DNA from: Catonia carolina
Lineage: Eukaryota; Arthropoda; Insecta; Hemiptera; Achilidae
Assembly: GCA_035578175.1 (NCBI GenBank)
Contig: JAQMRL010000043.1
Span: 62,001-126,000, forward strand
Direction: 5' to 3'
DNA length: 64,000 nucleotides
Under the pieces are notes generated by a model. That model saw only the letters and a program-made list of their open reading frames with translations. It was not told the DNA's origin and ran no database searches. Position numbers and translations under genes: made by a program. Positions 1 through 64,000 of this stretch are shown in pieces; position 1 is the stretch's first letter, and each line of letters begins with the position of its first letter.

Positions 1-137
<137 letters not shown>

Positions 138-228
138 TCAGCTAGTAGTAGTCCGCTCCGTTCGGTTCGGGGTTCGGATTACAAGTGCCGCGCCACTGAA
201 ACTGAAACTGGTAGAAGAGGGAATTTTG

Positions 229-258
229 ACGATATCGTGGGAGTTACCACCTGATCGT
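229..258 (-). other. Conserved two-stem RNA hairpin near the 3' end of element A
   Basis: Sense strand: outer stem ACGAT/ATCGT, internal loop CAG/GAT, inner stem GTGG/CCAC, loop TAACTC. It starts 32 nt from the element 3' end. The same architecture with different base pairs occurs in all nine elements whose 3' end is in the window, so it is probably what the reverse transcriptase recognises. Confidence 0.8.
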
Positions 259-386
259 TCGGAGAAAAATAACAGAACTGGGGTCTCTTCGTAAGAGAGT
301 TACGGAAGGGTAATTGAAGTAATAAATTAGTTTCAGAGTCATGGGCTGTGGGGCTGTATTGGGAATAATTTACGAAGTATTACCTT

Positions 387-416
387 GTTTCACGTGATAT
401 AAATATCACACGAAAC
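387..416 (-). other. Long imperfect hairpin in the 3' UTR of element A
   Basis: Inverted repeat GTTTC-AC-GTGATAT-AA-ATATCAC-AC-GAAAC: 12 pairs with a symmetric two-base internal loop. Element D has an AT-rich hairpin at the corresponding place (about 24952-24987). Role unknown. Confidence 0.6.
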
Positions 417-473
417 TAGGCTGGGCGGGCGGGACTAACGTTGACAGTTCAACTGGCCGAGAATAGTCGCGGC

Positions 474-3134
474 TTACAAGTAGTCGTGGAACGGCAGACG
501 GCGTATCCATTCGAGCTTGGCGGTGTCGTAGATGTTTCTGACGAGCTCGATGTCCGACGTCTTGTTGTTGTCGTGCAGCTTCCTCGACGTGGCGTGGATG
601 TGTTCTTCGAGTGAAGGAAGGAGAAGGTGTTCGTGTACGATGGAGTTAGGAATAAGGTAGTGAAAGTTGGCGATTAGGCGGAGGGCACGGTTCTGGAAAG
701 AGATGAATTTTTGACGGTGAGATTTGGCTAGGATGGGCCACCAGACTGGTGACCCGTAGAGCATGAAGGAGCGGATGATGGCCGAGTAGATGAGGAGTTT
801 GAGGGTGTTACGGAGACCTCTCGACCGTAGGACAGGTGTTAGTTGATAGAGAAGGATTCTGCTCTTACGGAGTTTCTCTTCGGCGTGCTTGGCGAAGTTT
901 AGTCTTCTGTCCAGTGTGACTCCCAAGTACTTCACACTGGTCGCCCATGGAAGCTGGTGGTCGTCGATCTTAAGCGGCACTGGTTGCCGCCTCTTCGTTG
1001 AGAAGTTGATCGCCTCGCATTTCTGTGGGTTGAGGGAGAGTTTCCAAGTGGAGCACCACTTGGTAATGAGGAGGAGTTGTTTTTGTAGGTGGCACTTGTT
1101 AAGGCGTAAGGATGGGCTTGAGCGGTAAAGGATGATGTCGTCGGCGTACATGCCGGTCCGGGTTGTGGGTAGGAGAGGAATATCATTTGCGTAAGCAAGG
1201 TAGAGTATTGGACCGAGGACCGAGCCTTGAGGGACTCCGGCTCGGATCGGTTTGACAGAAGAGGTGACGGTGTGGTAGTGTTGGGACGGAGAAGTGACAT
1301 AAAAGGTTCTGTTAGTGAGGTAGGAGTTCATCAGGCGGATGATGGGAGGAGGAAAGAGCAAGGAAAGTTTGTATAGGAGCCCCAAGTGCCACACCTTGTC
1401 GAATGCTGCCTTGAAGTCAAGGAGCACCGCCGTAGTGTCGCGCTTGGTGTTGGTAGCGTTGATGATGTCGGTTGTGAGCCGAAGGAGCTGGAGGGTGGTG
1501 GATCTCTGTTTCCGAAAGCCAAATTGCTCTGGTCGGAGAACAGGGTCGAGTGTTTGGGTTAGGTAGGGCAGGAGTAGTCTCTCAAATAACTTTGAGAAGA
1601 TGGGTAGGAGAGAAATCGGGCGGTAGCTGGAAGGATCGGTGGGCGGCTTGTGCGGTTTAGGAATGACGCAGACCTTGGAGAGTTTCCAAGCTGCGGGGAA
1701 GTGTTGGGTTGTGAGGATGGCGTTGAAGATTTGGAGGAGGTGAGGTTTTAAGTGAGGTGGTGAGTTGAGTATGGCCCGTCCGGTGATGTCGTCGGGGCCA
1801 GGTACCTTTCTCGGATTGATGGAGCGGATGACGGAGAGGAGGTCGTCGTCTGTGAATGGTGGTAGGTTTAAGGGTGTAGGGTCGGCGAGTGTAGTGGAGA
1901 CAGATTGCGTGATATGGTCTAAGTGGTCGGGATCGGTGTCGGTCTGGTTGTCGGTAAAGTGGGACTCGAAATGCGAGGCGAAGGTCTCGGCGATTCCATG
2001 GGCGGAGTACTGCTTCCCATCAGGCGTGTTGAGAGGGTGACTGGTCCGTGGTTTCCGAAGTAGCTTCCTCGTGGCGTCCCAGGGGTTGTTGCCATCGTCG
2101 AGCGTGGCCAGGTATTCCTCCCAGCTCCGAGAACGGTGCTGGGCGAGGAGATACCGGCATCTCGCTGCCGCTCGGTTGAAGAGTAGTCGATGGCGTGGAT
2201 CCCCGGTCAGCTGCCAGAGTCGTCTGCATCGGCGTCGGTCGCTGATGGCGTTGCGAACAGCCGCTGGTAGGCCAGAACGGGTTTGTGGCGAAGGTAGAGA
2301 TGATGAGGCGGTGAGGCTTGAGTGAAGAAGGTCGGTTAGGTATAGGATGTGCCGATCGATGTGATCGGGGGTGAGCAAGGTTGGCGGGTTAGGAGGTAGG
2401 GCGCCGTCGACTGAGGCGTGGAAGGAGTCCCAGTCGACTTTGCGGGTAGGAGGAGTTTGTTTGGTGAAGTTAGGCGAGTGGAATTGGAAAAGAACTGGAA
2501 GGTGGTCAGAACCCAAGTCGTTAATTACTTGGGTGTCTGGTAGGTATGGTAAGGAGACGGATACACCGTAGTCCAGTATGTCCGGGGTGTGTCCTTGCAG
2601 GTGGGTGTGGGTAGGTGAGTCGGGGATGTGTAGCGAGATTGGAAGCGGTAGGTCTTGAAGGAAGTGAAGGAGTTCTGTGCCAGCGGTGTTCGTGGATCCA
2701 CAACCGATGTCGCGATGCTTGGCGTTCCAGTCACCCCCGATGAAGAGCGGCCGTTGAATCTTGAACAACTCCGTAAGAGCAGTAGGATGAAAGTGGGTGC
2801 ACGGTGGTCTGTACACTGACACGAATGTGACAGGTACAGAGCCGATAGGAACAGAAACTGCAATAGTTTCAAGGAGAGGAATGGTTGGTGTTGTGAGGAG
2901 GCTGTGGGTGTGGCGCTTATGAATCATAATTGCCACACCACCATGGGCTATTCGGGTATTAGGTCGATCGGATCGGTATATGATATACGGAGAGAGCTTG
3001 AAGGATTTATGAGGTTGAAGGAAGGTTTCTTGAAGTAGGACAACATCCACGTCGTGCTCTTCGAGGAATCGCTGCAGGTCGTTCTTATGCTGTTGGATAC
3101 TCGCTGCGTTCCAGGTGACTACTGTAAAAGGCAT
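474..3134 (-). CDS. ORF2 of element A: endonuclease-reverse transcriptase
   Basis: 886 aa, close to the usual Jockey-clade ORF2 length. The N-terminal third is an APE-like endonuclease: TWNAA near residue 8, LLQET (catalytic Glu) near 35, GGDWNAKH near 135, and SDHLPV near 210. The RT domain follows: YRPISLLPIFSKLFE, VLLDFKAAFDKVWH (motif A), AGVPQGSVLGP, and MYADD (motif C, the YADD form; lineages B, C, D-like relatives vary between FADD and YADD). The C-terminal region contains the KYLGVTLD and LYGSPVWW motifs typical of the clade. No RNase H was recognised. The start ATG overlaps the ORF1 stop (TAATG at 3134), suggesting termination-reinitiation. All key residues are present, so the protein could be active. 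Confidence 0.95.
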   Translation of the reverse strand: MPFTVVTWNAASIQQHKNDLQRFLEEHDVDVVLLQETFLQPHKSFKLSPYIIYRSDRPNTRIAHGGVAIMIHKRHTHSLLTTPTIPLLETIAVSVPIGSVPVTFVSVYRPPCTHFHPTALTELFKIQRPLFIGGDWNAKHRDIGCGSTNTAGTELLHFLQDLPLPISLHIPDSPTHTHLQGHTPDILDYGVSVSLPYLPDTQVINDLGSDHLPVLFQFHSPNFTKQTPPTRKVDWDSFHASVDGALPPNPPTLLTPDHIDRHILYLTDLLHSSLTASSSLPSPQTRSGLPAAVRNAISDRRRCRRLWQLTGDPRHRLLFNRAAARCRYLLAQHRSRSWEEYLATLDDGNNPWDATRKLLRKPRTSHPLNTPDGKQYSAHGIAETFASHFESHFTDNQTDTDPDHLDHITQSVSTTLADPTPLNLPPFTDDDLLSVIRSINPRKVPGPDDITGRAILNSPPHLKPHLLQIFNAILTTQHFPAAWKLSKVCVIPKPHKPPTDPSSYRPISLLPIFSKLFERLLLPYLTQTLDPVLRPEQFGFRKQRSTTLQLLRLTTDIINATNTKRDTTAVLLDFKAAFDKVWHLGLLYKLSLLFPPPIIRLMNSYLTNRTFYVTSPSQHYHTVTSSVKPIRAGVPQGSVLGPILYLAYANDIPLLPTTRTGMYADDIILYRSSPSLRLNKCHLQKQLLLITKWCSTWKLSLNPQKCEAINFSTKRRQPVPLKIDDHQLPWATSVKYLGVTLDRRLNFAKHAEEKLRKSRILLYQLTPVLRSRGLRNTLKLLIYSAIIRSFMLYGSPVWWPILAKSHRQKFISFQNRALRLIANFHYLIPNSIVHEHLLLPSLEEHIHATSRKLHDNNKTSDIELVRNIYDTAKLEWIRRLPFHDYL

Positions 3135-4381
3135 TACGAGAGTAACAAGGGGAGCGATGAAATTACCGTAGAGATTATCTCATCTAAAGATTGCGCAGTG
3201 GCGAGCTTCTGTAACGTCTGAATGGCCCAGTTCAAGAATTTCGGCGACGTTATCAGTGTGAAAAAGTTGGCACTGGAGGGCTTTGGCTCAGGTGGAGCAG
3301 AAGTGGTTGGTTTCGTCGGAAGGGCGGGGAAGTCCGAGCTCTTATGATGAAATACTGGCCTACTGGGGTTGATTATCACCGGTTGTGCCTGGGTAAAATG
3401 CCTAGTTGGTGGAGAAGTGTTCCTCGGTGACGAGGTTTTGTAAATAGTCTTACGGACCGTCTGCCGGGCCGGTGGGGAGATTGGGGAGCTAGCCGGCCCG
3501 GCTTTAGAATGAGAAGGGACAGGGGTTGGAGCGGTAGAGCTCGGCTGTGCAGTCGCTGTCGAAGTCGTTGCTGGTCGTTGTTGCTGCTGTCTTCTTCTCT
3601 GCAGTGTCTTGTGTGCAGGGCACCCCCGGTAGTTAGCCGGGTGGTTACCCTGACAGTTGCAGCACGTTGGGGCCTCCTGCAGTGTTCTACAATCCTTGGC
3701 GTCATGCTCCCCTCCGCACTTGACGCATCGGGGCGCATGGCAGCAGTTGACAGACGAATGGCCGAAGCGCTGGCATCTAAAACACTGCGGCAGGCCCGGA
3801 CGACTCTTGAAAGCTTCGATCGTGACAGCGACGTTGAAGAGCTGGTGGATGAAATATATCTCCGTCGAGTTGGCCTCCTTCCTGATCCGGACGTAGAAGA
3901 CATTTATGGGGCGTCCCCCTAAACCTTTTATAGGCTGGACTAAGGTGACGGTGTGACCCGCCACCTGTAGTGCCAGCTTGATGTCTGCCGGATCAGTGCT
4001 GTAGTGCAGTCCCTTTATTGCAACCTTGATGTCGGCGGGCTCATCGAGGTGGTAGGTATGAAAGTATACCCCCTCCTCGATGAACAACGCACGGATGGTC
4101 TTAAAATCAGCAACGGTGGAGCTCCGAAGCATGTAGGTGGAGCCCTTGCAGGTCACCACATACTTCGAAGAAACCGCCGCGCTGATTTTTGAAGAAAGTG
4201 CAGTCCACGCCGTTGGCACCTTAAAAACCAACGGCGGGATTTTGGGACACCCTGTAGAAGGTGTCCCGCTCGTCTCGGTTGACCCTGTAGATGATGATGA
4301 TGATGATGCAGTGTCTGGTCGTTGACGCTTGCGTGCAACGACCTCCACGAAGTCTTCTGGCGAAGGCTGGTCACACTCCAT
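3134..4381 (-). CDS. ORF1 of element A: nucleic-acid-binding protein
   Basis: 415 aa RNA-binding protein expected to coat element RNA. It has a low-complexity Ser/Thr-rich N-terminus, an RRM-like middle, then a PRE_C2HC-like segment beginning near IKGLHYSTDPADIK. Three zinc knuckles follow: CFRCQRFGHSSVNC, CVKCGGEHDAKDC and CCNCQGNHPANYRGC. A Gln/Thr/Pro-rich linker precedes a short helical C-terminus (FLNWAIQTLQKL). The start at 4381 lies only 31 nt from the element 5' end. Confidence 0.93.
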   Translation of the reverse strand: MECDQPSPEDFVEVVARKRQRPDTASSSSSSTGSTETSGTPSTGCPKIPPLVFKVPTAWTALSSKISAAVSSKYVVTCKGSTYMLRSSTVADFKTIRALFIEEGVYFHTYHLDEPADIKVAIKGLHYSTDPADIKLALQVAGHTVTLVQPIKGLGGRPINVFYVRIRKEANSTEIYFIHQLFNVAVTIEAFKSRPGLPQCFRCQRFGHSSVNCCHAPRCVKCGGEHDAKDCRTLQEAPTCCNCQGNHPANYRGCPAHKTLQRRRQQQQRPATTSTATAQPSSTAPTPVPSHSKAGPASSPISPPARQTVRKTIYKTSSPRNTSPPTRHFTQAQPVIINPSRPVFHHKSSDFPALPTKPTTSAPPEPKPSSANFFTLITSPKFLNWAIQTLQKLATAQSLDEIISTVISSLPLLLS

Positions 4382-4450
4382 GATGTTACCTCTTCGGTGT
4401 CTCTGGAGCGTATGCCGCGCCAGAATCCAGAATCCAGAATCCAGGTTGAG

Positions 4451-4466
4451 AGGGCTAAGAAGCCCT
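4451..4466 (-). other. Terminal 6-bp/4-nt hairpin of element B-1
   Basis: Sense strand AGGGCT-TCTT-AGCCCT, about 30 nt from the 3' end. It has the same stem and loop sizes as the host histone stem-loop (GGCCCT-TTTC-AGGGCC), but a different stem sequence. Confidence 0.6.
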
Positions 4467-4472
4467 ATGTTG

Positions 4473-4503
4473 GCGACGTCGTGTAAGTGTTACACATGGT
4501 CGC
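4473..4503 (-). other. Conserved two-stem RNA hairpin, element B-1
   Basis: Sense strand: outer stem GCGAC/GTCGC, internal loop CAT/GAC, inner stem GTGTAA/TTACAC, loop CAC. Its base pairs differ from those in A, C, D and E, yet pairing is kept. Confidence 0.8.
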
Positions 4504-4773
4504 TCGTAGAACACATTATCGGAACTAATGTAACCTCAGGTAAGAATCAGGAGAATATTGAGGGTTATAAATTGGATTCGGATTCGGTCGAAACAAGCTT
4601 TGAGCAGGGAAAGGTGGGGAAAACTGCCAGATAATTGAAGTTATTAATTTTGAGGGTTTAGAAAATTTTTAGGTGTTTAATTAATGGTAGGTGGATGAAT
4701 ATATATTGTATAGGGGATGGGATAATTATTTGGTAGGAAAAACGGCTCTTTTCTTTTAATAATTGACTAGTTG

Positions 4774-4776
<3 letters not shown>

Positions 4777-4838
<62 letters not shown>
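4777..4838 (-). repeat. Internal A-tract (62 T on + strand) in B-1 3' UTR
   Basis: A homopolymer that is poly(A) on the element sense strand. It lies about 130 nt after the ORF2 stop and 350 nt before the true 3' end, so it is not the terminal tail. It is followed on the sense strand by GGCCAACTAG and then AAAAGAGCCG, motifs shared with C and E. Confidence 0.85.
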
Positions 4839-4840
<2 letters not shown>

Positions 4841-4967
4841 GGTGTGGTGATTTTTTAGGAAAGGTTCTTATTGAAAACTCTGTAATGTGTAGGTGTTTGT
4901 ATGTGTTACGTGGGAGTCATTTGTTAAGGGAGTATGTTATGGCGCGGGAGTTGTAGTTTACTGGGTG

Positions 4968-7640
4968 TTAGGGGAAATCGTGGAACGGTAGATTGATGTA
5001 AACTTCGGGCGGGTGAGGCGTGGTGTAAATCTCTCTGATGATGGGGTGTCTTGAAGTTCTGGCGGAGTCGTGAAGTTTTCTGGAGGTTGTGTAGATATAG
5101 CTTTCTAGGGAAGGGAAGAGTAAGCTTTCGTGGACTATGACGTTATTGATAAGGTAATGGACTTTAGTGATGCGGCGGAGAATTTTGTTTTGGAAAGCGG
5201 CTGTTTTACGTTTGTTGGACTTGGAGAGGAGTGGCCACCAGACAGGTGAGCCATATAGAAGGTAGGGACGAAGAATTGACGAGTACATGAGGAGTTTGAG
5301 TTTTGTAGAGAAGGATTTTGAATTAAGTAGGGGCGAAAGAGTGGCGAGGAGAACCCTGCCCTTGCATAGTTTGTCCTCGATGTGGCGACGGAGAGTGAGG
5401 CGCTTGTCCAGTATTACTCCCAGGTAGCGGACGCTGTCCTGCCATGGGAGTAGTTGTCCTTCCAGGCGTAGTGGCGGCGGGAGATTCCGCTTGCGGGTGA
5501 ATTGGATTGCCTCACACTTTGTGGGATTGAGGGTGAGTCTCCAGATGCGACACCATGTAGTGATATTTAACAGATGATTTTGGATTGCGCGGCAGTTGAG
5601 GCGGAGGCATCTGCCGTGACGGTATAAAATAGCGTCATCAGCAAACAGTCCGAGTTTGATTGTTTCGGTTTCCGGAAAATCGTAGGTGTACATAAGATAG
5701 AGAAGGGGGCCAAGGACTGAGCCCTGAGGTACACCTGCGGTAGATAGGGTAAGTGGGGATTTGATTGAGTGGAACTGATAACTGGGGGCTGAGACTTGAA
5801 ATTTTCTGTCAGTAAGATACGAATGGATGAGCCTGACAGTGGCTGGTGGGAAGAAACGAGCTAGTTTGAAGAGGAGACCCACGTGCCATACTCTGTCAAA
5901 TGCTGCTTTAAAGTCAAGCAGCACAGCCGTCGTATGGTTGTGGGAGTTTCTGGCATCCACTAGTGCCGTTACGATGCGGAGGAGTTGGGTGGTGGTGGAG
6001 TGTCCTTGTCTAAAACCAAATTGTTCGGCAGGAATCGCTGATTCGATGGTTTGGCGCAGACGTGGGAGAAGAAGTCTTTCGAAAAGTTTAGATAATATTG
6101 GAAGAAGGGAAATTGGCCTATAGCTTCCGGGGTCTGTTGGGGGTTTGTGGGGCTTGAGTATGGTGATGATGTTAGAGATCTTCCATGAAGCGGGGAAGTG
6201 CTGCAGTGCAATAACTGCATTGAAAATAGATAAGAGGTGGGGCTTGAGCTCTGGTGGAGAGTTCAGGATGGCGTATCCGGAGATGTTGTCGGGGCCTGGG
6301 GCTTTTCTGGGATTGATTGATTTGATTACCGAAGTAACCTCATCAATCGTGAAAGGTTGAAAGTGGCAGGGAGTAGGGTCGGAGAGAGTGGTGGAAACCA
6401 CACTGTGAATTATTTCATCCAGTTCGGGATGAACGGGTGGGGGAGTTTGAAAATGGAGTTCAAAGTGTGAGGCGAAGGTGTTTGCCGTCTCTTGCGCCGA
6501 GTATGCCAGTCCGTTCGGAGTCTGAAGTGGGTGTGTCCTCCTCTGGGTTGACAGTAGTCGGCGCGCAGCCTCCCATGGCCTGCCGTTGTCCGCTACGTGT
6601 TCAAGGTACTCCTCCCATTGACTGGATTTATGCTGGTCGACGAGGAGCTTGCATCTGGCAGCGGCGTGATTGAAGAGCTGACGGCGGCGGGGGTCCCTCG
6701 TTCGCTGCCAGAGCCGACGGTAACGTCGTCTGTCCGCGATTGCTGCCTTCACTGCAGGCGGGAGGGATGACCTGGTCTGGGGTGGGCGTGGGGAAGTATT
6801 TTGATTAATGCTTTGGGAGAGTAGCGAGGAGATCGTCTGGAGATGTCGTTCCAGCTCGGGGATAGAATTGATCGTGGGAGGTTCTGGGGGAAGTTGCGAA
6901 TTTACAGTGTCAAAGAAGGACGGCCAGGAGACTTTGTTTTTGGCGGGCGGTGCTTGGGTATTTGAAGTAGGGGAAGTAAAAGTAAATAGAACAGGGAGAT
7001 GATCTGAGTTTAACTCAGGAAGGACATCGATGTCGGGGATAGAGGTGAAGTTGACCGAGGCGGCGTAATCGAGGATGTCGGGCAGATGAGTGCGTGTTGA
7101 GGGTATTCTGGTGGCTGTAGTTGGGAAATGAAGGGCTAGTGGCAGGGGAGTTTCTTCTAGAAAGGTAAGAAGTGTGGCGCCTGCAGTGTTCGTCGTGCGG
7201 CAGCCGATGTCGACGTGCTTGGCGTTCCAGTCGCCGGCCACGAATGCTGGGTGTTGTTGCGTGAAGATGGCGGCAAGGGCAGAGGGGTCGAAGTCGTTGG
7301 AAGACGGGGGGCGATATACGGAGGTGAAGGTTACTAATTGAGAGAAGAGGGGTACTGTGACTGAAATGTGTTCTAAGGAAGGAATAGGGGCTGTATCTAG
7401 GAGGTTATGCGTATGGCGTTTATGGATAAGGATAGCTACCCCTCCTGCTGGGCGATTGGTAACAGGAGGGCGGTCGGTACGGTATACTATGTACGGGGAT
7501 AATTTAAAGCGTGTGTGTGGGTGGAAGTGAGTTTCTTGGAGTAAAGCTATATCTACGTTGAGGTCTAGTAGAAGTCGGTGGAGGTCGTTCCGTTGGCGAG
7601 AGATTCCGTTTCCGTTCCACGAAAGGATTCGAAAGGTCAT
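4968..7640 (-). CDS. ORF2 of element B-1: endonuclease-reverse transcriptase
   Basis: 890 aa. Endonuclease signature: SWNGNG near residue 7, LLQETH near 34, GDWNAKH near 137, SDHLPV near 213. RT signature: YRPISLLPILSKLFE, AVLLDFKAAFDRVWH, AGVPQGSVLGPLLY and FADDAILYR (FADD form of motif C). The C-terminal RYLGVILD and LYGSPVWWP motifs are present. It differs from B-2 at scattered residues and is the most diverged of the three B copies, consistent with a separate insertion. The start is coupled to the ORF1 stop (TAATG at 7640). Confidence 0.95.
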   Translation of the reverse strand: MTFRILSWNGNGISRQRNDLHRLLLDLNVDIALLQETHFHPHTRFKLSPYIVYRTDRPPVTNRPAGGVAILIHKRHTHNLLDTAPIPSLEHISVTVPLFSQLVTFTSVYRPPSSNDFDPSALAAIFTQQHPAFVAGDWNAKHVDIGCRTTNTAGATLLTFLEETPLPLALHFPTTATRIPSTRTHLPDILDYAASVNFTSIPDIDVLPELNSDHLPVLFTFTSPTSNTQAPPAKNKVSWPSFFDTVNSQLPPEPPTINSIPELERHLQTISSLLSQSINQNTSPRPPQTRSSLPPAVKAAIADRRRYRRLWQRTRDPRRRQLFNHAAARCKLLVDQHKSSQWEEYLEHVADNGRPWEAARRLLSTQRRTHPLQTPNGLAYSAQETANTFASHFELHFQTPPPVHPELDEIIHSVVSTTLSDPTPCHFQPFTIDEVTSVIKSINPRKAPGPDNISGYAILNSPPELKPHLLSIFNAVIALQHFPASWKISNIITILKPHKPPTDPGSYRPISLLPILSKLFERLLLPRLRQTIESAIPAEQFGFRQGHSTTTQLLRIVTALVDARNSHNHTTAVLLDFKAAFDRVWHVGLLFKLARFFPPATVRLIHSYLTDRKFQVSAPSYQFHSIKSPLTLSTAGVPQGSVLGPLLYLMYTYDFPETETIKLGLFADDAILYRHGRCLRLNCRAIQNHLLNITTWCRIWRLTLNPTKCEAIQFTRKRNLPPPLRLEGQLLPWQDSVRYLGVILDKRLTLRRHIEDKLCKGRVLLATLSPLLNSKSFSTKLKLLMYSSILRPYLLYGSPVWWPLLSKSNKRKTAAFQNKILRRITKVHYLINNVIVHESLLFPSLESYIYTTSRKLHDSARTSRHPIIREIYTTPHPPEVYINLPFHDFP

Positions 7641-8932
7641 TAGGCGAGAAGGGAGGGCAGAGATGAGATTATGACGGTGATTGCTTCGGGGATGGATTTT
7701 ACAGTAGTTAAGCGTGGAAGTAAGGCGAGTGCCCAGGTTAGAAATTTAGGGGCGGTGAGAAATTTGATGATGCCTTGAATTGAGAAGGGGGCATCATCGG
7801 AAGGAGGGTCGTTGGATTTTTTGGCTGGAAGTGGTGGAATAGGCTTCCAGGGTGATTGAACTGGTTCCTTGGGGAGAGTGGGAAATTTCGATACAGGGAC
7901 GGGTTTACGTTCTGCAGGTTTTTTAAAGATGGTTTTGTTGTACGTTTTTTGTTGTGGTGCTGAAGAGGTAGAGGGGGTTGGAGGTTGGGTACTGGAAGTA
8001 GAAGGGCGGGACGGAACCGATGAGGCCGGTGGTCGTGCAGCTGTTGTCTTGGTAGCGGTCGAATTCCTTCTTCGGTCTGCTAGGAGCTTCACGTGGGTAG
8101 GGCACCCGCGGTAATTAGCCGGATGCTGCCCTTTGCAGTTGCAGCATACCGGGTCTTCTATGATCTTGGCAACGCACTGAGCTGCGTCATGCTGGTCTCC
8201 GCACTTCACGCATCGCAGCTCGTGGTTGCAGTTGACTGACGAGTGCCCATACCGTTGGCATTTGAAGCACTGGGGTAGACCAGGTCGGGGCCTGAAAGCC
8301 TCGACCGTTACCATGATTGAAAGAATTGAAGTAAGATTGTAGATTTTTTCGTAGTTTTGTGTCTTCTGTAATTTAATGAGAAAAACGTTAATTTTCTTGC
8401 CTGCACGGCCGTTTAAATTTTGACAGTGGTTGACTTTAAACCCCTTTTCTGTCAGAAATTCTGTTATGTCGTCCGGACTGAATGAAGAGTGGAGGCCCTT
8501 TACGGCGATTTTCACCTCATCTGGTTCCTGTGTGTAGTAGGAGTGGAAGTTTAACCCTTCCGATAAAAGGACAGTTTTAGCTTGATTGTAGTCTTGTATG
8601 GACTGTGTGTATAGAGAGTTGGAATTCCCACGAGTGGTTATTCTGTATGAATAAGTGAGGTGTGTTGTAAGAGCTTTCAATATAGTGGTGAAGTTAGGGG
8701 GTGATCGGAACACAAAGGGTGGCAGTGTGTATTTAGAAGCGAAAGTAGAAGTGGTTGATTGTGGAATGTTAGTAGTGGGTGAGGGGGAGGGGTCGGTTAC
8801 ATTGTTAGATAATGTGCCGGCGTTACCTGAATCTGCTAGTTGTTGAATTCTTGGTCGTTTGCTGGTGACGGTGGTGTAGCCTTCGTCGGTAGGAATGTCC
8901 ATTCCTACCTGGGTGGGCTGCGGCGTTGTCAT
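7640..8932 (-). CDS. ORF1 of element B-1: zinc-knuckle protein
   Basis: 430 aa. The N-terminus is MTTPQPTQVGMDIP, where the H2A-site copies read MAT. A PRE_C2HC-like segment starts at VKGLHSSFSPDDI, followed by knuckles CFKCQRYGHSSVNC, CVKCGDQHDAAQC and CCNCKGQHPANYRGC. A Thr/Pro/Ser linker and a hydrophobic C-terminus follow. A conserved hairpin (8944-8972) ends 11 nt upstream of the start codon. Confidence 0.93.
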   Translation of the reverse strand: MTTPQPTQVGMDIPTDEGYTTVTSKRPRIQQLADSGNAGTLSNNVTDPSPSPTTNIPQSTTSTFASKYTLPPFVFRSPPNFTTILKALTTHLTYSYRITTRGNSNSLYTQSIQDYNQAKTVLLSEGLNFHSYYTQEPDEVKIAVKGLHSSFSPDDITEFLTEKGFKVNHCQNLNGRAGKKINVFLIKLQKTQNYEKIYNLTSILSIMVTVEAFRPRPGLPQCFKCQRYGHSSVNCNHELRCVKCGDQHDAAQCVAKIIEDPVCCNCKGQHPANYRGCPTHVKLLADRRRNSTATKTTAARPPASSVPSRPSTSSTQPPTPSTSSAPQQKTYNKTIFKKPAERKPVPVSKFPTLPKEPVQSPWKPIPPLPAKKSNDPPSDDAPFSIQGIIKFLTAPKFLTWALALLPRLTTVKSIPEAITVIISSLPSLLA

Positions 8933-8943
8933 TTCCTGGGACA

Positions 8944-8972
8944 GTGTTGCCAGTTTTTCCCACTAGCAACAC
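8944..8972 (-). promoter_or_regulatory. 5' UTR hairpin just upstream of B-1 ORF1
   Basis: Sense strand GTGTTGCTAGT / ACTGGCAACAC: 11 pairs including one G-U, with a 7-nt loop. Element E has the equivalent hairpin (60244-60274), with the G-U replaced by C-G. It may influence ORF1 initiation or packaging. Confidence 0.65.
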
Positions 8973-9025
8973 TCTTCTCCTTCTTCCCAGGAGGTAGTAG
9001 TTTAAGAAGTTCTGGTAGTCGCTCG

Positions 9026-9057
9026 TTCAGTAGGTCCGCTCCGTGCGGGGTTCAGAT
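9026..9057 (-). other. H3-leader-like segment at the 5' end of element B-1
   Basis: On the minus strand this reads GAACCCCG, then ACGGAGCGGAC, then a CTGAA block. The same blocks occur in the same order in the host H3 5' UTR (24668-24710), with small gaps. The same segment is present in B-2 (15287-15318) and B-3 (51011-51042). Confidence 0.75.
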
Positions 9058-9085
9058 CGAGAGTAATAACACCATGCCGCGCCAC

Positions 9086-9612
<527 letters not shown>

Positions 9613-9667
9613 GCGTCGCGCCACAAGCCGCTTGCGAAAGTCTATTAGAGCCTTCATTCAATAAAAC

Positions 9668-9683
9668 GGCCCTTTTCAGGGCC
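9668..9683 (+). terminator. Histone 3' stem-loop of H4, unit 1
   Basis: GGCCCT-TTTC-AGGGCC followed by ACCAAAC. This is the SLBP-binding signal for 3' end processing of replication-dependent histone mRNA. AGGTT follows 17 nt later, in the usual place of the U7-pairing element. Confidence 0.97.
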
Positions 9684-10187
9684 ACCAAACTAATAACATG
9701 AGGTTTTCAATAATGTGAATTTCTTTATCTCCTCTCGCATCTTGTATAACGAACGGAAGAGGCTACTACCGCTGTAATATAATGATAATAATAATAATGT
9801 GCACGCACAGAGACCGTTAATGAACAAACGGATAGATAGACAGACAGACACGGACGAATGATCTTGTTTGTCGGTTATCACATAATATAATCATCAGTAG
9901 ATTACTGGAAAATGAAATAAGAAGAAGAAATCGTGGTTGTGTTGTAAATTTCATAGTATTGTCGGGCGGTGCAGGTGAGCAAGCAGCAGCACCAGCGGCA
10001 TCGGCAGTATTAGGAAGAGTTATTCGTTCTATTTTAGAGAGGAAAAAAAAAAAATAAGGAAATGAAGAGAGGAATTTTTTTTTTTTTTTTTATTTTCTCT
10101 CCTTCGCCGCCGCTTTGTTACATGCTGACAGAACAATAATTATTCTTAAAAAGAGTTCAGATTTAAACCTAGTCATGAAATTTTGGT
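9684..10187. other. H4-H2A convergent spacer, unit 1
   Basis: About 500 bp between the two facing stem-loops. It is AT-rich, with an ATA run near 9778-9797, a GATAGATAGACAGACAGACA stretch near 9831, and A and T homopolymers near 10045 and 10077. No gene seen. Confidence 0.8.
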
Positions 10188-10203
10188 GGCCCTGAAAAGG
10201 GCC
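10188..10203 (-). terminator. Histone 3' stem-loop of H2A, unit 1
   Basis: Minus-strand GGCCCT-TTTC-AGGGCC followed by ACCAAAA, then AGGTT 17 nt downstream. Confidence 0.97.
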
Positions 10204-10256
10204 GTTTCAATGCTGTGTCGCCTGTATAGCAGCTGCAGCTCCCAACGAGGTCCCGC

Positions 10257-10733
<477 letters not shown>

Positions 10734-10739
10734 ATGTTG

Positions 10740-10770
10740 GCGACGTCGTGTAAGTGTTACACATGGTCGC
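10740..10770 (-). other. Conserved two-stem RNA hairpin, element B-2
   Basis: Same sequence as B-1: GCGAC/GTCGC outside and GTGTAA/TTACAC inside. Confidence 0.8.
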
Positions 10771-11044
10771 TCGTAGAACACATTATCGGAACTAATGTAA
10801 CCTCAGGTAAGAATCAGGAGAATATTGAGGGTTATAAATTGGATTCGGATTCGGTCGAGACAAGCTGTGAGCAGGGAAAGGTGGGGAAATCTGCCAGATA
10901 ATTGAGGGTATTCATTTTGAGGGTTTAGAAAATTTTGAGGTGTATAATAAATGGTAGGTGGATGAATATATATATTGTATAGGTAGATGGGATAATTATT
11001 AGATAGGAAAAAACGGCTCTTTTCTTTTAATAATTGATTAGTTG

Positions 11045-11047
<3 letters not shown>

Positions 11048-11096
<49 letters not shown>
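11048..11096 (-). repeat. Internal A-tract of B-2 3' UTR
   Basis: 49 T on the plus strand, shorter than the 62 in B-1. It lies in the same place relative to the ORF2 stop. Confidence 0.85.
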
Positions 11097-11098
<2 letters not shown>

Positions 11099-11228
11099 GG
11101 TGTGGTGATTTTTTTTTAGGAAAGGTTCTTATTGAAAGCTCTATGTAATGTGTAGGTGTTTGTGTGTTACGTGGGAGTCATTTGTTAAGGGAGTATGTTA
11201 TGGCGCGGGAGTTGTAGTTTACTGGGTG

Positions 11229-13901
11229 TTAGGGGAAATCGTGGAACGGTAGATTGATGTAAACTTCGGGCGGGTGAGGCGTGGTGTAAATCTCTCGGAT
11301 GATGGGGTGTCTTGAAGTTCTGGCGGAGTCGTGAAGTTTTCTGGAGGTTGTGTAGATATAGCTTTCTAGGGAAGGGAAGAGTAAGCTTTCGTGGACTATG
11401 TCGTTATTGATAAGGTAATGGACTTTAGTGATGCGGCGGAGAATTTTGTTTTGAAAAGCGGCTGTTTTACGTTTGTTGGACTTGGAGAGGAGTGGCCACC
11501 AGACAGGTGAGCCATATAGAAGGTAGGGACGAAGAATTGACGAATACATGAGGAGTTTGAGTTTTATAGAGAAGGATTTTGAATTAAGTAGGGGCGAAAG
11601 AGTGGCGAGGAGAACCCTGCCCTTGCACAGTTTGTCCTCGATGTGGCGACGGAGAGTGAGGCGCTTGTCCAGTATTACTCCCAGGTAGCGGACGCTGTCC
11701 TGCCATGGGAGCAGTTGTCCTTCTAGGCGTAGTGGCGGCGGGAGATTCCTCTTGCGGGTGAATTGGATTGCCTCACACTTTGTGGGATTGAGGGTGAGTC
11801 TCCAGATGCGACACCATGTAGTGATATTTAACAGATGATTTTGGATTGCGCGGCAGTTGAGGCGGAGGCATCTGCCGTGACGGTATAAAATAGCGTCATC
11901 AGCAAACAGTCCGAGTTTGATTGTTTCGGTTTCCGGAAAATCGTAGGTGTACATAAGATAGAGAAGGGGCCCAAGGACTGAGCCCTGAGGTACACCTGCG
12001 GTAGATGGGGTAAGTGGGGATTTGATTGAGTGGAACTGATAACTGGGGGCTGAGACTTGAAATTTTCTGTCAGTAAGATACGAATGGATGAGCCTGACAG
12101 TGGCTGGTGGGAAGAAACGAGCTAGTTTGAAGAGGAGACCCACGTGCCATACTCTGTCAAATGCTGCTTTAAAGTCAAGCAGCACAGCCGTCGTATGGTT
12201 GTGGGAGTTTCTGGCATCCACTAGTGCCGTTACGATGCGGAGGAGTTGGGTGGTGGTGGAGTGTCCTTGTCTAAAACCAAATTGTTCGGCAGGGATCGCT
12301 GATTCGATGGTTTGGCGCAGACGTGGGAGAAGAAGTCTTTCGAAAAGTTTAGATAATATTGGAAGAAGGGAAATTGGCCTATAGCTTCCGGGGTCTGTTG
12401 GGGGTTTGTGGGGCTTGAGTATGGTGATGATGTTAGAGATCTTCCATGAAGCGGGGAAGTGCTGCAGTGCAATAACTGCATTGAAAATAGATAAGAGGTG
12501 GGGCTTGAGCTCTGGTGGAGAGTTCAGGATGGCGTATCCGGAGATGTTGTCGGGGCCTGGGGCTTTTCGGGGATTGATTGATTTGATTACCGAAGTAACC
12601 TCATCGATCGTGAAAGGTTGAAAGTGGCAGGGAGTAGGGTCGGAGAGAGTGGTGGAAACCACTCTGTGAATTATTTCATCCAGTTCGGGATGAACGGGTG
12701 GGGGAGTTTGAAAATGGAGTTCAAAGTGTGAGGCGAAGGTGTTTGCCGTCTCTTGGGCCGAGTATGCCAGTCCGTTCGGAGTCCGCAGTGGGTGTGTCCT
12801 CCTCTGGGTTGACAGTAGTCGGCGCGCAGCCTCCCATGGCCTGCCGTTGTCCGCTACGTGTTCAAGGTACTCCTCCCATTGACTGGATTTATGCTGGTCG
12901 ACGAGGAGCTTGCATCTGGCAGCGGCGTGATTGAAGAGCTGACGGTGGCGGGGGTCCCTCGTTCGCTGCCAGAGCCGACGGTAACGTCGTCTGTCCGCGA
13001 TTGCTGCCTTCACTGCAGGCGGGAGGGATGACCTGGTCTGAGGTGGGCGTGGGGAAGTATTTTGAATAATGCTTTGGGAGAGTAGCGAGGAGATCGTCTG
13101 GAGATGTCGTTCCAGCTCGGGGATAGAATTGATCGTGGGAGGTTCTGGGGGAAGTTGCGAATTTACAGTGTCAAAGAAGGACGGCCAGGAGACTTTGTTT
13201 TTGGCGGGCGGTGCTTGGGTATTTGAAGTAGGGGAAGTAAAAGTAAATAGAACAGGGAGATGATCTGAGTTTAACTCAGGAAGGACATCGATGTCGGGGA
13301 TAGAGGTGAAGTTGACCGAGGCGGCGTAATCGAGGATGTCGGGCAGATGAGTGCGTGTTGGGGGTATTCTGGTGGCTGTAGTTGGGAAATGAAGGGCTAG
13401 TGGCAGGGGAGTTTCATCTAGAAAGGTAAGAAGAGTGGCGCCTGCAGTGTTCGTCGTGCGGCAGCCGATGTCGACGTGCTTGGCGTTCCAGTCGCCGGCT
13501 GCGAATACAGGGTGTTGCTGCGTGAAGATGGCGGCAAGGGCAGAGGGGTCGAAGTCGTTGAAAGACGGGGGGCGATATACGGAGGTGAAGGTTACTAATT
13601 GAGAGAAGAGGGGTACTGTGACTGAAATGTGTTCTAAGGAAGGAATAGGGGCTGTATCTAGGAGGTTATGCGTATGGCGTTCATGGATAAGGATAGCTAC
13701 CCCTCCTGCTGGGCGATTGGTAACAGGAGGGCGGTCGGTGCGGTATACTATGTACGGGGATAATTTAAAGCGTGTGTGTGGGTGGAAGTGAGTTTCTTGG
13801 AGTAAAGCTATATCTACGTTGAGGTCTAGTAGAAGTCGGTGGAGGTCGTTCCGTTGGCGAGAGATCCCGTTTCCGTTCCACGAAAGGATTCGAAAGGTCA
13901 T
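11229..13901 (-). CDS. ORF2 of element B-2: endonuclease-reverse transcriptase
   Basis: 890 aa, with all endonuclease (LLQETH, GDWNAKH, SDHLPV) and RT (LLDFKAAFDRVWH, GVPQGSVLGP, FADD) residues. It differs from the unit 3 copy at, for example, HERHTH in place of HKRHTH near residue 74. Start coupled to ORF1 by TAATG at 13901. Confidence 0.95.
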   Translation of the reverse strand: MTFRILSWNGNGISRQRNDLHRLLLDLNVDIALLQETHFHPHTRFKLSPYIVYRTDRPPVTNRPAGGVAILIHERHTHNLLDTAPIPSLEHISVTVPLFSQLVTFTSVYRPPSFNDFDPSALAAIFTQQHPVFAAGDWNAKHVDIGCRTTNTAGATLLTFLDETPLPLALHFPTTATRIPPTRTHLPDILDYAASVNFTSIPDIDVLPELNSDHLPVLFTFTSPTSNTQAPPAKNKVSWPSFFDTVNSQLPPEPPTINSIPELERHLQTISSLLSQSIIQNTSPRPPQTRSSLPPAVKAAIADRRRYRRLWQRTRDPRHRQLFNHAAARCKLLVDQHKSSQWEEYLEHVADNGRPWEAARRLLSTQRRTHPLRTPNGLAYSAQETANTFASHFELHFQTPPPVHPELDEIIHRVVSTTLSDPTPCHFQPFTIDEVTSVIKSINPRKAPGPDNISGYAILNSPPELKPHLLSIFNAVIALQHFPASWKISNIITILKPHKPPTDPGSYRPISLLPILSKLFERLLLPRLRQTIESAIPAEQFGFRQGHSTTTQLLRIVTALVDARNSHNHTTAVLLDFKAAFDRVWHVGLLFKLARFFPPATVRLIHSYLTDRKFQVSAPSYQFHSIKSPLTPSTAGVPQGSVLGPLLYLMYTYDFPETETIKLGLFADDAILYRHGRCLRLNCRAIQNHLLNITTWCRIWRLTLNPTKCEAIQFTRKRNLPPPLRLEGQLLPWQDSVRYLGVILDKRLTLRRHIEDKLCKGRVLLATLSPLLNSKSFSIKLKLLMYSSILRPYLLYGSPVWWPLLSKSNKRKTAAFQNKILRRITKVHYLINNDIVHESLLFPSLESYIYTTSRKLHDSARTSRHPIIREIYTTPHPPEVYINLPFHDFP

Positions 13902-15193
13902 TAGGCGAGAAGGGAGGGCAGAGATGAGATGATGACGGTGATTGCTTCGGGGATTGATTTTACAGTAGTTAAGCGTGGGAGTAAGGCGAGTGCCCAGGTT
14001 AGAAATTTAGGGGAGGTGAGAAATTTGATGATGCCTTGAATTGAGAAGGGGGCATCATCGGAAGGAGGGTCATTGGATTTTTTGGCTGGAAGTGGTGGAA
14101 TAGGCTTCCAGGGTGATTGAACTGGTTCCTTGGGGAGAGTGGGAATTTTCGATACAGGGACGGGTTTACGTTCTGCGGGTTTTTTAAAGATGGTTTTGTT
14201 ATACGATTTTTGTTGTGGAGCTGAAGAGGTAGAGGGGGTTGGAGACTGGGTACTTGAAGTGGAAGGGCGGGACGGAACCGATGAGGCCGGTGGTCGTGCA
14301 GCTGTTGTCTTGGTAGCGGTCGAATTCCTTCTTCTGTCTGCTAGGAGCTTCACGTGGGTAGGGCACCCGCGGTAATTAGCCGGATGCTGCCCTTTGCAGT
14401 TGCAGCATACCGGGTCTTCAATGATTTTGGCAACGCACTGAGCTGCGTCATGCTGGTCTCCGCACTTCACGCATCGCAGCTCGTGGTTGCAGTTGACTGA
14501 CGAGTGCCCATACCGTTGGCATTTGAAGCACTGGGGTAGACCAGGCCGGGGCCTGAAAGCCTCGACCGTTACCATGATTGAAAGAATTGATGTTAGGTTG
14601 TAGATTTTCTCGTAGTCTTGTGTCTTCTGTAGTTTAATGAGAAAAACGTTAATTTTCTTGCCTGCACGGCCGTTTAAATTTTGACAGTGGGTGACTTTAA
14701 ACCCCTTTTCTGTCAGGAATTCTGTTATGTCGTCCGGACTGAATGAAGAGTGTAGGCCCTTTACGGCGATTTTCACCTCATCTGGTTCCTGTGTGTAGTA
14801 GGAGTGGAAGTTTAACCCTTCCGATAAAAGGACAGTTTTAGCTTGGTTGTAGTCTTGTATAGACTGTGTGTATAGAGAGTTGGAATTCCCACGAGTGGTT
14901 ATTCTGTATGAATAAGTGAGGTGTGTTGTAAGAGCTTTCAATATAGTGGTGAAGTTAGGGGGTGATCGGAACACAAAGGGTGGCAGTGTGTATTTAGAAG
15001 CGAAAGTAGAAGTGGTTGATTGTGGAATGTTAGTAGTGGGTGAGGGGGAGGGGTCGGTTACATTGTTAGATAATGTGCCGGCGTTACCTGAATCTGCTAG
15101 TTGTTGAATTCTTGGTCGTTTGCTGGTGACGGTGGTGTAGCCTTCGTCGGTAGGAATGTCCATTCCTACCTGGGTGGGCTGCGGCGTTGCCAT
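13901..15193 (-). CDS. ORF1 of element B-2: zinc-knuckle protein
   Basis: 430 aa, starting MATPQPTQVGMDIP. Three knuckles end in CCNCKGQHPANYRGC. It differs from B-3 by FLTSPKFL in place of FLTAPKFL near the C-terminus. Nothing disrupts it. Confidence 0.93.
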   Translation of the reverse strand: MATPQPTQVGMDIPTDEGYTTVTSKRPRIQQLADSGNAGTLSNNVTDPSPSPTTNIPQSTTSTFASKYTLPPFVFRSPPNFTTILKALTTHLTYSYRITTRGNSNSLYTQSIQDYNQAKTVLLSEGLNFHSYYTQEPDEVKIAVKGLHSSFSPDDITEFLTEKGFKVTHCQNLNGRAGKKINVFLIKLQKTQDYEKIYNLTSILSIMVTVEAFRPRPGLPQCFKCQRYGHSSVNCNHELRCVKCGDQHDAAQCVAKIIEDPVCCNCKGQHPANYRGCPTHVKLLADRRRNSTATKTTAARPPASSVPSRPSTSSTQSPTPSTSSAPQQKSYNKTIFKKPAERKPVPVSKIPTLPKEPVQSPWKPIPPLPAKKSNDPPSDDAPFSIQGIIKFLTSPKFLTWALALLPRLTTVKSIPEAITVIISSLPSLLA

Positions 15194-15204
15194 TTCCTGG
15201 GACA

Positions 15205-15233
15205 GTGTTGCCAGTTTTTCCCACTAGCAACAC
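15205..15233 (-). promoter_or_regulatory. 5' UTR hairpin upstream of B-2 ORF1
   Basis: Identical to the B-1 hairpin; it ends 11 nt before the ORF1 ATG. Confidence 0.65.
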
Positions 15234-15337
15234 TCTTCTCCTTCTTCCCAGGAGGTAGTAGTTTAAGAAGTTCTGGTAGTCGCTCGTTCAGTAGGTCCGC
15301 TCCGTGCGGGGTTCAGATCGAGAATACACGGCCGCAC

Positions 15338-15590
15338 TTTAACCGCCGCTATATTTACGTGGTCGGTCGTGCTCTCCTATTGGTCGGGTCGCTGCTGCCT
15401 GTCGCTGATTGGCTACCGTTACTGCAGTCACGAAATAGAGCTCTCCTATTAGGTCGGGTAGCTGCAGCCTGTCGCCGATTGGCTACCGTTACTGCAGTCA
15501 CGAAATGGAGCTCTCCTATTGGTCGGGCCGTTTTCAGCCTCCCTCCGATTGGCTGCGGTTACTGCGGTCTTACGACGTAAATACAAGCGC
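15338..15590. promoter_or_regulatory. Divergent H2A/H2B promoter, unit 1, with triplicated CCAAT repeat
   Basis: 253 bp, the same length in every unit. Left edge: H2A TATA-like box (TAAATATA on minus, 15350-15359). Right edge: H2B TAAATAC (15578-15584). Between them are three tandem copies of a 69-70 bp unit starting at 15371, 15440 and 15510, carrying CTCCTATTGG and GATTGGCT (inverted CCAAT) and GTTACTGC. In this unit both outward promoters run into transposons (B-2 left, C-1 right). Confidence 0.8.
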
Positions 15591-15809
15591 ACCGAAAGTT
15601 CTCCAGTGACTCCTAGTGAACTTGTATCATCAGTTCTTGACGAGAACCATCACTAGTTACGAGCCGTCCTCCAGTCGACTCCACGACGAGGACCTCCATT
15701 AGGCACGAGCTGTCCTTTTCTGCATTTACTCACTAAGGTTGTTTATAATATAAAATAAGGTTTAGCAGAACTGGACACTCCGCCTATAAGTAGCGCCGGC
15801 CTGTGGGAG

Positions 15810-17144
15810 ATGGCGGCGCCTACCACACCAGCACCTGCACTCGCAGCAGCGAACAACTCTATCCAGCCTACACCATCAACATCTGTAACACCATCACCAT
15901 CAACTTCTACAGCTGCGACTAGCATGGACGTGTCGAACACAGAAGAGTTCCACGTCGTGCAGCGCAAACGCTCCAGGACCAACTCTGACGGCAACACTAC
16001 TAACTCCACTACAACCTCAACCCCTGTTAACGCTTCAACTAAAAAATTCACGGTTCCTCCCTTTGTTTTTCGGGCGCCAACCAACTGGTCCGGTATTACT
16101 AAACTTCTAAATACTCACCTATCAGAGTCGTATAAGGTCACTACCCGTGGCAATTCGTACTCTCTGTTCACCAAGAACATCAACGACTACCAAAACTGTA
16201 AGACTGTCCTCCTTTCCGAGGGCATCAACTTCCACAGTTATTACACTCAGGAACCCGAAGAAATCAAAGTCGCCATCAAAGGGCTTCACTCCTCGTTCGA
16301 TCCGGAGGAAATTAAACAAGATCTGTGTGAGCGTGGTTTCGAGGTGAGCCACTGCCAAAACATCTCTGGTAGAGCAGGTAGACCTCTCAACGTCTTTCTA
16401 GTTAAAATTAAAAAATCACCTCACTTTGATGCAATATACAAGATCCAATCGATCTTTAGCATTGTTGTGACCGTGGAGGCCTTCCGCCCGCGGCCAGGTC
16501 TACCGCAGTGTTTTAAATGCCAGCGATTTGGCCATTCTTCAGTTAACTGTAATCGTGAACTGCGTTGTGTAAAGTGTGGGGAGAAACACGACGCGGCTCA
16601 CTGTTCAGGTAAGCTGATCGAAGAGCCCAAGTGCTGTAACTGCAACGGCCAGCACCCCGCTAACTACCGGGGGTGCCCGATGCACATTAAGCTCCTCGCG
16701 GAGAGACGTAGGAGCGCGACCCAATCGACGATGACGGCCACCACCTCTTCGTCCCCTTCTACTTCTACTTCGAAAACTCAAACCGTTCCGAAGAGCCCTG
16801 CTCCGGTACCTTCTGCCCCTGTTCAACGTACTTTCAATAAAACCTTCACCAAACAGGTCCCTGCACGTAAGCCAGTGCAACAAAATACTTTTCCTACCAC
16901 TTCTAATTGGGTCTCTGGGCCATCCAAGCCCGTCTTTGTAGGCAAAGATTTTCCGCCTCTCCCGGCAAAACAAGCCCCTCGAACAGACAGCAACGTCTTC
17001 AACATAAACTCTATTATTCAGTTCCTAACATCGCCCAAATTTCTTTCTTGGATGGCAGCAATCATCCCTAAACTTTCAACTGTTACCTCCGCTTCAGAAG
17101 CAATTACCCTATTTTTATCAACTCTGCCCTCCCTACTTTCGTAA
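15810..17144 (+). CDS. ORF1 of element C-1: zinc-knuckle protein
   Basis: 444 aa. A Thr/Ser/Ala-rich N-terminus (1-80) leads into FVFRAPTNWSGITKLL, then an RRM-like region. A PRE_C2HC-like segment covers about 158-215. Zinc knuckles lie at 234-247, 253-265 and 275-289 (HPANYRGC), with a low-complexity linker and a C-terminal helix. The ATG follows GCCTGTGGGAG and is conserved in C-3 and F, which supports this start. Confidence 0.94.
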   Translation: MAAPTTPAPALAAANNSIQPTPSTSVTPSPSTSTAATSMDVSNTEEFHVVQRKRSRTNSDGNTTNSTTTSTPVNASTKKFTVPPFVFRAPTNWSGITKLLNTHLSESYKVTTRGNSYSLFTKNINDYQNCKTVLLSEGINFHSYYTQEPEEIKVAIKGLHSSFDPEEIKQDLCERGFEVSHCQNISGRAGRPLNVFLVKIKKSPHFDAIYKIQSIFSIVVTVEAFRPRPGLPQCFKCQRFGHSSVNCNRELRCVKCGEKHDAAHCSGKLIEEPKCCNCNGQHPANYRGCPMHIKLLAERRRSATQSTMTATTSSSPSTSTSKTQTVPKSPAPVPSAPVQRTFNKTFTKQVPARKPVQQNTFPTTSNWVSGPSKPVFVGKDFPPLPAKQAPRTDSNVFNINSIIQFLTSPKFLSWMAAIIPKLSTVTSASEAITLFLSTLPSLLS

Positions 17145-19817
17145 ATGGGTTTCCGTCTCCTTACGTGGAATGGCAACGGCATCAGCAGACAACGTAACGA
17201 CTTACTCAGACTACTGATCGACTACGACATCGACATAGCTCTACTTCAAGAAACTCACTTCCTTCCTAACACGCGATTCAAATTGTCCCCCTACATAGTC
17301 TACCGTACTGACCGCCCTCCCTCTGATGCTGGCCGAACATCAGGAGGTGTGGCTATTCTTATTCACAAAAGGCACTTCCACAACCTTCTAGATACGCCCC
17401 CTATTCCAACTCTAGAACATATCTCTGTCTCCGTCCCCTTGTTCTCGCGACCTATCACGTTCACCTCAGTCTACCGCCCACACGCCTCTTCTGGTTATCA
17501 CCCCAAAGCCCTTACCACACTATTCACCCAGCAGCAACCTGTGTTTGCGGCTGGGGACTGGAATAGTAAACATACCGACTTCGGCTGCCGAACGACGAAC
17601 CAAGCTGGTGCTCAACTCCATGCTTTTATAGCACAGTCTCCACTGCCTTTGGCCCTTCACGTGCCTGACGCTCCGACTAGGGTACCCCCTGTTACTACCC
17701 AACTACCCGACATTCTCGATTACGCTATTTCAGTTGACTTCCTCTCTGTCCCTGACATCTCAGTACTACCCGAGTTAAATTCCGATCATCTGCCGGTTCT
17801 CTATACATTTACATCCCCAACAGTTCGCACTCCTGACCCGGCAGACAGGCTCATTGTCTCATGGTCCTCCTTCTACGCCTCGGTTACCACCTCGCTCCCA
17901 CCCGAACCCCCAGCTATTACCACGGTAACCGAGCTCGAATCTCATCTAGACTCGCTCACTTCTCTTCTCTCGGATTCTATTCGACAAAATTCCCACCCAC
18001 GCCCACCTCGCACTAGGTCGTCCCTTCCACCGGTAGTTAAACGTGCAATAGCCGATAGACGGCGGTTCCGACGGCTCTGGCAACGCACAAGGGATCCCCA
18101 CCATCGGGACCAGTTCAACTGTGCTGCTGCCAGATGCAGAATGCTACTCGATGACTTGAGAAACAGTCGCTGGGAGGACTACCTCCGCCGAGTAGCTGAC
18201 AACGGTAAGCCATGGGAGGCTGCGCGCCGCCTGATCTCCACCCAACGAAAATTTCACCCGCTGAAAACGTCGACAGGACTGACGTACTCAGCACAGGCGG
18301 TCGTTGACACCTTTGCTTCGCACTTCCAACAACACTTTACTTCCCCTCCACCAGTCTACCACGACCAAGACGAACTCATTCATGATGAAGTCTTATCTGC
18401 TCTTTCTGATCCTACTCCCTGCCACATGGAACCCTTCACGGAGGACGAAGTCACCTCCGTCATCTCTTCAATAGTCCCACGCAAGGCCCCTGGTCCCGAC
18501 TGCGTCTCCGGGTACGCCATTCTCAATTCACCGCCGACACTCAAACTTCACCTATTAGCAATTTTCAATGCAGTACTAGCGCTGCAGCACTTCCCCTCTT
18601 CATGGAAAATTTCCAAAGTTATCACCATTCTAAAGCCCCGCAAACCCCCTACCGACCCCGACAGTTATAGGCCTATCTCACTCCTGCCCATTTTATCTAA
18701 GTTATTCGAGCGACTTCTTCTACCGCGTTTACGTCCTACAGTAGAATCTGTAGTTCCCCCAGAACAATTTGGTTTTCGTCGAGGACACTCCACGACCACC
18801 CAACTCCTCCGCATCGTAACGGCACTAGTGGATGCCAAAAATGCTCACCTCCATACCACGGCCGTGCTGCTCGACTTTAGAGCGGCATTTGATCGTGTGT
18901 GGCATGTGGGCCTCTTGTTCAAGCTAGCTCAATTCTTTCCTCCGTCTACAGTTCGACTACTTCACTCCTACCTGACCGGCAGACAGTTCCAAGTCACTGC
19001 CTCTACCCCTCAGTTCCACTCGGTCAAATCACAACTGACCCCATCAGCCGCAGGTGTACCACAGGGCTCGGTCCTTGGGCCCATTCTCTACCTATTCTAC
19101 ACCTTCGATTTCCCAGTTATGAATTCTGTTAAATTCGGACTGTTTGCCGACGACGCGATATTGTTCCGTCCCAGCAGATCCCTCCAATTTAATTGCAAAA
19201 CGCTTCAAGATCAGCTCATACTTACCACTACCTGGTGTCGTATCTGGAGACTGACGCTCAACCCTAGCAAGTGCGAAGCTATCCACTTCTCCGCTAAACG
19301 GCCCCCTCCTCCTCTACGTTTAGACGGAGAACTACTCCCATGGAAAGACAGTGTCAGGTACCTTGGGGTTACACTGGATAAGAGACTGTCGCTGCGGCAG
19401 CACATCAACGATAAACTTTTCATGGGTAGGGTTTTAACCGCCACACTTATCCCGTTACTCCGTTCCGACGCTTACTCGACTAAATTAAAACTTCTAATAT
19501 TTTCCTCGATATTACGCCCCTTCTTTCTATACGGGTCGCCGGTTTGGTGGCCCTTCCTCACTAAACGTAGCAAGACACGTTCCTCCGCCTTTCAGAACAA
19601 AGTCCTCCGACTAATCACCGGATTTCACTATTATATTCCTAACCGAACGATACACGAACACCTACTCTTTCCCACCATGGAGGACTTTATACGTAACACT
19701 TCCAACAGGCTACACGACGATGCGAGGGCCCACGGTCCTCAAATTATACGAGACTTGTACACGACTCCACATCCTCCCGAACGAACTAGGCCGTTACCGT
19801 TCCACGACTATGTCTAA
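17145..19817 (+). CDS. ORF2 of element C-1: endonuclease-reverse transcriptase
   Basis: 890 aa. Endonuclease: WNGNG 8-12, catalytic Glu36 in LLQETH, GDWN 137-140, SDH 213-215. RT: YRPISLLPILSKLFE 508-522, motif A Asp577 in LLDFRAAFD, GVPQGS 637-642, FADD 667-670. A C-terminal thumb-like region follows, with RYLGVTLD and LYGSPVWWP. The start immediately follows the ORF1 stop (TAAATG); lineages A, B, D and E use TAATG. No defects seen. Confidence 0.95.
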   Translation: MGFRLLTWNGNGISRQRNDLLRLLIDYDIDIALLQETHFLPNTRFKLSPYIVYRTDRPPSDAGRTSGGVAILIHKRHFHNLLDTPPIPTLEHISVSVPLFSRPITFTSVYRPHASSGYHPKALTTLFTQQQPVFAAGDWNSKHTDFGCRTTNQAGAQLHAFIAQSPLPLALHVPDAPTRVPPVTTQLPDILDYAISVDFLSVPDISVLPELNSDHLPVLYTFTSPTVRTPDPADRLIVSWSSFYASVTTSLPPEPPAITTVTELESHLDSLTSLLSDSIRQNSHPRPPRTRSSLPPVVKRAIADRRRFRRLWQRTRDPHHRDQFNCAAARCRMLLDDLRNSRWEDYLRRVADNGKPWEAARRLISTQRKFHPLKTSTGLTYSAQAVVDTFASHFQQHFTSPPPVYHDQDELIHDEVLSALSDPTPCHMEPFTEDEVTSVISSIVPRKAPGPDCVSGYAILNSPPTLKLHLLAIFNAVLALQHFPSSWKISKVITILKPRKPPTDPDSYRPISLLPILSKLFERLLLPRLRPTVESVVPPEQFGFRRGHSTTTQLLRIVTALVDAKNAHLHTTAVLLDFRAAFDRVWHVGLLFKLAQFFPPSTVRLLHSYLTGRQFQVTASTPQFHSVKSQLTPSAAGVPQGSVLGPILYLFYTFDFPVMNSVKFGLFADDAILFRPSRSLQFNCKTLQDQLILTTTWCRIWRLTLNPSKCEAIHFSAKRPPPPLRLDGELLPWKDSVRYLGVTLDKRLSLRQHINDKLFMGRVLTATLIPLLRSDAYSTKLKLLIFSSILRPFFLYGSPVWWPFLTKRSKTRSSAFQNKVLRLITGFHYYIPNRTIHEHLLFPTMEDFIRNTSNRLHDDARAHGPQIIRDLYTTPHPPERTRPLPFHDYV

Positions 19818-20276
19818 TAGATATGTATAACACGACTCTCCCAGTACGTCCCCTACCTAAGTTGGTTGGTTTAAATCCCCGCTTAAATTCGCATAATCAT
19901 ACTCTAAAAGAGCCGACACCTACACTGTAAAATAAAAACAAAGGCCACTAAAGCACAAGAGCCGATAAATACACACAATACTTAAGGCCAATGATTATGC
20001 CTCCCCAACCGTCTAAATTATGAATCCCCTCGTACGACTACCCACACTTTTATTACCTATCCACATGTTACGCGCTAGTGCCCTCCGGTCCAAAGCCACA
20101 CACATACTAAAAGGTTCGCTTAAAAACTAATAATAAATTCTAACTATTTACTGAACCATCTTACACTTCCCTAGCCCACTACATTAAAAACTCTAATAAC
20201 ACTTAAAATTCTAATCATATATAAAACTCCCCTGTTTCTACCCGAGGTTGTATTAATCTGTAAATTTGTTCCCCGA

Positions 20277-20306
20277 GCGATCAGGTGTTCCTTAACACGG
20301 TATCGC
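20277..20306 (+). other. Conserved two-stem RNA hairpin, element C-1
   Basis: Outer stem GCGAT/ATCGC, internal loop CAG/GGT, inner stem GTGTT/AACAC, loop CCTT. It starts 71 nt from the tail end and matches the structure in A, B, D and E by pairing, not by identical sequence. Confidence 0.8.
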
Positions 20307-20406
20307 CAACACTTAGCCATAGAGCTACCTCAACCCGAACCGAACCGAGTTCGCCTCACTCCACGTTCGACACTAGCGACGAGCAGCAGCAAGCAACCAA
20401 CCGACC

Positions 20407-20778
20407 ATGCCACCGAAAACCAGCGGTAAAGCAGCGAAGAAGGCGGGCAAGGCTCAGAAGAACATAGCCAAGGGCGATAAGAAGAAGAAGCGCAAGAGGA
20501 AGGAAAGCTACGCCGTGTACATCTACAAGGTGTTGAAGCAAGTCCACCCGGACACGGGAATCTCTTCGAAGGCGATGAGCATCATGAACAGTTTTGTCAA
20601 CGACATATTCGAGCGCATCGCCGCCGAAGCTTCCCGGCTCGCCCACTACAACAAGCGGTCGACGATCACCAGCAGGGAGATCCAGACCGCCGTACGTCTC
20701 CTTCTGCCCGGTGAATTGGCCAAGCACGCCGTAAGCGAGGGCACCAAGGCCGTCACAAAGTACACCAGCTCCAAGTAA
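20407..20778 (+). CDS. H2B: Histone H2B, unit 1
   Basis: 123 aa. Lys-rich N-terminal tail ([18 protein letters not shown]), then the histone fold with [17 protein letters not shown], and the H2B C-terminal helix ending AVTKYTSSK. The protein is identical in all three copies. The leader is 58 nt from the C-1 tail; its native TATA-like box is now 4.8 kb upstream. Confidence 0.99.
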
Positions 20779-20827
20779 GAGCTCGGTGCTGCCGACGGTC
20801 TCGCGTGCACCGCGCTAATAATAAAAC

Positions 20828-20843
20828 GGCCCTTTTCAGGGCC
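20828..20843 (+). terminator. Histone 3' stem-loop of H2B, unit 1
   Basis: GGCCCT-TTTC-AGGGCC followed by ACCAAAC, with AGGTT 17 nt downstream. Confidence 0.97.
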
Positions 20844-22895
20844 ACCAAACATTTACGCTAAGGTTGTCTGTCGGAAGATGTATTAATTTTTCCTCTCGTT
20901 CATCCCGTACCGCAATATAACAATGATACGCGCGAAACGTAAGTGCGTACATATTTAAATTTTTCCAAATGCATAATGGCAGAGTGAAACAATTCTCGCC
21001 TGTTATTCGTTTATTTACACACCTCCCACCGATACGCCCGTCAACCGTCTTATTGTATGTACTATTGCGGTAAGCGTTGTTTGTTCAATTTTTAATGAAG
21101 CCGGCAATTTAAGTTGAAATCTTTACAGATAGCGGCGTACTTGTGAAATATCCGGCAACACATTAAAAACAAATGAAATGGAAAGTCCCAGTTGTAATAT
21201 AGTATAATATATCTTCATTAATAATGATCAGTGATCAACAGTACTATTGTCAGTTTTGTTTCATTTTAATTTTTTTTTTTTTTTTCTTCTCTTTCTTTAA
21301 ATGCAGACGGTAGGAGGTCAGCAGCGAGTGGAAAAGTACGCTTATCATCACCATGCCGAGCTCCGTGAAAACAACATATTTCATTCACCGCATGGCCCGT
21401 CCGGGTGTACAATGTAATTCGTTACTATCAGGTCGGATAACTGTTATCAGTGTCTTTTACACCTGCACCTCTATTGTTCTTAAACGATTCAGTAATTAAC
21501 GTAACTGTTTGTTTGTTTGTTTGTTTGTTTGTTTGTTTGTTTGTTTGTTTGTTTGTTTGTTTGTTTGTTTGTTTGTTTGTTTGTTTGTTTGTTTGTTTGT
21601 TTGTTTGTTTGTTTGTTTGTTTGTTTCAGCCAGCCCTGCAACGAACGGATCGAGTGTAAATAATTTTACACACCACCTGTCCGTTATGGGCGGCAGGAAT
21701 AATTTCATTGTTAACACGGAAATGCAGTAGCCAGTCGATTGGAAAATGCGAAATACTACAAAACATTTATGTATAGTTGATGAAATGAAATATTTTTTTT
21801 AACGACGTTCTGATACCTCGAACGCTGAAGTGTGTTGAACGGTGATCGTTACAGAATCGTTGTTGTGGATGACCTGGTAAATGGAATTATTGTTCACGGG
21901 GTGAACCGACAACCAAGAATTTACTTTAATAAACCGAAAATTTATATTTCATAACTTTGTACAGTAATTCGGAGGTATACGAGTAGGAACTTTGCAAATA
22001 TCTAACCGAATGTATTGAAATTACGACCTTTATCGGTTACTATCTTGTCCCCCTTCATGTTTGTTCGTTTCTCCTATATTGTTACATTTTTCTCAATACA
22101 TTGGCGCGAGAGAAAATCATGCGATTTTTTTTTTTTTTTTCTTTCAAAAACACGGTAAAATGAAAATAAACGGCGGCTACAATCGTTGCCGGTCGTTTGT
22201 ACAGGTGAAATGTTGTCATTTAACGGTAGACCGCTGGCCGAACGACTGCGCGCGCTGTTGCACGGCCGGGCGTTTTCTGCCGCCGCTACTGTTTTCCCGC
22301 ACGTTTACCATTAAAGGTGACTTACGGTAAACGAATTCGCCGCCGTAAGTTGTACGAGCCGATCGGCAGAGGTTTACAAGCCGTGCCGACCGTTACGGCC
22401 GTATGACGGCGAGCATTACGGACGGCGTACTTTCACTGTCGCCTATTCACCGGGAAAAATTAATGTGCGAGCGAAAAATTCGCGGCGCGTTCGCGCCCGA
22501 CCGTCGCAGCAGACGTATACGTCACGGCCGGTAACGGATTTCCGCCCGATTTCGGCACGGCTCAAGCGCTGGGGTGAATTTATCGCGGTCCGGGCAGGCC
22601 GAGACGGCACTTGTTGGAGGTTCGCGAGCAGTTTTCGGTCCGGCGAAATCGCCGTGCGCTTCGAACGGTGGCGCGACACACAGCCGGCGGTGTGTTGTCG
22701 AGGCAGGAAAAGCGAGACCGGCGAAAAATTGAAAGGGGGCCGAAAAATAGACGCCCGAACGAACCGTGTAAGCACGATTCTGAGCCGGCCGAGCGACGGC
22801 TAAGTCGTTGCTTCCTTTAAAGTCCGCCACTATAACGTATAATTACGTGTTTTTGTCGCAGCGCCTATAACCTCTCCGTACACCGGCAAGAGAAC
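20844..22895. promoter_or_regulatory. H2B-H1 spacer and H1 upstream region, unit 1
   Basis: Two parts. The left half is AT-rich, with a GTTT microsatellite at 21506-21626 and T-tracts near 21270 and 22125. The right part (about 22170-22800) turns GC-rich and CpG-rich. The H1 core promoter probably lies near 22815-22870 (TATAACGTATAATT, GTGTTTTTG, CCTATAACC). ORF-like stretches here lack any recognisable protein feature. Confidence 0.55.
21506..21626. repeat. GTTT tetranucleotide microsatellite, unit 1
   Basis: 121 bp of near-perfect GTTT repeats (about 30 copies). Units 2 and 3 have 133 and 105 bp; the differences are multiples of four, as expected from slippage. Confidence 0.97.
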
Positions 22896-23546
22896 ATGTC
22901 AGACAGCGCAGCATCAGCAGCTACTCCGGCCGCAGCAGTGGCGTCGACGCCGGCGAAGGCCGCGCCTGGGAAGAAGGCCGGCTCTAAATCGTCGGCGGCG
23001 GCCAGCAAGAAGCCGAGATCGAAGCCAGCACACCCGCCGACCGCCGATATGGTGAACGCAGCGATCGCCGGCCTGAAAGAGCGAGGCGGCTCTTCACTGC
23101 AGGCGATCAAGAAGTACATCGCGGCCAACTACAAGGTGGACGCCGAGAAATTGGCCCCGTTCATAAAGAAGTACCTCAAGTCGGCAGTCGCGTCGGGCGC
23201 TCTCACCCAGCCGAAAGGCAAGGGTGCGTCCGGCTCGTTCAAGATCAGCGTGAAAGGCGAAGGCAAGACCGGCGGAAGCGCTCCCGCTAAGAAGAAGCCG
23301 TCGTCGGCCGCGCCTAAGACCAAGGCAGCAGCGAAGAAACCCGCAGCGTCCGGCAAATCGAAGGCAGCCGCTGCTGGGAAGAAGCAGGCGGCCGCCGTAT
23401 CGGCTCCGAAGAAGGCCAAGTCCCCGTCGAAGGCGAAGAAAGTTTCTAAACCGCCGACCAAGAAACCTAAATCGCCCAAACCGAAGAAGGCAGCGGTGAA
23501 GAAAGCCAAGTCGCCCAAGAAGGCAGCGGCCGGCAAGAAGAAGTAA
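22896..23546 (+). CDS. H1: Linker histone H1, unit 1
   Basis: 216 aa. Ala/Pro/Lys-rich N-tail (1-43). Globular winged-helix domain about 44-118 ([49 protein letters not shown]). Long Lys/Ala C-tail with KSPKK-type CDK sites and a KKAAAGKKK end. The full form contains SPSKAK near residue 179, missing in unit 2. No transposon at its promoter. Confidence 0.98.
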
Positions 23547-23587
23547 ACGTTGTTAACACACGCTTGTTCTTCTAGCCACCAACAAAT

Positions 23588-23603
23588 GGCCCTTTTCAGG
23601 GCC
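23588..23603 (+). terminator. Histone 3' stem-loop of H1, unit 1
   Basis: GGCCCT-TTTC-AGGGCC followed by GCCAAAT, with AGGTT 18 nt downstream. This shows H1 is also a replication-dependent gene. Confidence 0.96.
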
Positions 23604-24187
23604 GCCAAATGTTTTTTAGTAAGGTTTTTATTGAAAATATTACAAGTTGTTGTGAACGGTTTATTATACGATGATGATCGGCCGGGCCCGAACGGTTGGT
23701 TAGCACTTAGGCGGAGGGCGGTAATTTGATTTTTGCTTTTAATATTTGCCTTCCTCACTTAAGAAAGTTAACTTATTTAAAACAAACAAACCGATGCGAC
23801 TGTATTTTTTTTTTGTCTGTTTGTTTATTCCCTTTTTTTACGTACTTTTAGCGGTTATTACGCACACAAATACATTTCAATTGTTTTTTTTTTTTTTTAA
23901 TAGGTTTATAACTACAATTGCCTTCCTCACATACTAACGGACGAAGAAGAAGAAGGGGAAAATGGACGAAGTTTTGTACGTAGTCGCTGCGATCGTCATG
24001 AATACGACACGCTATGCGAGTTGCTTGCGCTGTACCATTGCCTCCCTCACATTACAATTTGAAAATTAAAAAAAAAAAAAAAAATCGTACTACATATTTA
24101 AAAGGAAAAGGAAAATTTAGCGGTAAGGTAAGGATCGAACAACACCAACCAACCATCCAGCTTGTAAAACCTCGATTGAATTTTTGT
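23604..24187. other. H1-H3 convergent spacer, unit 1
   Basis: AT-rich, with three T- or A-tracts (near 23805, 23884, 24068) and three copies of a CCTCCCTCAC/CCTTCCTCAC motif (23749, 23921, 24042). No gene seen. Confidence 0.75.
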
Positions 24188-24203
24188 GGCCCTGAAAAGG
24201 GCC
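24188..24203 (-). terminator. Histone 3' stem-loop of H3, unit 1
   Basis: Minus-strand GGCCCT-TTTC-AGGGCC followed by ACAAAAA, with AGGTT 15 nt downstream. Confidence 0.96.
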
Positions 24204-24248
24204 GTTTCAGTTGTGTTCTCACGCGGTGGTAGGTAGCAGCAGGGTTGC

Positions 24249-24668
<420 letters not shown>

Positions 24669-24756
24669 TCAGCTAGTAGTAGTCCGCTCCGTTCGGTTCG
24701 GGGTTCGGATTACAAGTGCCGCGCCACTGAAACTGAAACTGATAGAAGATATTTAG

Positions 24757-24786
24757 ACGATTTCGTGGGGAATACCACCTGATCGT
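24757..24786 (-). other. Conserved two-stem RNA hairpin, element D
   Basis: Sense: outer stem ACGAT/ATCGT, internal loop CAG/GAA, inner stem GTGG/CCAC, loop TATTCC. The stems match element A while the loops have diverged. Confidence 0.8.
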
Positions 24787-25054
24787 TCGAAGCGATGTGA
24801 CGGGGCTGGGTTTCTTCTAAGAAATAATACTGAGGGGTAGTTATGGGGAGAAAATTTAGTTTCAGGATCAGCGTAAGTTGGTTTTGGGAGTTGAGTCCAA
24901 TATATATATCAATTATAAAATCAATATATATATTACGAAGTAGTTGCCGTGTTTTTCATAATATTAAATTAATAATATCACAAAAAATTGGCAGGGCGGG
25001 CAGAGCTAGCGTTGATATATATAATTATATGTTCAACTGACTGAAAGTCGCGTT

Positions 25055-27736
25055 TTACAAATAGTCATGGAATGGCAAAGTGCGAGCTGACTCCAGCGGA
25101 TGCGGTCTGGTGTAGATTGACCGGATGGCTTCGATGTTCGAGTTCTTGCCTGCGTCGTGGAGATTTCTCGACGTGCAGTGGATGTAGTCCTGTAGGGAGG
25201 GAAAGAGTAGGTGGTCTTGTACTAGGGTGTTGGGTATTTTGTAATGGAAGTTTGCTATTAAGCGGAGGATTCTGTTATGAAAGGAGAAGAAGGATTTCTG
25301 GTGGGTTTTTGCTAAGAGGGGCCACCAGACCGGTGACCCGTATAGTAGGAAGGAGCGGATTATTGCTGAGTAAATGAGGAGTTTTACGGAGGTTTGTAAA
25401 GTTTTGGCGCGAAGGATGGGGGTAAGTTTGGACAGGAGAATTCTGCCCTTACGGATTTTGTCGGTGGCGTGGTGACTGAAGTTGAGGTGTCTGTCCAGGG
25501 TGACCCCTAGGTACTTGACGCGGGGCGCCCAGTCCAGTTGGTGGCCGTTGATGGTGAGAGGAGTCGGTTGGGCTGTCTTCCTGGTGAAGTTGATTGCCTC
25601 GCATTTTTGGGGATTCAAGGAGAGTTTCCATAGGTTGCACCAGTGGGATATGGAGTCTAGTTGCTCCTGGAGACGGGATCGGTTTAGTCGTAGGGCTCGA
25701 CTATGTCGGTAGAGTATTATGTCGTCTGCGTAAATTCCTACCTTTATTGAAGGAAGGACAGGAAAGTCGTTTGCGTATATTAGGTACAGGATTGGGCCGA
25801 GGACAGACCCTTGTGGGACGCCTGCGTGGACGGGTTTGGTCGTGGAGGTGATGGTTTTGTAGTAACGTGAGGGCGAAGAAACGTAAAAGGATCTGTTCGT
25901 CAGGTAAGAGTTTAGTAGTCGGACTATGGACGGTGGGAAGATGAGGGAAAGTTTGTAAAGTAGCCCCAAGTGCCATACCCTGTCGAACGCTGCCTGAAAA
26001 TCAAGCAGCACCGCCGTGGTATGATTCTTGAGGTTCGTAGCGTCTAGGATGTCTGTAACTACACGAAGCAGTTGGTAGGTGGTGGATCGGTTTTGTCGGA
26101 ACCCAAACTGTTCCGAGCGGAGTATAGGATCAATTGTAAGGAGGAGCCTAGGAAGGAGCAGTTTTTCAAAAAGTTTTGAAAGTATAGGCGTTAAGGAGAT
26201 TGGGCGGTAACTGGAGGGTTCTGAAGGCGGTTTGAAGGGTTTGGGAATAACTATAATTTTGGAGTGTTTCCAGGCGGAAGGGAAGTGCTGCAAGGCAAGG
26301 ATGCCGTTAAAAATATGTAGTAGGTGGGTTTTTAATTGAGTGGGGGAATTTAGGATTGCCCTTCCAGTGATGTTGTCCGGGCCGGGAGCTTTTTTGGGGT
26401 TGATTGATTGGATTACTGTGGAGATGTCCTCGTCAGAAAAGGGTTCTAGATTTAGAGGGGTTGGGTCTTGGAGGGTGTCGGTGACCGTCTCGGTTACATG
26501 TTCGTCGTGTATTGGATCGGCGGGGGTAAGGTTTGTCTGGAAATGGGATTGAAAATGCGAGGCGAAGACTTCCACGATGTTCTTTGCGGAATACGTGAGT
26601 CCGTCGGGTGTGTTGAGGGGGTGACTGGTACGGGTTTGTCGTAGTAGATGCCTGGTGGCTTCCCAGTATTTGTTTTTATCTTGCAGGTCCGTTAAGTACT
26701 CCTCCCAGTGCCTGTTACGGAACTGACCGAGGAGGAGCTTACATCTGGCCGCCGCTCGATTGTAGAGAGCTCGATGCCGAGGGTCCCTGGTGAGCTGCCA
26801 CAATCTTCTGCTTCGTCGTCTGTCGCTGATTGCGGCTTTGATGTTAGGTGGGAGGCTGGATCGGGTTTTTGGGGGAGGTCTGTATGTCGATTGGGTAATA
26901 CTTTTTTGGATAATGTCAGTTATAAGGGAAACATGACTGTCGAGGAGGTCGGGAGTGGTTAACGAAGGAGTGTCGTGAGGGAGGGAGTCAGAGACTAGTT
27001 TATGGTAGGTGGACCAGTCGATTTTATCAGTAGGGGTTGGGTGATTGATAAGTGAAGTGGGGGTTTGAAAGTGAAAGATTACGGGGAGGTGATCGGAATC
27101 AAGGTCGTTGATGACTTGTATTTCTGGGAGGTAGGGGATGGAGTTCGAAATACCAAAGTCAAGGATATCGGGTGATTGATCTTGTACGGGTGGGATTCTC
27201 GTAGGGGAGTCAGGTATGTGTAGGGCGAGAGGGAGTTGGGAGTTTTCGAGGAAGGACAGGAGTTGTACTCCTGCGCCGTTCGTCGTCCTGCACCCGAAGT
27301 CTTCATGCTTGGAGTTCCAGTCACCCCCGGCGAAGACTGGCTGTTGATGGTTGAAGAGATCCGTAAGGGCTGTTGGGTGGTAGTAATTTTGTGTTCTGGT
27401 AGGGGGTCTATAGACAGAGATAAAAGTTATAGGGGAGGAACCAATGGGGACGGAAACCGCAATGGTTTCTAGCTGAGGGATGGGGGGTAGATCGAGGAGT
27501 GAGTGGGTGTGACGCTTATGTACCATAATCGCCACTCCACCCGGGGATCGGTTGTTCAAGGTAGGGCGGTCAGATCTATAAATTATGTAGGGAGACATTT
27601 TGAAGGAGTGTCGAGGGTGTAGGTGTGTTTCTTGTAGAAGAACTACATCCACATTGTGATCTAGTAGAAAGCGATGCAGATCGTTTCTATTCCGTAGAAC
27701 ACCATTTGCATTCCATGTAACTACTGTAAAGGTCAT
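25055..27736 (-). CDS. ORF2 of element D: endonuclease-reverse transcriptase
   Basis: 893 aa. Endonuclease: TWNANG near residue 7, LLQETH near 34, GGDWNSKH near 138, SDHLPV near 215. RT: YRPISLTPILSKLFE, AVLLDFQAAFDRVWH (Gln in place of the usual Lys/Arg after LLDF), AGVPQGSVLGP, and IYADD with YADD as in lineage A. C-terminal KYLGVTLD and LYGSPVWWP. Start coupled at TAATG (27736). No disabling change seen. Confidence 0.95.
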   Translation of the reverse strand: MTFTVVTWNANGVLRNRNDLHRFLLDHNVDVVLLQETHLHPRHSFKMSPYIIYRSDRPTLNNRSPGGVAIMVHKRHTHSLLDLPPIPQLETIAVSVPIGSSPITFISVYRPPTRTQNYYHPTALTDLFNHQQPVFAGGDWNSKHEDFGCRTTNGAGVQLLSFLENSQLPLALHIPDSPTRIPPVQDQSPDILDFGISNSIPYLPEIQVINDLDSDHLPVIFHFQTPTSLINHPTPTDKIDWSTYHKLVSDSLPHDTPSLTTPDLLDSHVSLITDIIQKSITQSTYRPPPKTRSSLPPNIKAAISDRRRSRRLWQLTRDPRHRALYNRAAARCKLLLGQFRNRHWEEYLTDLQDKNKYWEATRHLLRQTRTSHPLNTPDGLTYSAKNIVEVFASHFQSHFQTNLTPADPIHDEHVTETVTDTLQDPTPLNLEPFSDEDISTVIQSINPKKAPGPDNITGRAILNSPTQLKTHLLHIFNGILALQHFPSAWKHSKIIVIPKPFKPPSEPSSYRPISLTPILSKLFEKLLLPRLLLTIDPILRSEQFGFRQNRSTTYQLLRVVTDILDATNLKNHTTAVLLDFQAAFDRVWHLGLLYKLSLIFPPSIVRLLNSYLTNRSFYVSSPSRYYKTITSTTKPVHAGVPQGSVLGPILYLIYANDFPVLPSIKVGIYADDIILYRHSRALRLNRSRLQEQLDSISHWCNLWKLSLNPQKCEAINFTRKTAQPTPLTINGHQLDWAPRVKYLGVTLDRHLNFSHHATDKIRKGRILLSKLTPILRAKTLQTSVKLLIYSAIIRSFLLYGSPVWWPLLAKTHQKSFFSFHNRILRLIANFHYKIPNTLVQDHLLFPSLQDYIHCTSRNLHDAGKNSNIEAIRSIYTRPHPLESARTLPFHDYL

Positions 27737-29100
27737 TACGAGAGAAGTGCGGGGACTGATGCAATTAACGTAGCGACGATTTCACTCATATTTTTTGCCG
27801 AAGCAAGCTTCTGCAGAGTCTGAATGGCCCAAGTTAAAAACTTCTCAGACGTTAGCAGTTGGAATATTGAGTTGGCACTATTACCTTGGGGGTCAGGTGG
27901 GTTTGGAAGTTTGTTTTCCTTTGAAGTGGTTGGTAGGGCGGGAAAGTCGGAACTTTTGTGTAAGAATACAGGCCTAGAGGGGGTGATGATGGTTGGTTGT
28001 GCCTGTGGGATTGTGTTTGCCCGTGTGAAAGTGCGAGGGGCTGGGGCGGCTTTAAATACCGTTTTCTTGAAGCTGGTACGGGCCGGAGGGGTGGTGGACT
28101 TGGCCGGCACCGTACTGGAAGTAGTGGCCTGGGGTTGGCCAGATGGGGCAGTTTCAGTAGCAGGGTGGCTGACGTGCTGCTGCTGTTGTTGCTGTCTTCT
28201 CTTGAAGAGTGTCTTGTGTGTTGGGCACCCCCTGTAGTTAGCAGGGTGTACCCCGTTGCAATTACAGCACGTCGGGTCGTCTTCTTGCTGCTTGGTGCAC
28301 TCTTTCGCGTCGTGTTCCCCTCCGCATTTGACGCATCGGGGAGCGTGCGCGCAGTTGATGGAAGAGTGCCCGTAGCGCTGGCACTTGTAGCACTGTGCGA
28401 GCCCGGGGCGGGCTTTGAAGGCCTCTATTGTCACACTTACGTGAAACAATTCGCTGATATTGTATATTTCCGCTGAGTTGTCTTCCTTTTTAATTTTAGC
28501 AAGGAAGACATTCAGCGGTCTGCCTCCTTGGCCTTTGACGGCTTGTATATGGGTCACGGAGTGCCCGGCTGCCTCTAGTGCAAGCTTGATGTCTAGTAAT
28601 GAGTGGCTATAATGTAACCCTTTAATAGCCACTTTTATTTCGGAGGGCTCTTCCACATGGTAGGTATGGAAGTAAATTCCCTCCTCAATGAATAATTTTC
28701 TGATTAAAGTAAAATCACTGATGTTTTGGGTTACCAGTTTGTATGTGGCACCCCGTGATGTTACAGAAATTTTATTTGTTAACAGACTATTAATTTTGTT
28801 AGATATAGTCGTCCAATTGGCCGGCACTTTAAATACCAGCGGCGGTATTTTATTTCTATTAACTTTATTAATATTGCTGTCATTACCTGGTGTATTTTGC
28901 TGTGGGTTGGCAACACCGTCGCCTGTTAGGTTGGCAGCAGTGCGCCGCCGCTTCATAACTTGATTAAAAGGGGTCGCACCCTCTTCATTATTCTCCCCTT
29001 CTATGTCCATAAGAGGGGAGATAGTAGCAGGTGTTCCGCTTGGCGGGAAAACAGCAGGTGTTCCGTTTGGCGGGAAACTAGTTGTCATTGTTTTTAACAC
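27736..29100 (-). CDS. ORF1 of element D: zinc-knuckle protein
   Basis: 454 aa, the longest ORF1 here. The N-terminus has two tandem FPPxGTPA repeats. The order is then FKVPANWTTISNKIN, a PRE_C2HC-like segment (IKGLHYSHSLLDIK), knuckles CYKCQRYGHSSINC, CVKCGGEHDAKEC and CCNCNGVHPANYRGC, and a Gln-rich stretch (RRQQQQQQH). A second ATG four codons later (29088) could be the true start. Confidence 0.9.
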   Translation of the reverse strand: MLKTMTTSFPPNGTPAVFPPSGTPATISPLMDIEGENNEEGATPFNQVMKRRRTAANLTGDGVANPQQNTPGNDSNINKVNRNKIPPLVFKVPANWTTISNKINSLLTNKISVTSRGATYKLVTQNISDFTLIRKLFIEEGIYFHTYHVEEPSEIKVAIKGLHYSHSLLDIKLALEAAGHSVTHIQAVKGQGGRPLNVFLAKIKKEDNSAEIYNISELFHVSVTIEAFKARPGLAQCYKCQRYGHSSINCAHAPRCVKCGGEHDAKECTKQQEDDPTCCNCNGVHPANYRGCPTHKTLFKRRQQQQQQHVSHPATETAPSGQPQATTSSTVPAKSTTPPARTSFKKTVFKAAPAPRTFTRANTIPQAQPTIITPSRPVFLHKSSDFPALPTTSKENKLPNPPDPQGNSANSIFQLLTSEKFLTWAIQTLQKLASAKNMSEIVATLIASVPALLS

Positions 29101-29470
29101 TGTGTAACTAACTATTTAATAATATTTATTAAAGTTTTTGTAATAAATTATATATTATTATTGCTAATAATATATTAATGTTATTGATTTATTTATGCAA
29201 TTACACTATTAAAAATGTTTATTACTTAAAACTAAGATTATCAGTCCTGTCTATTTATTAATACTATTAATTTTCAGTCCTGTCTATTACTTACTTAAAT
29301 TAAACGAAGCACTCACACTGACGAAACACACACACAGAAGAACATTCATAATAACTTTTAAACAATAGAAAACACTTTTAAACAACAGAAAACACACATA
29401 CATAACTTGTTCAACAATGAAACTTGTTCGAGGAGTGAACGGACGTACGTCTGGTCACGTGCCGCGCCAC

Positions 29471-29997
<527 letters not shown>

Positions 29998-30052
29998 GCG
30001 TCGCGCCACAAGCCGCTTGCGAAAGTCTATTAGAGCCTTCATTCAATAAAAC

Positions 30053-30068
30053 GGCCCTTTTCAGGGCC
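30053..30068 (+). terminator. Histone 3' stem-loop of H4, unit 2
   Basis: GGCCCT-TTTC-AGGGCC plus ACCAAAC. Confidence 0.97.
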
Positions 30069-30571
30069 ACCAAACTAATAACATGAGGTTTTCAATAATG
30101 TGAATTTCTTTATCTCCTCTCGCATCTTGTATAACGAACGGAAGAGGCTACTACCGCTGTAATATAATGATAATAATAATAATGTGCACGCACAGAGACC
30201 GTTAATGAACAAACGGATAGATAGACAGACAGACACGGACGAATGATCTTGTTTGTCGGTTATCACATAATATAATCATCAGTAGATTACTGGAAAATGA
30301 AATAAGAAGAAGAAATCGTGGTTGTGTTGTAAATTTCATAGTATTGTCGGGCGGTGCAGGTGAGCAAGCAGCAGCACCAGCGGCATCGGCAGTATTAGGA
30401 AGAGTTATTCGTTCTATTTTAGAGAGGAAAAAAAAAAAATAAGGAAATGAAGAGAGGAATTTTTTTTTTTTTTTTATTTTCTCTCCTTCGCCGCCGCTTT
30501 GTTACATGCTGACAGAACAATAATTATTCTTAAAAAGAGTTCAGATTTAAACCTAGTCATGAAATTTTGGT
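30069..30571. other. H4-H2A convergent spacer, unit 2
   Basis: Same AT-rich spacer as in unit 1, differing only in homopolymer length. No gene seen. Confidence 0.8.
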
Positions 30572-30587
30572 GGCCCTGAAAAGGGCC
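30572..30587 (-). terminator. Histone 3' stem-loop of H2A, unit 2
   Basis: Minus-strand GGCCCT-TTTC-AGGGCC. Confidence 0.97.
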
Positions 30588-30640
30588 GTTTCAATGCTGT
30601 GTCGCCTGTATAGCAGCTGCAGCTCCCAACGAGGTCCCGC

Positions 30641-31331
<691 letters not shown>

Positions 31332-31350
31332 ACCGAAAGTTCGCCTCACA

Positions 31351-32418
31351 CCAACCAACTGGTCCGGTATTACTAAACTTCTAAATACTCACCTATCAGA
31401 GTCGTATAAGGTCACTACCCGTGGCAATTCGTACTCTCTGTTCACCAAGAACATCAACGACTACCAAAACTGCAAGACTGTCCTCCTTTCCGAGGGCATC
31501 AACTTCCATAGCTATTACACGCAGGAACCCGAAGAAATCAAAGTCGCCATCAAAGGGCTTCACTCCTCGTTCAATCCGGAGGAAATTAAACAAGATCTGT
31601 GTGAGCGTGGTTTCGAGGTGAGCCACTGCCAAAACATCGCTGGTAGAGCAGGTAGACCTCTCAACGTCTTTCTAGTTAAAATTAAAAAATCACCTCACTT
31701 TGATGCAATATACAAGATCCAATCGATCTTTAGCATTGTTGTGACCGTGGAGGCCTTCCGCCCGCGGCCAGGTCTACCGCAGTGTTTTAAATGCCAGCGA
31801 TTTGGCCATTCTTCAGTTAACTGTAATCGTGAACTGCGTTGTGTAAAGTGTGGGGAGAAACACGACGCGGCTCACTGTTCAGGTAAGCTGATCGAAGAGC
31901 CCAAGTGCTGTAACTGCAACGGCCAGCACCCCGCTAACTACCGGGGGTGCCCGATGCACATTAAGCTCCTCGCGGAGAGACGTAGGAGCGCGACCCAATC
32001 GACGATGACGGCCACCACCTCTTCGTCCCCTTCTACTTCTACTTCGAAAACTCAAACCGTTCCGAAGAGCCCTGCTCCGGTACCTTCTGCCCCTGTTCAA
32101 CGTACTTTCAATAAAACCTTCACCAAACAGGCCCCTGCACGTAAGCCAGTGCAACAAAATACTTTTCCTACCACTTCTAATTGGGTCTCTGGGCCATCCA
32201 AGCCCGTCTTTGTAGGCAAAGATTTTCCGCCTCTCCCGGCAAAACAAGCCCCTCGAACAGACAGCAACGTCTTCAACATAAACTCTATTATTCAATTCCT
32301 AACATCGCCCAAATTTCTTTCTTGGATGGCAGCAATCATCCCTAAACTTTCAACTGTTACCTCCGCTTCAGAAGCAATTACCCTATTTTTATCAACTCTG
32401 CCCTCCCTACTTTCGTAA
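31351..32418 (+). pseudogene. ORF1 of element C-2, N-terminally truncated
   Basis: Corresponds to residues 90-444 of C-1 ORF1 and stays in frame to the normal stop, keeping the PRE_C2HC-like region and all three zinc knuckles. There is no native start. The frame happens to be open upstream into the H2A/H2B spacer (ATG at 31246), but that ATG is host sequence upstream of the presumed transcription start. Confidence 0.85.
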
Positions 32419-35091
32419 ATGGGTTTCCGTCTCCTTACGTGGAATGGCAACGGCATCAGCAGACAACGTAACGACTTACTCAGACTACTGATCGACTACG
32501 ACATCGACATAGCTCTACTTCAAGAAACTCACTTCCTTCCTAACACGCGATTCAAATTGTCCCCCTACATAGTCTACCGTACTGACCGCCCTCCCTCTGA
32601 TGCTGGCCGAACATCAGGAGGTGTGGCTATTCTTCTTCACAAAAGGCACTTCCACAACCTTCTAGATACGCCCCCTATTCCAACTCTAGAACATATCTCT
32701 GTCTCCGTCCCCTTGTTCTCGCGACCTGTCACGTTCACCTCAGTCTACCGCCCACACGCCTCTTCTGGTTATCACCCCGAAGCCCTTACCACACTATTCA
32801 CCCAGCAGCAACCTGTGTTTGCGGCTGGGGACTGGAATAGTAAACATACCGACTTCGGCTGCCGAACGACGAACCAAGCTGGTGCTCAACTCCATGCTTT
32901 TATAGCACAGTCTCCACTGCCATTGGCCCTTCACGTGCCTGACGCTCCGACTAGGGTACCCCCTGTTACTACCCAACTACCCGACATTCTCGATTATGCT
33001 GTTTCAGTTGACTTCCTCTCTGTCCCTGACATCTCAGTACTACCCGAGTTAAATTCCGATCATCTGCCGGTTCTCTATACATTTACATCCCCAACAGTTC
33101 GCACTCCTGACCCGGCAGACAGGCTCATTGTCTCATGGTCCTCCTTCTACGCCTCGGTTACCACCTCGCTCCCACCCGAACCCCCAGCTATTACCACGGT
33201 AACCGAGCTCGAATCTCATCTAGACTCGCTCACTTCTCTTCTCTCGGATTCTATTCGACAAAATTCCCACCCACGCCCACCTCGCACTAGGTCGTCCCTT
33301 CCACCGGTAGTTAAACGTGCAATAGCCGATAGACGGCGGTTCCGACGGCTCTGGCAGCGCACAAGGGATCCCCACCATCGGGACCAGTTCAACTGTGCTG
33401 CTGCCAGATGCAGAATGCTACTCGATGACTTGAGAAACAGTCGCTGGGAGGACTACCTCCGCCGAGTAGCTGACAACGGTAAGCCATGGGAGGCTGCGCG
33501 CCGCCTGCTCTCCACCCAACGAAAATTTCACCCGCTGAAAACGTCGACAGGACTGACGTACTCAGCACAGGCGGTCGTTGACACCTTTGCTTCGCACTTC
33601 CAACAACACTTTACTTCCCCTCCACCAGTCTACCACGACCAAGACGAACTCATTCATGATGAAGTCTTATCTGCTCTTTCTGATCCTACTCCCTGCCACA
33701 TGGAACCCTTCACGGAGGACGAAGTCACCTCCGTCATCTCTTCAATAGTCCCACGCAAGGCCCCTGGTCCCGACTGCGTCTCCGGGTACGCCATTCTCAA
33801 TTCACCGCCGACACTCAAACTTCACCTATTAGAAATTTTCAATGCAGTACTAGCGCTGCAGCACTTCCCCTCTTCATGGAAAATTTCCAAAGTTATCACC
33901 ATTCTAAAGCCCCGCAAACCCCCTACCGACCCCGACAGTTATAGGCCTATCTCACTTCTGCCCATTTTATCTAAGTTATTCGAGCGACTTCTTCTACCGC
34001 GTTTACGTCCTACAGTAGAATCTGTAGTTCCCCCAGAACAATTTGATTTTCGTCGAGGACACTCCACGACCACCCAACTCCTCCGCATCGTAACGGCACT
34101 AGTGGATGCCAAAAATGCTCACCTCCATACCACGGCCGTGCTGCCCGACTTTAGAGCGGCATTTGATCGTGTGTGGCATGTGGGCCTCTTGTTCAAGCTA
34201 GCTCAATTCTTTCCTCCGTCTACAGTTCGACTACTTCACTCCTACCTGACCGGCAGACAGTTCCAAGTCACTGCCTCTACCCCTCAGTTCCACTCGGTCA
34301 AATCACAACTGACCCCATCAGCCGCAGGTGTACCACAGGGCTCGGTCCTTGGGCCCATTCTCTACCTATTCTACACCTTCGATTTCCCAGTTATGAATTC
34401 TGTTAAACTCGGACTGTTTGCCGACGACGCGATATTGTTTCGTCCCAGCAGATCCCTCCAATTTAATTGCAAAACGCTTCAAGATCAGCTCATACTTACC
34501 ACTACCTGGTGTCGTATCTGGAGACTGACGCTCAACCCTAGCAAGTGCGAAGCTATCCACTTCTCCGCTAAACGGCCCCCTCCTCCTCTACGTTTAGACG
34601 GAGAACTACTCCCATGGAAAGACAGTGTCAGGTACCTTGGGGTTACACTGGATAAGAGACTGTCGCTGCGGCAGCACATCAACGATAAACTTTTCATGGG
34701 TAGGGTTTTAACTGCCACACTTATCCCGTTACTCCGTTCCGACGCTTACTCGACTAAATTGAAACTTCTAATATTTTCCTCGATATTACGCCCCTTCTTT
34801 CTATACGGGTCGCCGGTTTGGTGGCCCTTCCTCACTAAACGTAGCAAGACACGTTCCTCCGCCTTTCAGAACAAAGTCCTCCGACTAATCACCGGATTTC
34901 ACTATTATATTCCTAACCGAACGATACACGAACACCTACTCTTTCCCACCATGGAGGACTTTATACGTAACACTTCCAACAGGCTACACGACGATGCGAG
35001 GGCCCACGGTCCTCAAATTATACGAGACTTGTACACGACTCCACATCCTCCCGAACGAACTAGGCCGTTACCGTTCCACGACTATGTCTAA
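32419..35091 (+). CDS. ORF2 of element C-2: endonuclease-reverse transcriptase, probably impaired
   Basis: 890 aa, open throughout and very close to C-1. Two changes hit conserved RT positions: Gly543 to Asp in EQFGFR, and Leu576 to Pro directly before catalytic Asp577 of motif A. The latter probably distorts the active-site strand. Endonuclease residues and FADD are intact. With the truncated 5' end, this copy looks dead on arrival. Confidence 0.9.
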   Translation: MGFRLLTWNGNGISRQRNDLLRLLIDYDIDIALLQETHFLPNTRFKLSPYIVYRTDRPPSDAGRTSGGVAILLHKRHFHNLLDTPPIPTLEHISVSVPLFSRPVTFTSVYRPHASSGYHPEALTTLFTQQQPVFAAGDWNSKHTDFGCRTTNQAGAQLHAFIAQSPLPLALHVPDAPTRVPPVTTQLPDILDYAVSVDFLSVPDISVLPELNSDHLPVLYTFTSPTVRTPDPADRLIVSWSSFYASVTTSLPPEPPAITTVTELESHLDSLTSLLSDSIRQNSHPRPPRTRSSLPPVVKRAIADRRRFRRLWQRTRDPHHRDQFNCAAARCRMLLDDLRNSRWEDYLRRVADNGKPWEAARRLLSTQRKFHPLKTSTGLTYSAQAVVDTFASHFQQHFTSPPPVYHDQDELIHDEVLSALSDPTPCHMEPFTEDEVTSVISSIVPRKAPGPDCVSGYAILNSPPTLKLHLLEIFNAVLALQHFPSSWKISKVITILKPRKPPTDPDSYRPISLLPILSKLFERLLLPRLRPTVESVVPPEQFDFRRGHSTTTQLLRIVTALVDAKNAHLHTTAVLPDFRAAFDRVWHVGLLFKLAQFFPPSTVRLLHSYLTGRQFQVTASTPQFHSVKSQLTPSAAGVPQGSVLGPILYLFYTFDFPVMNSVKLGLFADDAILFRPSRSLQFNCKTLQDQLILTTTWCRIWRLTLNPSKCEAIHFSAKRPPPPLRLDGELLPWKDSVRYLGVTLDKRLSLRQHINDKLFMGRVLTATLIPLLRSDAYSTKLKLLIFSSILRPFFLYGSPVWWPFLTKRSKTRSSAFQNKVLRLITGFHYYIPNRTIHEHLLFPTMEDFIRNTSNRLHDDARAHGPQIIRDLYTTPHPPERTRPLPFHDYV

Positions 35092-35552
35092 TAATAGATA
35101 TGTATAACACGACTCTCCCAGTACGTCCCCTACCTAAGTTGGTTGGTTTAAATCCCCGCTTAAATTCGCATAATCATACTCTAAAAGAGCCGACACTTAC
35201 ACTGTAAAATAAAAACAAAGGCCACTAAAGCACAAGAGCCGATAAATACACACAATACTTAAGGCCAATGATTATGCCTCCCCAACCGTCTAAATTATGA
35301 ATCCCCTCGTACGACTACCCACACTTTCTTACCTATCCACATATTAGCGCTGGTGTATCCCCGTCCGAAGCCACACACATGCTAAAAGGTTCGCTTTAAA
35401 ACTAATAATAAATTCTAACTATTTACTGAACCATCTTACACTTCCCTAGCCCACTACATTAAAAAACTCTAATAACACTTAAAATTCTAATCATATATAA
35501 AACTCCCCTGTTTCTACCCGAGGTTGTATTAATCTGTAAATTTGTTCCCCGA

Positions 35553-35582
35553 GCGATCAGGTGTTCCTTAACACGGTATCGC
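35553..35582 (+). other. Conserved two-stem RNA hairpin, element C-2
   Basis: Identical to C-1: GCGAT/ATCGC and GTGTT/AACAC. Confidence 0.8.
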
Positions 35583-35686
35583 CATAACTTAGCCATAGAG
35601 CTACCTCAACCCGAACCGAACCGAAAAAGTTCGCCTCACTCCACGTTCGACACTAGCGACGAGCAGCAGCAAGCAACCAACCGACC

Positions 35687-36058
35687 ATGCCACCGAAAAC
35701 CAGCGGTAAAGCAGCGAAGAAGGCGGGCAAGGCTCAGAAGAACATAGCCAAGGGCGATAAGAAGAAGAAGCGCAAGAGGAAGGAAAGCTACGCCGTGTAC
35801 ATCTACAAGGTGTTGAAGCAAGTCCACCCGGACACGGGAATCTCTTCGAAGGCGATGAGCATCATGAACAGTTTTGTCAACGACATATTCGAGCGCATCG
35901 CCGCCGAAGCTTCCCGGCTCGCCCACTACAACAAGCGGTCGACGATCACCAGCAGGGAGATCCAGACCGCCGTACGTCTCCTTCTGCCCGGTGAATTGGC
36001 CAAGCACGCCGTAAGCGAGGGCACCAAGGCCGTCACAAAGTACACCAGCTCCAAGTAA
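35687..36058 (+). CDS. H2B: Histone H2B, unit 2
   Basis: 123 aa, identical to the other copies. Separated from its TATA-like box (31318-31325) by element C-2. Confidence 0.99.
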
Positions 36059-36107
36059 GAGCTCGGTGCTGCCGACGGTCTCGCGTGCACCGCGCTAATA
36101 ATAAAAC

Positions 36108-36123
36108 GGCCCTTTTCAGGGCC
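36108..36123 (+). terminator. Histone 3' stem-loop of H2B, unit 2
   Basis: GGCCCT-TTTC-AGGGCC plus ACCAAAC. Confidence 0.97.
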
Positions 36124-38187
36124 ACCAAACATTTACGCTAAGGTTGTCTGTCGGAAGATGTATTAATTTTTCCTCTCGTTCATCCCGTACCGCAATATAA
36201 CAATGATACGCGCGAAACGTAAGTGCGTACATATTTAAATTTTTCCAAATGCATAATGGCAGAGTGAAACAATTCTCGCCTGTTATTCGTTTATTTACAC
36301 ACCTCCCACCGATACGCCCGTCAACCGTCTTATTGTATGTACTATTGCGGTAAGCGTTGTTTGTTCAATTTTTAATGAAGCCGGCAATTTAAGTTGAAAT
36401 CTTTACAGATAGCGGCGTACTTGTGAAATATCCGGCAACACATTAAAAACAAATGAAATGGAAAGTCCCAATTGTAATATAGTATAATATATCTTCATTA
36501 ATAATGATCAGTGATCAACAGTACTATTGTCAGTTTTGTTTCATTTTAATTTTTTTTTTTTTTTTCTTCTCTTTCTTTAAATGCAGACGGTAGTAGGTCA
36601 GCAGCGAGTGGAAAAGTACGCTTATCATCACCATGCCGAGCTCCGTGAAAACAACATATTTCATTCACCGCATGGCCCGTCCGGGTGTACAATGTAATTC
36701 GTTACTTTCAGGTCGGATAACTGTTATCAGTGTCTTTTACACCTGCACCTCTATTGTTCTTAAACGATTCAGTAATTATCGTAACTGTTTGTTTGTTTGT
36801 TTGTTTGTTTGTTTGTTTGTTTGTTTGTTTGTTTGTTTGTTTGTTTGTTTGTTTGTTTGTTTGTTTGTTTGTTTGTTTGTTTGTTTGTTTGTTTGTTTGT
36901 TTGTTTGTTTGTTTGTTTCAGCCAGCCCTGCAACGAACGGATCGAGTGTAAATAATTTTACACACCACCTGTCCGTTATGGGCGGCAGGAATAATTTCAT
37001 TGTTAACACGGAAATGCAGTAGCCAGTCGATTGGAAAATGCGAAATACTACAAATCATTTATGTATAGTTGATGAAATGAAATATTTTTTTTAACGACGT
37101 TCTGATACCTCGAACGCTGAAGTGTGTTGAACGGTGATCGTTACAGAATCGTTGTTGTGGATGACCTGGTAAATGGAATTATTGTTCACGGGGTGAACCG
37201 ACAACCAAGAATTTACTTTAATAAACCGAAAATTTATATTTCATAACTTTGTACAGTAATTCGGAGGTATACGAGTAGGAACTTTGCAAATATCTAACCG
37301 AATGTATTGAAATTACGACCTTTATCGGTTACTATCTTGTCCCCCTTCATGTTTGTTCGTTTCTCCTATATTGTTACATTTTTCTCAATACATTGGCGCG
37401 AGAGAAAATCATGCGATTTTTTTTTTTTTTTTCTTTCAAAAACACGGTAAAATGAAAATAAACGGCGGCTACAATCGTTGCCGGTCGTTTGTACAGGTGA
37501 AATGTTGTCATTTAACGGTAGACCGCTGGCCGAACGACTGCGCGCGCTGTTGCACGGCCGGGCGTTTTCTGCCGCCGCTACTGTTTTCCCGCACGTTTAC
37601 CATTAAAGGTGACTTACGGTAAACGAATTCGCCGCCGTAAGTTGTACGAGCCGATCGGCAGAGGTTTACAAGCCGTGCCGACCGTTACGGCCGTATGACG
37701 GCGAGCATTACGGACGGCGTACTTTCACTGTCGCCTATTAACCGGGAAAAATTAATGTGCGAGCGAAAAATTCGCGGCGCGTTCGCGCCCGACCGTCGCA
37801 GCAGACGTATACGTCACGGCCGGTAACGGATTTCCGCCCGATTTCGGCACGGCTCAAGCGCTGGGGTGAATTTATCGCGGTCCGGGCAGGCCGAGACGGC
37901 ACTTGTTGGAGGTTCGCGAGCAGTTTTCGGTCCGGCGAAATCGCCGTGCGCTTCGAACGGTGGCGCGACACACAGCCGGCGGTGTGTTGTCGAGGCAGGA
38001 AAAGCGAGACCGGCGAAAAATTGAAAGGGGGCCGAAAAATAGACGCCCGAACGAACCGTGTAAGCACGATTCTGAGCCGGCCGAGCGACGGCTAAGTCGT
38101 TGCTTCCTTTAAAGTCCGCCACTATAACGTATAATTACGTGTTTTTGTCGCAGCGCCTATAACCTCTCCGTACACCGGCAAGAGAAC
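36124..38187. promoter_or_regulatory. H2B-H1 spacer and H1 upstream region, unit 2
   Basis: Same organisation as in unit 1: AT-rich left part with the GTTT microsatellite (36786-36918), CpG-rich right part, and the putative H1 core promoter near 38107-38162. No gene seen. Confidence 0.55.
36786..36918. repeat. GTTT microsatellite, unit 2
   Basis: 133 bp, the longest of the three. Confidence 0.97.
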
Positions 38188-38820
38188 ATGTCAGACAGCG
38201 CAGCATCAGCAGCTACTCCGGCCGCAGCAGTGGCGTCGACGCCGGCGAAGGCCGCGCCTGGGAAGAAGGCCGGCTCTAAATCGTCGGCGGCGGCCAGCAA
38301 GAAGCCGAGATCGAAGCCAGCACACCCGCCGACCGCCGATATGGTGAACGCAGCGATCGCCGGCCTGAAAGAGCGAGGCGGCTCTTCACTGCAGGCGATC
38401 AAGAAGTACATCGCGGCCAACTACAAGGTGGACGCCGAGAAATTGGCCCCGTTCATAAAGAAGTACCTCAAGTCGGCAGTCGCGTCGGGCGCTCTCACCC
38501 AGCCGAAAGGCAAGGGTGCGTCCGGCTCGTTCAAGATCAGCGTGAAAGGCGAAGGCAAGACCGGCGGAAGCGCTCCCGCTAAGAAGAAGCCGTCGTCGGC
38601 CGCGCCTAAGACCAAGGCAGCAGCGAAGAAACCCGCAGCGTCCGGCAAATCGAAGGCAGCCGCTGCTGGGAAGAAGCAGGCGGCCGCCGTATCGGCTCCG
38701 AAGAAGGCGAAGAAAGTTTCTAAACCGCCGACCAAGAAACCTAAATCGCCCAAACCGAAGAAGGCAGCGGTGAAGAAAGCCAAGTCGCCCAAGAAGGCAG
38801 CGGCCGGCAAGAAGAAGTAA
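38188..38820 (+). CDS. H1: Linker histone H1, unit 2, six-residue deletion
   Basis: 210 aa. Globular domain unchanged. An in-frame 18-bp deletion near 38707 removes SPSKAK and adjacent Lys from the C-tail, taking out one SPxK phosphorylation motif. The deletion is bounded by GAAGGC direct repeats, pointing to slippage. Probably still functional. Confidence 0.97.
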
Positions 38821-38861
38821 ACGTTGTTAACACACGCTTGTTCTTCTAGCCACCAACAAAT

Positions 38862-38877
38862 GGCCCTTTTCAGGGCC
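38862..38877 (+). terminator. Histone 3' stem-loop of H1, unit 2
   Basis: GGCCCT-TTTC-AGGGCC plus GCCAAAT. Confidence 0.96.
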
Positions 38878-39468
38878 GCCAAATGTTTTTTAGTAAGGTT
38901 TTTATTGAAAATATTACAAGTTGTTGTGAACGGTTTATTATACGATGATGATCGGCCGGGCCCGAACGGTTGGTTAGCACTTAGGCGGAGGGCGGTAATT
39001 TGATTTTTGCTTTTAATATTTGCCTTCCTCACTTAAGAAAGTTAACTTATTTAAAACAAACAAACCGATGCGACTGTATTTTTTTTTTTTGTCTGTTTGT
39101 TTATTCCCTTTTTTTACGTACTTTTAGCGGTTATTACGCACACAAATACATTTCAATTGTTTTTTTTTTTTTTTAATAGGTTTATAACTACAATTGCCTT
39201 CCTCACATACTAACGGACGAAGAAGAAGAAGGGGAAAATGGACGAAGTTTTGTACGTAGTCGCTGCGATCGTCATGAATACGACACGCTATGCGAGTTGC
39301 TTGCGCTGTACCATTGCCTCCCTCACATTACAATTTGAAAATTAAAAAAAAAAAAAAAAAATCGTACTACATATTTAAAAGGAAAAGGAAAATTTAGCGG
39401 TAAGGTAAGGATCGAACAACACCAACCAACCAACCATCCAGCTTGTAAAACCTCGATTGAATTTTTGT
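38878..39468. other. H1-H3 convergent spacer, unit 2
   Basis: As in unit 1, with slightly longer homopolymers and one extra AACC unit near 39423. No gene seen. Confidence 0.75.
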
Positions 39469-39484
39469 GGCCCTGAAAAGGGCC
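39469..39484 (-). terminator. Histone 3' stem-loop of H3, unit 2
   Basis: Minus-strand GGCCCT-TTTC-AGGGCC. Confidence 0.96.
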
Positions 39485-39529
39485 GTTTCAGTTGTGTTCT
39501 CACGCGGTGGTAGGTAGCAGCAGGGTTGC

Positions 39530-39946
<417 letters not shown>

Positions 39947-40045
39947 TCAGCTAGTAGTAGTCCGCTCCGTTCGGTTCGGGGTTCGGATTACAAGTGCCGC
40001 GCCAGGCAGGCAGGCAGGTTGAGGTAGCTCTATGGCTAAGTTATG

Positions 40046-40075
40046 GCGATACCGTGTTAAGGAACACCTGATCGC
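40046..40075 (-). other. Conserved two-stem RNA hairpin, element C-3
   Basis: Sense GCGAT/ATCGC outside and GTGTT/AACAC inside, the same as C-1. Confidence 0.8.
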
Positions 40076-40534
40076 TCGGGGAACAAATTTACAGATTAAT
40101 ACAACCTCGGGTAGAAACAGGGGAGTTTTATATATGATTAGAATTTTAAGTGTTATTAGAGTTTTTTAATGTAGTGGGCTAGGGAAGTGTAAGATGGTTC
40201 AGTAAATAGTTAGAATTTATTATTAGTTTTAAAGCGAACCTTTTAGTATGTGTGTGGCTTTGGACGGGGATACACCAGCGCTAATATGTGGATAGGTAAG
40301 AAAGTGTGGGTAGTCGTACGAGGGGATTCATAATTTAGACGGTTGGGGAGGCATAATCATTGGCCTTAAGTATTGTGTGTATTTATCGGCTCTTGTGCTT
40401 TAGTGGCCTTTGTTTTTATTTTACAGTGTAGGTGTCGGCTCTTTTAGAGTATGATTATGCGAATTTAAGCGGGGATTTAAACCAACCAACTTAGGTAGGG
40501 GACGTACTGGGAGAGTCGTTATACATATCTATTA

Positions 40535-43207
40535 TTAGACATAGTCGTGGAACGGTAACGGCCTAGTTCGTTCGGGAGGATGTGGAGTCGTGTACAAGTC
40601 TCGTATAATTTGAGGACCGTGGGCCCTCGCATCGTCGTGTAGCCTGTTGGAAGTGTTACGTATAAAGTCCTCCATGGTGGGAAAGAGTAGATGTTCGTGT
40701 ATCAATCGGTTAGGAATATAATAGTGAAATCTAGTGATTAGTCGGAGGACTTTGTTCTGAAAGGCGGAGGCACGTGTCTTGCTACGTTTAGTGAGGAAGG
40801 GCCACCAAATCGGCGACCCGTATAGAAAGAAGGGGCGTAATATCGAGGAAAATATGAGAAGTTTCAATTTAGTCGAGTAAGCGTCGGAACGGAGTAACGG
40901 GATAAGTGTGGCGGTTAAAACCCTACCCATGGTAAGTTTATTGTTGATGTGCTGCCGGAACGACAGTCTCCTATCCAGTGTAACCCCAAGGTACCTGACA
41001 CTGTCTTTCCATGGGAGTAGTTCTCCGTCTAAACGTAGAGGAGGAGGGGGCCGTTTAGCGGAGAAGTGGATAGCTTCGCACTTGCTAGGGTTGAGCGTCA
41101 GTCTCCAGATACGACACCAGGTAGTGGTAAGTATGAGCTGATCTTGAAGCGTTTTGCAATTAAATTGGAGGGATCTGCTGGGACGGAACAATATCGCGTC
41201 GTCGGCAAACAGTCCGAATTTAACAGAATTCATAACTGGAAAATCGAAGGTGTAGAATAGGTAGAGAATGGGCCCAAGGACCGAGCCCTGTGGTACACCT
41301 GCGGCTGATGGGGTCAGTTGAGATTTGACCGAGTGGAACTGAGGGGTAGAGGCAGAGACTTGGAACTGTCTGCCGGTCAGGTAGGAGTGAAGTAGTCGAA
41401 CTGTAGACGGAGGGAAGAATTGAGCTAGCTTGAACAAGAGGCCCACATGCCACACACGATCAAATGCCGCTCTAAAGTCGAGCAGCACGGCCGTGGTATG
41501 GAGGTGAGCATTTTTGGCATCCACTAGTGCCGTTACGATGCGGAGGAGTTGGGTGGTCGTGGAGTGTCCTCGACGAAAACCAAATTGTTCTGGGGGGACT
41601 ACAGATTCTACTGTAGGACGTAAACGTGGTAGAAGAAGTCGCTCGAATAACTTAGATAAAATGGGCAGAAGTGAGATAGGCCTATAACTGTCGGGGTCGG
41701 TAGGGGGTTTGCGGGGCTTTAGAATGGTGATAACTTTGGAAATTTTCCATGAAGAGGGGAAGTGCTGCAGCGCTAGTACTGCATTGAAAATTGCTAATAG
41801 GTGAAGTTTGAGTGTCGGCGGTGAGTTGAGAATGGCGTACCCGGAGACGCAGTCGGGACCAGGGGCCTTGCGTGGGACTATAGAAGAGATGACGGAGGTG
41901 ACTTCGTCCTCCGTGAAGGGTTCCATGTGGCAGGGAGTGGGATCCGAAAGAGCAGATAAGACTTCATCATGAATGAGTTCGTCTTGGTCGTGGTAGACTG
42001 GTGGAGGGGAAGTAAAGTGTTGTTGGAAGTGCGAGGCAAAGGTGTCGACGACCGCCTGTGCTGAGTACGTCAGTCCTGTCGACGTTTTCAGCGGGTGAAA
42101 TTTTCGTTGGGTGGAGAGCAGGCGGCGCGCAGCCTCCCATGGCTTACCGTTGTCAGCTACTCGGTGGAGGTAGTCCTCCCAGCGACTGTTTCTCAAGTCA
42201 TCGAGTAGCATTTTGCATCTGGCAGCAGCACAGTTGAACTGGTCCCGATGGTGGGGATCCCTTGTGCGCTGCCAGAGCCGTTGGAACCGCCGTCTATCGG
42301 CTATTGCACGTTGAACTATCGGTGGAAGGGACGACCTAGTGCGAGGTGGGCGTGGGTGGGAATTTTGTCGAATAGAATCCGTGAGAAGAGAAGTGAGTGA
42401 GTCTAGATGAGATTCGAGCTCGGTTACCGTGGTAATAGCTGGGGGTTCTGGTGGGAGCGAGGTGGTAACCGAGGCGTAGAAGGAGGGCCATGAGACAATG
42501 AGCCTGTCTGCCGGGTCAGGAGTGCGAACTGTCGGGGATGTAAATGTATAGAGAACCGGCAGATGATCGGAATTTAACTCGGGTAGTACTGAGATGTCAG
42601 GGACAGAGAGGAAGTCAACTGATATAGCGTAATCGAGAATGTCGGGTAGTTGGGTAGTAACAGGGGGTACCCTAGTCGGAGCGTCAGGCACGTGAAGGGC
42701 CAAAGGCAGCGGAGACTGTGCTATAAAAGCATGGAGTTGAGCTCCAGCATGGTTCGTTGTCCGGCAGCCGAAGTCAGTATGTTTACTATTCCAGTCCCCA
42801 GCCGCAAACACAGGTTGCTGCTGGGTGAATAGTGTGGTAAGGGCGTCGGGGTGATAACCAGAAGAGGCGTGTGGGCGGTAGACTGAGGTGAACGTGACAG
42901 GTCGCGAGAACAAGGGGACGGAGACAGAGATATGTTCTAGAGTTGGAATAGGGGGCGTATCTAGAAGGTTGTGGAAGTGCCTTCTGTGAATAAGAATAGC
43001 CACTCCCCCTGACGCTATGGCAGCAGCAAGGGGAGGGCGGTCAGTTCGGTAGACTATGTAGGGGGACAATTTGAATCGCGTGTTAGGAAGGAAGTGAGTT
43101 TCTTGAAGTAGAGCTATGTCGATGTCGTAGTCGATCAGTAGTCTGAGTAAGTCGTTACGTTGTCTGCTGATGCCGTTGCCATTCCACGTAAGGAGACGGA
43201 AACCCAT
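40535..43207 (-). CDS. ORF2 of element C-3: endonuclease-reverse transcriptase
   Basis: 890 aa. LLQETH, GDWNSKH, SDHLPV, LLDFRAAFDRVWH, GVPQGSVLGP and FADD are all present; motif A has the normal Leu-Leu-Asp, unlike C-2. The endonuclease loop after DRPP reads LAAAIASGGVA, where C-1 has SDAGRTSGGVA; this is the most different stretch between the two copies and lies in the DNA-binding domain. Adjacent TAA-ATG start. Confidence 0.95.
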   Translation of the reverse strand: MGFRLLTWNGNGISRQRNDLLRLLIDYDIDIALLQETHFLPNTRFKLSPYIVYRTDRPPLAAAIASGGVAILIHRRHFHNLLDTPPIPTLEHISVSVPLFSRPVTFTSVYRPHASSGYHPDALTTLFTQQQPVFAAGDWNSKHTDFGCRTTNHAGAQLHAFIAQSPLPLALHVPDAPTRVPPVTTQLPDILDYAISVDFLSVPDISVLPELNSDHLPVLYTFTSPTVRTPDPADRLIVSWPSFYASVTTSLPPEPPAITTVTELESHLDSLTSLLTDSIRQNSHPRPPRTRSSLPPIVQRAIADRRRFQRLWQRTRDPHHRDQFNCAAARCKMLLDDLRNSRWEDYLHRVADNGKPWEAARRLLSTQRKFHPLKTSTGLTYSAQAVVDTFASHFQQHFTSPPPVYHDQDELIHDEVLSALSDPTPCHMEPFTEDEVTSVISSIVPRKAPGPDCVSGYAILNSPPTLKLHLLAIFNAVLALQHFPSSWKISKVITILKPRKPPTDPDSYRPISLLPILSKLFERLLLPRLRPTVESVVPPEQFGFRRGHSTTTQLLRIVTALVDAKNAHLHTTAVLLDFRAAFDRVWHVGLLFKLAQFFPPSTVRLLHSYLTGRQFQVSASTPQFHSVKSQLTPSAAGVPQGSVLGPILYLFYTFDFPVMNSVKFGLFADDAILFRPSRSLQFNCKTLQDQLILTTTWCRIWRLTLNPSKCEAIHFSAKRPPPPLRLDGELLPWKDSVRYLGVTLDRRLSFRQHINNKLTMGRVLTATLIPLLRSDAYSTKLKLLIFSSILRPFFLYGSPIWWPFLTKRSKTRASAFQNKVLRLITRFHYYIPNRLIHEHLLFPTMEDFIRNTSNRLHDDARAHGPQIIRDLYTTPHPPERTRPLPFHDYV

Positions 43208-44542
43208 TTACGAAAGTAGGGAGGGCAGAGTTGATAAAAATAGGGTAATTGCTTCTGAAGCGGAGGTAACAGTTGAAAGTTTAGGGATGATTGCTGCCAT
43301 CCAAGAAAGAAATTTGGGCGATGTTAGGAATTGAATAATAGAGTTTATGTTGAAGACGTTGCTGTCTGTTCGAGGGGCTTGTTTTGCCGGGAGAGGCGGA
43401 AAATCTTTGCCTACAAAGACGGGCTTGGATGGCCCAGAGACCCAATTAGAAGTGGTAGGAAAAGTATTTTGTTGCAGTGGCTTACGTGCAGGGACCTGTT
43501 TGGTGAAGGTTTTATTGAAAGTACGTTGAACAGGGGCAGAAGGTACCGGAGCAGGGCTCTTCGGAACGGTTTGAGTTTTCGAAGTAGAAGTAGAAGGGGA
43601 CGAAGAGGTGGTGGCCGTCATCGTCGATTGGGTCGCGCTCCTACGTCTCTCCGCGAGGAGCTTAATGTGCATCGGGCACCCCCGGTAGTTAGCGGGGTGC
43701 TGGCCGTTGCAGTTACAGCACTTGGGCTCTTCGATCAGCTTACCTGAACAGTGAGCCGCGTCGTGTTTCTCCCCACACTTTACACAACGCAGTTCACGAT
43801 TACAGTTAACTGAAGAATGGCCAAATCGCTGGCATTTAAAACACTGCGGTAGACCTGGCCGCGGGCGGAAGGCCTCCACGGTCACAACAATGCTAAAGAT
43901 CGATTGGATCTTGTATATTGCATCAAAGTGAGGTGATTTTTTAATTTTAACTAGAAAGACGTTGAGAGGTCTACCTGCTCTACCAGAGATGTTTTGGCAG
44001 TGGCTCACCTCGAAACCACGCTCACACAGATCTTGTTTAATTTCCTCCGGATCGAACGAGGAGTGAAGCCCTTTGATGGCGACTTTGATTTCTTCGGGTT
44101 CCTGCGTGTAATAGCTATGGAAGTTGATGCCCTCGGAAAGGAGGACAGTCTTGCAGTTTTGGTAGTCGTTGATGTTCTTGGTGAACAGAGAGTACGAATT
44201 GCCACGGGTAGTGACCTTATACGACTCTGATAGGTGAGTATTTAGAAGTTTAGTAATACCGGACCAGTTGGTTGGTGCCCGAAAAACAAAAGGAGGAACC
44301 GTGAATTTTTTAGTTGAAGCGTTAACAGGGGTTGAGGTTGTAGTGGAGTTAGTAGTGTTGCCGTCAGAGTTAGTCCTAGAGCGTTTGCGCTGCACGACGT
44401 GGAACTCTTCTGTGTTCGACACGTCCATGCTAGTCGCAGCTGTAGAAGATGATGGTGATGGTGTTACAGATGTTGAAGGTGTAGGCTGGATAGAGTTGCT
44501 CGCTGCTGCAAGTGCAGTTGCTGGTGTGGTGGGCGCCGCCAT
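43208..44542 (-). CDS. ORF1 of element C-3: zinc-knuckle protein
   Basis: 444 aa, colinear with C-1 ORF1; knuckles 234-289 identical in pattern. A few substitutions in the low-complexity N-terminus. Open, with the conserved start context. Confidence 0.94.
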   Translation of the reverse strand: MAAPTTPATALAAASNSIQPTPSTSVTPSPSSSTAATSMDVSNTEEFHVVQRKRSRTNSDGNTTNSTTTSTPVNASTKKFTVPPFVFRAPTNWSGITKLLNTHLSESYKVTTRGNSYSLFTKNINDYQNCKTVLLSEGINFHSYYTQEPEEIKVAIKGLHSSFDPEEIKQDLCERGFEVSHCQNISGRAGRPLNVFLVKIKKSPHFDAIYKIQSIFSIVVTVEAFRPRPGLPQCFKCQRFGHSSVNCNRELRCVKCGEKHDAAHCSGKLIEEPKCCNCNGQHPANYRGCPMHIKLLAERRRSATQSTMTATTSSSPSTSTSKTQTVPKSPAPVPSAPVQRTFNKTFTKQVPARKPLQQNTFPTTSNWVSGPSKPVFVGKDFPPLPAKQAPRTDSNVFNINSIIQFLTSPKFLSWMAAIIPKLSTVTSASEAITLFLSTLPSLLS

Positions 44543-44811
44543 CTCCCACAGGCCGGCGCTACTTATAGGCGGAGTGTCCAGTTCTGCTAAACCTTATTTG
44601 ATATTATAAACAACCTTAGTGAGTAAATGCAGAAAAGGACAGCTCGTGCCTAATGGAGGTCCTCGTCGTGGAGTCGACTGGAGGACGGCTCGTAACTAGT
44701 GATGGTTCTCGTCAAGAACTGATGATACAAGTTCACTAGGAGTCACTGGAGAGTAGAGCTGGATTCGATGTTGCTGGTGCAGAGTCTGAATCCAGAATGG
44801 TGCCGCGCCAC

Positions 44812-45338
<527 letters not shown>

Positions 45339-45393
45339 GCGTCGCGCCACAAGCCGCTTGCGAAAGTCTATTAGAGCCTTCATTCAATAAAAC

Positions 45394-45409
45394 GGCCCTT
45401 TTCAGGGCC
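45394..45409 (+). terminator. Histone 3' stem-loop of H4, unit 3
   Basis: GGCCCT-TTTC-AGGGCC plus ACCAAAC. Confidence 0.97.
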
Positions 45410-45910
45410 ACCAAACTAATAACATGAGGTTTTCAATAATGTGAATTTCTTTATCTCCTCTCGCATCTTGTATAACGAACGGAAGAGGCTACTACCGCTG
45501 TAATATAATGATAATAATAATAATGTGCACGCACAGAGACCGTTAATGAACAAACGGATAGATAGACAGACAGACACGGACGAATGATCTTGTTTGTCGG
45601 TTATCACATAATATAATCATCAGTAGATTACTGGAAAATGAAATAAGAAGAAGAAATCGTGGTTGTGTTGTAAATTTCATAGTATTGTCGGGCGGTGCAG
45701 GTGAGCAAGCAGCAGCACCAGCGGCATCGGCAGTATTAGGAAGAGTTATTCGTTCTATTTTAGAGAGGAAAAAAAAAAATAAGGAAATGAAGAGAGGAAT
45801 TTTTTTTTTTTTTTATTTTCTCTCCTTCGCCGCCGCTTTGTTACATGCTGACAGAACAATAATTATTCTTAAAAAGAGTTCAGATTTAAACCTAGTCATG
45901 AAATTTTGGT
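45410..45910. other. H4-H2A convergent spacer, unit 3
   Basis: As in unit 1. A 77-codon open frame (45685) appears here only because a homopolymer is shorter; it is not conserved in the other units. No gene. Confidence 0.8.
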
Positions 45911-45926
45911 GGCCCTGAAAAGGGCC
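45911..45926 (-). terminator. Histone 3' stem-loop of H2A, unit 3
   Basis: Minus-strand GGCCCT-TTTC-AGGGCC. Confidence 0.97.
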
Positions 45927-45979
45927 GTTTCAATGCTGTGTCGCCTGTATAGCAGCTGCAGCTCCCAACGAGGTCCCGC

Positions 45980-46456
<477 letters not shown>

Positions 46457-46462
46457 ATGTTG

Positions 46463-46493
46463 GCGACGTCGTGTAAGTGTTACACATGGTCGC
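46463..46493 (-). other. Conserved two-stem RNA hairpin, element B-3
   Basis: GCGAC/GTCGC outside and GTGTAA/TTACAC inside. Confidence 0.8.
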
Positions 46494-46767
46494 TCGTAGA
46501 ACACATTATCGGAACTAATGTAACCTCAGGTAAGAATCAGGAGAATATTGAGGGTTATAAATTGGATTCGGATTCGGTCGAGACAAGCTGTGAGCAGGGA
46601 AAGGTGGGGAAATCTGCCAGATAATTGAGGGTATTCATTTTGAGGGTTTAGAAAATTTTGAGGTGTATAATAAATGGTAGGTGGATGAATATATATATTG
46701 TATAGGTAGATGGGATAATTATTAGATAGGAAAAAACGGCTCTTTTCTTTTAATAATTGATTAGTTG

Positions 46768-46770
<3 letters not shown>

Positions 46771-46820
<50 letters not shown>
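46771..46820 (-). repeat. Internal A-tract of B-3 3' UTR
   Basis: 50 T on the plus strand; one base longer than in B-2. Confidence 0.85.
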
Positions 46821-46822
<2 letters not shown>

Positions 46823-46952
46823 GGTGTGGTGATTTTTTTTTAGGAAAGGTTCTTATTGAAAGCTCAATGTAATGTGTAGGTGTTTGTGTGTTACGTGGGA
46901 GTCATTTGTTAAGGGAGTATGTTATGGCGCGGGAGTTGTAGTTTACTGGGTG

Positions 46953-49625
46953 TTAGGGGAAATCGTGGAACGGTAGATTGATGTAAACTTCGGGCGGGTG
47001 AGGCGTGGTGTAAATCTCTCGGATGATGGGGTGTCTTGAAGTTCTGGCGGAGTCGTGAAGTTTTCTGGAGGTTGTGTAGATATAGCTTTCTAGGGAAGGG
47101 AAGAGTAAGCTTTCGTGGACTATGTCGTTATTGATAAGGTAATGGACTTTAGTGATGCGGCGGAGAATTTTGTTTTGAAAAGCGGCTGTTTTACGTTTGT
47201 TGGACTTGGAGAGGAGTGGCCACCAGACAGGTGAGCCATATAGAAGGTAGGGACGAAGAATTGACGAATACATGAGGAGTTTGAGTTTTATAGAGAAGGA
47301 TTTTGAATTAAGTAGGGGCGAAAGAGTGGCGAGGAGAACCCTGCCCTTGCACAGTTTGTCCTCGATGTGGCGACGGAGAGTGAGGCGCTTGTCCAGTATT
47401 ACTCCCAGGTAGCGGACGCTGTCCTGCCATGGGAGCAGTTGTCCTTCTAGGCGTAGTGGCGGCGGGAGATTCCTCTTGCGGGTGAATTGGATTGCCTCAC
47501 ACTTTGTGGGATTGAGGGTGAGTCTCCAGATGCGACACCATGTAGTGATATTTAACAGATGATTTTGGATTGCGCGGCAGTTGAGGCGGAGGCATCTGCC
47601 GTGACGGTATAAAATAGCGTCATCAGCAAACAGTCCGAGTTTGATTGTTTCGGTTTCCGGAAAATCGTAGGTGTACATAAGATAGAGAAGGGGCCCAAGG
47701 ACTGAGCCCTGAGGTACACCTGCGGTAGATGGGGTAAGTGGGGATTTGATTGAGTGGAACTGATAACTGGGGGCTGAGACTTGAAATTTTCTGTCAGTAA
47801 GATACGAATGGATGAGCCTGACAGTGGCTGGTGGGAAGAAACGAGCTAGTTTGAAGAGGAGACCCACGTGCCATACTCTGTCAAATGCTGCTTTAAAGTC
47901 AAGCAGCACAGCCGTCGTATGGTTGTGGGAGTTTCTGGCATCCACTAGTGCCGTTACGATGCGGAGGAGTTGGGTGGTGGTGGAGTGTCCTTGTCTAAAA
48001 CCAAATTGTTCGGCAGGGATCGCTGATTCGATGGTTTGGCGCAGACGTGGGAGAAGAAGTCTTTCGAAAAGTTTAGATAATATTGGAAGAAGGGAAATTG
48101 GCCTATAGCTTCCGGGGTCTGTTGGGGGTTTGTGGGGCTTGAGTATGGTGATGATGTTAGAGATCTTCCATGAAGCGGGGAAGTGCTGCAGTGCAATAAC
48201 TGCATTGAAAATAGATAAGAGGTGGGGCTTGAGCTCTGGTGGAGAGTTCAGGATGGCGTATCCGGAGATGTTGTCGGGGCCTGGGGCTTTTCGGGGATTG
48301 ATTGATTTGATTACCGAAGTAACCTCATCGATCGTGAAAGGTTGAAAGTGGCAGGGAGTAGGGTCGGAGAGAGTGGTGGAAACCACTCTGTGAATTATTT
48401 CATCCAGTTCGGGATGAACGGGTGGGGGAGTTTGAAAATGGAGTTCAAAGTGTGAGGCGAAGGTGTTTGCCGTCTCTTGGGCCGAGTATGCCAGTCCGTT
48501 CGGAGTCCGCAGTGGGTGTGTCCTCCTCTGGGTTGACAGTAGTCGGCGCGCAGCCTCCCATGGCCTGCCGTTGTCCGCTACGTGTTCAAGGTACTCCTCC
48601 CATTGACTGGATTTATGCTGGTCGACGAGGAGCTTGCATCTGGCAGCGGCGTGATTGAAGAGCTGACGGTGGCGGGGGTCCCTCGTTCGCTGCCAGAGCC
48701 GACGGTAACGTCGTCTGTCCGCGATTGCTGCCTTCACTGCAGGCGGGAGGGATGACCTGGTCTGAGGTGGGCGTGGGGAAGTATTTTGAATAATGCTTTG
48801 GGAGAGTAGCGAGGAGATCGTCTGGAGATGTCGTTCCAGCTCGGGGATAGAATTGATCGTGGGAGGTTCTGGGGGAAGTTGCGAATTTACAGTGTCAAAG
48901 AAGGACGGCCAGGAGACTTTGTTTTTGGCGGGCGGTGCTTGGGTATTTGAAGTAGGGGAAGTAAAAGTAAATAGAACAGGGAGATGATCTGAGTTTAACT
49001 CAGGAAGGACATCGATGTCGGGGATAGAGGTGAAGTTGACCGAGGCGGCGTAATCGAGGATGTCGGGCAGATGAGTGCGTGTTGGGGGTATTCTGGTGGC
49101 TGTAGTTGGGAAATGAAGGGCTAGTGGCAGGGGAGTTTCATCTAGAAAGGTAAGAAGAGTGGCGCCTGCAGTGTTCGTCGTGCGGCAGCCGATGTCGACG
49201 TGCTTGGCGTTCCAGTCGCCGGCTGCGAATACAGGGTGTTGCTGCGTGAAGATGGCGGCAAGGGCAGAGGGGTCGAAGTCGTTGAAAGACGGGGGGCGAT
49301 ATACGGAGGTGAAGGTTACTAATTGAGAGAAGAGGGGTACTGTGACTGAAATGTGTTCTAAGGAAGGAATAGGGGCTGTATCTAGGAGGTTATGCGTATG
49401 GCGTTTATGGATAAGGATAGCTACCCCTCCTGCTGGGCGATTGGTAACAGGAGGGCGGTCGGTGCGGTATACTATGTACGGGGATAATTTAAAGCGTGTG
49501 TGTGGGTGGAAGTGAGTTTCTTGGAGTAAAGCTATATCTACGTTGAGGTCTAGTAGAAGTCGGTGGAGGTCGTTCCGTTGGCGAGAGATCCCGTTTCCGT
49601 TCCACGAAAGGATTCGAAAGGTCAT
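46953..49625 (-). CDS. ORF2 of element B-3: endonuclease-reverse transcriptase
   Basis: 890 aa. Same as B-2 except for isolated changes, such as Lys in HKRHTH as in B-1. All endonuclease and RT catalytic motifs are intact. TAATG coupling at 49625. Confidence 0.95.
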   Translation of the reverse strand: MTFRILSWNGNGISRQRNDLHRLLLDLNVDIALLQETHFHPHTRFKLSPYIVYRTDRPPVTNRPAGGVAILIHKRHTHNLLDTAPIPSLEHISVTVPLFSQLVTFTSVYRPPSFNDFDPSALAAIFTQQHPVFAAGDWNAKHVDIGCRTTNTAGATLLTFLDETPLPLALHFPTTATRIPPTRTHLPDILDYAASVNFTSIPDIDVLPELNSDHLPVLFTFTSPTSNTQAPPAKNKVSWPSFFDTVNSQLPPEPPTINSIPELERHLQTISSLLSQSIIQNTSPRPPQTRSSLPPAVKAAIADRRRYRRLWQRTRDPRHRQLFNHAAARCKLLVDQHKSSQWEEYLEHVADNGRPWEAARRLLSTQRRTHPLRTPNGLAYSAQETANTFASHFELHFQTPPPVHPELDEIIHRVVSTTLSDPTPCHFQPFTIDEVTSVIKSINPRKAPGPDNISGYAILNSPPELKPHLLSIFNAVIALQHFPASWKISNIITILKPHKPPTDPGSYRPISLLPILSKLFERLLLPRLRQTIESAIPAEQFGFRQGHSTTTQLLRIVTALVDARNSHNHTTAVLLDFKAAFDRVWHVGLLFKLARFFPPATVRLIHSYLTDRKFQVSAPSYQFHSIKSPLTPSTAGVPQGSVLGPLLYLMYTYDFPETETIKLGLFADDAILYRHGRCLRLNCRAIQNHLLNITTWCRIWRLTLNPTKCEAIQFTRKRNLPPPLRLEGQLLPWQDSVRYLGVILDKRLTLRRHIEDKLCKGRVLLATLSPLLNSKSFSIKLKLLMYSSILRPYLLYGSPVWWPLLSKSNKRKTAAFQNKILRRITKVHYLINNDIVHESLLFPSLESYIYTTSRKLHDSARTSRHPIIREIYTTPHPPEVYINLPFHDFP

Positions 49626-50917
49626 TAGGCGAGAAGGGAGGGCAGAGATGAGATGATGACGGTGATTGCTTCGGGGATTGATTTTACAGTAGTTAAGCGT
49701 GGGAGTAAGGCGAGTGCCCAGGTTAGAAATTTAGGGGCGGTGAGAAATTTGATGATGCCTTGAATTGAGAAGGGGGCATCATCGGAAGGAGGGTCATTGG
49801 ATTTTTTGGCTGGAAGTGGTGGAATAGGCTTCCAGGGTGATTGAACTGGTTCCTTGGGGAGAGTGGGAATTTTCGATACAGGGACGGGTTTACGTTCTGC
49901 GGGTTTTTTAAAGATGGTTTTGTTATACGATTTTTGTTGTGGAGCTGAAGAGGTAGAGGGGGTTGGAGACTGGGTACTTGAAGTGGAAGGGCGGGACGGA
50001 ACCGATGAGGCCGGTGGTCGTGCAGCTGTTGTCTTGGTAGCGGTCGAATTCCTTCTTCTGTCTGCTAGGAGCTTCACGTGGGTAGGGCACCCGCGGTAAT
50101 TAGCCGGATGCTGCCCTTTGCAGTTGCAGCATACCGGGTCTTCAATGATTTTGGCAACGCACTGAGCTGCGTCATGCTGGTCTCCGCACTTCACGCATCG
50201 CAGCTCGTGGTTGCAGTTGACTGACGAGTGCCCATACCGTTGGCATTTGAAGCACTGGGGTAGACCAGGCCGGGGCCTGAAAGCCTCGACCGTTACCATG
50301 ATTGAAAGAATTGATGTTAGGTTGTAGATTTTCTCGTAGTCTTGTGTCTTCTGTAGTTTAATGAGAAAAACGTTAATTTTCTTGCCTGCACGGCCGTTTA
50401 AATTTTGACAGTGGGTGACTTTAAACCCCTTTTCTGTCAGGAATTCTGTTATGTCGTCCGGACTGAATGAAGAGTGTAGGCCCTTTACGGCGATTTTCAC
50501 CTCATCTGGTTCCTGTGTGTAGTAGGAGTGGAAGTTTAACCCTTCCGATAAAAGGACAGTTTTAGCTTGGTTGTAGTCTTGTATAGACTGTGTGTATAGA
50601 GAGTTGGAATTCCCACGAGTGGTTATTCTGTATGAATAAGTGAGGTGTGTTGTAAGAGCTTTCAATATAGTGGTGAAGTTAGGGGGTGATCGGAACACAA
50701 AGGGTGGCAGTGTGTATTTAGAAGCGAAAGTAGAAGTGGTTGATTGTGGAATGTTAGTAGTGGGTGAGGGGGAGGGGTCGGTTACATTGTTAGATAATGT
50801 GCCGGCGTTACCTGAATCTGCTAGTTGTTGAATTCTTGGTCGTTTGCTGGTGACGGTGGTGTAGCCTTCGTCGGTAGGAATGTCCATTCCTACCTGGGTG
50901 GGCTGCGGCGTTGCCAT
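49625..50917 (-). CDS. ORF1 of element B-3: zinc-knuckle protein
   Basis: 430 aa, MATPQPTQVGMDIP start, three zinc knuckles. The C-terminal FLTAPKFL matches B-1 rather than B-2. Confidence 0.93.
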   Translation of the reverse strand: MATPQPTQVGMDIPTDEGYTTVTSKRPRIQQLADSGNAGTLSNNVTDPSPSPTTNIPQSTTSTFASKYTLPPFVFRSPPNFTTILKALTTHLTYSYRITTRGNSNSLYTQSIQDYNQAKTVLLSEGLNFHSYYTQEPDEVKIAVKGLHSSFSPDDITEFLTEKGFKVTHCQNLNGRAGKKINVFLIKLQKTQDYEKIYNLTSILSIMVTVEAFRPRPGLPQCFKCQRYGHSSVNCNHELRCVKCGDQHDAAQCVAKIIEDPVCCNCKGQHPANYRGCPTHVKLLADRRRNSTATKTTAARPPASSVPSRPSTSSTQSPTPSTSSAPQQKSYNKTIFKKPAERKPVPVSKIPTLPKEPVQSPWKPIPPLPAKKSNDPPSDDAPFSIQGIIKFLTAPKFLTWALALLPRLTTVKSIPEAITVIISSLPSLLA

Positions 50918-50928
50918 TTCCTGGGACA

Positions 50929-50957
50929 GTGTTGCCAGTTTTTCCCACTAGCAACAC
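50929..50957 (-). promoter_or_regulatory. 5' UTR hairpin upstream of B-3 ORF1
   Basis: Identical to the B-1 and B-2 hairpins. Confidence 0.65.
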
Positions 50958-51061
50958 TCTTCTCCTTCTTCCCAGGAGGTAGTAGTTTAAGAAGTTCTGG
51001 TAGTCGCTCGTTCAGTAGGTCCGCTCCGTGCGGGGTTCAGATCGAGAATACACGGCCGCAC

Positions 51062-51314
51062 TTTAACCGCCGCTATATTTACGTGGTCGGTCGTGCTCTC
51101 CTATTGGTCGGGTCGCTGCTGCCTGTCGCTGATTGGCTACCGTTACTGCAGTCACGAAATAGAGCTCTCCTATTAGGTCGGGTAGCTGCAGCCTGTCGCC
51201 GATTGGCTACCGTTACTGCAGTCACGAAATGGAGCTCTCCTATTGGTCGGGCCGTTTTCAGCCTCCCTCCGATTGGCTGCGGTTACTGCGGTCTTACGAC
51301 GTAAATACAAGCGC
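51062..51314. promoter_or_regulatory. Divergent H2A/H2B promoter, unit 3
   Basis: 253 bp with the three CCAAT-bearing repeats. The right-hand promoter is intact for H2B; the left one faces element B-3. Confidence 0.8.
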
Positions 51315-51332
51315 ACCGAAAGTTCGCCTCAC
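51315..51332 (+). other. Empty H2B target site, unit 3
   Basis: accgaaagttcgcctcac uninterrupted. It is the reference for the C-1, C-2 and F junctions. TAAATA lies 14 nt before the GTTC. Confidence 0.9.
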
Positions 51333-51379
51333 TCCACGTTCGACACTAGCGACGAGCAGCAGCAAGCAACCAACCGACC

Positions 51380-51751
51380 ATGCCACCGAAAACCAGCGGT
51401 AAAGCAGCGAAGAAGGCGGGCAAGGCTCAGAAGAACATAGCCAAGGGCGATAAGAAGAAGAAGCGCAAGAGGAAGGAAAGCTACGCCGTGTACATCTACA
51501 AGGTGTTGAAGCAAGTCCACCCGGACACGGGAATCTCTTCGAAGGCGATGAGCATCATGAACAGTTTTGTCAACGACATATTCGAGCGCATCGCCGCCGA
51601 AGCTTCCCGGCTCGCCCACTACAACAAGCGGTCGACGATCACCAGCAGGGAGATCCAGACCGCCGTACGTCTCCTTCTGCCCGGTGAATTGGCCAAGCAC
51701 GCCGTAAGCGAGGGCACCAAGGCCGTCACAAAGTACACCAGCTCCAAGTAA
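51380..51751 (+). CDS. H2B: Histone H2B, unit 3
   Basis: 123 aa. The only H2B in the window joined directly to its native promoter: TAAATA to ATG is about 80 bp. Confidence 0.99.
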
Positions 51752-51800
51752 GAGCTCGGTGCTGCCGACGGTCTCGCGTGCACCGCGCTAATAATAAAAC

Positions 51801-51816
51801 GGCCCTTTTCAGGGCC
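51801..51816 (+). terminator. Histone 3' stem-loop of H2B, unit 3
   Basis: GGCCCT-TTTC-AGGGCC plus ACCAAAC. Confidence 0.97.
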
Positions 51817-53852
51817 ACCAAACATTTACGCTAAGGTTGTCTGTCGGAAGATGTATTAATTTTTCCTCTCGTTCATCCCGTACCGCAATATAACAATGAT
51901 ACGCGCGAAACGTAAGTGCGTACATATTTAAATTTTTCCAAATCCATAATGGCAGAGTGAAACAATTCTCGCCTGTTATTCGTTTATTTACACACCTCCC
52001 ACCGATACGCCCGTCAACCGTCTTATTGTATGTACTATTGCGGTAAGCGTTGTTTGTTCAATTTTTAATGAAGCCGGCAATTTAAGTTGAAATCTTTACA
52101 GATAGCGGCGTACTTGTGAAATATCCGGCAACACATTAAAAACAAATGAAATGGAAAGTCCCAATTGTAATATAGTATAATATATCTTCATTAATAATGA
52201 TCAGTGATCAACAGTACTATTGTCAGTTTTGTTTCATTTTAATTTTTTTTTTTTTTTTCTTCTCTTTCTTTAAATGCAGACGGTAGTAGGTCAGCAGCGA
52301 GTGGAAAAGTACGCTTATCATCACCATGCCGAGCTCCGTGAAAACAACATATTTCATTCACCGCATGGCCCGTCCGGGTGTACAATGTAATTCGTTACTT
52401 TCAGGTCGGATAACTGTTATCAGTGTCTTTTACACCTGCACCTCTATTGTTCTTAAACGATTCAGTAATTAACGTAACTGTTTGTTTGTTTGTTTGTTTG
52501 TTTGTTTGTTTGTTTGTTTGTTTGTTTGTTTGTTTGTTTGTTTGTTTGTTTGTTTGTTTGTTTGTTTGTTTGTTTGTTTGTTTCAGCCAGCCCTGCAACG
52601 AACGGATCGAGTGTAAATAATTTTACACACCACCTGTCCGTTATGGGCGGCAGGAATAATTTCATTGTTAACACGGAAATGCAGTAGCCAGTCGATTGGA
52701 AAATGCGAAATACTACAAAACATTTATGTATAGTTGATGAAATGAAATATTTTTTTTAACGACGTTCTGATACCTCGAACGCTGAAGTGTGTTGAACGGT
52801 GATCGTTACAGAATCGTTGTTGTGGATGACCTGGTAAATGGAATTATTGTTCACGGGGTGAACCGACAACCAAGAATTTACTTTAATAAACCGAAAATTT
52901 ATATTTCATAACTTTGTACAGTAATTCGGAGTTATACGAGTAGGAACTTTGCAAATATCTAACCGAATGTATTGAAATTACGACCTTTATCGGTTACTAT
53001 CTTGTCCCCCTTCATGTTTGTTCGTTTCTCCTATATTGTTACATTTTTCTCAATACATTGGCGCGAGAGAAAATCATGCGATTTTTTTTTTTTTTTTCTT
53101 TCAAAAACACGGTAAAATGAAAATAAACGGCGGCTACAATCGTTGCCGGTCGTTTGTACAGGTGAAATGTTGTCATTTAACGGTAGACCGCTGGCCGAAC
53201 GACTGCGCGCGCTGTTGCACGGCCGGGCGTTTTCTGCCGCCGCTACTGTTTTCCCGCACGTTTACCATTAAAGGTGACTTACGGTAAACGAATTCGCCGC
53301 CGTAAGTTGTACGAGCCGATCGGCAGAGGTTTACAAGCCGTGCCGACCGTTACGGCCGTATGACGGCGAGCATTACGGACGGCGTACTTTCACTGTCGCC
53401 TATTCACCGGGAAAAATTAATGTGCGAGCGAAAAATTCGCGGCGCGTTCGCGCCCGACCGTCGCAGCAGACGTATACGTCACGGCCGGTAACGGATTTCC
53501 GCCCGATTTCGGCACGGCTCAAGCGCTGGGGTGAATTTATCGCGGTCCGGGCAGGCCGAGACGGCACTTGTTGGAGGTTCGCGAGCAGTTTTCGGTCCGG
53601 CGAAATCGCCGTGCGCTTCGAACGGTGGCGCGACACACAGCCGGCGGTGTGTTGTCGAGGCAGGAAAAGCGAGACCGGCGAAAAATTGAAAGGGGGCCGA
53701 AAAATAGACGCCCGAACGAACCGTGTAAGCACGATTCTGAGCCGGCCGAGCGACGGCTAAGTCGTTGCTTCCTTTAAAGTCCGCCACTATAACGTATAAT
53801 TACGTGTTTTTGTCGCAGCGCCTATAACCTCTCCGTACACCGGCAAGAGAAC
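51817..53852. promoter_or_regulatory. H2B-H1 spacer and H1 upstream region, unit 3
   Basis: As in units 1 and 2: GTTT microsatellite at 52479-52583, CpG-rich stretch about 53130-53770, putative H1 core promoter near 53772-53827. No gene seen. Confidence 0.55.
52479..52583. repeat. GTTT microsatellite, unit 3
   Basis: 105 bp, the shortest of the three. Confidence 0.97.
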
Positions 53853-54503
53853 ATGTCAGACAGCGCAGCATCAGCAGCTACTCCGGCCGCAGCAGTGGCG
53901 TCGACGCCGGCGAAGGCCGCGCCTGGGAAGAAGGCCGGCTCTAAATCGTCGGCGGCGGCCAGCAAGAAGCCGAGATCGAAGCCAGCACACCCGCCGACCG
54001 CCGATATGGTGAACGCAGCGATCGCCGGCCTGAAAGAGCGAGGCGGCTCTTCACTGCAGGCGATCAAGAAGTACATCGCAGCCAACTACAAGGTGGACGC
54101 CGAGAAATTGGCCCCGTTCATAAAGAAGTACCTCAAGTCGGCAGTCGCGTCGGGCGCTCTCACCCAGCCGAAAGGCAAGGGTGCGTCCGGCTCGTTCAAG
54201 ATCAGCGTGAAAGGCGAAGGCAAGACCGGCGGAAGCGCTCCCGCTAAGAAGAAGCCGTCGTCGGCCGCGCCTAAGACCAAGGCAGCAGCGAAGAAACCCG
54301 CAGCGTCCGGCAAATCGAAGGCAGCCGCTGCTGGGAAGAAGCAGGCGGCCGCCGTATCGGCTCCGAAGAAGGCCAAGTCCCCGTCGAAGGCGAAGAAAGT
54401 TTCTAAACCGCCGACCAAGAAACCTAAATCGCCCAAACCGAAGAAGGCAGCGGTGAAGAAAGCCAAGTCGCCCAAGAAGGCAGCGGCCGGCAAGAAGAAG
54501 TAA
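53853..54503 (+). CDS. H1: Linker histone H1, unit 3
   Basis: 216 aa, same protein as unit 1 (SPSKAK present); one silent difference seen in the globular domain (GCA for GCG). Confidence 0.98.
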
Positions 54504-54544
54504 ACGTTGTTAACACACGCTTGTTCTTCTAGCCACCAACAAAT

Positions 54545-54560
54545 GGCCCTTTTCAGGGCC
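54545..54560 (+). terminator. Histone 3' stem-loop of H1, unit 3
   Basis: GGCCCT-TTTC-AGGGCC plus GCCAAAT. Confidence 0.96.
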
Positions 54561-55145
54561 GCCAAATGTTTTTTAGTAAGGTTTTTATTGAAAATATTAC
54601 AAGTTGTTGTGAACGGTTTATTATACGATGATGATCGGCCGGGCCCGAACGGTTGGTTAGCACTTAGGCGGAGGGCGGTAATTTGATTTTTGCTTTTAAT
54701 ATTTGCCTTCCTCACTTAAGAAAGTTAACTTATTTAAAACAAACAAACCGATGCGACTGTATTTTTTTTTTTGTCTGTTTGTTTATTCCCTTTTTTTACG
54801 TACTTTTAGCGGTTATTACGCACACAAATACATTTCAATTGTTTTTTTTTTTTTTTAATAGGTTTATAACTACAATTGCCTTCCTCACATACTAACGGAC
54901 GAAGAAGAAGAAGGGGAAAATGGACGAAGTTTTGTACGTAGTCGCTGCGATCGTCATGAATACGACACGCTATGCGAGTTGCTTGCGCTGTACCATTGCC
55001 TCCCTCACATTACAATTTGAAAATTAAAAAAAAAAAAAAAAATCGTACTACATATTTAAAAGGAAAAGGAAAATTTAGCGGTAAGGTAAGGATCGAACAA
55101 CACCAACCAACCATCCAGCTTGTAAAACCTCGATTGAATTTTTGT
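54561..55145. other. H1-H3 convergent spacer, unit 3
   Basis: As in unit 1, with small homopolymer differences. No gene seen. Confidence 0.75.
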
Positions 55146-55161
55146 GGCCCTGAAAAGGGCC
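55146..55161 (-). terminator. Histone 3' stem-loop of H3, unit 3
   Basis: Minus-strand GGCCCT-TTTC-AGGGCC. Confidence 0.96.
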
Positions 55162-55206
55162 GTTTCAGTTGTGTTCTCACGCGGTGGTAGGTAGCAGCAG
55201 GGTTGC

Positions 55207-55626
<420 letters not shown>

Positions 55627-55709
55627 TCAGCTAGTAGTAGTCCGCTCCGTTCGGTTCGGGGTTCGGATTACAAGTGCCGCGCCACCAGTCCAGTCCAGTC
55701 CATGTTGAG

Positions 55710-55725
55710 AGGGCTAAGAAGCCCT
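55710..55725 (-). other. Terminal hairpin of element E
   Basis: Sense AGGGCT-TCTT-AGCCCT, identical to lineage B although neighbouring sequence differs, so it is probably under selection. Confidence 0.6.
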
Positions 55726-55731
55726 ATAATG

Positions 55732-55761
55732 GCGACATCGTGCTGGTATGCACCTGGTCGC
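55732..55761 (-). other. Conserved two-stem RNA hairpin, element E
   Basis: Sense: outer stem GCGAC/GTCGC, internal loop CAG/GAT, inner stem GTGC/GCAC, loop ATACCA. The fourth inner pair is C-G here, U-A in B and C, G-C in A and D. Confidence 0.8.
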
Positions 55762-56073
55762 TCGTAGAACAAAATAACAGATTTAACATAACCTCAGGGT
55801 ATAATAGAGAAGAATTTTTTGGTAAAAGTAATTGGGACTGGAGTGGAAGGTAGGTTGAGTTTGCGGAAAACATGTTGTTTAAGGGGAGTGAATTTAATTT
55901 AGAGAGGGTATTATATAAGAATTTACTGTTGAGGGAAATTTTTAGTTATGGGTTGTGTGGCAATTCTTGTAAGGTAGTAGGAAAGTTTTTGGGAGTGGAG
56001 TGACGGCTCTTTTCATTTTTTATAGAACTATTTGATATTCAGTGGCCTTTTTTATTTATATAGATATATATAG

Positions 56074-56076
<3 letters not shown>

Positions 56077-56118
<42 letters not shown>
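56077..56118 (-). repeat. Internal A-tract of element E 3' UTR
   Basis: 42 T on the plus strand, next to an AT-rich TATAGATA stretch. It sits between the ORF2 stop and the sense GGCCACTGAA motif, the same place as in lineage B. Confidence 0.85.
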
Positions 56119-56119
<1 letters not shown>

Positions 56120-56254
56120 GAAAGGATGTATGACGATTACCGGTTTGAAAGGGGTTTCTGTTTTGAATGGAGGAGAGATAAGTTTTTAGTGGGAGTTATG
56201 TGGGGGTTATTTTGGTTGATGGTAGGGTGTATTTGGAGATGTTATGTTGTGTGT

Positions 56255-58927
56255 TTAAAGAAAGTCGTGGAACGGTAAAATCTTGAAGTCTTCTGGTGGA
56301 TGGGGGGTCGTGTATATTTCTTCAATTATATCGATTCCTGATTTCTTGTTGTCGTCGTGTAGTTTCCTTGACGTGTTTTGGATATAGTCCTCTAGGGTGG
56401 GAAAGTTTAAATATTCATTGATTGTTCGGTTGGGGATTAGATAATGGAATTGCGTGATGTTCCTGAGGATTTTATTTTGAAAGGCGGAGACTTTGGTTTT
56501 GGACGATTTTGACAGGAGCGGCCACCATACTGGTGCCGCGTACAGGAGAAAGGGTCGTAGCATGGAGGAGTATATTAGGAGTTTTAATTTAGGTGAATAG
56601 GATTTTGAGCGGAATAGAGGGTATAACGTGGCACAGAGGACTCTGCCCTTGCTGAGCTTATCCTTGATGTGTCGCTGGAGAGATAGTCGGCTGTCCAGTT
56701 CAACTCCGAGGTATCTCACGCAGTTTTGCCATGGGAGGAGTTGTCCTTCCAGACGAAGAGGTGGTGGAGTCTTCCTTTTCGTTGTGAAGTGTATGGCTTC
56801 GCACTTTGTAGGGTTTAAGGATAGTCGCCAGATACGACACCAATTCGTTATCAGAAGAAGGTGGTTTTGAAGCGCGTGGCGGTTAAGGCGGAGGCACCTG
56901 CTGTGACGGTATAAAATAGCGTCATCAGCAAACAGTCCGAGTTTGATGGAGTCACTAACTGGAAAGTCATAGGTGTACATTAAATATAGGAGGGGCCCAA
57001 GGACAGAGCCCTGAGGTACACCTGCGGCAGATGGGGTAAGTGGGGACTTGAGTGAGTAGAATTGACGATTTGGGGCCATTACTTGAAATTTTCTATCTGA
57101 TAGATAGGAGTGGATGAGCCTAACTGTGGGTGGCGGGAAGAATTTAGATAGTTTAAACAGGAGTCCCACATGCCATACTCTGTCAAATGCTGCTTTAAAA
57201 TCAAGCAGCACAGCCGTCGTATTGCTGTGGGCGTTTTTGGCATCTACCAGTGCCGTTACGATGCGGAGGAGTTGGGTTGTGGTTGAATGTCCTTGTCTGA
57301 ATCCAAATTGTTCGGGTGGGAGAACTGAATCGATTGTTTGGCGCAGACGCGGGAGGAGTAATTTTTCGAATAGCTTGGAGAGGATCGGCAGAAGCGAAAT
57401 GGGCCTGTAGCTATCTGGGTTTGTTGGAGGCTTATGGGGTTTTAGTATGGTGAATATGTTGGATATTTTCCAAGAAGTGGGGAAATGCTGCAGCGCTATT
57501 ACTGCATTGAAAATTGCTAATAGATGGTGTTTTAGTTCTGGGGGTGAATTGAGAATGGCGTATCCGGTGATATTGTCAGGACCGGGGGCTTTCCTGGGGT
57601 TGATGGACTTGATTACTGATGTAATGTCGTCCATCGTGAAAGGTGGCATGTGTGTGGGAGTAGGGTCGGAGAGTGTGAGTTGAACAGTTTGCTGGATTTG
57701 TTCATCCTGTTCGGGATGAACGGGAGGAGGAGTTGTAAAATGTTTTTCAAAGTGCGAAGCGAAGGTGTTCGCTATCTCCTGTGCTGAGTAGGTCAGTCCT
57801 GTGGCTGTGGTGAGAGGGTGACTCTTTCTCTGCATCGATAGGAGACAGCGGGCGGCCTCCCATGGCTTTCCGGAGTCTGCTATTCTCTCCAGGTAGTCCT
57901 CCCAGTGGCTGTTTCGGTGATCGTCGACTAGTAGTTTGCACCTGGCAGCAGCGCTGTTGAAGAGAGCCCGGTGGTGCGGGTCGCGCGTGCGCTGCCAGAG
58001 CCGTCGTAGACGTCTTCTGTCGGCGATCGCTGTTTTCACTGCAGGTGGGAGGGCTGATCTGGTTTTTGGAGGTCGCGGTGAAGAGTTTTGCTGAATAGCA
58101 TGGGACAATAGTGTGGTAATTGTCTGGAGATGGGATTCCAGCTCAGGTATTGAATTGATAGGGGGCGATTCGGGGGGGAGTTGAGAGTCGACTGTATCGT
58201 AGTATGAAGACCACGAAACTTTGAGTTTCGTGGATGGAGTAGGGATACGAGCGTTGGGAGCGAAGAATGTAAATAAGACGGGGAGATGGTCGGAGTTTAA
58301 TTCCGGGAGTACATGAATATCTGGGATAGACTCTAGATTAGCCGAGATGGCATAGTCTAGGATGTCTGGTTGGTGAGATGCGATCGAGGGTATCCTAGTC
58401 GGTGACTGTGGTAGATGAAGTGCTAGTGGAAGAGGGGAACTTTCCAAGAAGGCGATTATGGAGTTGCCTGCAGTGTTTGTTGAAAGGCAGCCGAAGTCTC
58501 TGTGTTTGCTGTTCCAGTCGCCAGCAGCAAACACAGGATGCTGGTGGTCGAAGAGGTCAGCAAGAGCAGAGGGGTGGTAATCATGTTGAGTTGGGGGGCG
58601 GTAAATAGATATAAATGTAATAAGTTGGGAGAAGAGTGGGACTGTGAGGGCTATGTGCTCAAGTGAAGGGATAATGGGGGAGTCAATGAGGTTGTGGGTG
58701 TGGCGTCGGTGGATAAGAATTGCCACACCCCCTGCGGGGCGGTTGGTGGTAGGGGGGCGGTCAGCACGGTAAATGATGTAAGGGGATAATTTGAAGCGGG
58801 AACTTGGGAGGAAGTGTGTTTCTTGCAGGAGGACTATATCGATGTCGTGGTCGATCAGGAGTCGTAGCAGGTCGTTTCGTTGTCTGGTGACGCCGTTACC
58901 GTTCCACGAGAGGATCCGGAAGGTCAT
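56255..58927 (-). CDS. ORF2 of element E: endonuclease-reverse transcriptase
   Basis: 890 aa. SWNGNGV near residue 7, LLQETH, GDWNSKH and SDHLPV in the endonuclease. In the RT: YRPISLLPILSKLFE, LLDFKAAFDRVWH, GVPQGSVLGPLLY and FADDAILYR. LYAAPVWWP replaces the LYGSPVWWP of the other lineages. Clearly the same family as B but diverged along the whole length. TAATG coupling at 58927. Confidence 0.95.
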   Translation of the reverse strand: MTFRILSWNGNGVTRQRNDLLRLLIDHDIDIVLLQETHFLPSSRFKLSPYIIYRADRPPTTNRPAGGVAILIHRRHTHNLIDSPIIPSLEHIALTVPLFSQLITFISIYRPPTQHDYHPSALADLFDHQHPVFAAGDWNSKHRDFGCLSTNTAGNSIIAFLESSPLPLALHLPQSPTRIPSIASHQPDILDYAISANLESIPDIHVLPELNSDHLPVLFTFFAPNARIPTPSTKLKVSWSSYYDTVDSQLPPESPPINSIPELESHLQTITTLLSHAIQQNSSPRPPKTRSALPPAVKTAIADRRRLRRLWQRTRDPHHRALFNSAAARCKLLVDDHRNSHWEDYLERIADSGKPWEAARCLLSMQRKSHPLTTATGLTYSAQEIANTFASHFEKHFTTPPPVHPEQDEQIQQTVQLTLSDPTPTHMPPFTMDDITSVIKSINPRKAPGPDNITGYAILNSPPELKHHLLAIFNAVIALQHFPTSWKISNIFTILKPHKPPTNPDSYRPISLLPILSKLFEKLLLPRLRQTIDSVLPPEQFGFRQGHSTTTQLLRIVTALVDAKNAHSNTTAVLLDFKAAFDRVWHVGLLFKLSKFFPPPTVRLIHSYLSDRKFQVMAPNRQFYSLKSPLTPSAAGVPQGSVLGPLLYLMYTYDFPVSDSIKLGLFADDAILYRHSRCLRLNRHALQNHLLLITNWCRIWRLSLNPTKCEAIHFTTKRKTPPPLRLEGQLLPWQNCVRYLGVELDSRLSLQRHIKDKLSKGRVLCATLYPLFRSKSYSPKLKLLIYSSMLRPFLLYAAPVWWPLLSKSSKTKVSAFQNKILRNITQFHYLIPNRTINEYLNFPTLEDYIQNTSRKLHDDNKKSGIDIIEEIYTTPHPPEDFKILPFHDFL

Positions 58928-60234
58928 TATACGAGGAGGGAGGTCAGAGATGAAATGACAGCGGAGATGGCTTCAGCGGTGGTTTTTGCGGAAGTAATTT
59001 TCGGAAGTAGGGAGGTTAACCATGAAATGAATTTAGGTGAGGTGAAAAGTGAAAAGATTGAATTTAGATTGAATGGGATGTCAGTTGTTGTTGGATCCTC
59101 GCGATGTTTTTTAGTTGGGAGTGGAGGAAACTCCTTATTTTGGAAAACAGGTGTCTTTGGGATATTAATTTTCTCTTTGGGGAGTTGGGGGAATTGGTTT
59201 TTAGTGATTGGAGTACGGGCGGTGGGTTTTTTAATAATTGTTTTCTTATAAGATGTTGTTGTTGTTTGAGATGAAGGGGGAGAGATTTTAGAAGTTGAGG
59301 GTTGGGGTTGTGAAGGTGCGGAGGGGGACGGAGCCGATGAAGTCACCGCTGTTGTCTTGGCGTCTGTTCGTTTTCTCTCTGCAACCAGCTTAACATGAGT
59401 GGGGCATCCACGGTAGTTGGCAAGGTGTCTTCCTTGGCAGTTACAACACCGCGGTTCCTCGATTGACTTGCCCTCACATTGAGCTGCGTCGTGTTGAGCT
59501 CCACACTTAACACAACGCAGTTCGTGGTTGCAATTCACCGAGGAATGGCCATACCGCTGGCACTTGTAACATTGCGGCAGGCCTGGCCGCGGTCTGAAAG
59601 CCTCTACGGAGACTATGATGTTGAAGATAGAGTTGACGTTGTAAATCTCTTCGTAACCCGGTTTCTTTTCAATTTTAATAAGGAAGACGTTCAATGGTCG
59701 GCCACCACGGCCTGAGATATTTTGGCAATGCTTCACCGTGAACCCTAAGTCGATGAGGTGGTCTGCGATCTCGATGGGCTGAATTGAGTGGTGGAGTCCC
59801 TTGATAGCAATTTTGACTTCATCGGGCTCCGAGGTATAAAAAGAGTGGAAATTAATGCCCTCAGAAATGAGGACATTTTTAGCTTTTTGGTAATCGTCTA
59901 TGGATTGAGTAGAAAGAGAAAAAGAGTTGCCACGGGAAGTGACTGAAAATTTACTTGTAAGGTGAGTGGAAAGTGTTTTAGTAATTGTGGACCAGCGGGG
60001 TGGTGCTTTGAATATAAACGGTGGAATTTTACTACGGCGAGGGATTGGAATGTTGTTTACGATGTTACGGTTAGTATTGGAGGGTGAGGGGGGGGAGGTT
60101 ATGTTATTACTGTTAGATTGCGTTGGCATACCTTCTATAGCGTTGACTCTGCTGCGCTTCCTCACCACTGTCTCGAAGCCTTCGTCATCTGGTGTTGGTA
60201 TTTCCATTTCTACCTGGGGCTGCAACGTTGCCAT
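58927..60234 (-). CDS. ORF1 of element E: zinc-knuckle protein
   Basis: 435 aa from MATLQPQVEMEIP. An ATG ten codons upstream (60264) is in frame but lies inside the conserved 5' UTR hairpin, and B starts at the equivalent of the downstream ATG, so 60234 is chosen. PRE_C2HC-like region, then knuckles CYKCQRYGHSSVNC, CVKCGAQHDAAQC and CCNCQGRHLANYRGC (Leu replaces the Pro of HPANYRGC). Confidence 0.9.
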   Translation of the reverse strand: MATLQPQVEMEIPTPDDEGFETVVRKRSRVNAIEGMPTQSNSNNITSPPSPSNTNRNIVNNIPIPRRSKIPPFIFKAPPRWSTITKTLSTHLTSKFSVTSRGNSFSLSTQSIDDYQKAKNVLISEGINFHSFYTSEPDEVKIAIKGLHHSIQPIEIADHLIDLGFTVKHCQNISGRGGRPLNVFLIKIEKKPGYEEIYNVNSIFNIIVSVEAFRPRPGLPQCYKCQRYGHSSVNCNHELRCVKCGAQHDAAQCEGKSIEEPRCCNCQGRHLANYRGCPTHVKLVAERKRTDAKTTAVTSSAPSPSAPSQPQPSTSKISPPSSQTTTTSYKKTIIKKPTARTPITKNQFPQLPKEKINIPKTPVFQNKEFPPLPTKKHREDPTTTDIPFNLNSIFSLFTSPKFISWLTSLLPKITSAKTTAEAISAVISSLTSLLV

Positions 60235-60243
60235 GTTGTTACA

Positions 60244-60274
60244 GTGTTGCCAGATTCTTCCCACCTGGCAGCAC
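60244..60274 (-). promoter_or_regulatory. 5' UTR hairpin upstream of E ORF1
   Basis: Sense GTGCTGCCAG / CTGGCAACAC: ten positions with one mismatch, 11-nt loop, ending 9 nt before the ORF1 ATG. Equivalent to the B hairpin. Confidence 0.6.
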
Positions 60275-60377
60275 TCTACACCTTCTTCCCAGGTGGTTGT
60301 AGTCTTCGTAATGTTCTTAGCTGCTGTAATGCGTGATGTGTCCTCTACGGAGTCTAAATCACAAGTTGCCGCGCCAC

Positions 60378-60904
<527 letters not shown>

Positions 60905-60959
60905 GCGTCGCGCCACAAGCCGCTTGCGAAAGTCTATTAGAGCCTTCATTCAATAAAAC

Positions 60960-60975
60960 GGCCCTTTTCAGGGCC
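60960..60975 (+). terminator. Histone 3' stem-loop of H4, unit 4
   Basis: GGCCCT-TTTC-AGGGCC plus ACCAAAC. Confidence 0.97.
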
Positions 60976-61478
60976 ACCAAACTAATAACATGAGGTTTTC
61001 AATAATGTGAATTTCTTTATCTCCTCTCGCATCTTGTATAACGAACGGAAGAGGCTACTACCGCTGTAATATAATGATAATAATAATAATGTGCACGCAC
61101 AGAGACCGTTAATGAACAAACGGATAGATAGACAGACAGACACGGACGAATGATCTTGTTTGTCGGTTATCACATAATATAATCATCAGTAGATTACTGG
61201 AAAATGAAATAAGAAGAAGAAATCGTGGTTGTGTTGTAAATTTCATAGTATTGTCGGGCGGTGCAGGTGAGCAAGCAGCAGCACCAGCGGCATCGGCAGT
61301 ATTAGGAAGAGTTATTCGTTCTATTTTAGAGAGGAAAAAAAAAAAATAAGGAAATGAAGAGAGGAATTTTTTTTTTTTTTTTATTTTCTCTCCTTCGCCG
61401 CCGCTTTGTTACATGCTGACAGAACAATAATTATTCTTAAAAAGAGTTCAGATTTAAACCTAGTCATGAAATTTTGGT
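60976..61478. other. H4-H2A convergent spacer, unit 4
   Basis: As in unit 1. No gene seen. Confidence 0.8.
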
Positions 61479-61494
61479 GGCCCTGAAAAGGGCC
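61479..61494 (-). terminator. Histone 3' stem-loop of H2A, unit 4
   Basis: Minus-strand GGCCCT-TTTC-AGGGCC. Confidence 0.97.
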
Positions 61495-61547
61495 GTTTCA
61501 ATGCTGTGTCGCCTGTATAGCAGCTGCAGCTCCCAACGAGGTCCCGC

Positions 61548-62238
<691 letters not shown>

Positions 62239-62476
62239 ACCGAAAGTTCGCCTCATAGGAGATCAAGACGTCGGACCGACAACATTGGATCTCCTAACCT
62301 CAAAACTTCTCTTCAACCTTCTGCTCGACTTCGAGCCTCTTCAAGACAACCACCGAAGGGAGTACTTATTGGTACGAGCTGTCCAGGTCTGCATTCTCAC
62401 TAAGGTTTTGTTCTTTACCAGATAAGGTTTAGCAGAGCTGGACACTCCACCCTTAAGTAGCGCCGGCCTGTGGGAG

Positions 62477-63814
62477 ATGGCGGCGCCTACTGCAGCAACA
62501 TCTGTACATTCAGCAGCATGCAACTCGGCTCAGCCGACACCAGGGACTTCAACATCACAGTCATCACCTTCACCATCATCTTCAGCAGCAGTGGCAGGCA
62601 TGGACGTGTCGAACGCTGAAGAGTTCACCGTCGTGCGCAAGCGATCAAGAACTAGCTCCGACGGTAACTTGACTAACGCAACGAACTCCACCACTACAAC
62701 CTCACCCCCTGCTAACGGTTCTAAACGACCCACGGTTCCACCTTTTGTATTCCGGGCGCCAACCAACTGGTCCGGGATAACCAGGCTTTTAAATACTCAC
62801 CTGACAGAGACGTATAAGGTCACTACCCGTGGCAATTCATACTCTCTGTTCACTAAGAACATCGACGACTACCAACGCTGTAAGACTGTCCTCCTTTCCG
62901 AGGGCATTAATTTCCACAGCTACTACACACAAGAACCTGACGAAATTAAAGTGGCCGTCAAAGGGCTTCACTCCTCATTCGATCCGGAGGAAGTTAAACA
63001 GTATCTGTGTGAGCGTGGTTTCGAGGTGAGCCACTGCCAAAATATCGCTGGCAGAGCAGGTAGACCGCTCAACGTCTTTCTTGTCAAGCTTAGGAAATCA
63101 CCTCACTTTGAAGACATCTACAAGATCCAAACGATCTTCAACATCGTTGTGACCGTGGAGGCCTTCCGCCCGCGGCCAGGTCTACCGCAGTGTTTTAAAT
63201 GCCAGCGATATGGCCATTCTTCGGTGAACTGTAACCGTGAACTGCGTTGTGTGAAGTGTGGTGAGAGACACGATGCAGCTGATTGTTCAGGTAAACTGAT
63301 TAATGAGCCCAAGTGCTGTAACTGCAACGGCCAGCACCCCGCTAACTACCGGGGGTGCCCGATGCATATCAAGCTTCTTGCGGAGAGACGTAGGAGCGCT
63401 ACCCAGTCGACGATGACGGCCACCACCTCTTCGCCCCCTTCGAAAACTCCGTCCGTTCCAAAGAGCCCTGCTCCGGTACCTTCTGCCCCAGCTCAACGTT
63501 CCTTTAACAAAACCATCACGAAGCAGGTTCCTGCACGCAAGCCAGTGCAACAAAACACTTTTCCGACTACTTCTACTTGGGTCCCGGGGCCATCCAAGCC
63601 CGTCTTCGTAGACAAGGATTTTCCGCCTCTCCCGGCAAAAGAAGCCCCTCGAGCAGACAGCAACGTCTTTACCATCAACTCGATAGTTCAATTCCTTACA
63701 TCACCCAAATTCCTTTCTTGGATGGCTGTATTCCTTCCTAAACTTTCGACTGTTACCTCCGCTTCAGAAGCAATCACCTTATTTTTGTCAACTCTGCCCT
63801 CCCTACTTTCATAA
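62477..63814 (+). CDS. ORF1 of element F: zinc-knuckle protein
   Basis: 445 aa. The N-terminus MAAPTAATSVHSAACN differs most from lineage C. Then FVFRAPTNWSGITRLL, a PRE_C2HC-like segment, and knuckles CFKCQRYGHSSVNC, CVKCGERHDAADC and CCNCNGQHPANYRGC. The C-terminal half is nearly that of C-1. Open throughout. Confidence 0.93.
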   Translation: MAAPTAATSVHSAACNSAQPTPGTSTSQSSPSPSSSAAVAGMDVSNAEEFTVVRKRSRTSSDGNLTNATNSTTTTSPPANGSKRPTVPPFVFRAPTNWSGITRLLNTHLTETYKVTTRGNSYSLFTKNIDDYQRCKTVLLSEGINFHSYYTQEPDEIKVAVKGLHSSFDPEEVKQYLCERGFEVSHCQNIAGRAGRPLNVFLVKLRKSPHFEDIYKIQTIFNIVVTVEAFRPRPGLPQCFKCQRYGHSSVNCNRELRCVKCGERHDAADCSGKLINEPKCCNCNGQHPANYRGCPMHIKLLAERRRSATQSTMTATTSSPPSKTPSVPKSPAPVPSAPAQRSFNKTITKQVPARKPVQQNTFPTTSTWVPGPSKPVFVDKDFPPLPAKEAPRADSNVFTINSIVQFLTSPKFLSWMAVFLPKLSTVTSASEAITLFLSTLPSLLS

Positions 63815-64000
63815 ATGCGTTTCCGTCTCCTTACGTGGAATGGCAACGGCATCAGCAGGCAACGTAACGACTTACTCAGACTACTGATCGACTACGACAT
63901 CGACATAGCACTACTTCAAGAAACTCACTTCCTTCCTAACACGCGATTCAAATTGTCCCCCTACATAGTCTACCGTACTGACCGCCCTCCCCTTGCTGCT
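63815..64000 (+). CDS. ORF2 of element F: N-terminal part of the endonuclease
   Basis: First 62 codons only. Starts MRFRLLTWNGNGISRQ directly after the ORF1 stop (TAA-ATG) and includes the catalytic Glu in LLQETH. Cut by the window end. Confidence 0.92.
   Translation, partial: MRFRLLTWNGNGISRQRNDLLRLLIDYDIDIALLQETHFLPNTRFKLSPYIVYRTDRPPLAA

Follow-up and report, generated by a model that had tools for sequence, protein, structure and literature searches.

The window, by which we mean the whole stretch of 64,000 nucleotides analysed here, contains about four units of a histone gene array with H3, H4, H2A, H2B and H1 genes. Ten copies of non-LTR retrotransposons (E1 to E10) make up 67.5% of it; nine lie wholly within it and the tenth, E10, runs past its edge. 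Each of the ten copies is inserted in sense orientation in the promoter of an H3, H2A or H2B gene. Counted per promoter copy, elements occupy 4/4 H3 promoters (one of them twice), 2/4 H2A promoters, 3/4 H2B promoters, and none of the four H4 or three H1 promoters. Without elements, the repeat unit measures 6,245 bp. Of the 120 best H1 matches listed, the named ones that rank first are from a leafhopper (Macrosteles), a spittlebug (Clastoptera) and a planthopper (Nilaparvata), which makes an auchenorrhynchan bug the probable host. Between H2B and H1 lies a TTTG tandem tract (around 21500-21600, 36780-36880 and 52470-52570), the length of which seems to vary by unit.

The H3 target sites are found on the minus strand. 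The first, TAAATA-N11-AAG^GT at 9084..9105, is occupied by E2 (4421..9074; ORF1 7640-8932, ORF2 4968-7640) with E1 behind it (197..4412; ORF1 3134-4381, ORF2 474-3134), both on the minus strand. The left target-site duplication of E2, GTGGCGCGGCA, covers 9075..9085 (minus strand), which corresponds to -10 to predicted +1. E2 sits inside the left duplication of E1, and a remnant of that duplication, GCGCGGCA (4413..4420, minus strand), is all that separates the two elements. The other H3 sites, likewise with their elements on the minus strand, are at 29469..29490, occupied by E5 (24728..29458; ORF1 27736-29100, ORF2 25055-27736; duplication 29459-29470), at 44810..44831, occupied by E7 (40003..44799; ORF1 43208-44542, ORF2 40535-43207; duplication 44800-44811), and at 60376..60397, where TAAATT replaces TAAATA and E9 is inserted (55686..60366; ORF1 58927-60264, ORF2 56255-58927; duplication 60367-60377).

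The H2A sites and their elements are also on the minus strand: 15336..15357 is occupied by E3 (10695..15325; ORF1 13901-15193, ORF2 11229-13901; duplication GTGCGGCCGTGT at 15326-15337) and 51060..51081 by E8, a near-copy of E3 (46418..51049; duplication 51050-51061), while the sites at 31077..31098 and 61984..62005 are empty. On the plus strand, the H2B sites hold E4 at 15578..15599 (15602..20348; ORF1 15810-17144, ORF2 17145-19817), E6 at 31319..31340 (31350..35628, 5'-truncated within ORF1; ORF2 32419-35091; duplication 31339-31349) and E10 at 62226..62247 (62256..64000; ORF1 62477-63814; duplication 62246-62255, visible on the left side only); the H2B site at 51302..51323 is empty. E4 has a 4-bp duplication and a short 5' truncation relative to E7.

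The initial annotation had claimed that the three target sites share TAAATA-N11-AARGT at a single spacing, and reading all sites in the gene direction bore this out. The H3 site reads TAAATA-GGAGGGTTTTTAAG^GTGGCG, the H2A site TAAATA-TAGCGGCGGTTAAA^GTGCGG and the H2B site TAAATA-CAAGCGCACCGAAA^GTTCGC. The exact motif is present in 8/9 occupied promoter copies, the ninth being the fourth H3 promoter with its TAAATT. Across the 64 kb, TAAATA-N11-AARGT has 11 matches where 0.09 are expected, a count reached by none of 100 shuffles. Every one of these matches is an H3, H2A or H2B promoter, eight of them occupied and three empty. By itself, AARGT occurs 315 times in the window, which is not above chance. 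The element-free unit contains 28 AARGT and 9 TAAATA sites, and the used sites are its only three correctly spaced combinations of the two; if all 28 AARGT had equal odds, nine events would be confined to this one set of three with a chance of about 2 in 10^9. We found no element fragments in the window away from the target sites, the only protein matches there being the extension of the E6 ORF into the H2B promoter.

Outside the shared boxes the sites have little in common, again as first described for the rest of the 14 nucleotides: the target promoters agree in 3-4 of the 11 N11 bases, and in 1-4 of the 10 bases after GT. The unused H4 promoter agrees with the target promoters in 3-6 of 11 bases in N11 and 3-6 of 10 after GT. 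Because H4 is at least as similar to the targets as they are to one another and yet unused, overall similarity does not explain which promoters are used. The H4 gene (9301..9612, plus strand; 0/4 units occupied) has TAAATA in its promoter, and where the spacing would place AARGT it reads TTTTTCA|GCGCGG. Upstream of the H1 gene (22896..23546, plus strand; 0/3 units occupied) there is an AAAGT, with no TAAATA at the spacing.

With numbering from the first T of the TATA box (position 1), AAR^GT is divided between bases 20 and 21, and this is where the 3' end of the element joins. The division keeps its distance of 20 nt to the start of the TATA box in 9/9 occupied promoters, with small shifts of the 3' join in E2, E6 and E7. 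The join had originally been placed just before GT, directly or within a few bases of microhomology. It is exact in E1, E3, E4, E5, E8 and E9, whereas in E2 and E7 it reads ..CTGGCGCGG, with at least the G of GT lost and a TG assignable to either side, and E6 has extra A's before GT; the 3' end of E10 lies beyond the window. For the 5' side, the left flanks at H2A and H2B were matched to the empty sites of these promoters. No H3 site in the window is empty, and the gene-side flank served as the reference for H3. Maximal matching gives duplications of 10 bp in E10, 11 bp in E2 (12 bp when the E1-bearing site that E2 entered is the reference), E6 and E9, and 12 bp in E3, E5, E7 and E8; with E4 at 4 bp, 8/9 measurable copies have 10-12 bp, the duplication of E1 having been cut by E2. 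Base 1 of the element thus falls at position 31-33 (25 in E4). Since the elements join after base 20 and point in the sense direction, a histone TATA box stands just upstream of each element, and the histone gene behind it keeps only its leader.

These positions can be set against published distances. According to two sources, melting in metazoans begins about 21 bp and the transcription start about 30-35 bp downstream of TATA (PMC11514446), and the upstream edge of the bubble is determined by TATA, not by the start (PMC5055313). Together with the observed joins, these distances imply that the duplication would cover the predicted melted segment and that base 1 would lie at the predicted start site, +1 being itself predicted from the distance to TATA. 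If the A of GCACTTG is +1 in H3, the bases at +18 to +29 fit the MTE consensus.

How many insertions the ten copies represent depends on E3 and E8, which are 99.91% identical with the same junctions and are probably a single event copied with the unit. Counting them as one leaves at least nine insertion events. The sublineages have 54-76% ORF2 identity, that is, up to 46% of residues differ. Within two families, ORF2s that are 97-99% identical are found at different promoters: E2 in H3 with E3/E8 in H2A, and E4/E6 in H2B with E7 in H3. As two near-identical families each use two promoters, neither N11 nor the flank can be the sequence that is read. The stacked H3 promoter adds a further constraint. 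The nesting of E2 in the duplication of E1 suggests that E1 preceded E2, and the already occupied site that E2 entered had retained only the segment that begins with TATA and ends at about +1. Insertion therefore needs no sequence beyond that point, and the site regenerates.

ORF2 is open in 9/9 elements and ORF1 in 9/10 (E6 is truncated), and the QET, GD, SDH and [YF]ADD motifs of the endonuclease and reverse transcriptase are kept in 9/9 ORF2s. Pfam searches found RVT_1 and Exo_endo_phos and no RNase H in both ORF2s scanned (E2 and E4), and PRE_C2HC (PF07530) in 4/4 ORF1s scanned; zinc-knuckle (CCHC) cysteines were identified in ORF1 by eye. A structural model of the E1 ORF2 matches L1 ORF2p and the TRAS1 endonuclease, TRAS1 being the closest endonuclease fold among the matches listed. 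With an AP-like endonuclease, a reverse transcriptase and intact catalytic motifs, these are APE-type non-LTR elements. In the scanned subset, a PRE_C2HC/CCHC ORF1 goes together with an ORF2 that lacks RNase H, a combination which we take to be characteristic of the jockey clade. One weak ORF1 match is named X-element-like, which makes jockey type the best label. In a tree that contained no named jockey reference, the nine ORF2s of the window form one group (100/99 support) beside P0001-P0004, the relatives found by protein search at 44-48% identity. No close relatives were confirmed in viral and genome contig collections. The C-terminal LPFHDY/F of ORF2 was considered as an element-specific host-binding motif and dropped, as distant relatives end similarly (RLPQDI, RLPHEF).

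The target-site duplications and the 5' truncations of E4 and E6 match target-primed reverse transcription. The last ~130 nt form a conserved hairpin region with 17 predicted pairs, six of which are changed on both sides in a comparison of eight elements, several of them closely related. E1-E9 end in short tandem repeats (TGGATTC, GGACT, CAGTTT, CCTG, CCGAA), and the repeats of E4/E6 are unlike that of E7 despite the likeness of their ORF2s. That the repeat is set by the target was rejected, as E2 and E3 have one repeat at two targets. In the 3' region of E2, E3, E8 and E9, about 350 nt before the end, there is an internal run of 42-62 A's (approximately 4779-4840, 11048-11096, 46771-46820 and near 56080, respectively); in E1, E4-E7 and E10 the longest run of A is 5-6.

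The insertions, which go back to nine events or more, are all at three sites that follow a single pattern, three copies of which are empty; within the window, the elements are thus site-specific. We consider it fairly probable that they are jockey-type APE LINEs specific for the core promoters of H3, H2A and H2B, that they choose these sites via the promoter, and that they are transcribed from the histone TATA box. More specifically, the ORF2 endonuclease would nick the antisense strand opposite AAR^GT, and the nick would prime reverse transcription of an RNA recognised through the conserved 3' hairpin region; a second nick would follow at about +1. Pol II would then start from the histone TATA box, giving an RNA that begins at or beside element base 1, so that each new copy would receive its promoter from the target, probably with histone-like expression in S phase. 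Target choice would use the promoter itself, most likely via TBP or the Pol II preinitiation complex, and locally the nick would favour AARGT.

Recognition of the core promoter together with AARGT had been put forward in the initial annotation, with bound TBP as a possible guide. The geometry, the at least nine events, the unlike flanks and the empty H4 and H1 promoters speak for such recognition, and promoter switching within two near-identical families and the stacking of E2 on an occupied site fit it further, whereas a part for TBP or Pol II in targeting is what we infer from the sequence. A fixed distance to TATA or the start site across unlike promoters, as seen here, is one of the marks of retroelements guided by TBP or the preinitiation complex, of the Ty3 and TRE5-A kind. 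With three promoters, distance to TATA is inseparable from distance to the start site. Some observations count against our reading: E9 lies behind TAAATT, E4 starts at position 25 with its 4-bp duplication, and leader capture (see below) concerns some sublineages only.

A bolder version, which we think unlikely, takes the insertion to span the DNA melted by Pol II, such that the assembled, perhaps open, preinitiation complex of histone genes in S phase serves as the landing pad and the cuts fall at the melting edge and the start. If this were true, target recognition and promoter acquisition would be one and the same act for a LINE, and the next copy would always be given a promoter exactly at its first base.

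Alternatively, an element protein, either the endonuclease or the zinc knuckles of ORF1, could read TAAATA-N11-AARGT directly, which would account for the same data, promoters being hit only for carrying this sequence and TBP and Pol II being uninvolved; we regard this as possible, though on the doubtful side. Most of the site-specific elements that are known read DNA. In the window, the bipartite sequence is enough to tell used sites from unused ones (the TAAATT of E9 aside), and ORF1 does carry PRE_C2HC and the putative knuckle cysteines. However, the free N11 between the boxes suits a large reader, E9 departs from the sequence, and the agreement of both cuts with the start of melting and the start site would have to be a coincidence. 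Furthermore, no DNA-binding module besides the endonuclease was seen in ORF2 in the two Pfam scans (E2 and E4), the E1 model or the 50 fold matches listed of 880, which makes tethering through TBP or the preinitiation complex attractive.

It is also conceivable, but highly improbable, that the endonuclease simply finds nucleosome-free histone promoters, in the histone locus body, and cuts at AARGT, the spacing to TATA being incidental. Between -200 and +50 relative to the predicted start, H3, H2A and H2B each have one AARGT, which is the used one, and H4 has none of its own, all as such a mechanism would have it. With one AARGT per promoter region, the spacing rule is drawn from three different promoters of a single array. 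Nevertheless, when each promoter was shuffled and an AARGT required at most 40 nt from TATA, a spacing common to all three arose in 1 of 3,000 trials. AARGT sites at +80 to +97 in H3, H4 and H2A are unused, and so is the AAAGT of H1 (0/3 copies), about 77 nt upstream of the ATG, with the H1 start set arbitrarily at ATG minus 60 in the promoter comparison. Finally, a few founder insertions multiplied with the array, their uniform position coming from copying and not from repeated targeting, would account for E3/E8 but are already refuted for all others. Those can be told apart by their junctions, their truncations, their 3' repeats or their sequence (54-99% ORF2 identity), in an array whose compared histone segments are at least 98.9% identical, so that at least nine events remain and this explanation is barely credible.

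Returning to insertion via the core promoter, we compared the element 5' ends with histone leaders. Apart from H3 itself, nothing in the window matches the H3 leader better than the 5' leader of E2/E3/E8, which is in register with the predicted +1 (alignment score 30, against 27 for the next best place outside H3). The E3 score was reached by 0/20,000 mononucleotide and 11/20,000 dinucleotide shuffles. In registers taken from the first base after the duplication, E3 matches the H3 leader at 13/19 positions (shuffle P 2e-4) and E9 also at 13/19 (P 4e-5), E9 being not significant as a free local alignment (59/300 shuffles as good). E7 matches at 9/19 with one base skipped by hand, and E10, E1 and E5 match at 9/19, 7/19 and 5/19 with duplication bases prefixed by hand so that each starts with A; unrelated histone leaders reach up to 9/19. 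Of the 45 pairings of a leader with an element, two beat all 300 shuffles: H3 with E2 and H3 with E3. An 8-nt match of the E2 5' end to the H2A leader (GTGTTATT), equalled as a local alignment by 14/300 shuffles, is only a hint that E2 may have jumped from H2A to H3. The similarity to the H3 leader in two sublineages hints at transcription from histone promoters; we read it as a sign that certain sublineages, and only those, captured a leader or descend from transcripts that began at H3.

Jockey, X-element and HeT-A/TART/TAHRE resemble the elements described here in having two ORFs, a PRE_C2HC/zinc-knuckle ORF1 and an APE endonuclease with a reverse transcriptase, with no RNase H reported. In contrast to that clade, the window elements insert strictly at histone core promoters, a target for which we know of no jockey-clade member, and what they have in place of a terminal poly(A) is a structured 3' region together with short tandem repeats. 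The Drosophila telomeric retrotransposons belong to the jockey clade. They are likewise tied to a host niche and to S phase (PMC11698117). Jockey-like elements are also regular in the 5S rRNA arrays of Tribolium freemani, an essential multicopy gene array as here, but one made of a Pol III gene and satellite, for which the accessible text reports no TATA-spaced insertion point (PMC11202950).

Closer parallels in geometry come from Pol III genes. Ty3 integration is directed by TBP/Brf1 to between the TATA region and the start (-6/-2, with a 5-bp duplication), yet Ty3 is an LTR element with an integrase and inserts just upstream of the start of Pol III genes (PMC8632968). The window elements, by comparison, are LINEs in Pol II genes, with an insertion that spans to the predicted start. 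For TRE5-A of Dictyostelium, we know of no exact sequence-level join like theirs. TRE5-A is likewise an APE-type non-LTR element that inserts upstream of genes, although its targets are Pol III genes; its ORF1 protein interacts with TBP, Brf1 and Bdp1, and its promoter is enhanced by the upstream tRNA gene (PMC5911963).

Against the R1/R2 group, the elements in the window are set apart by using three protein-gene promoters with unlike flanks that share only the TATA geometry and a 5-nt motif. R1/R2-type insertion is target-primed reverse transcription. Like the window elements, R1/R2 and the elements of spliced-leader, U2 and telomere-repeat sequences insert strictly into multicopy host sequences, and their target list comprises RNA genes, spliced-leader exons, transposons, microsatellites and telomeric repeats, with no protein-gene promoter named there (PMC4640811). 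A search of the open-licence PMC literature found no histone-targeted LINEs. Known site-specific LINEs target RNA genes, repeats or telomeres; here, TATA geometry defines the target, which is the core promoter of three different Pol II genes. The system thus offers a natural tool for asking whether a LINE can read a Pol II preinitiation complex, and how LINEs keep a 5' promoter.

It also bears on how core histones are expressed when many copies have lost their TATA box. Four H3 genes have their beginning in the window. In each of them an element stands between TATA box and leader, and the element appears to occupy the place where the histone transcript should begin; H3 genes in other units of the array may be intact. 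In the H3 gene downstream of E7 (39530-39937, minus strand), one codon is lost (GluAsp to Asp, around residue 105), a change unusual for H3 that perhaps reflects relaxed selection after promoter loss.
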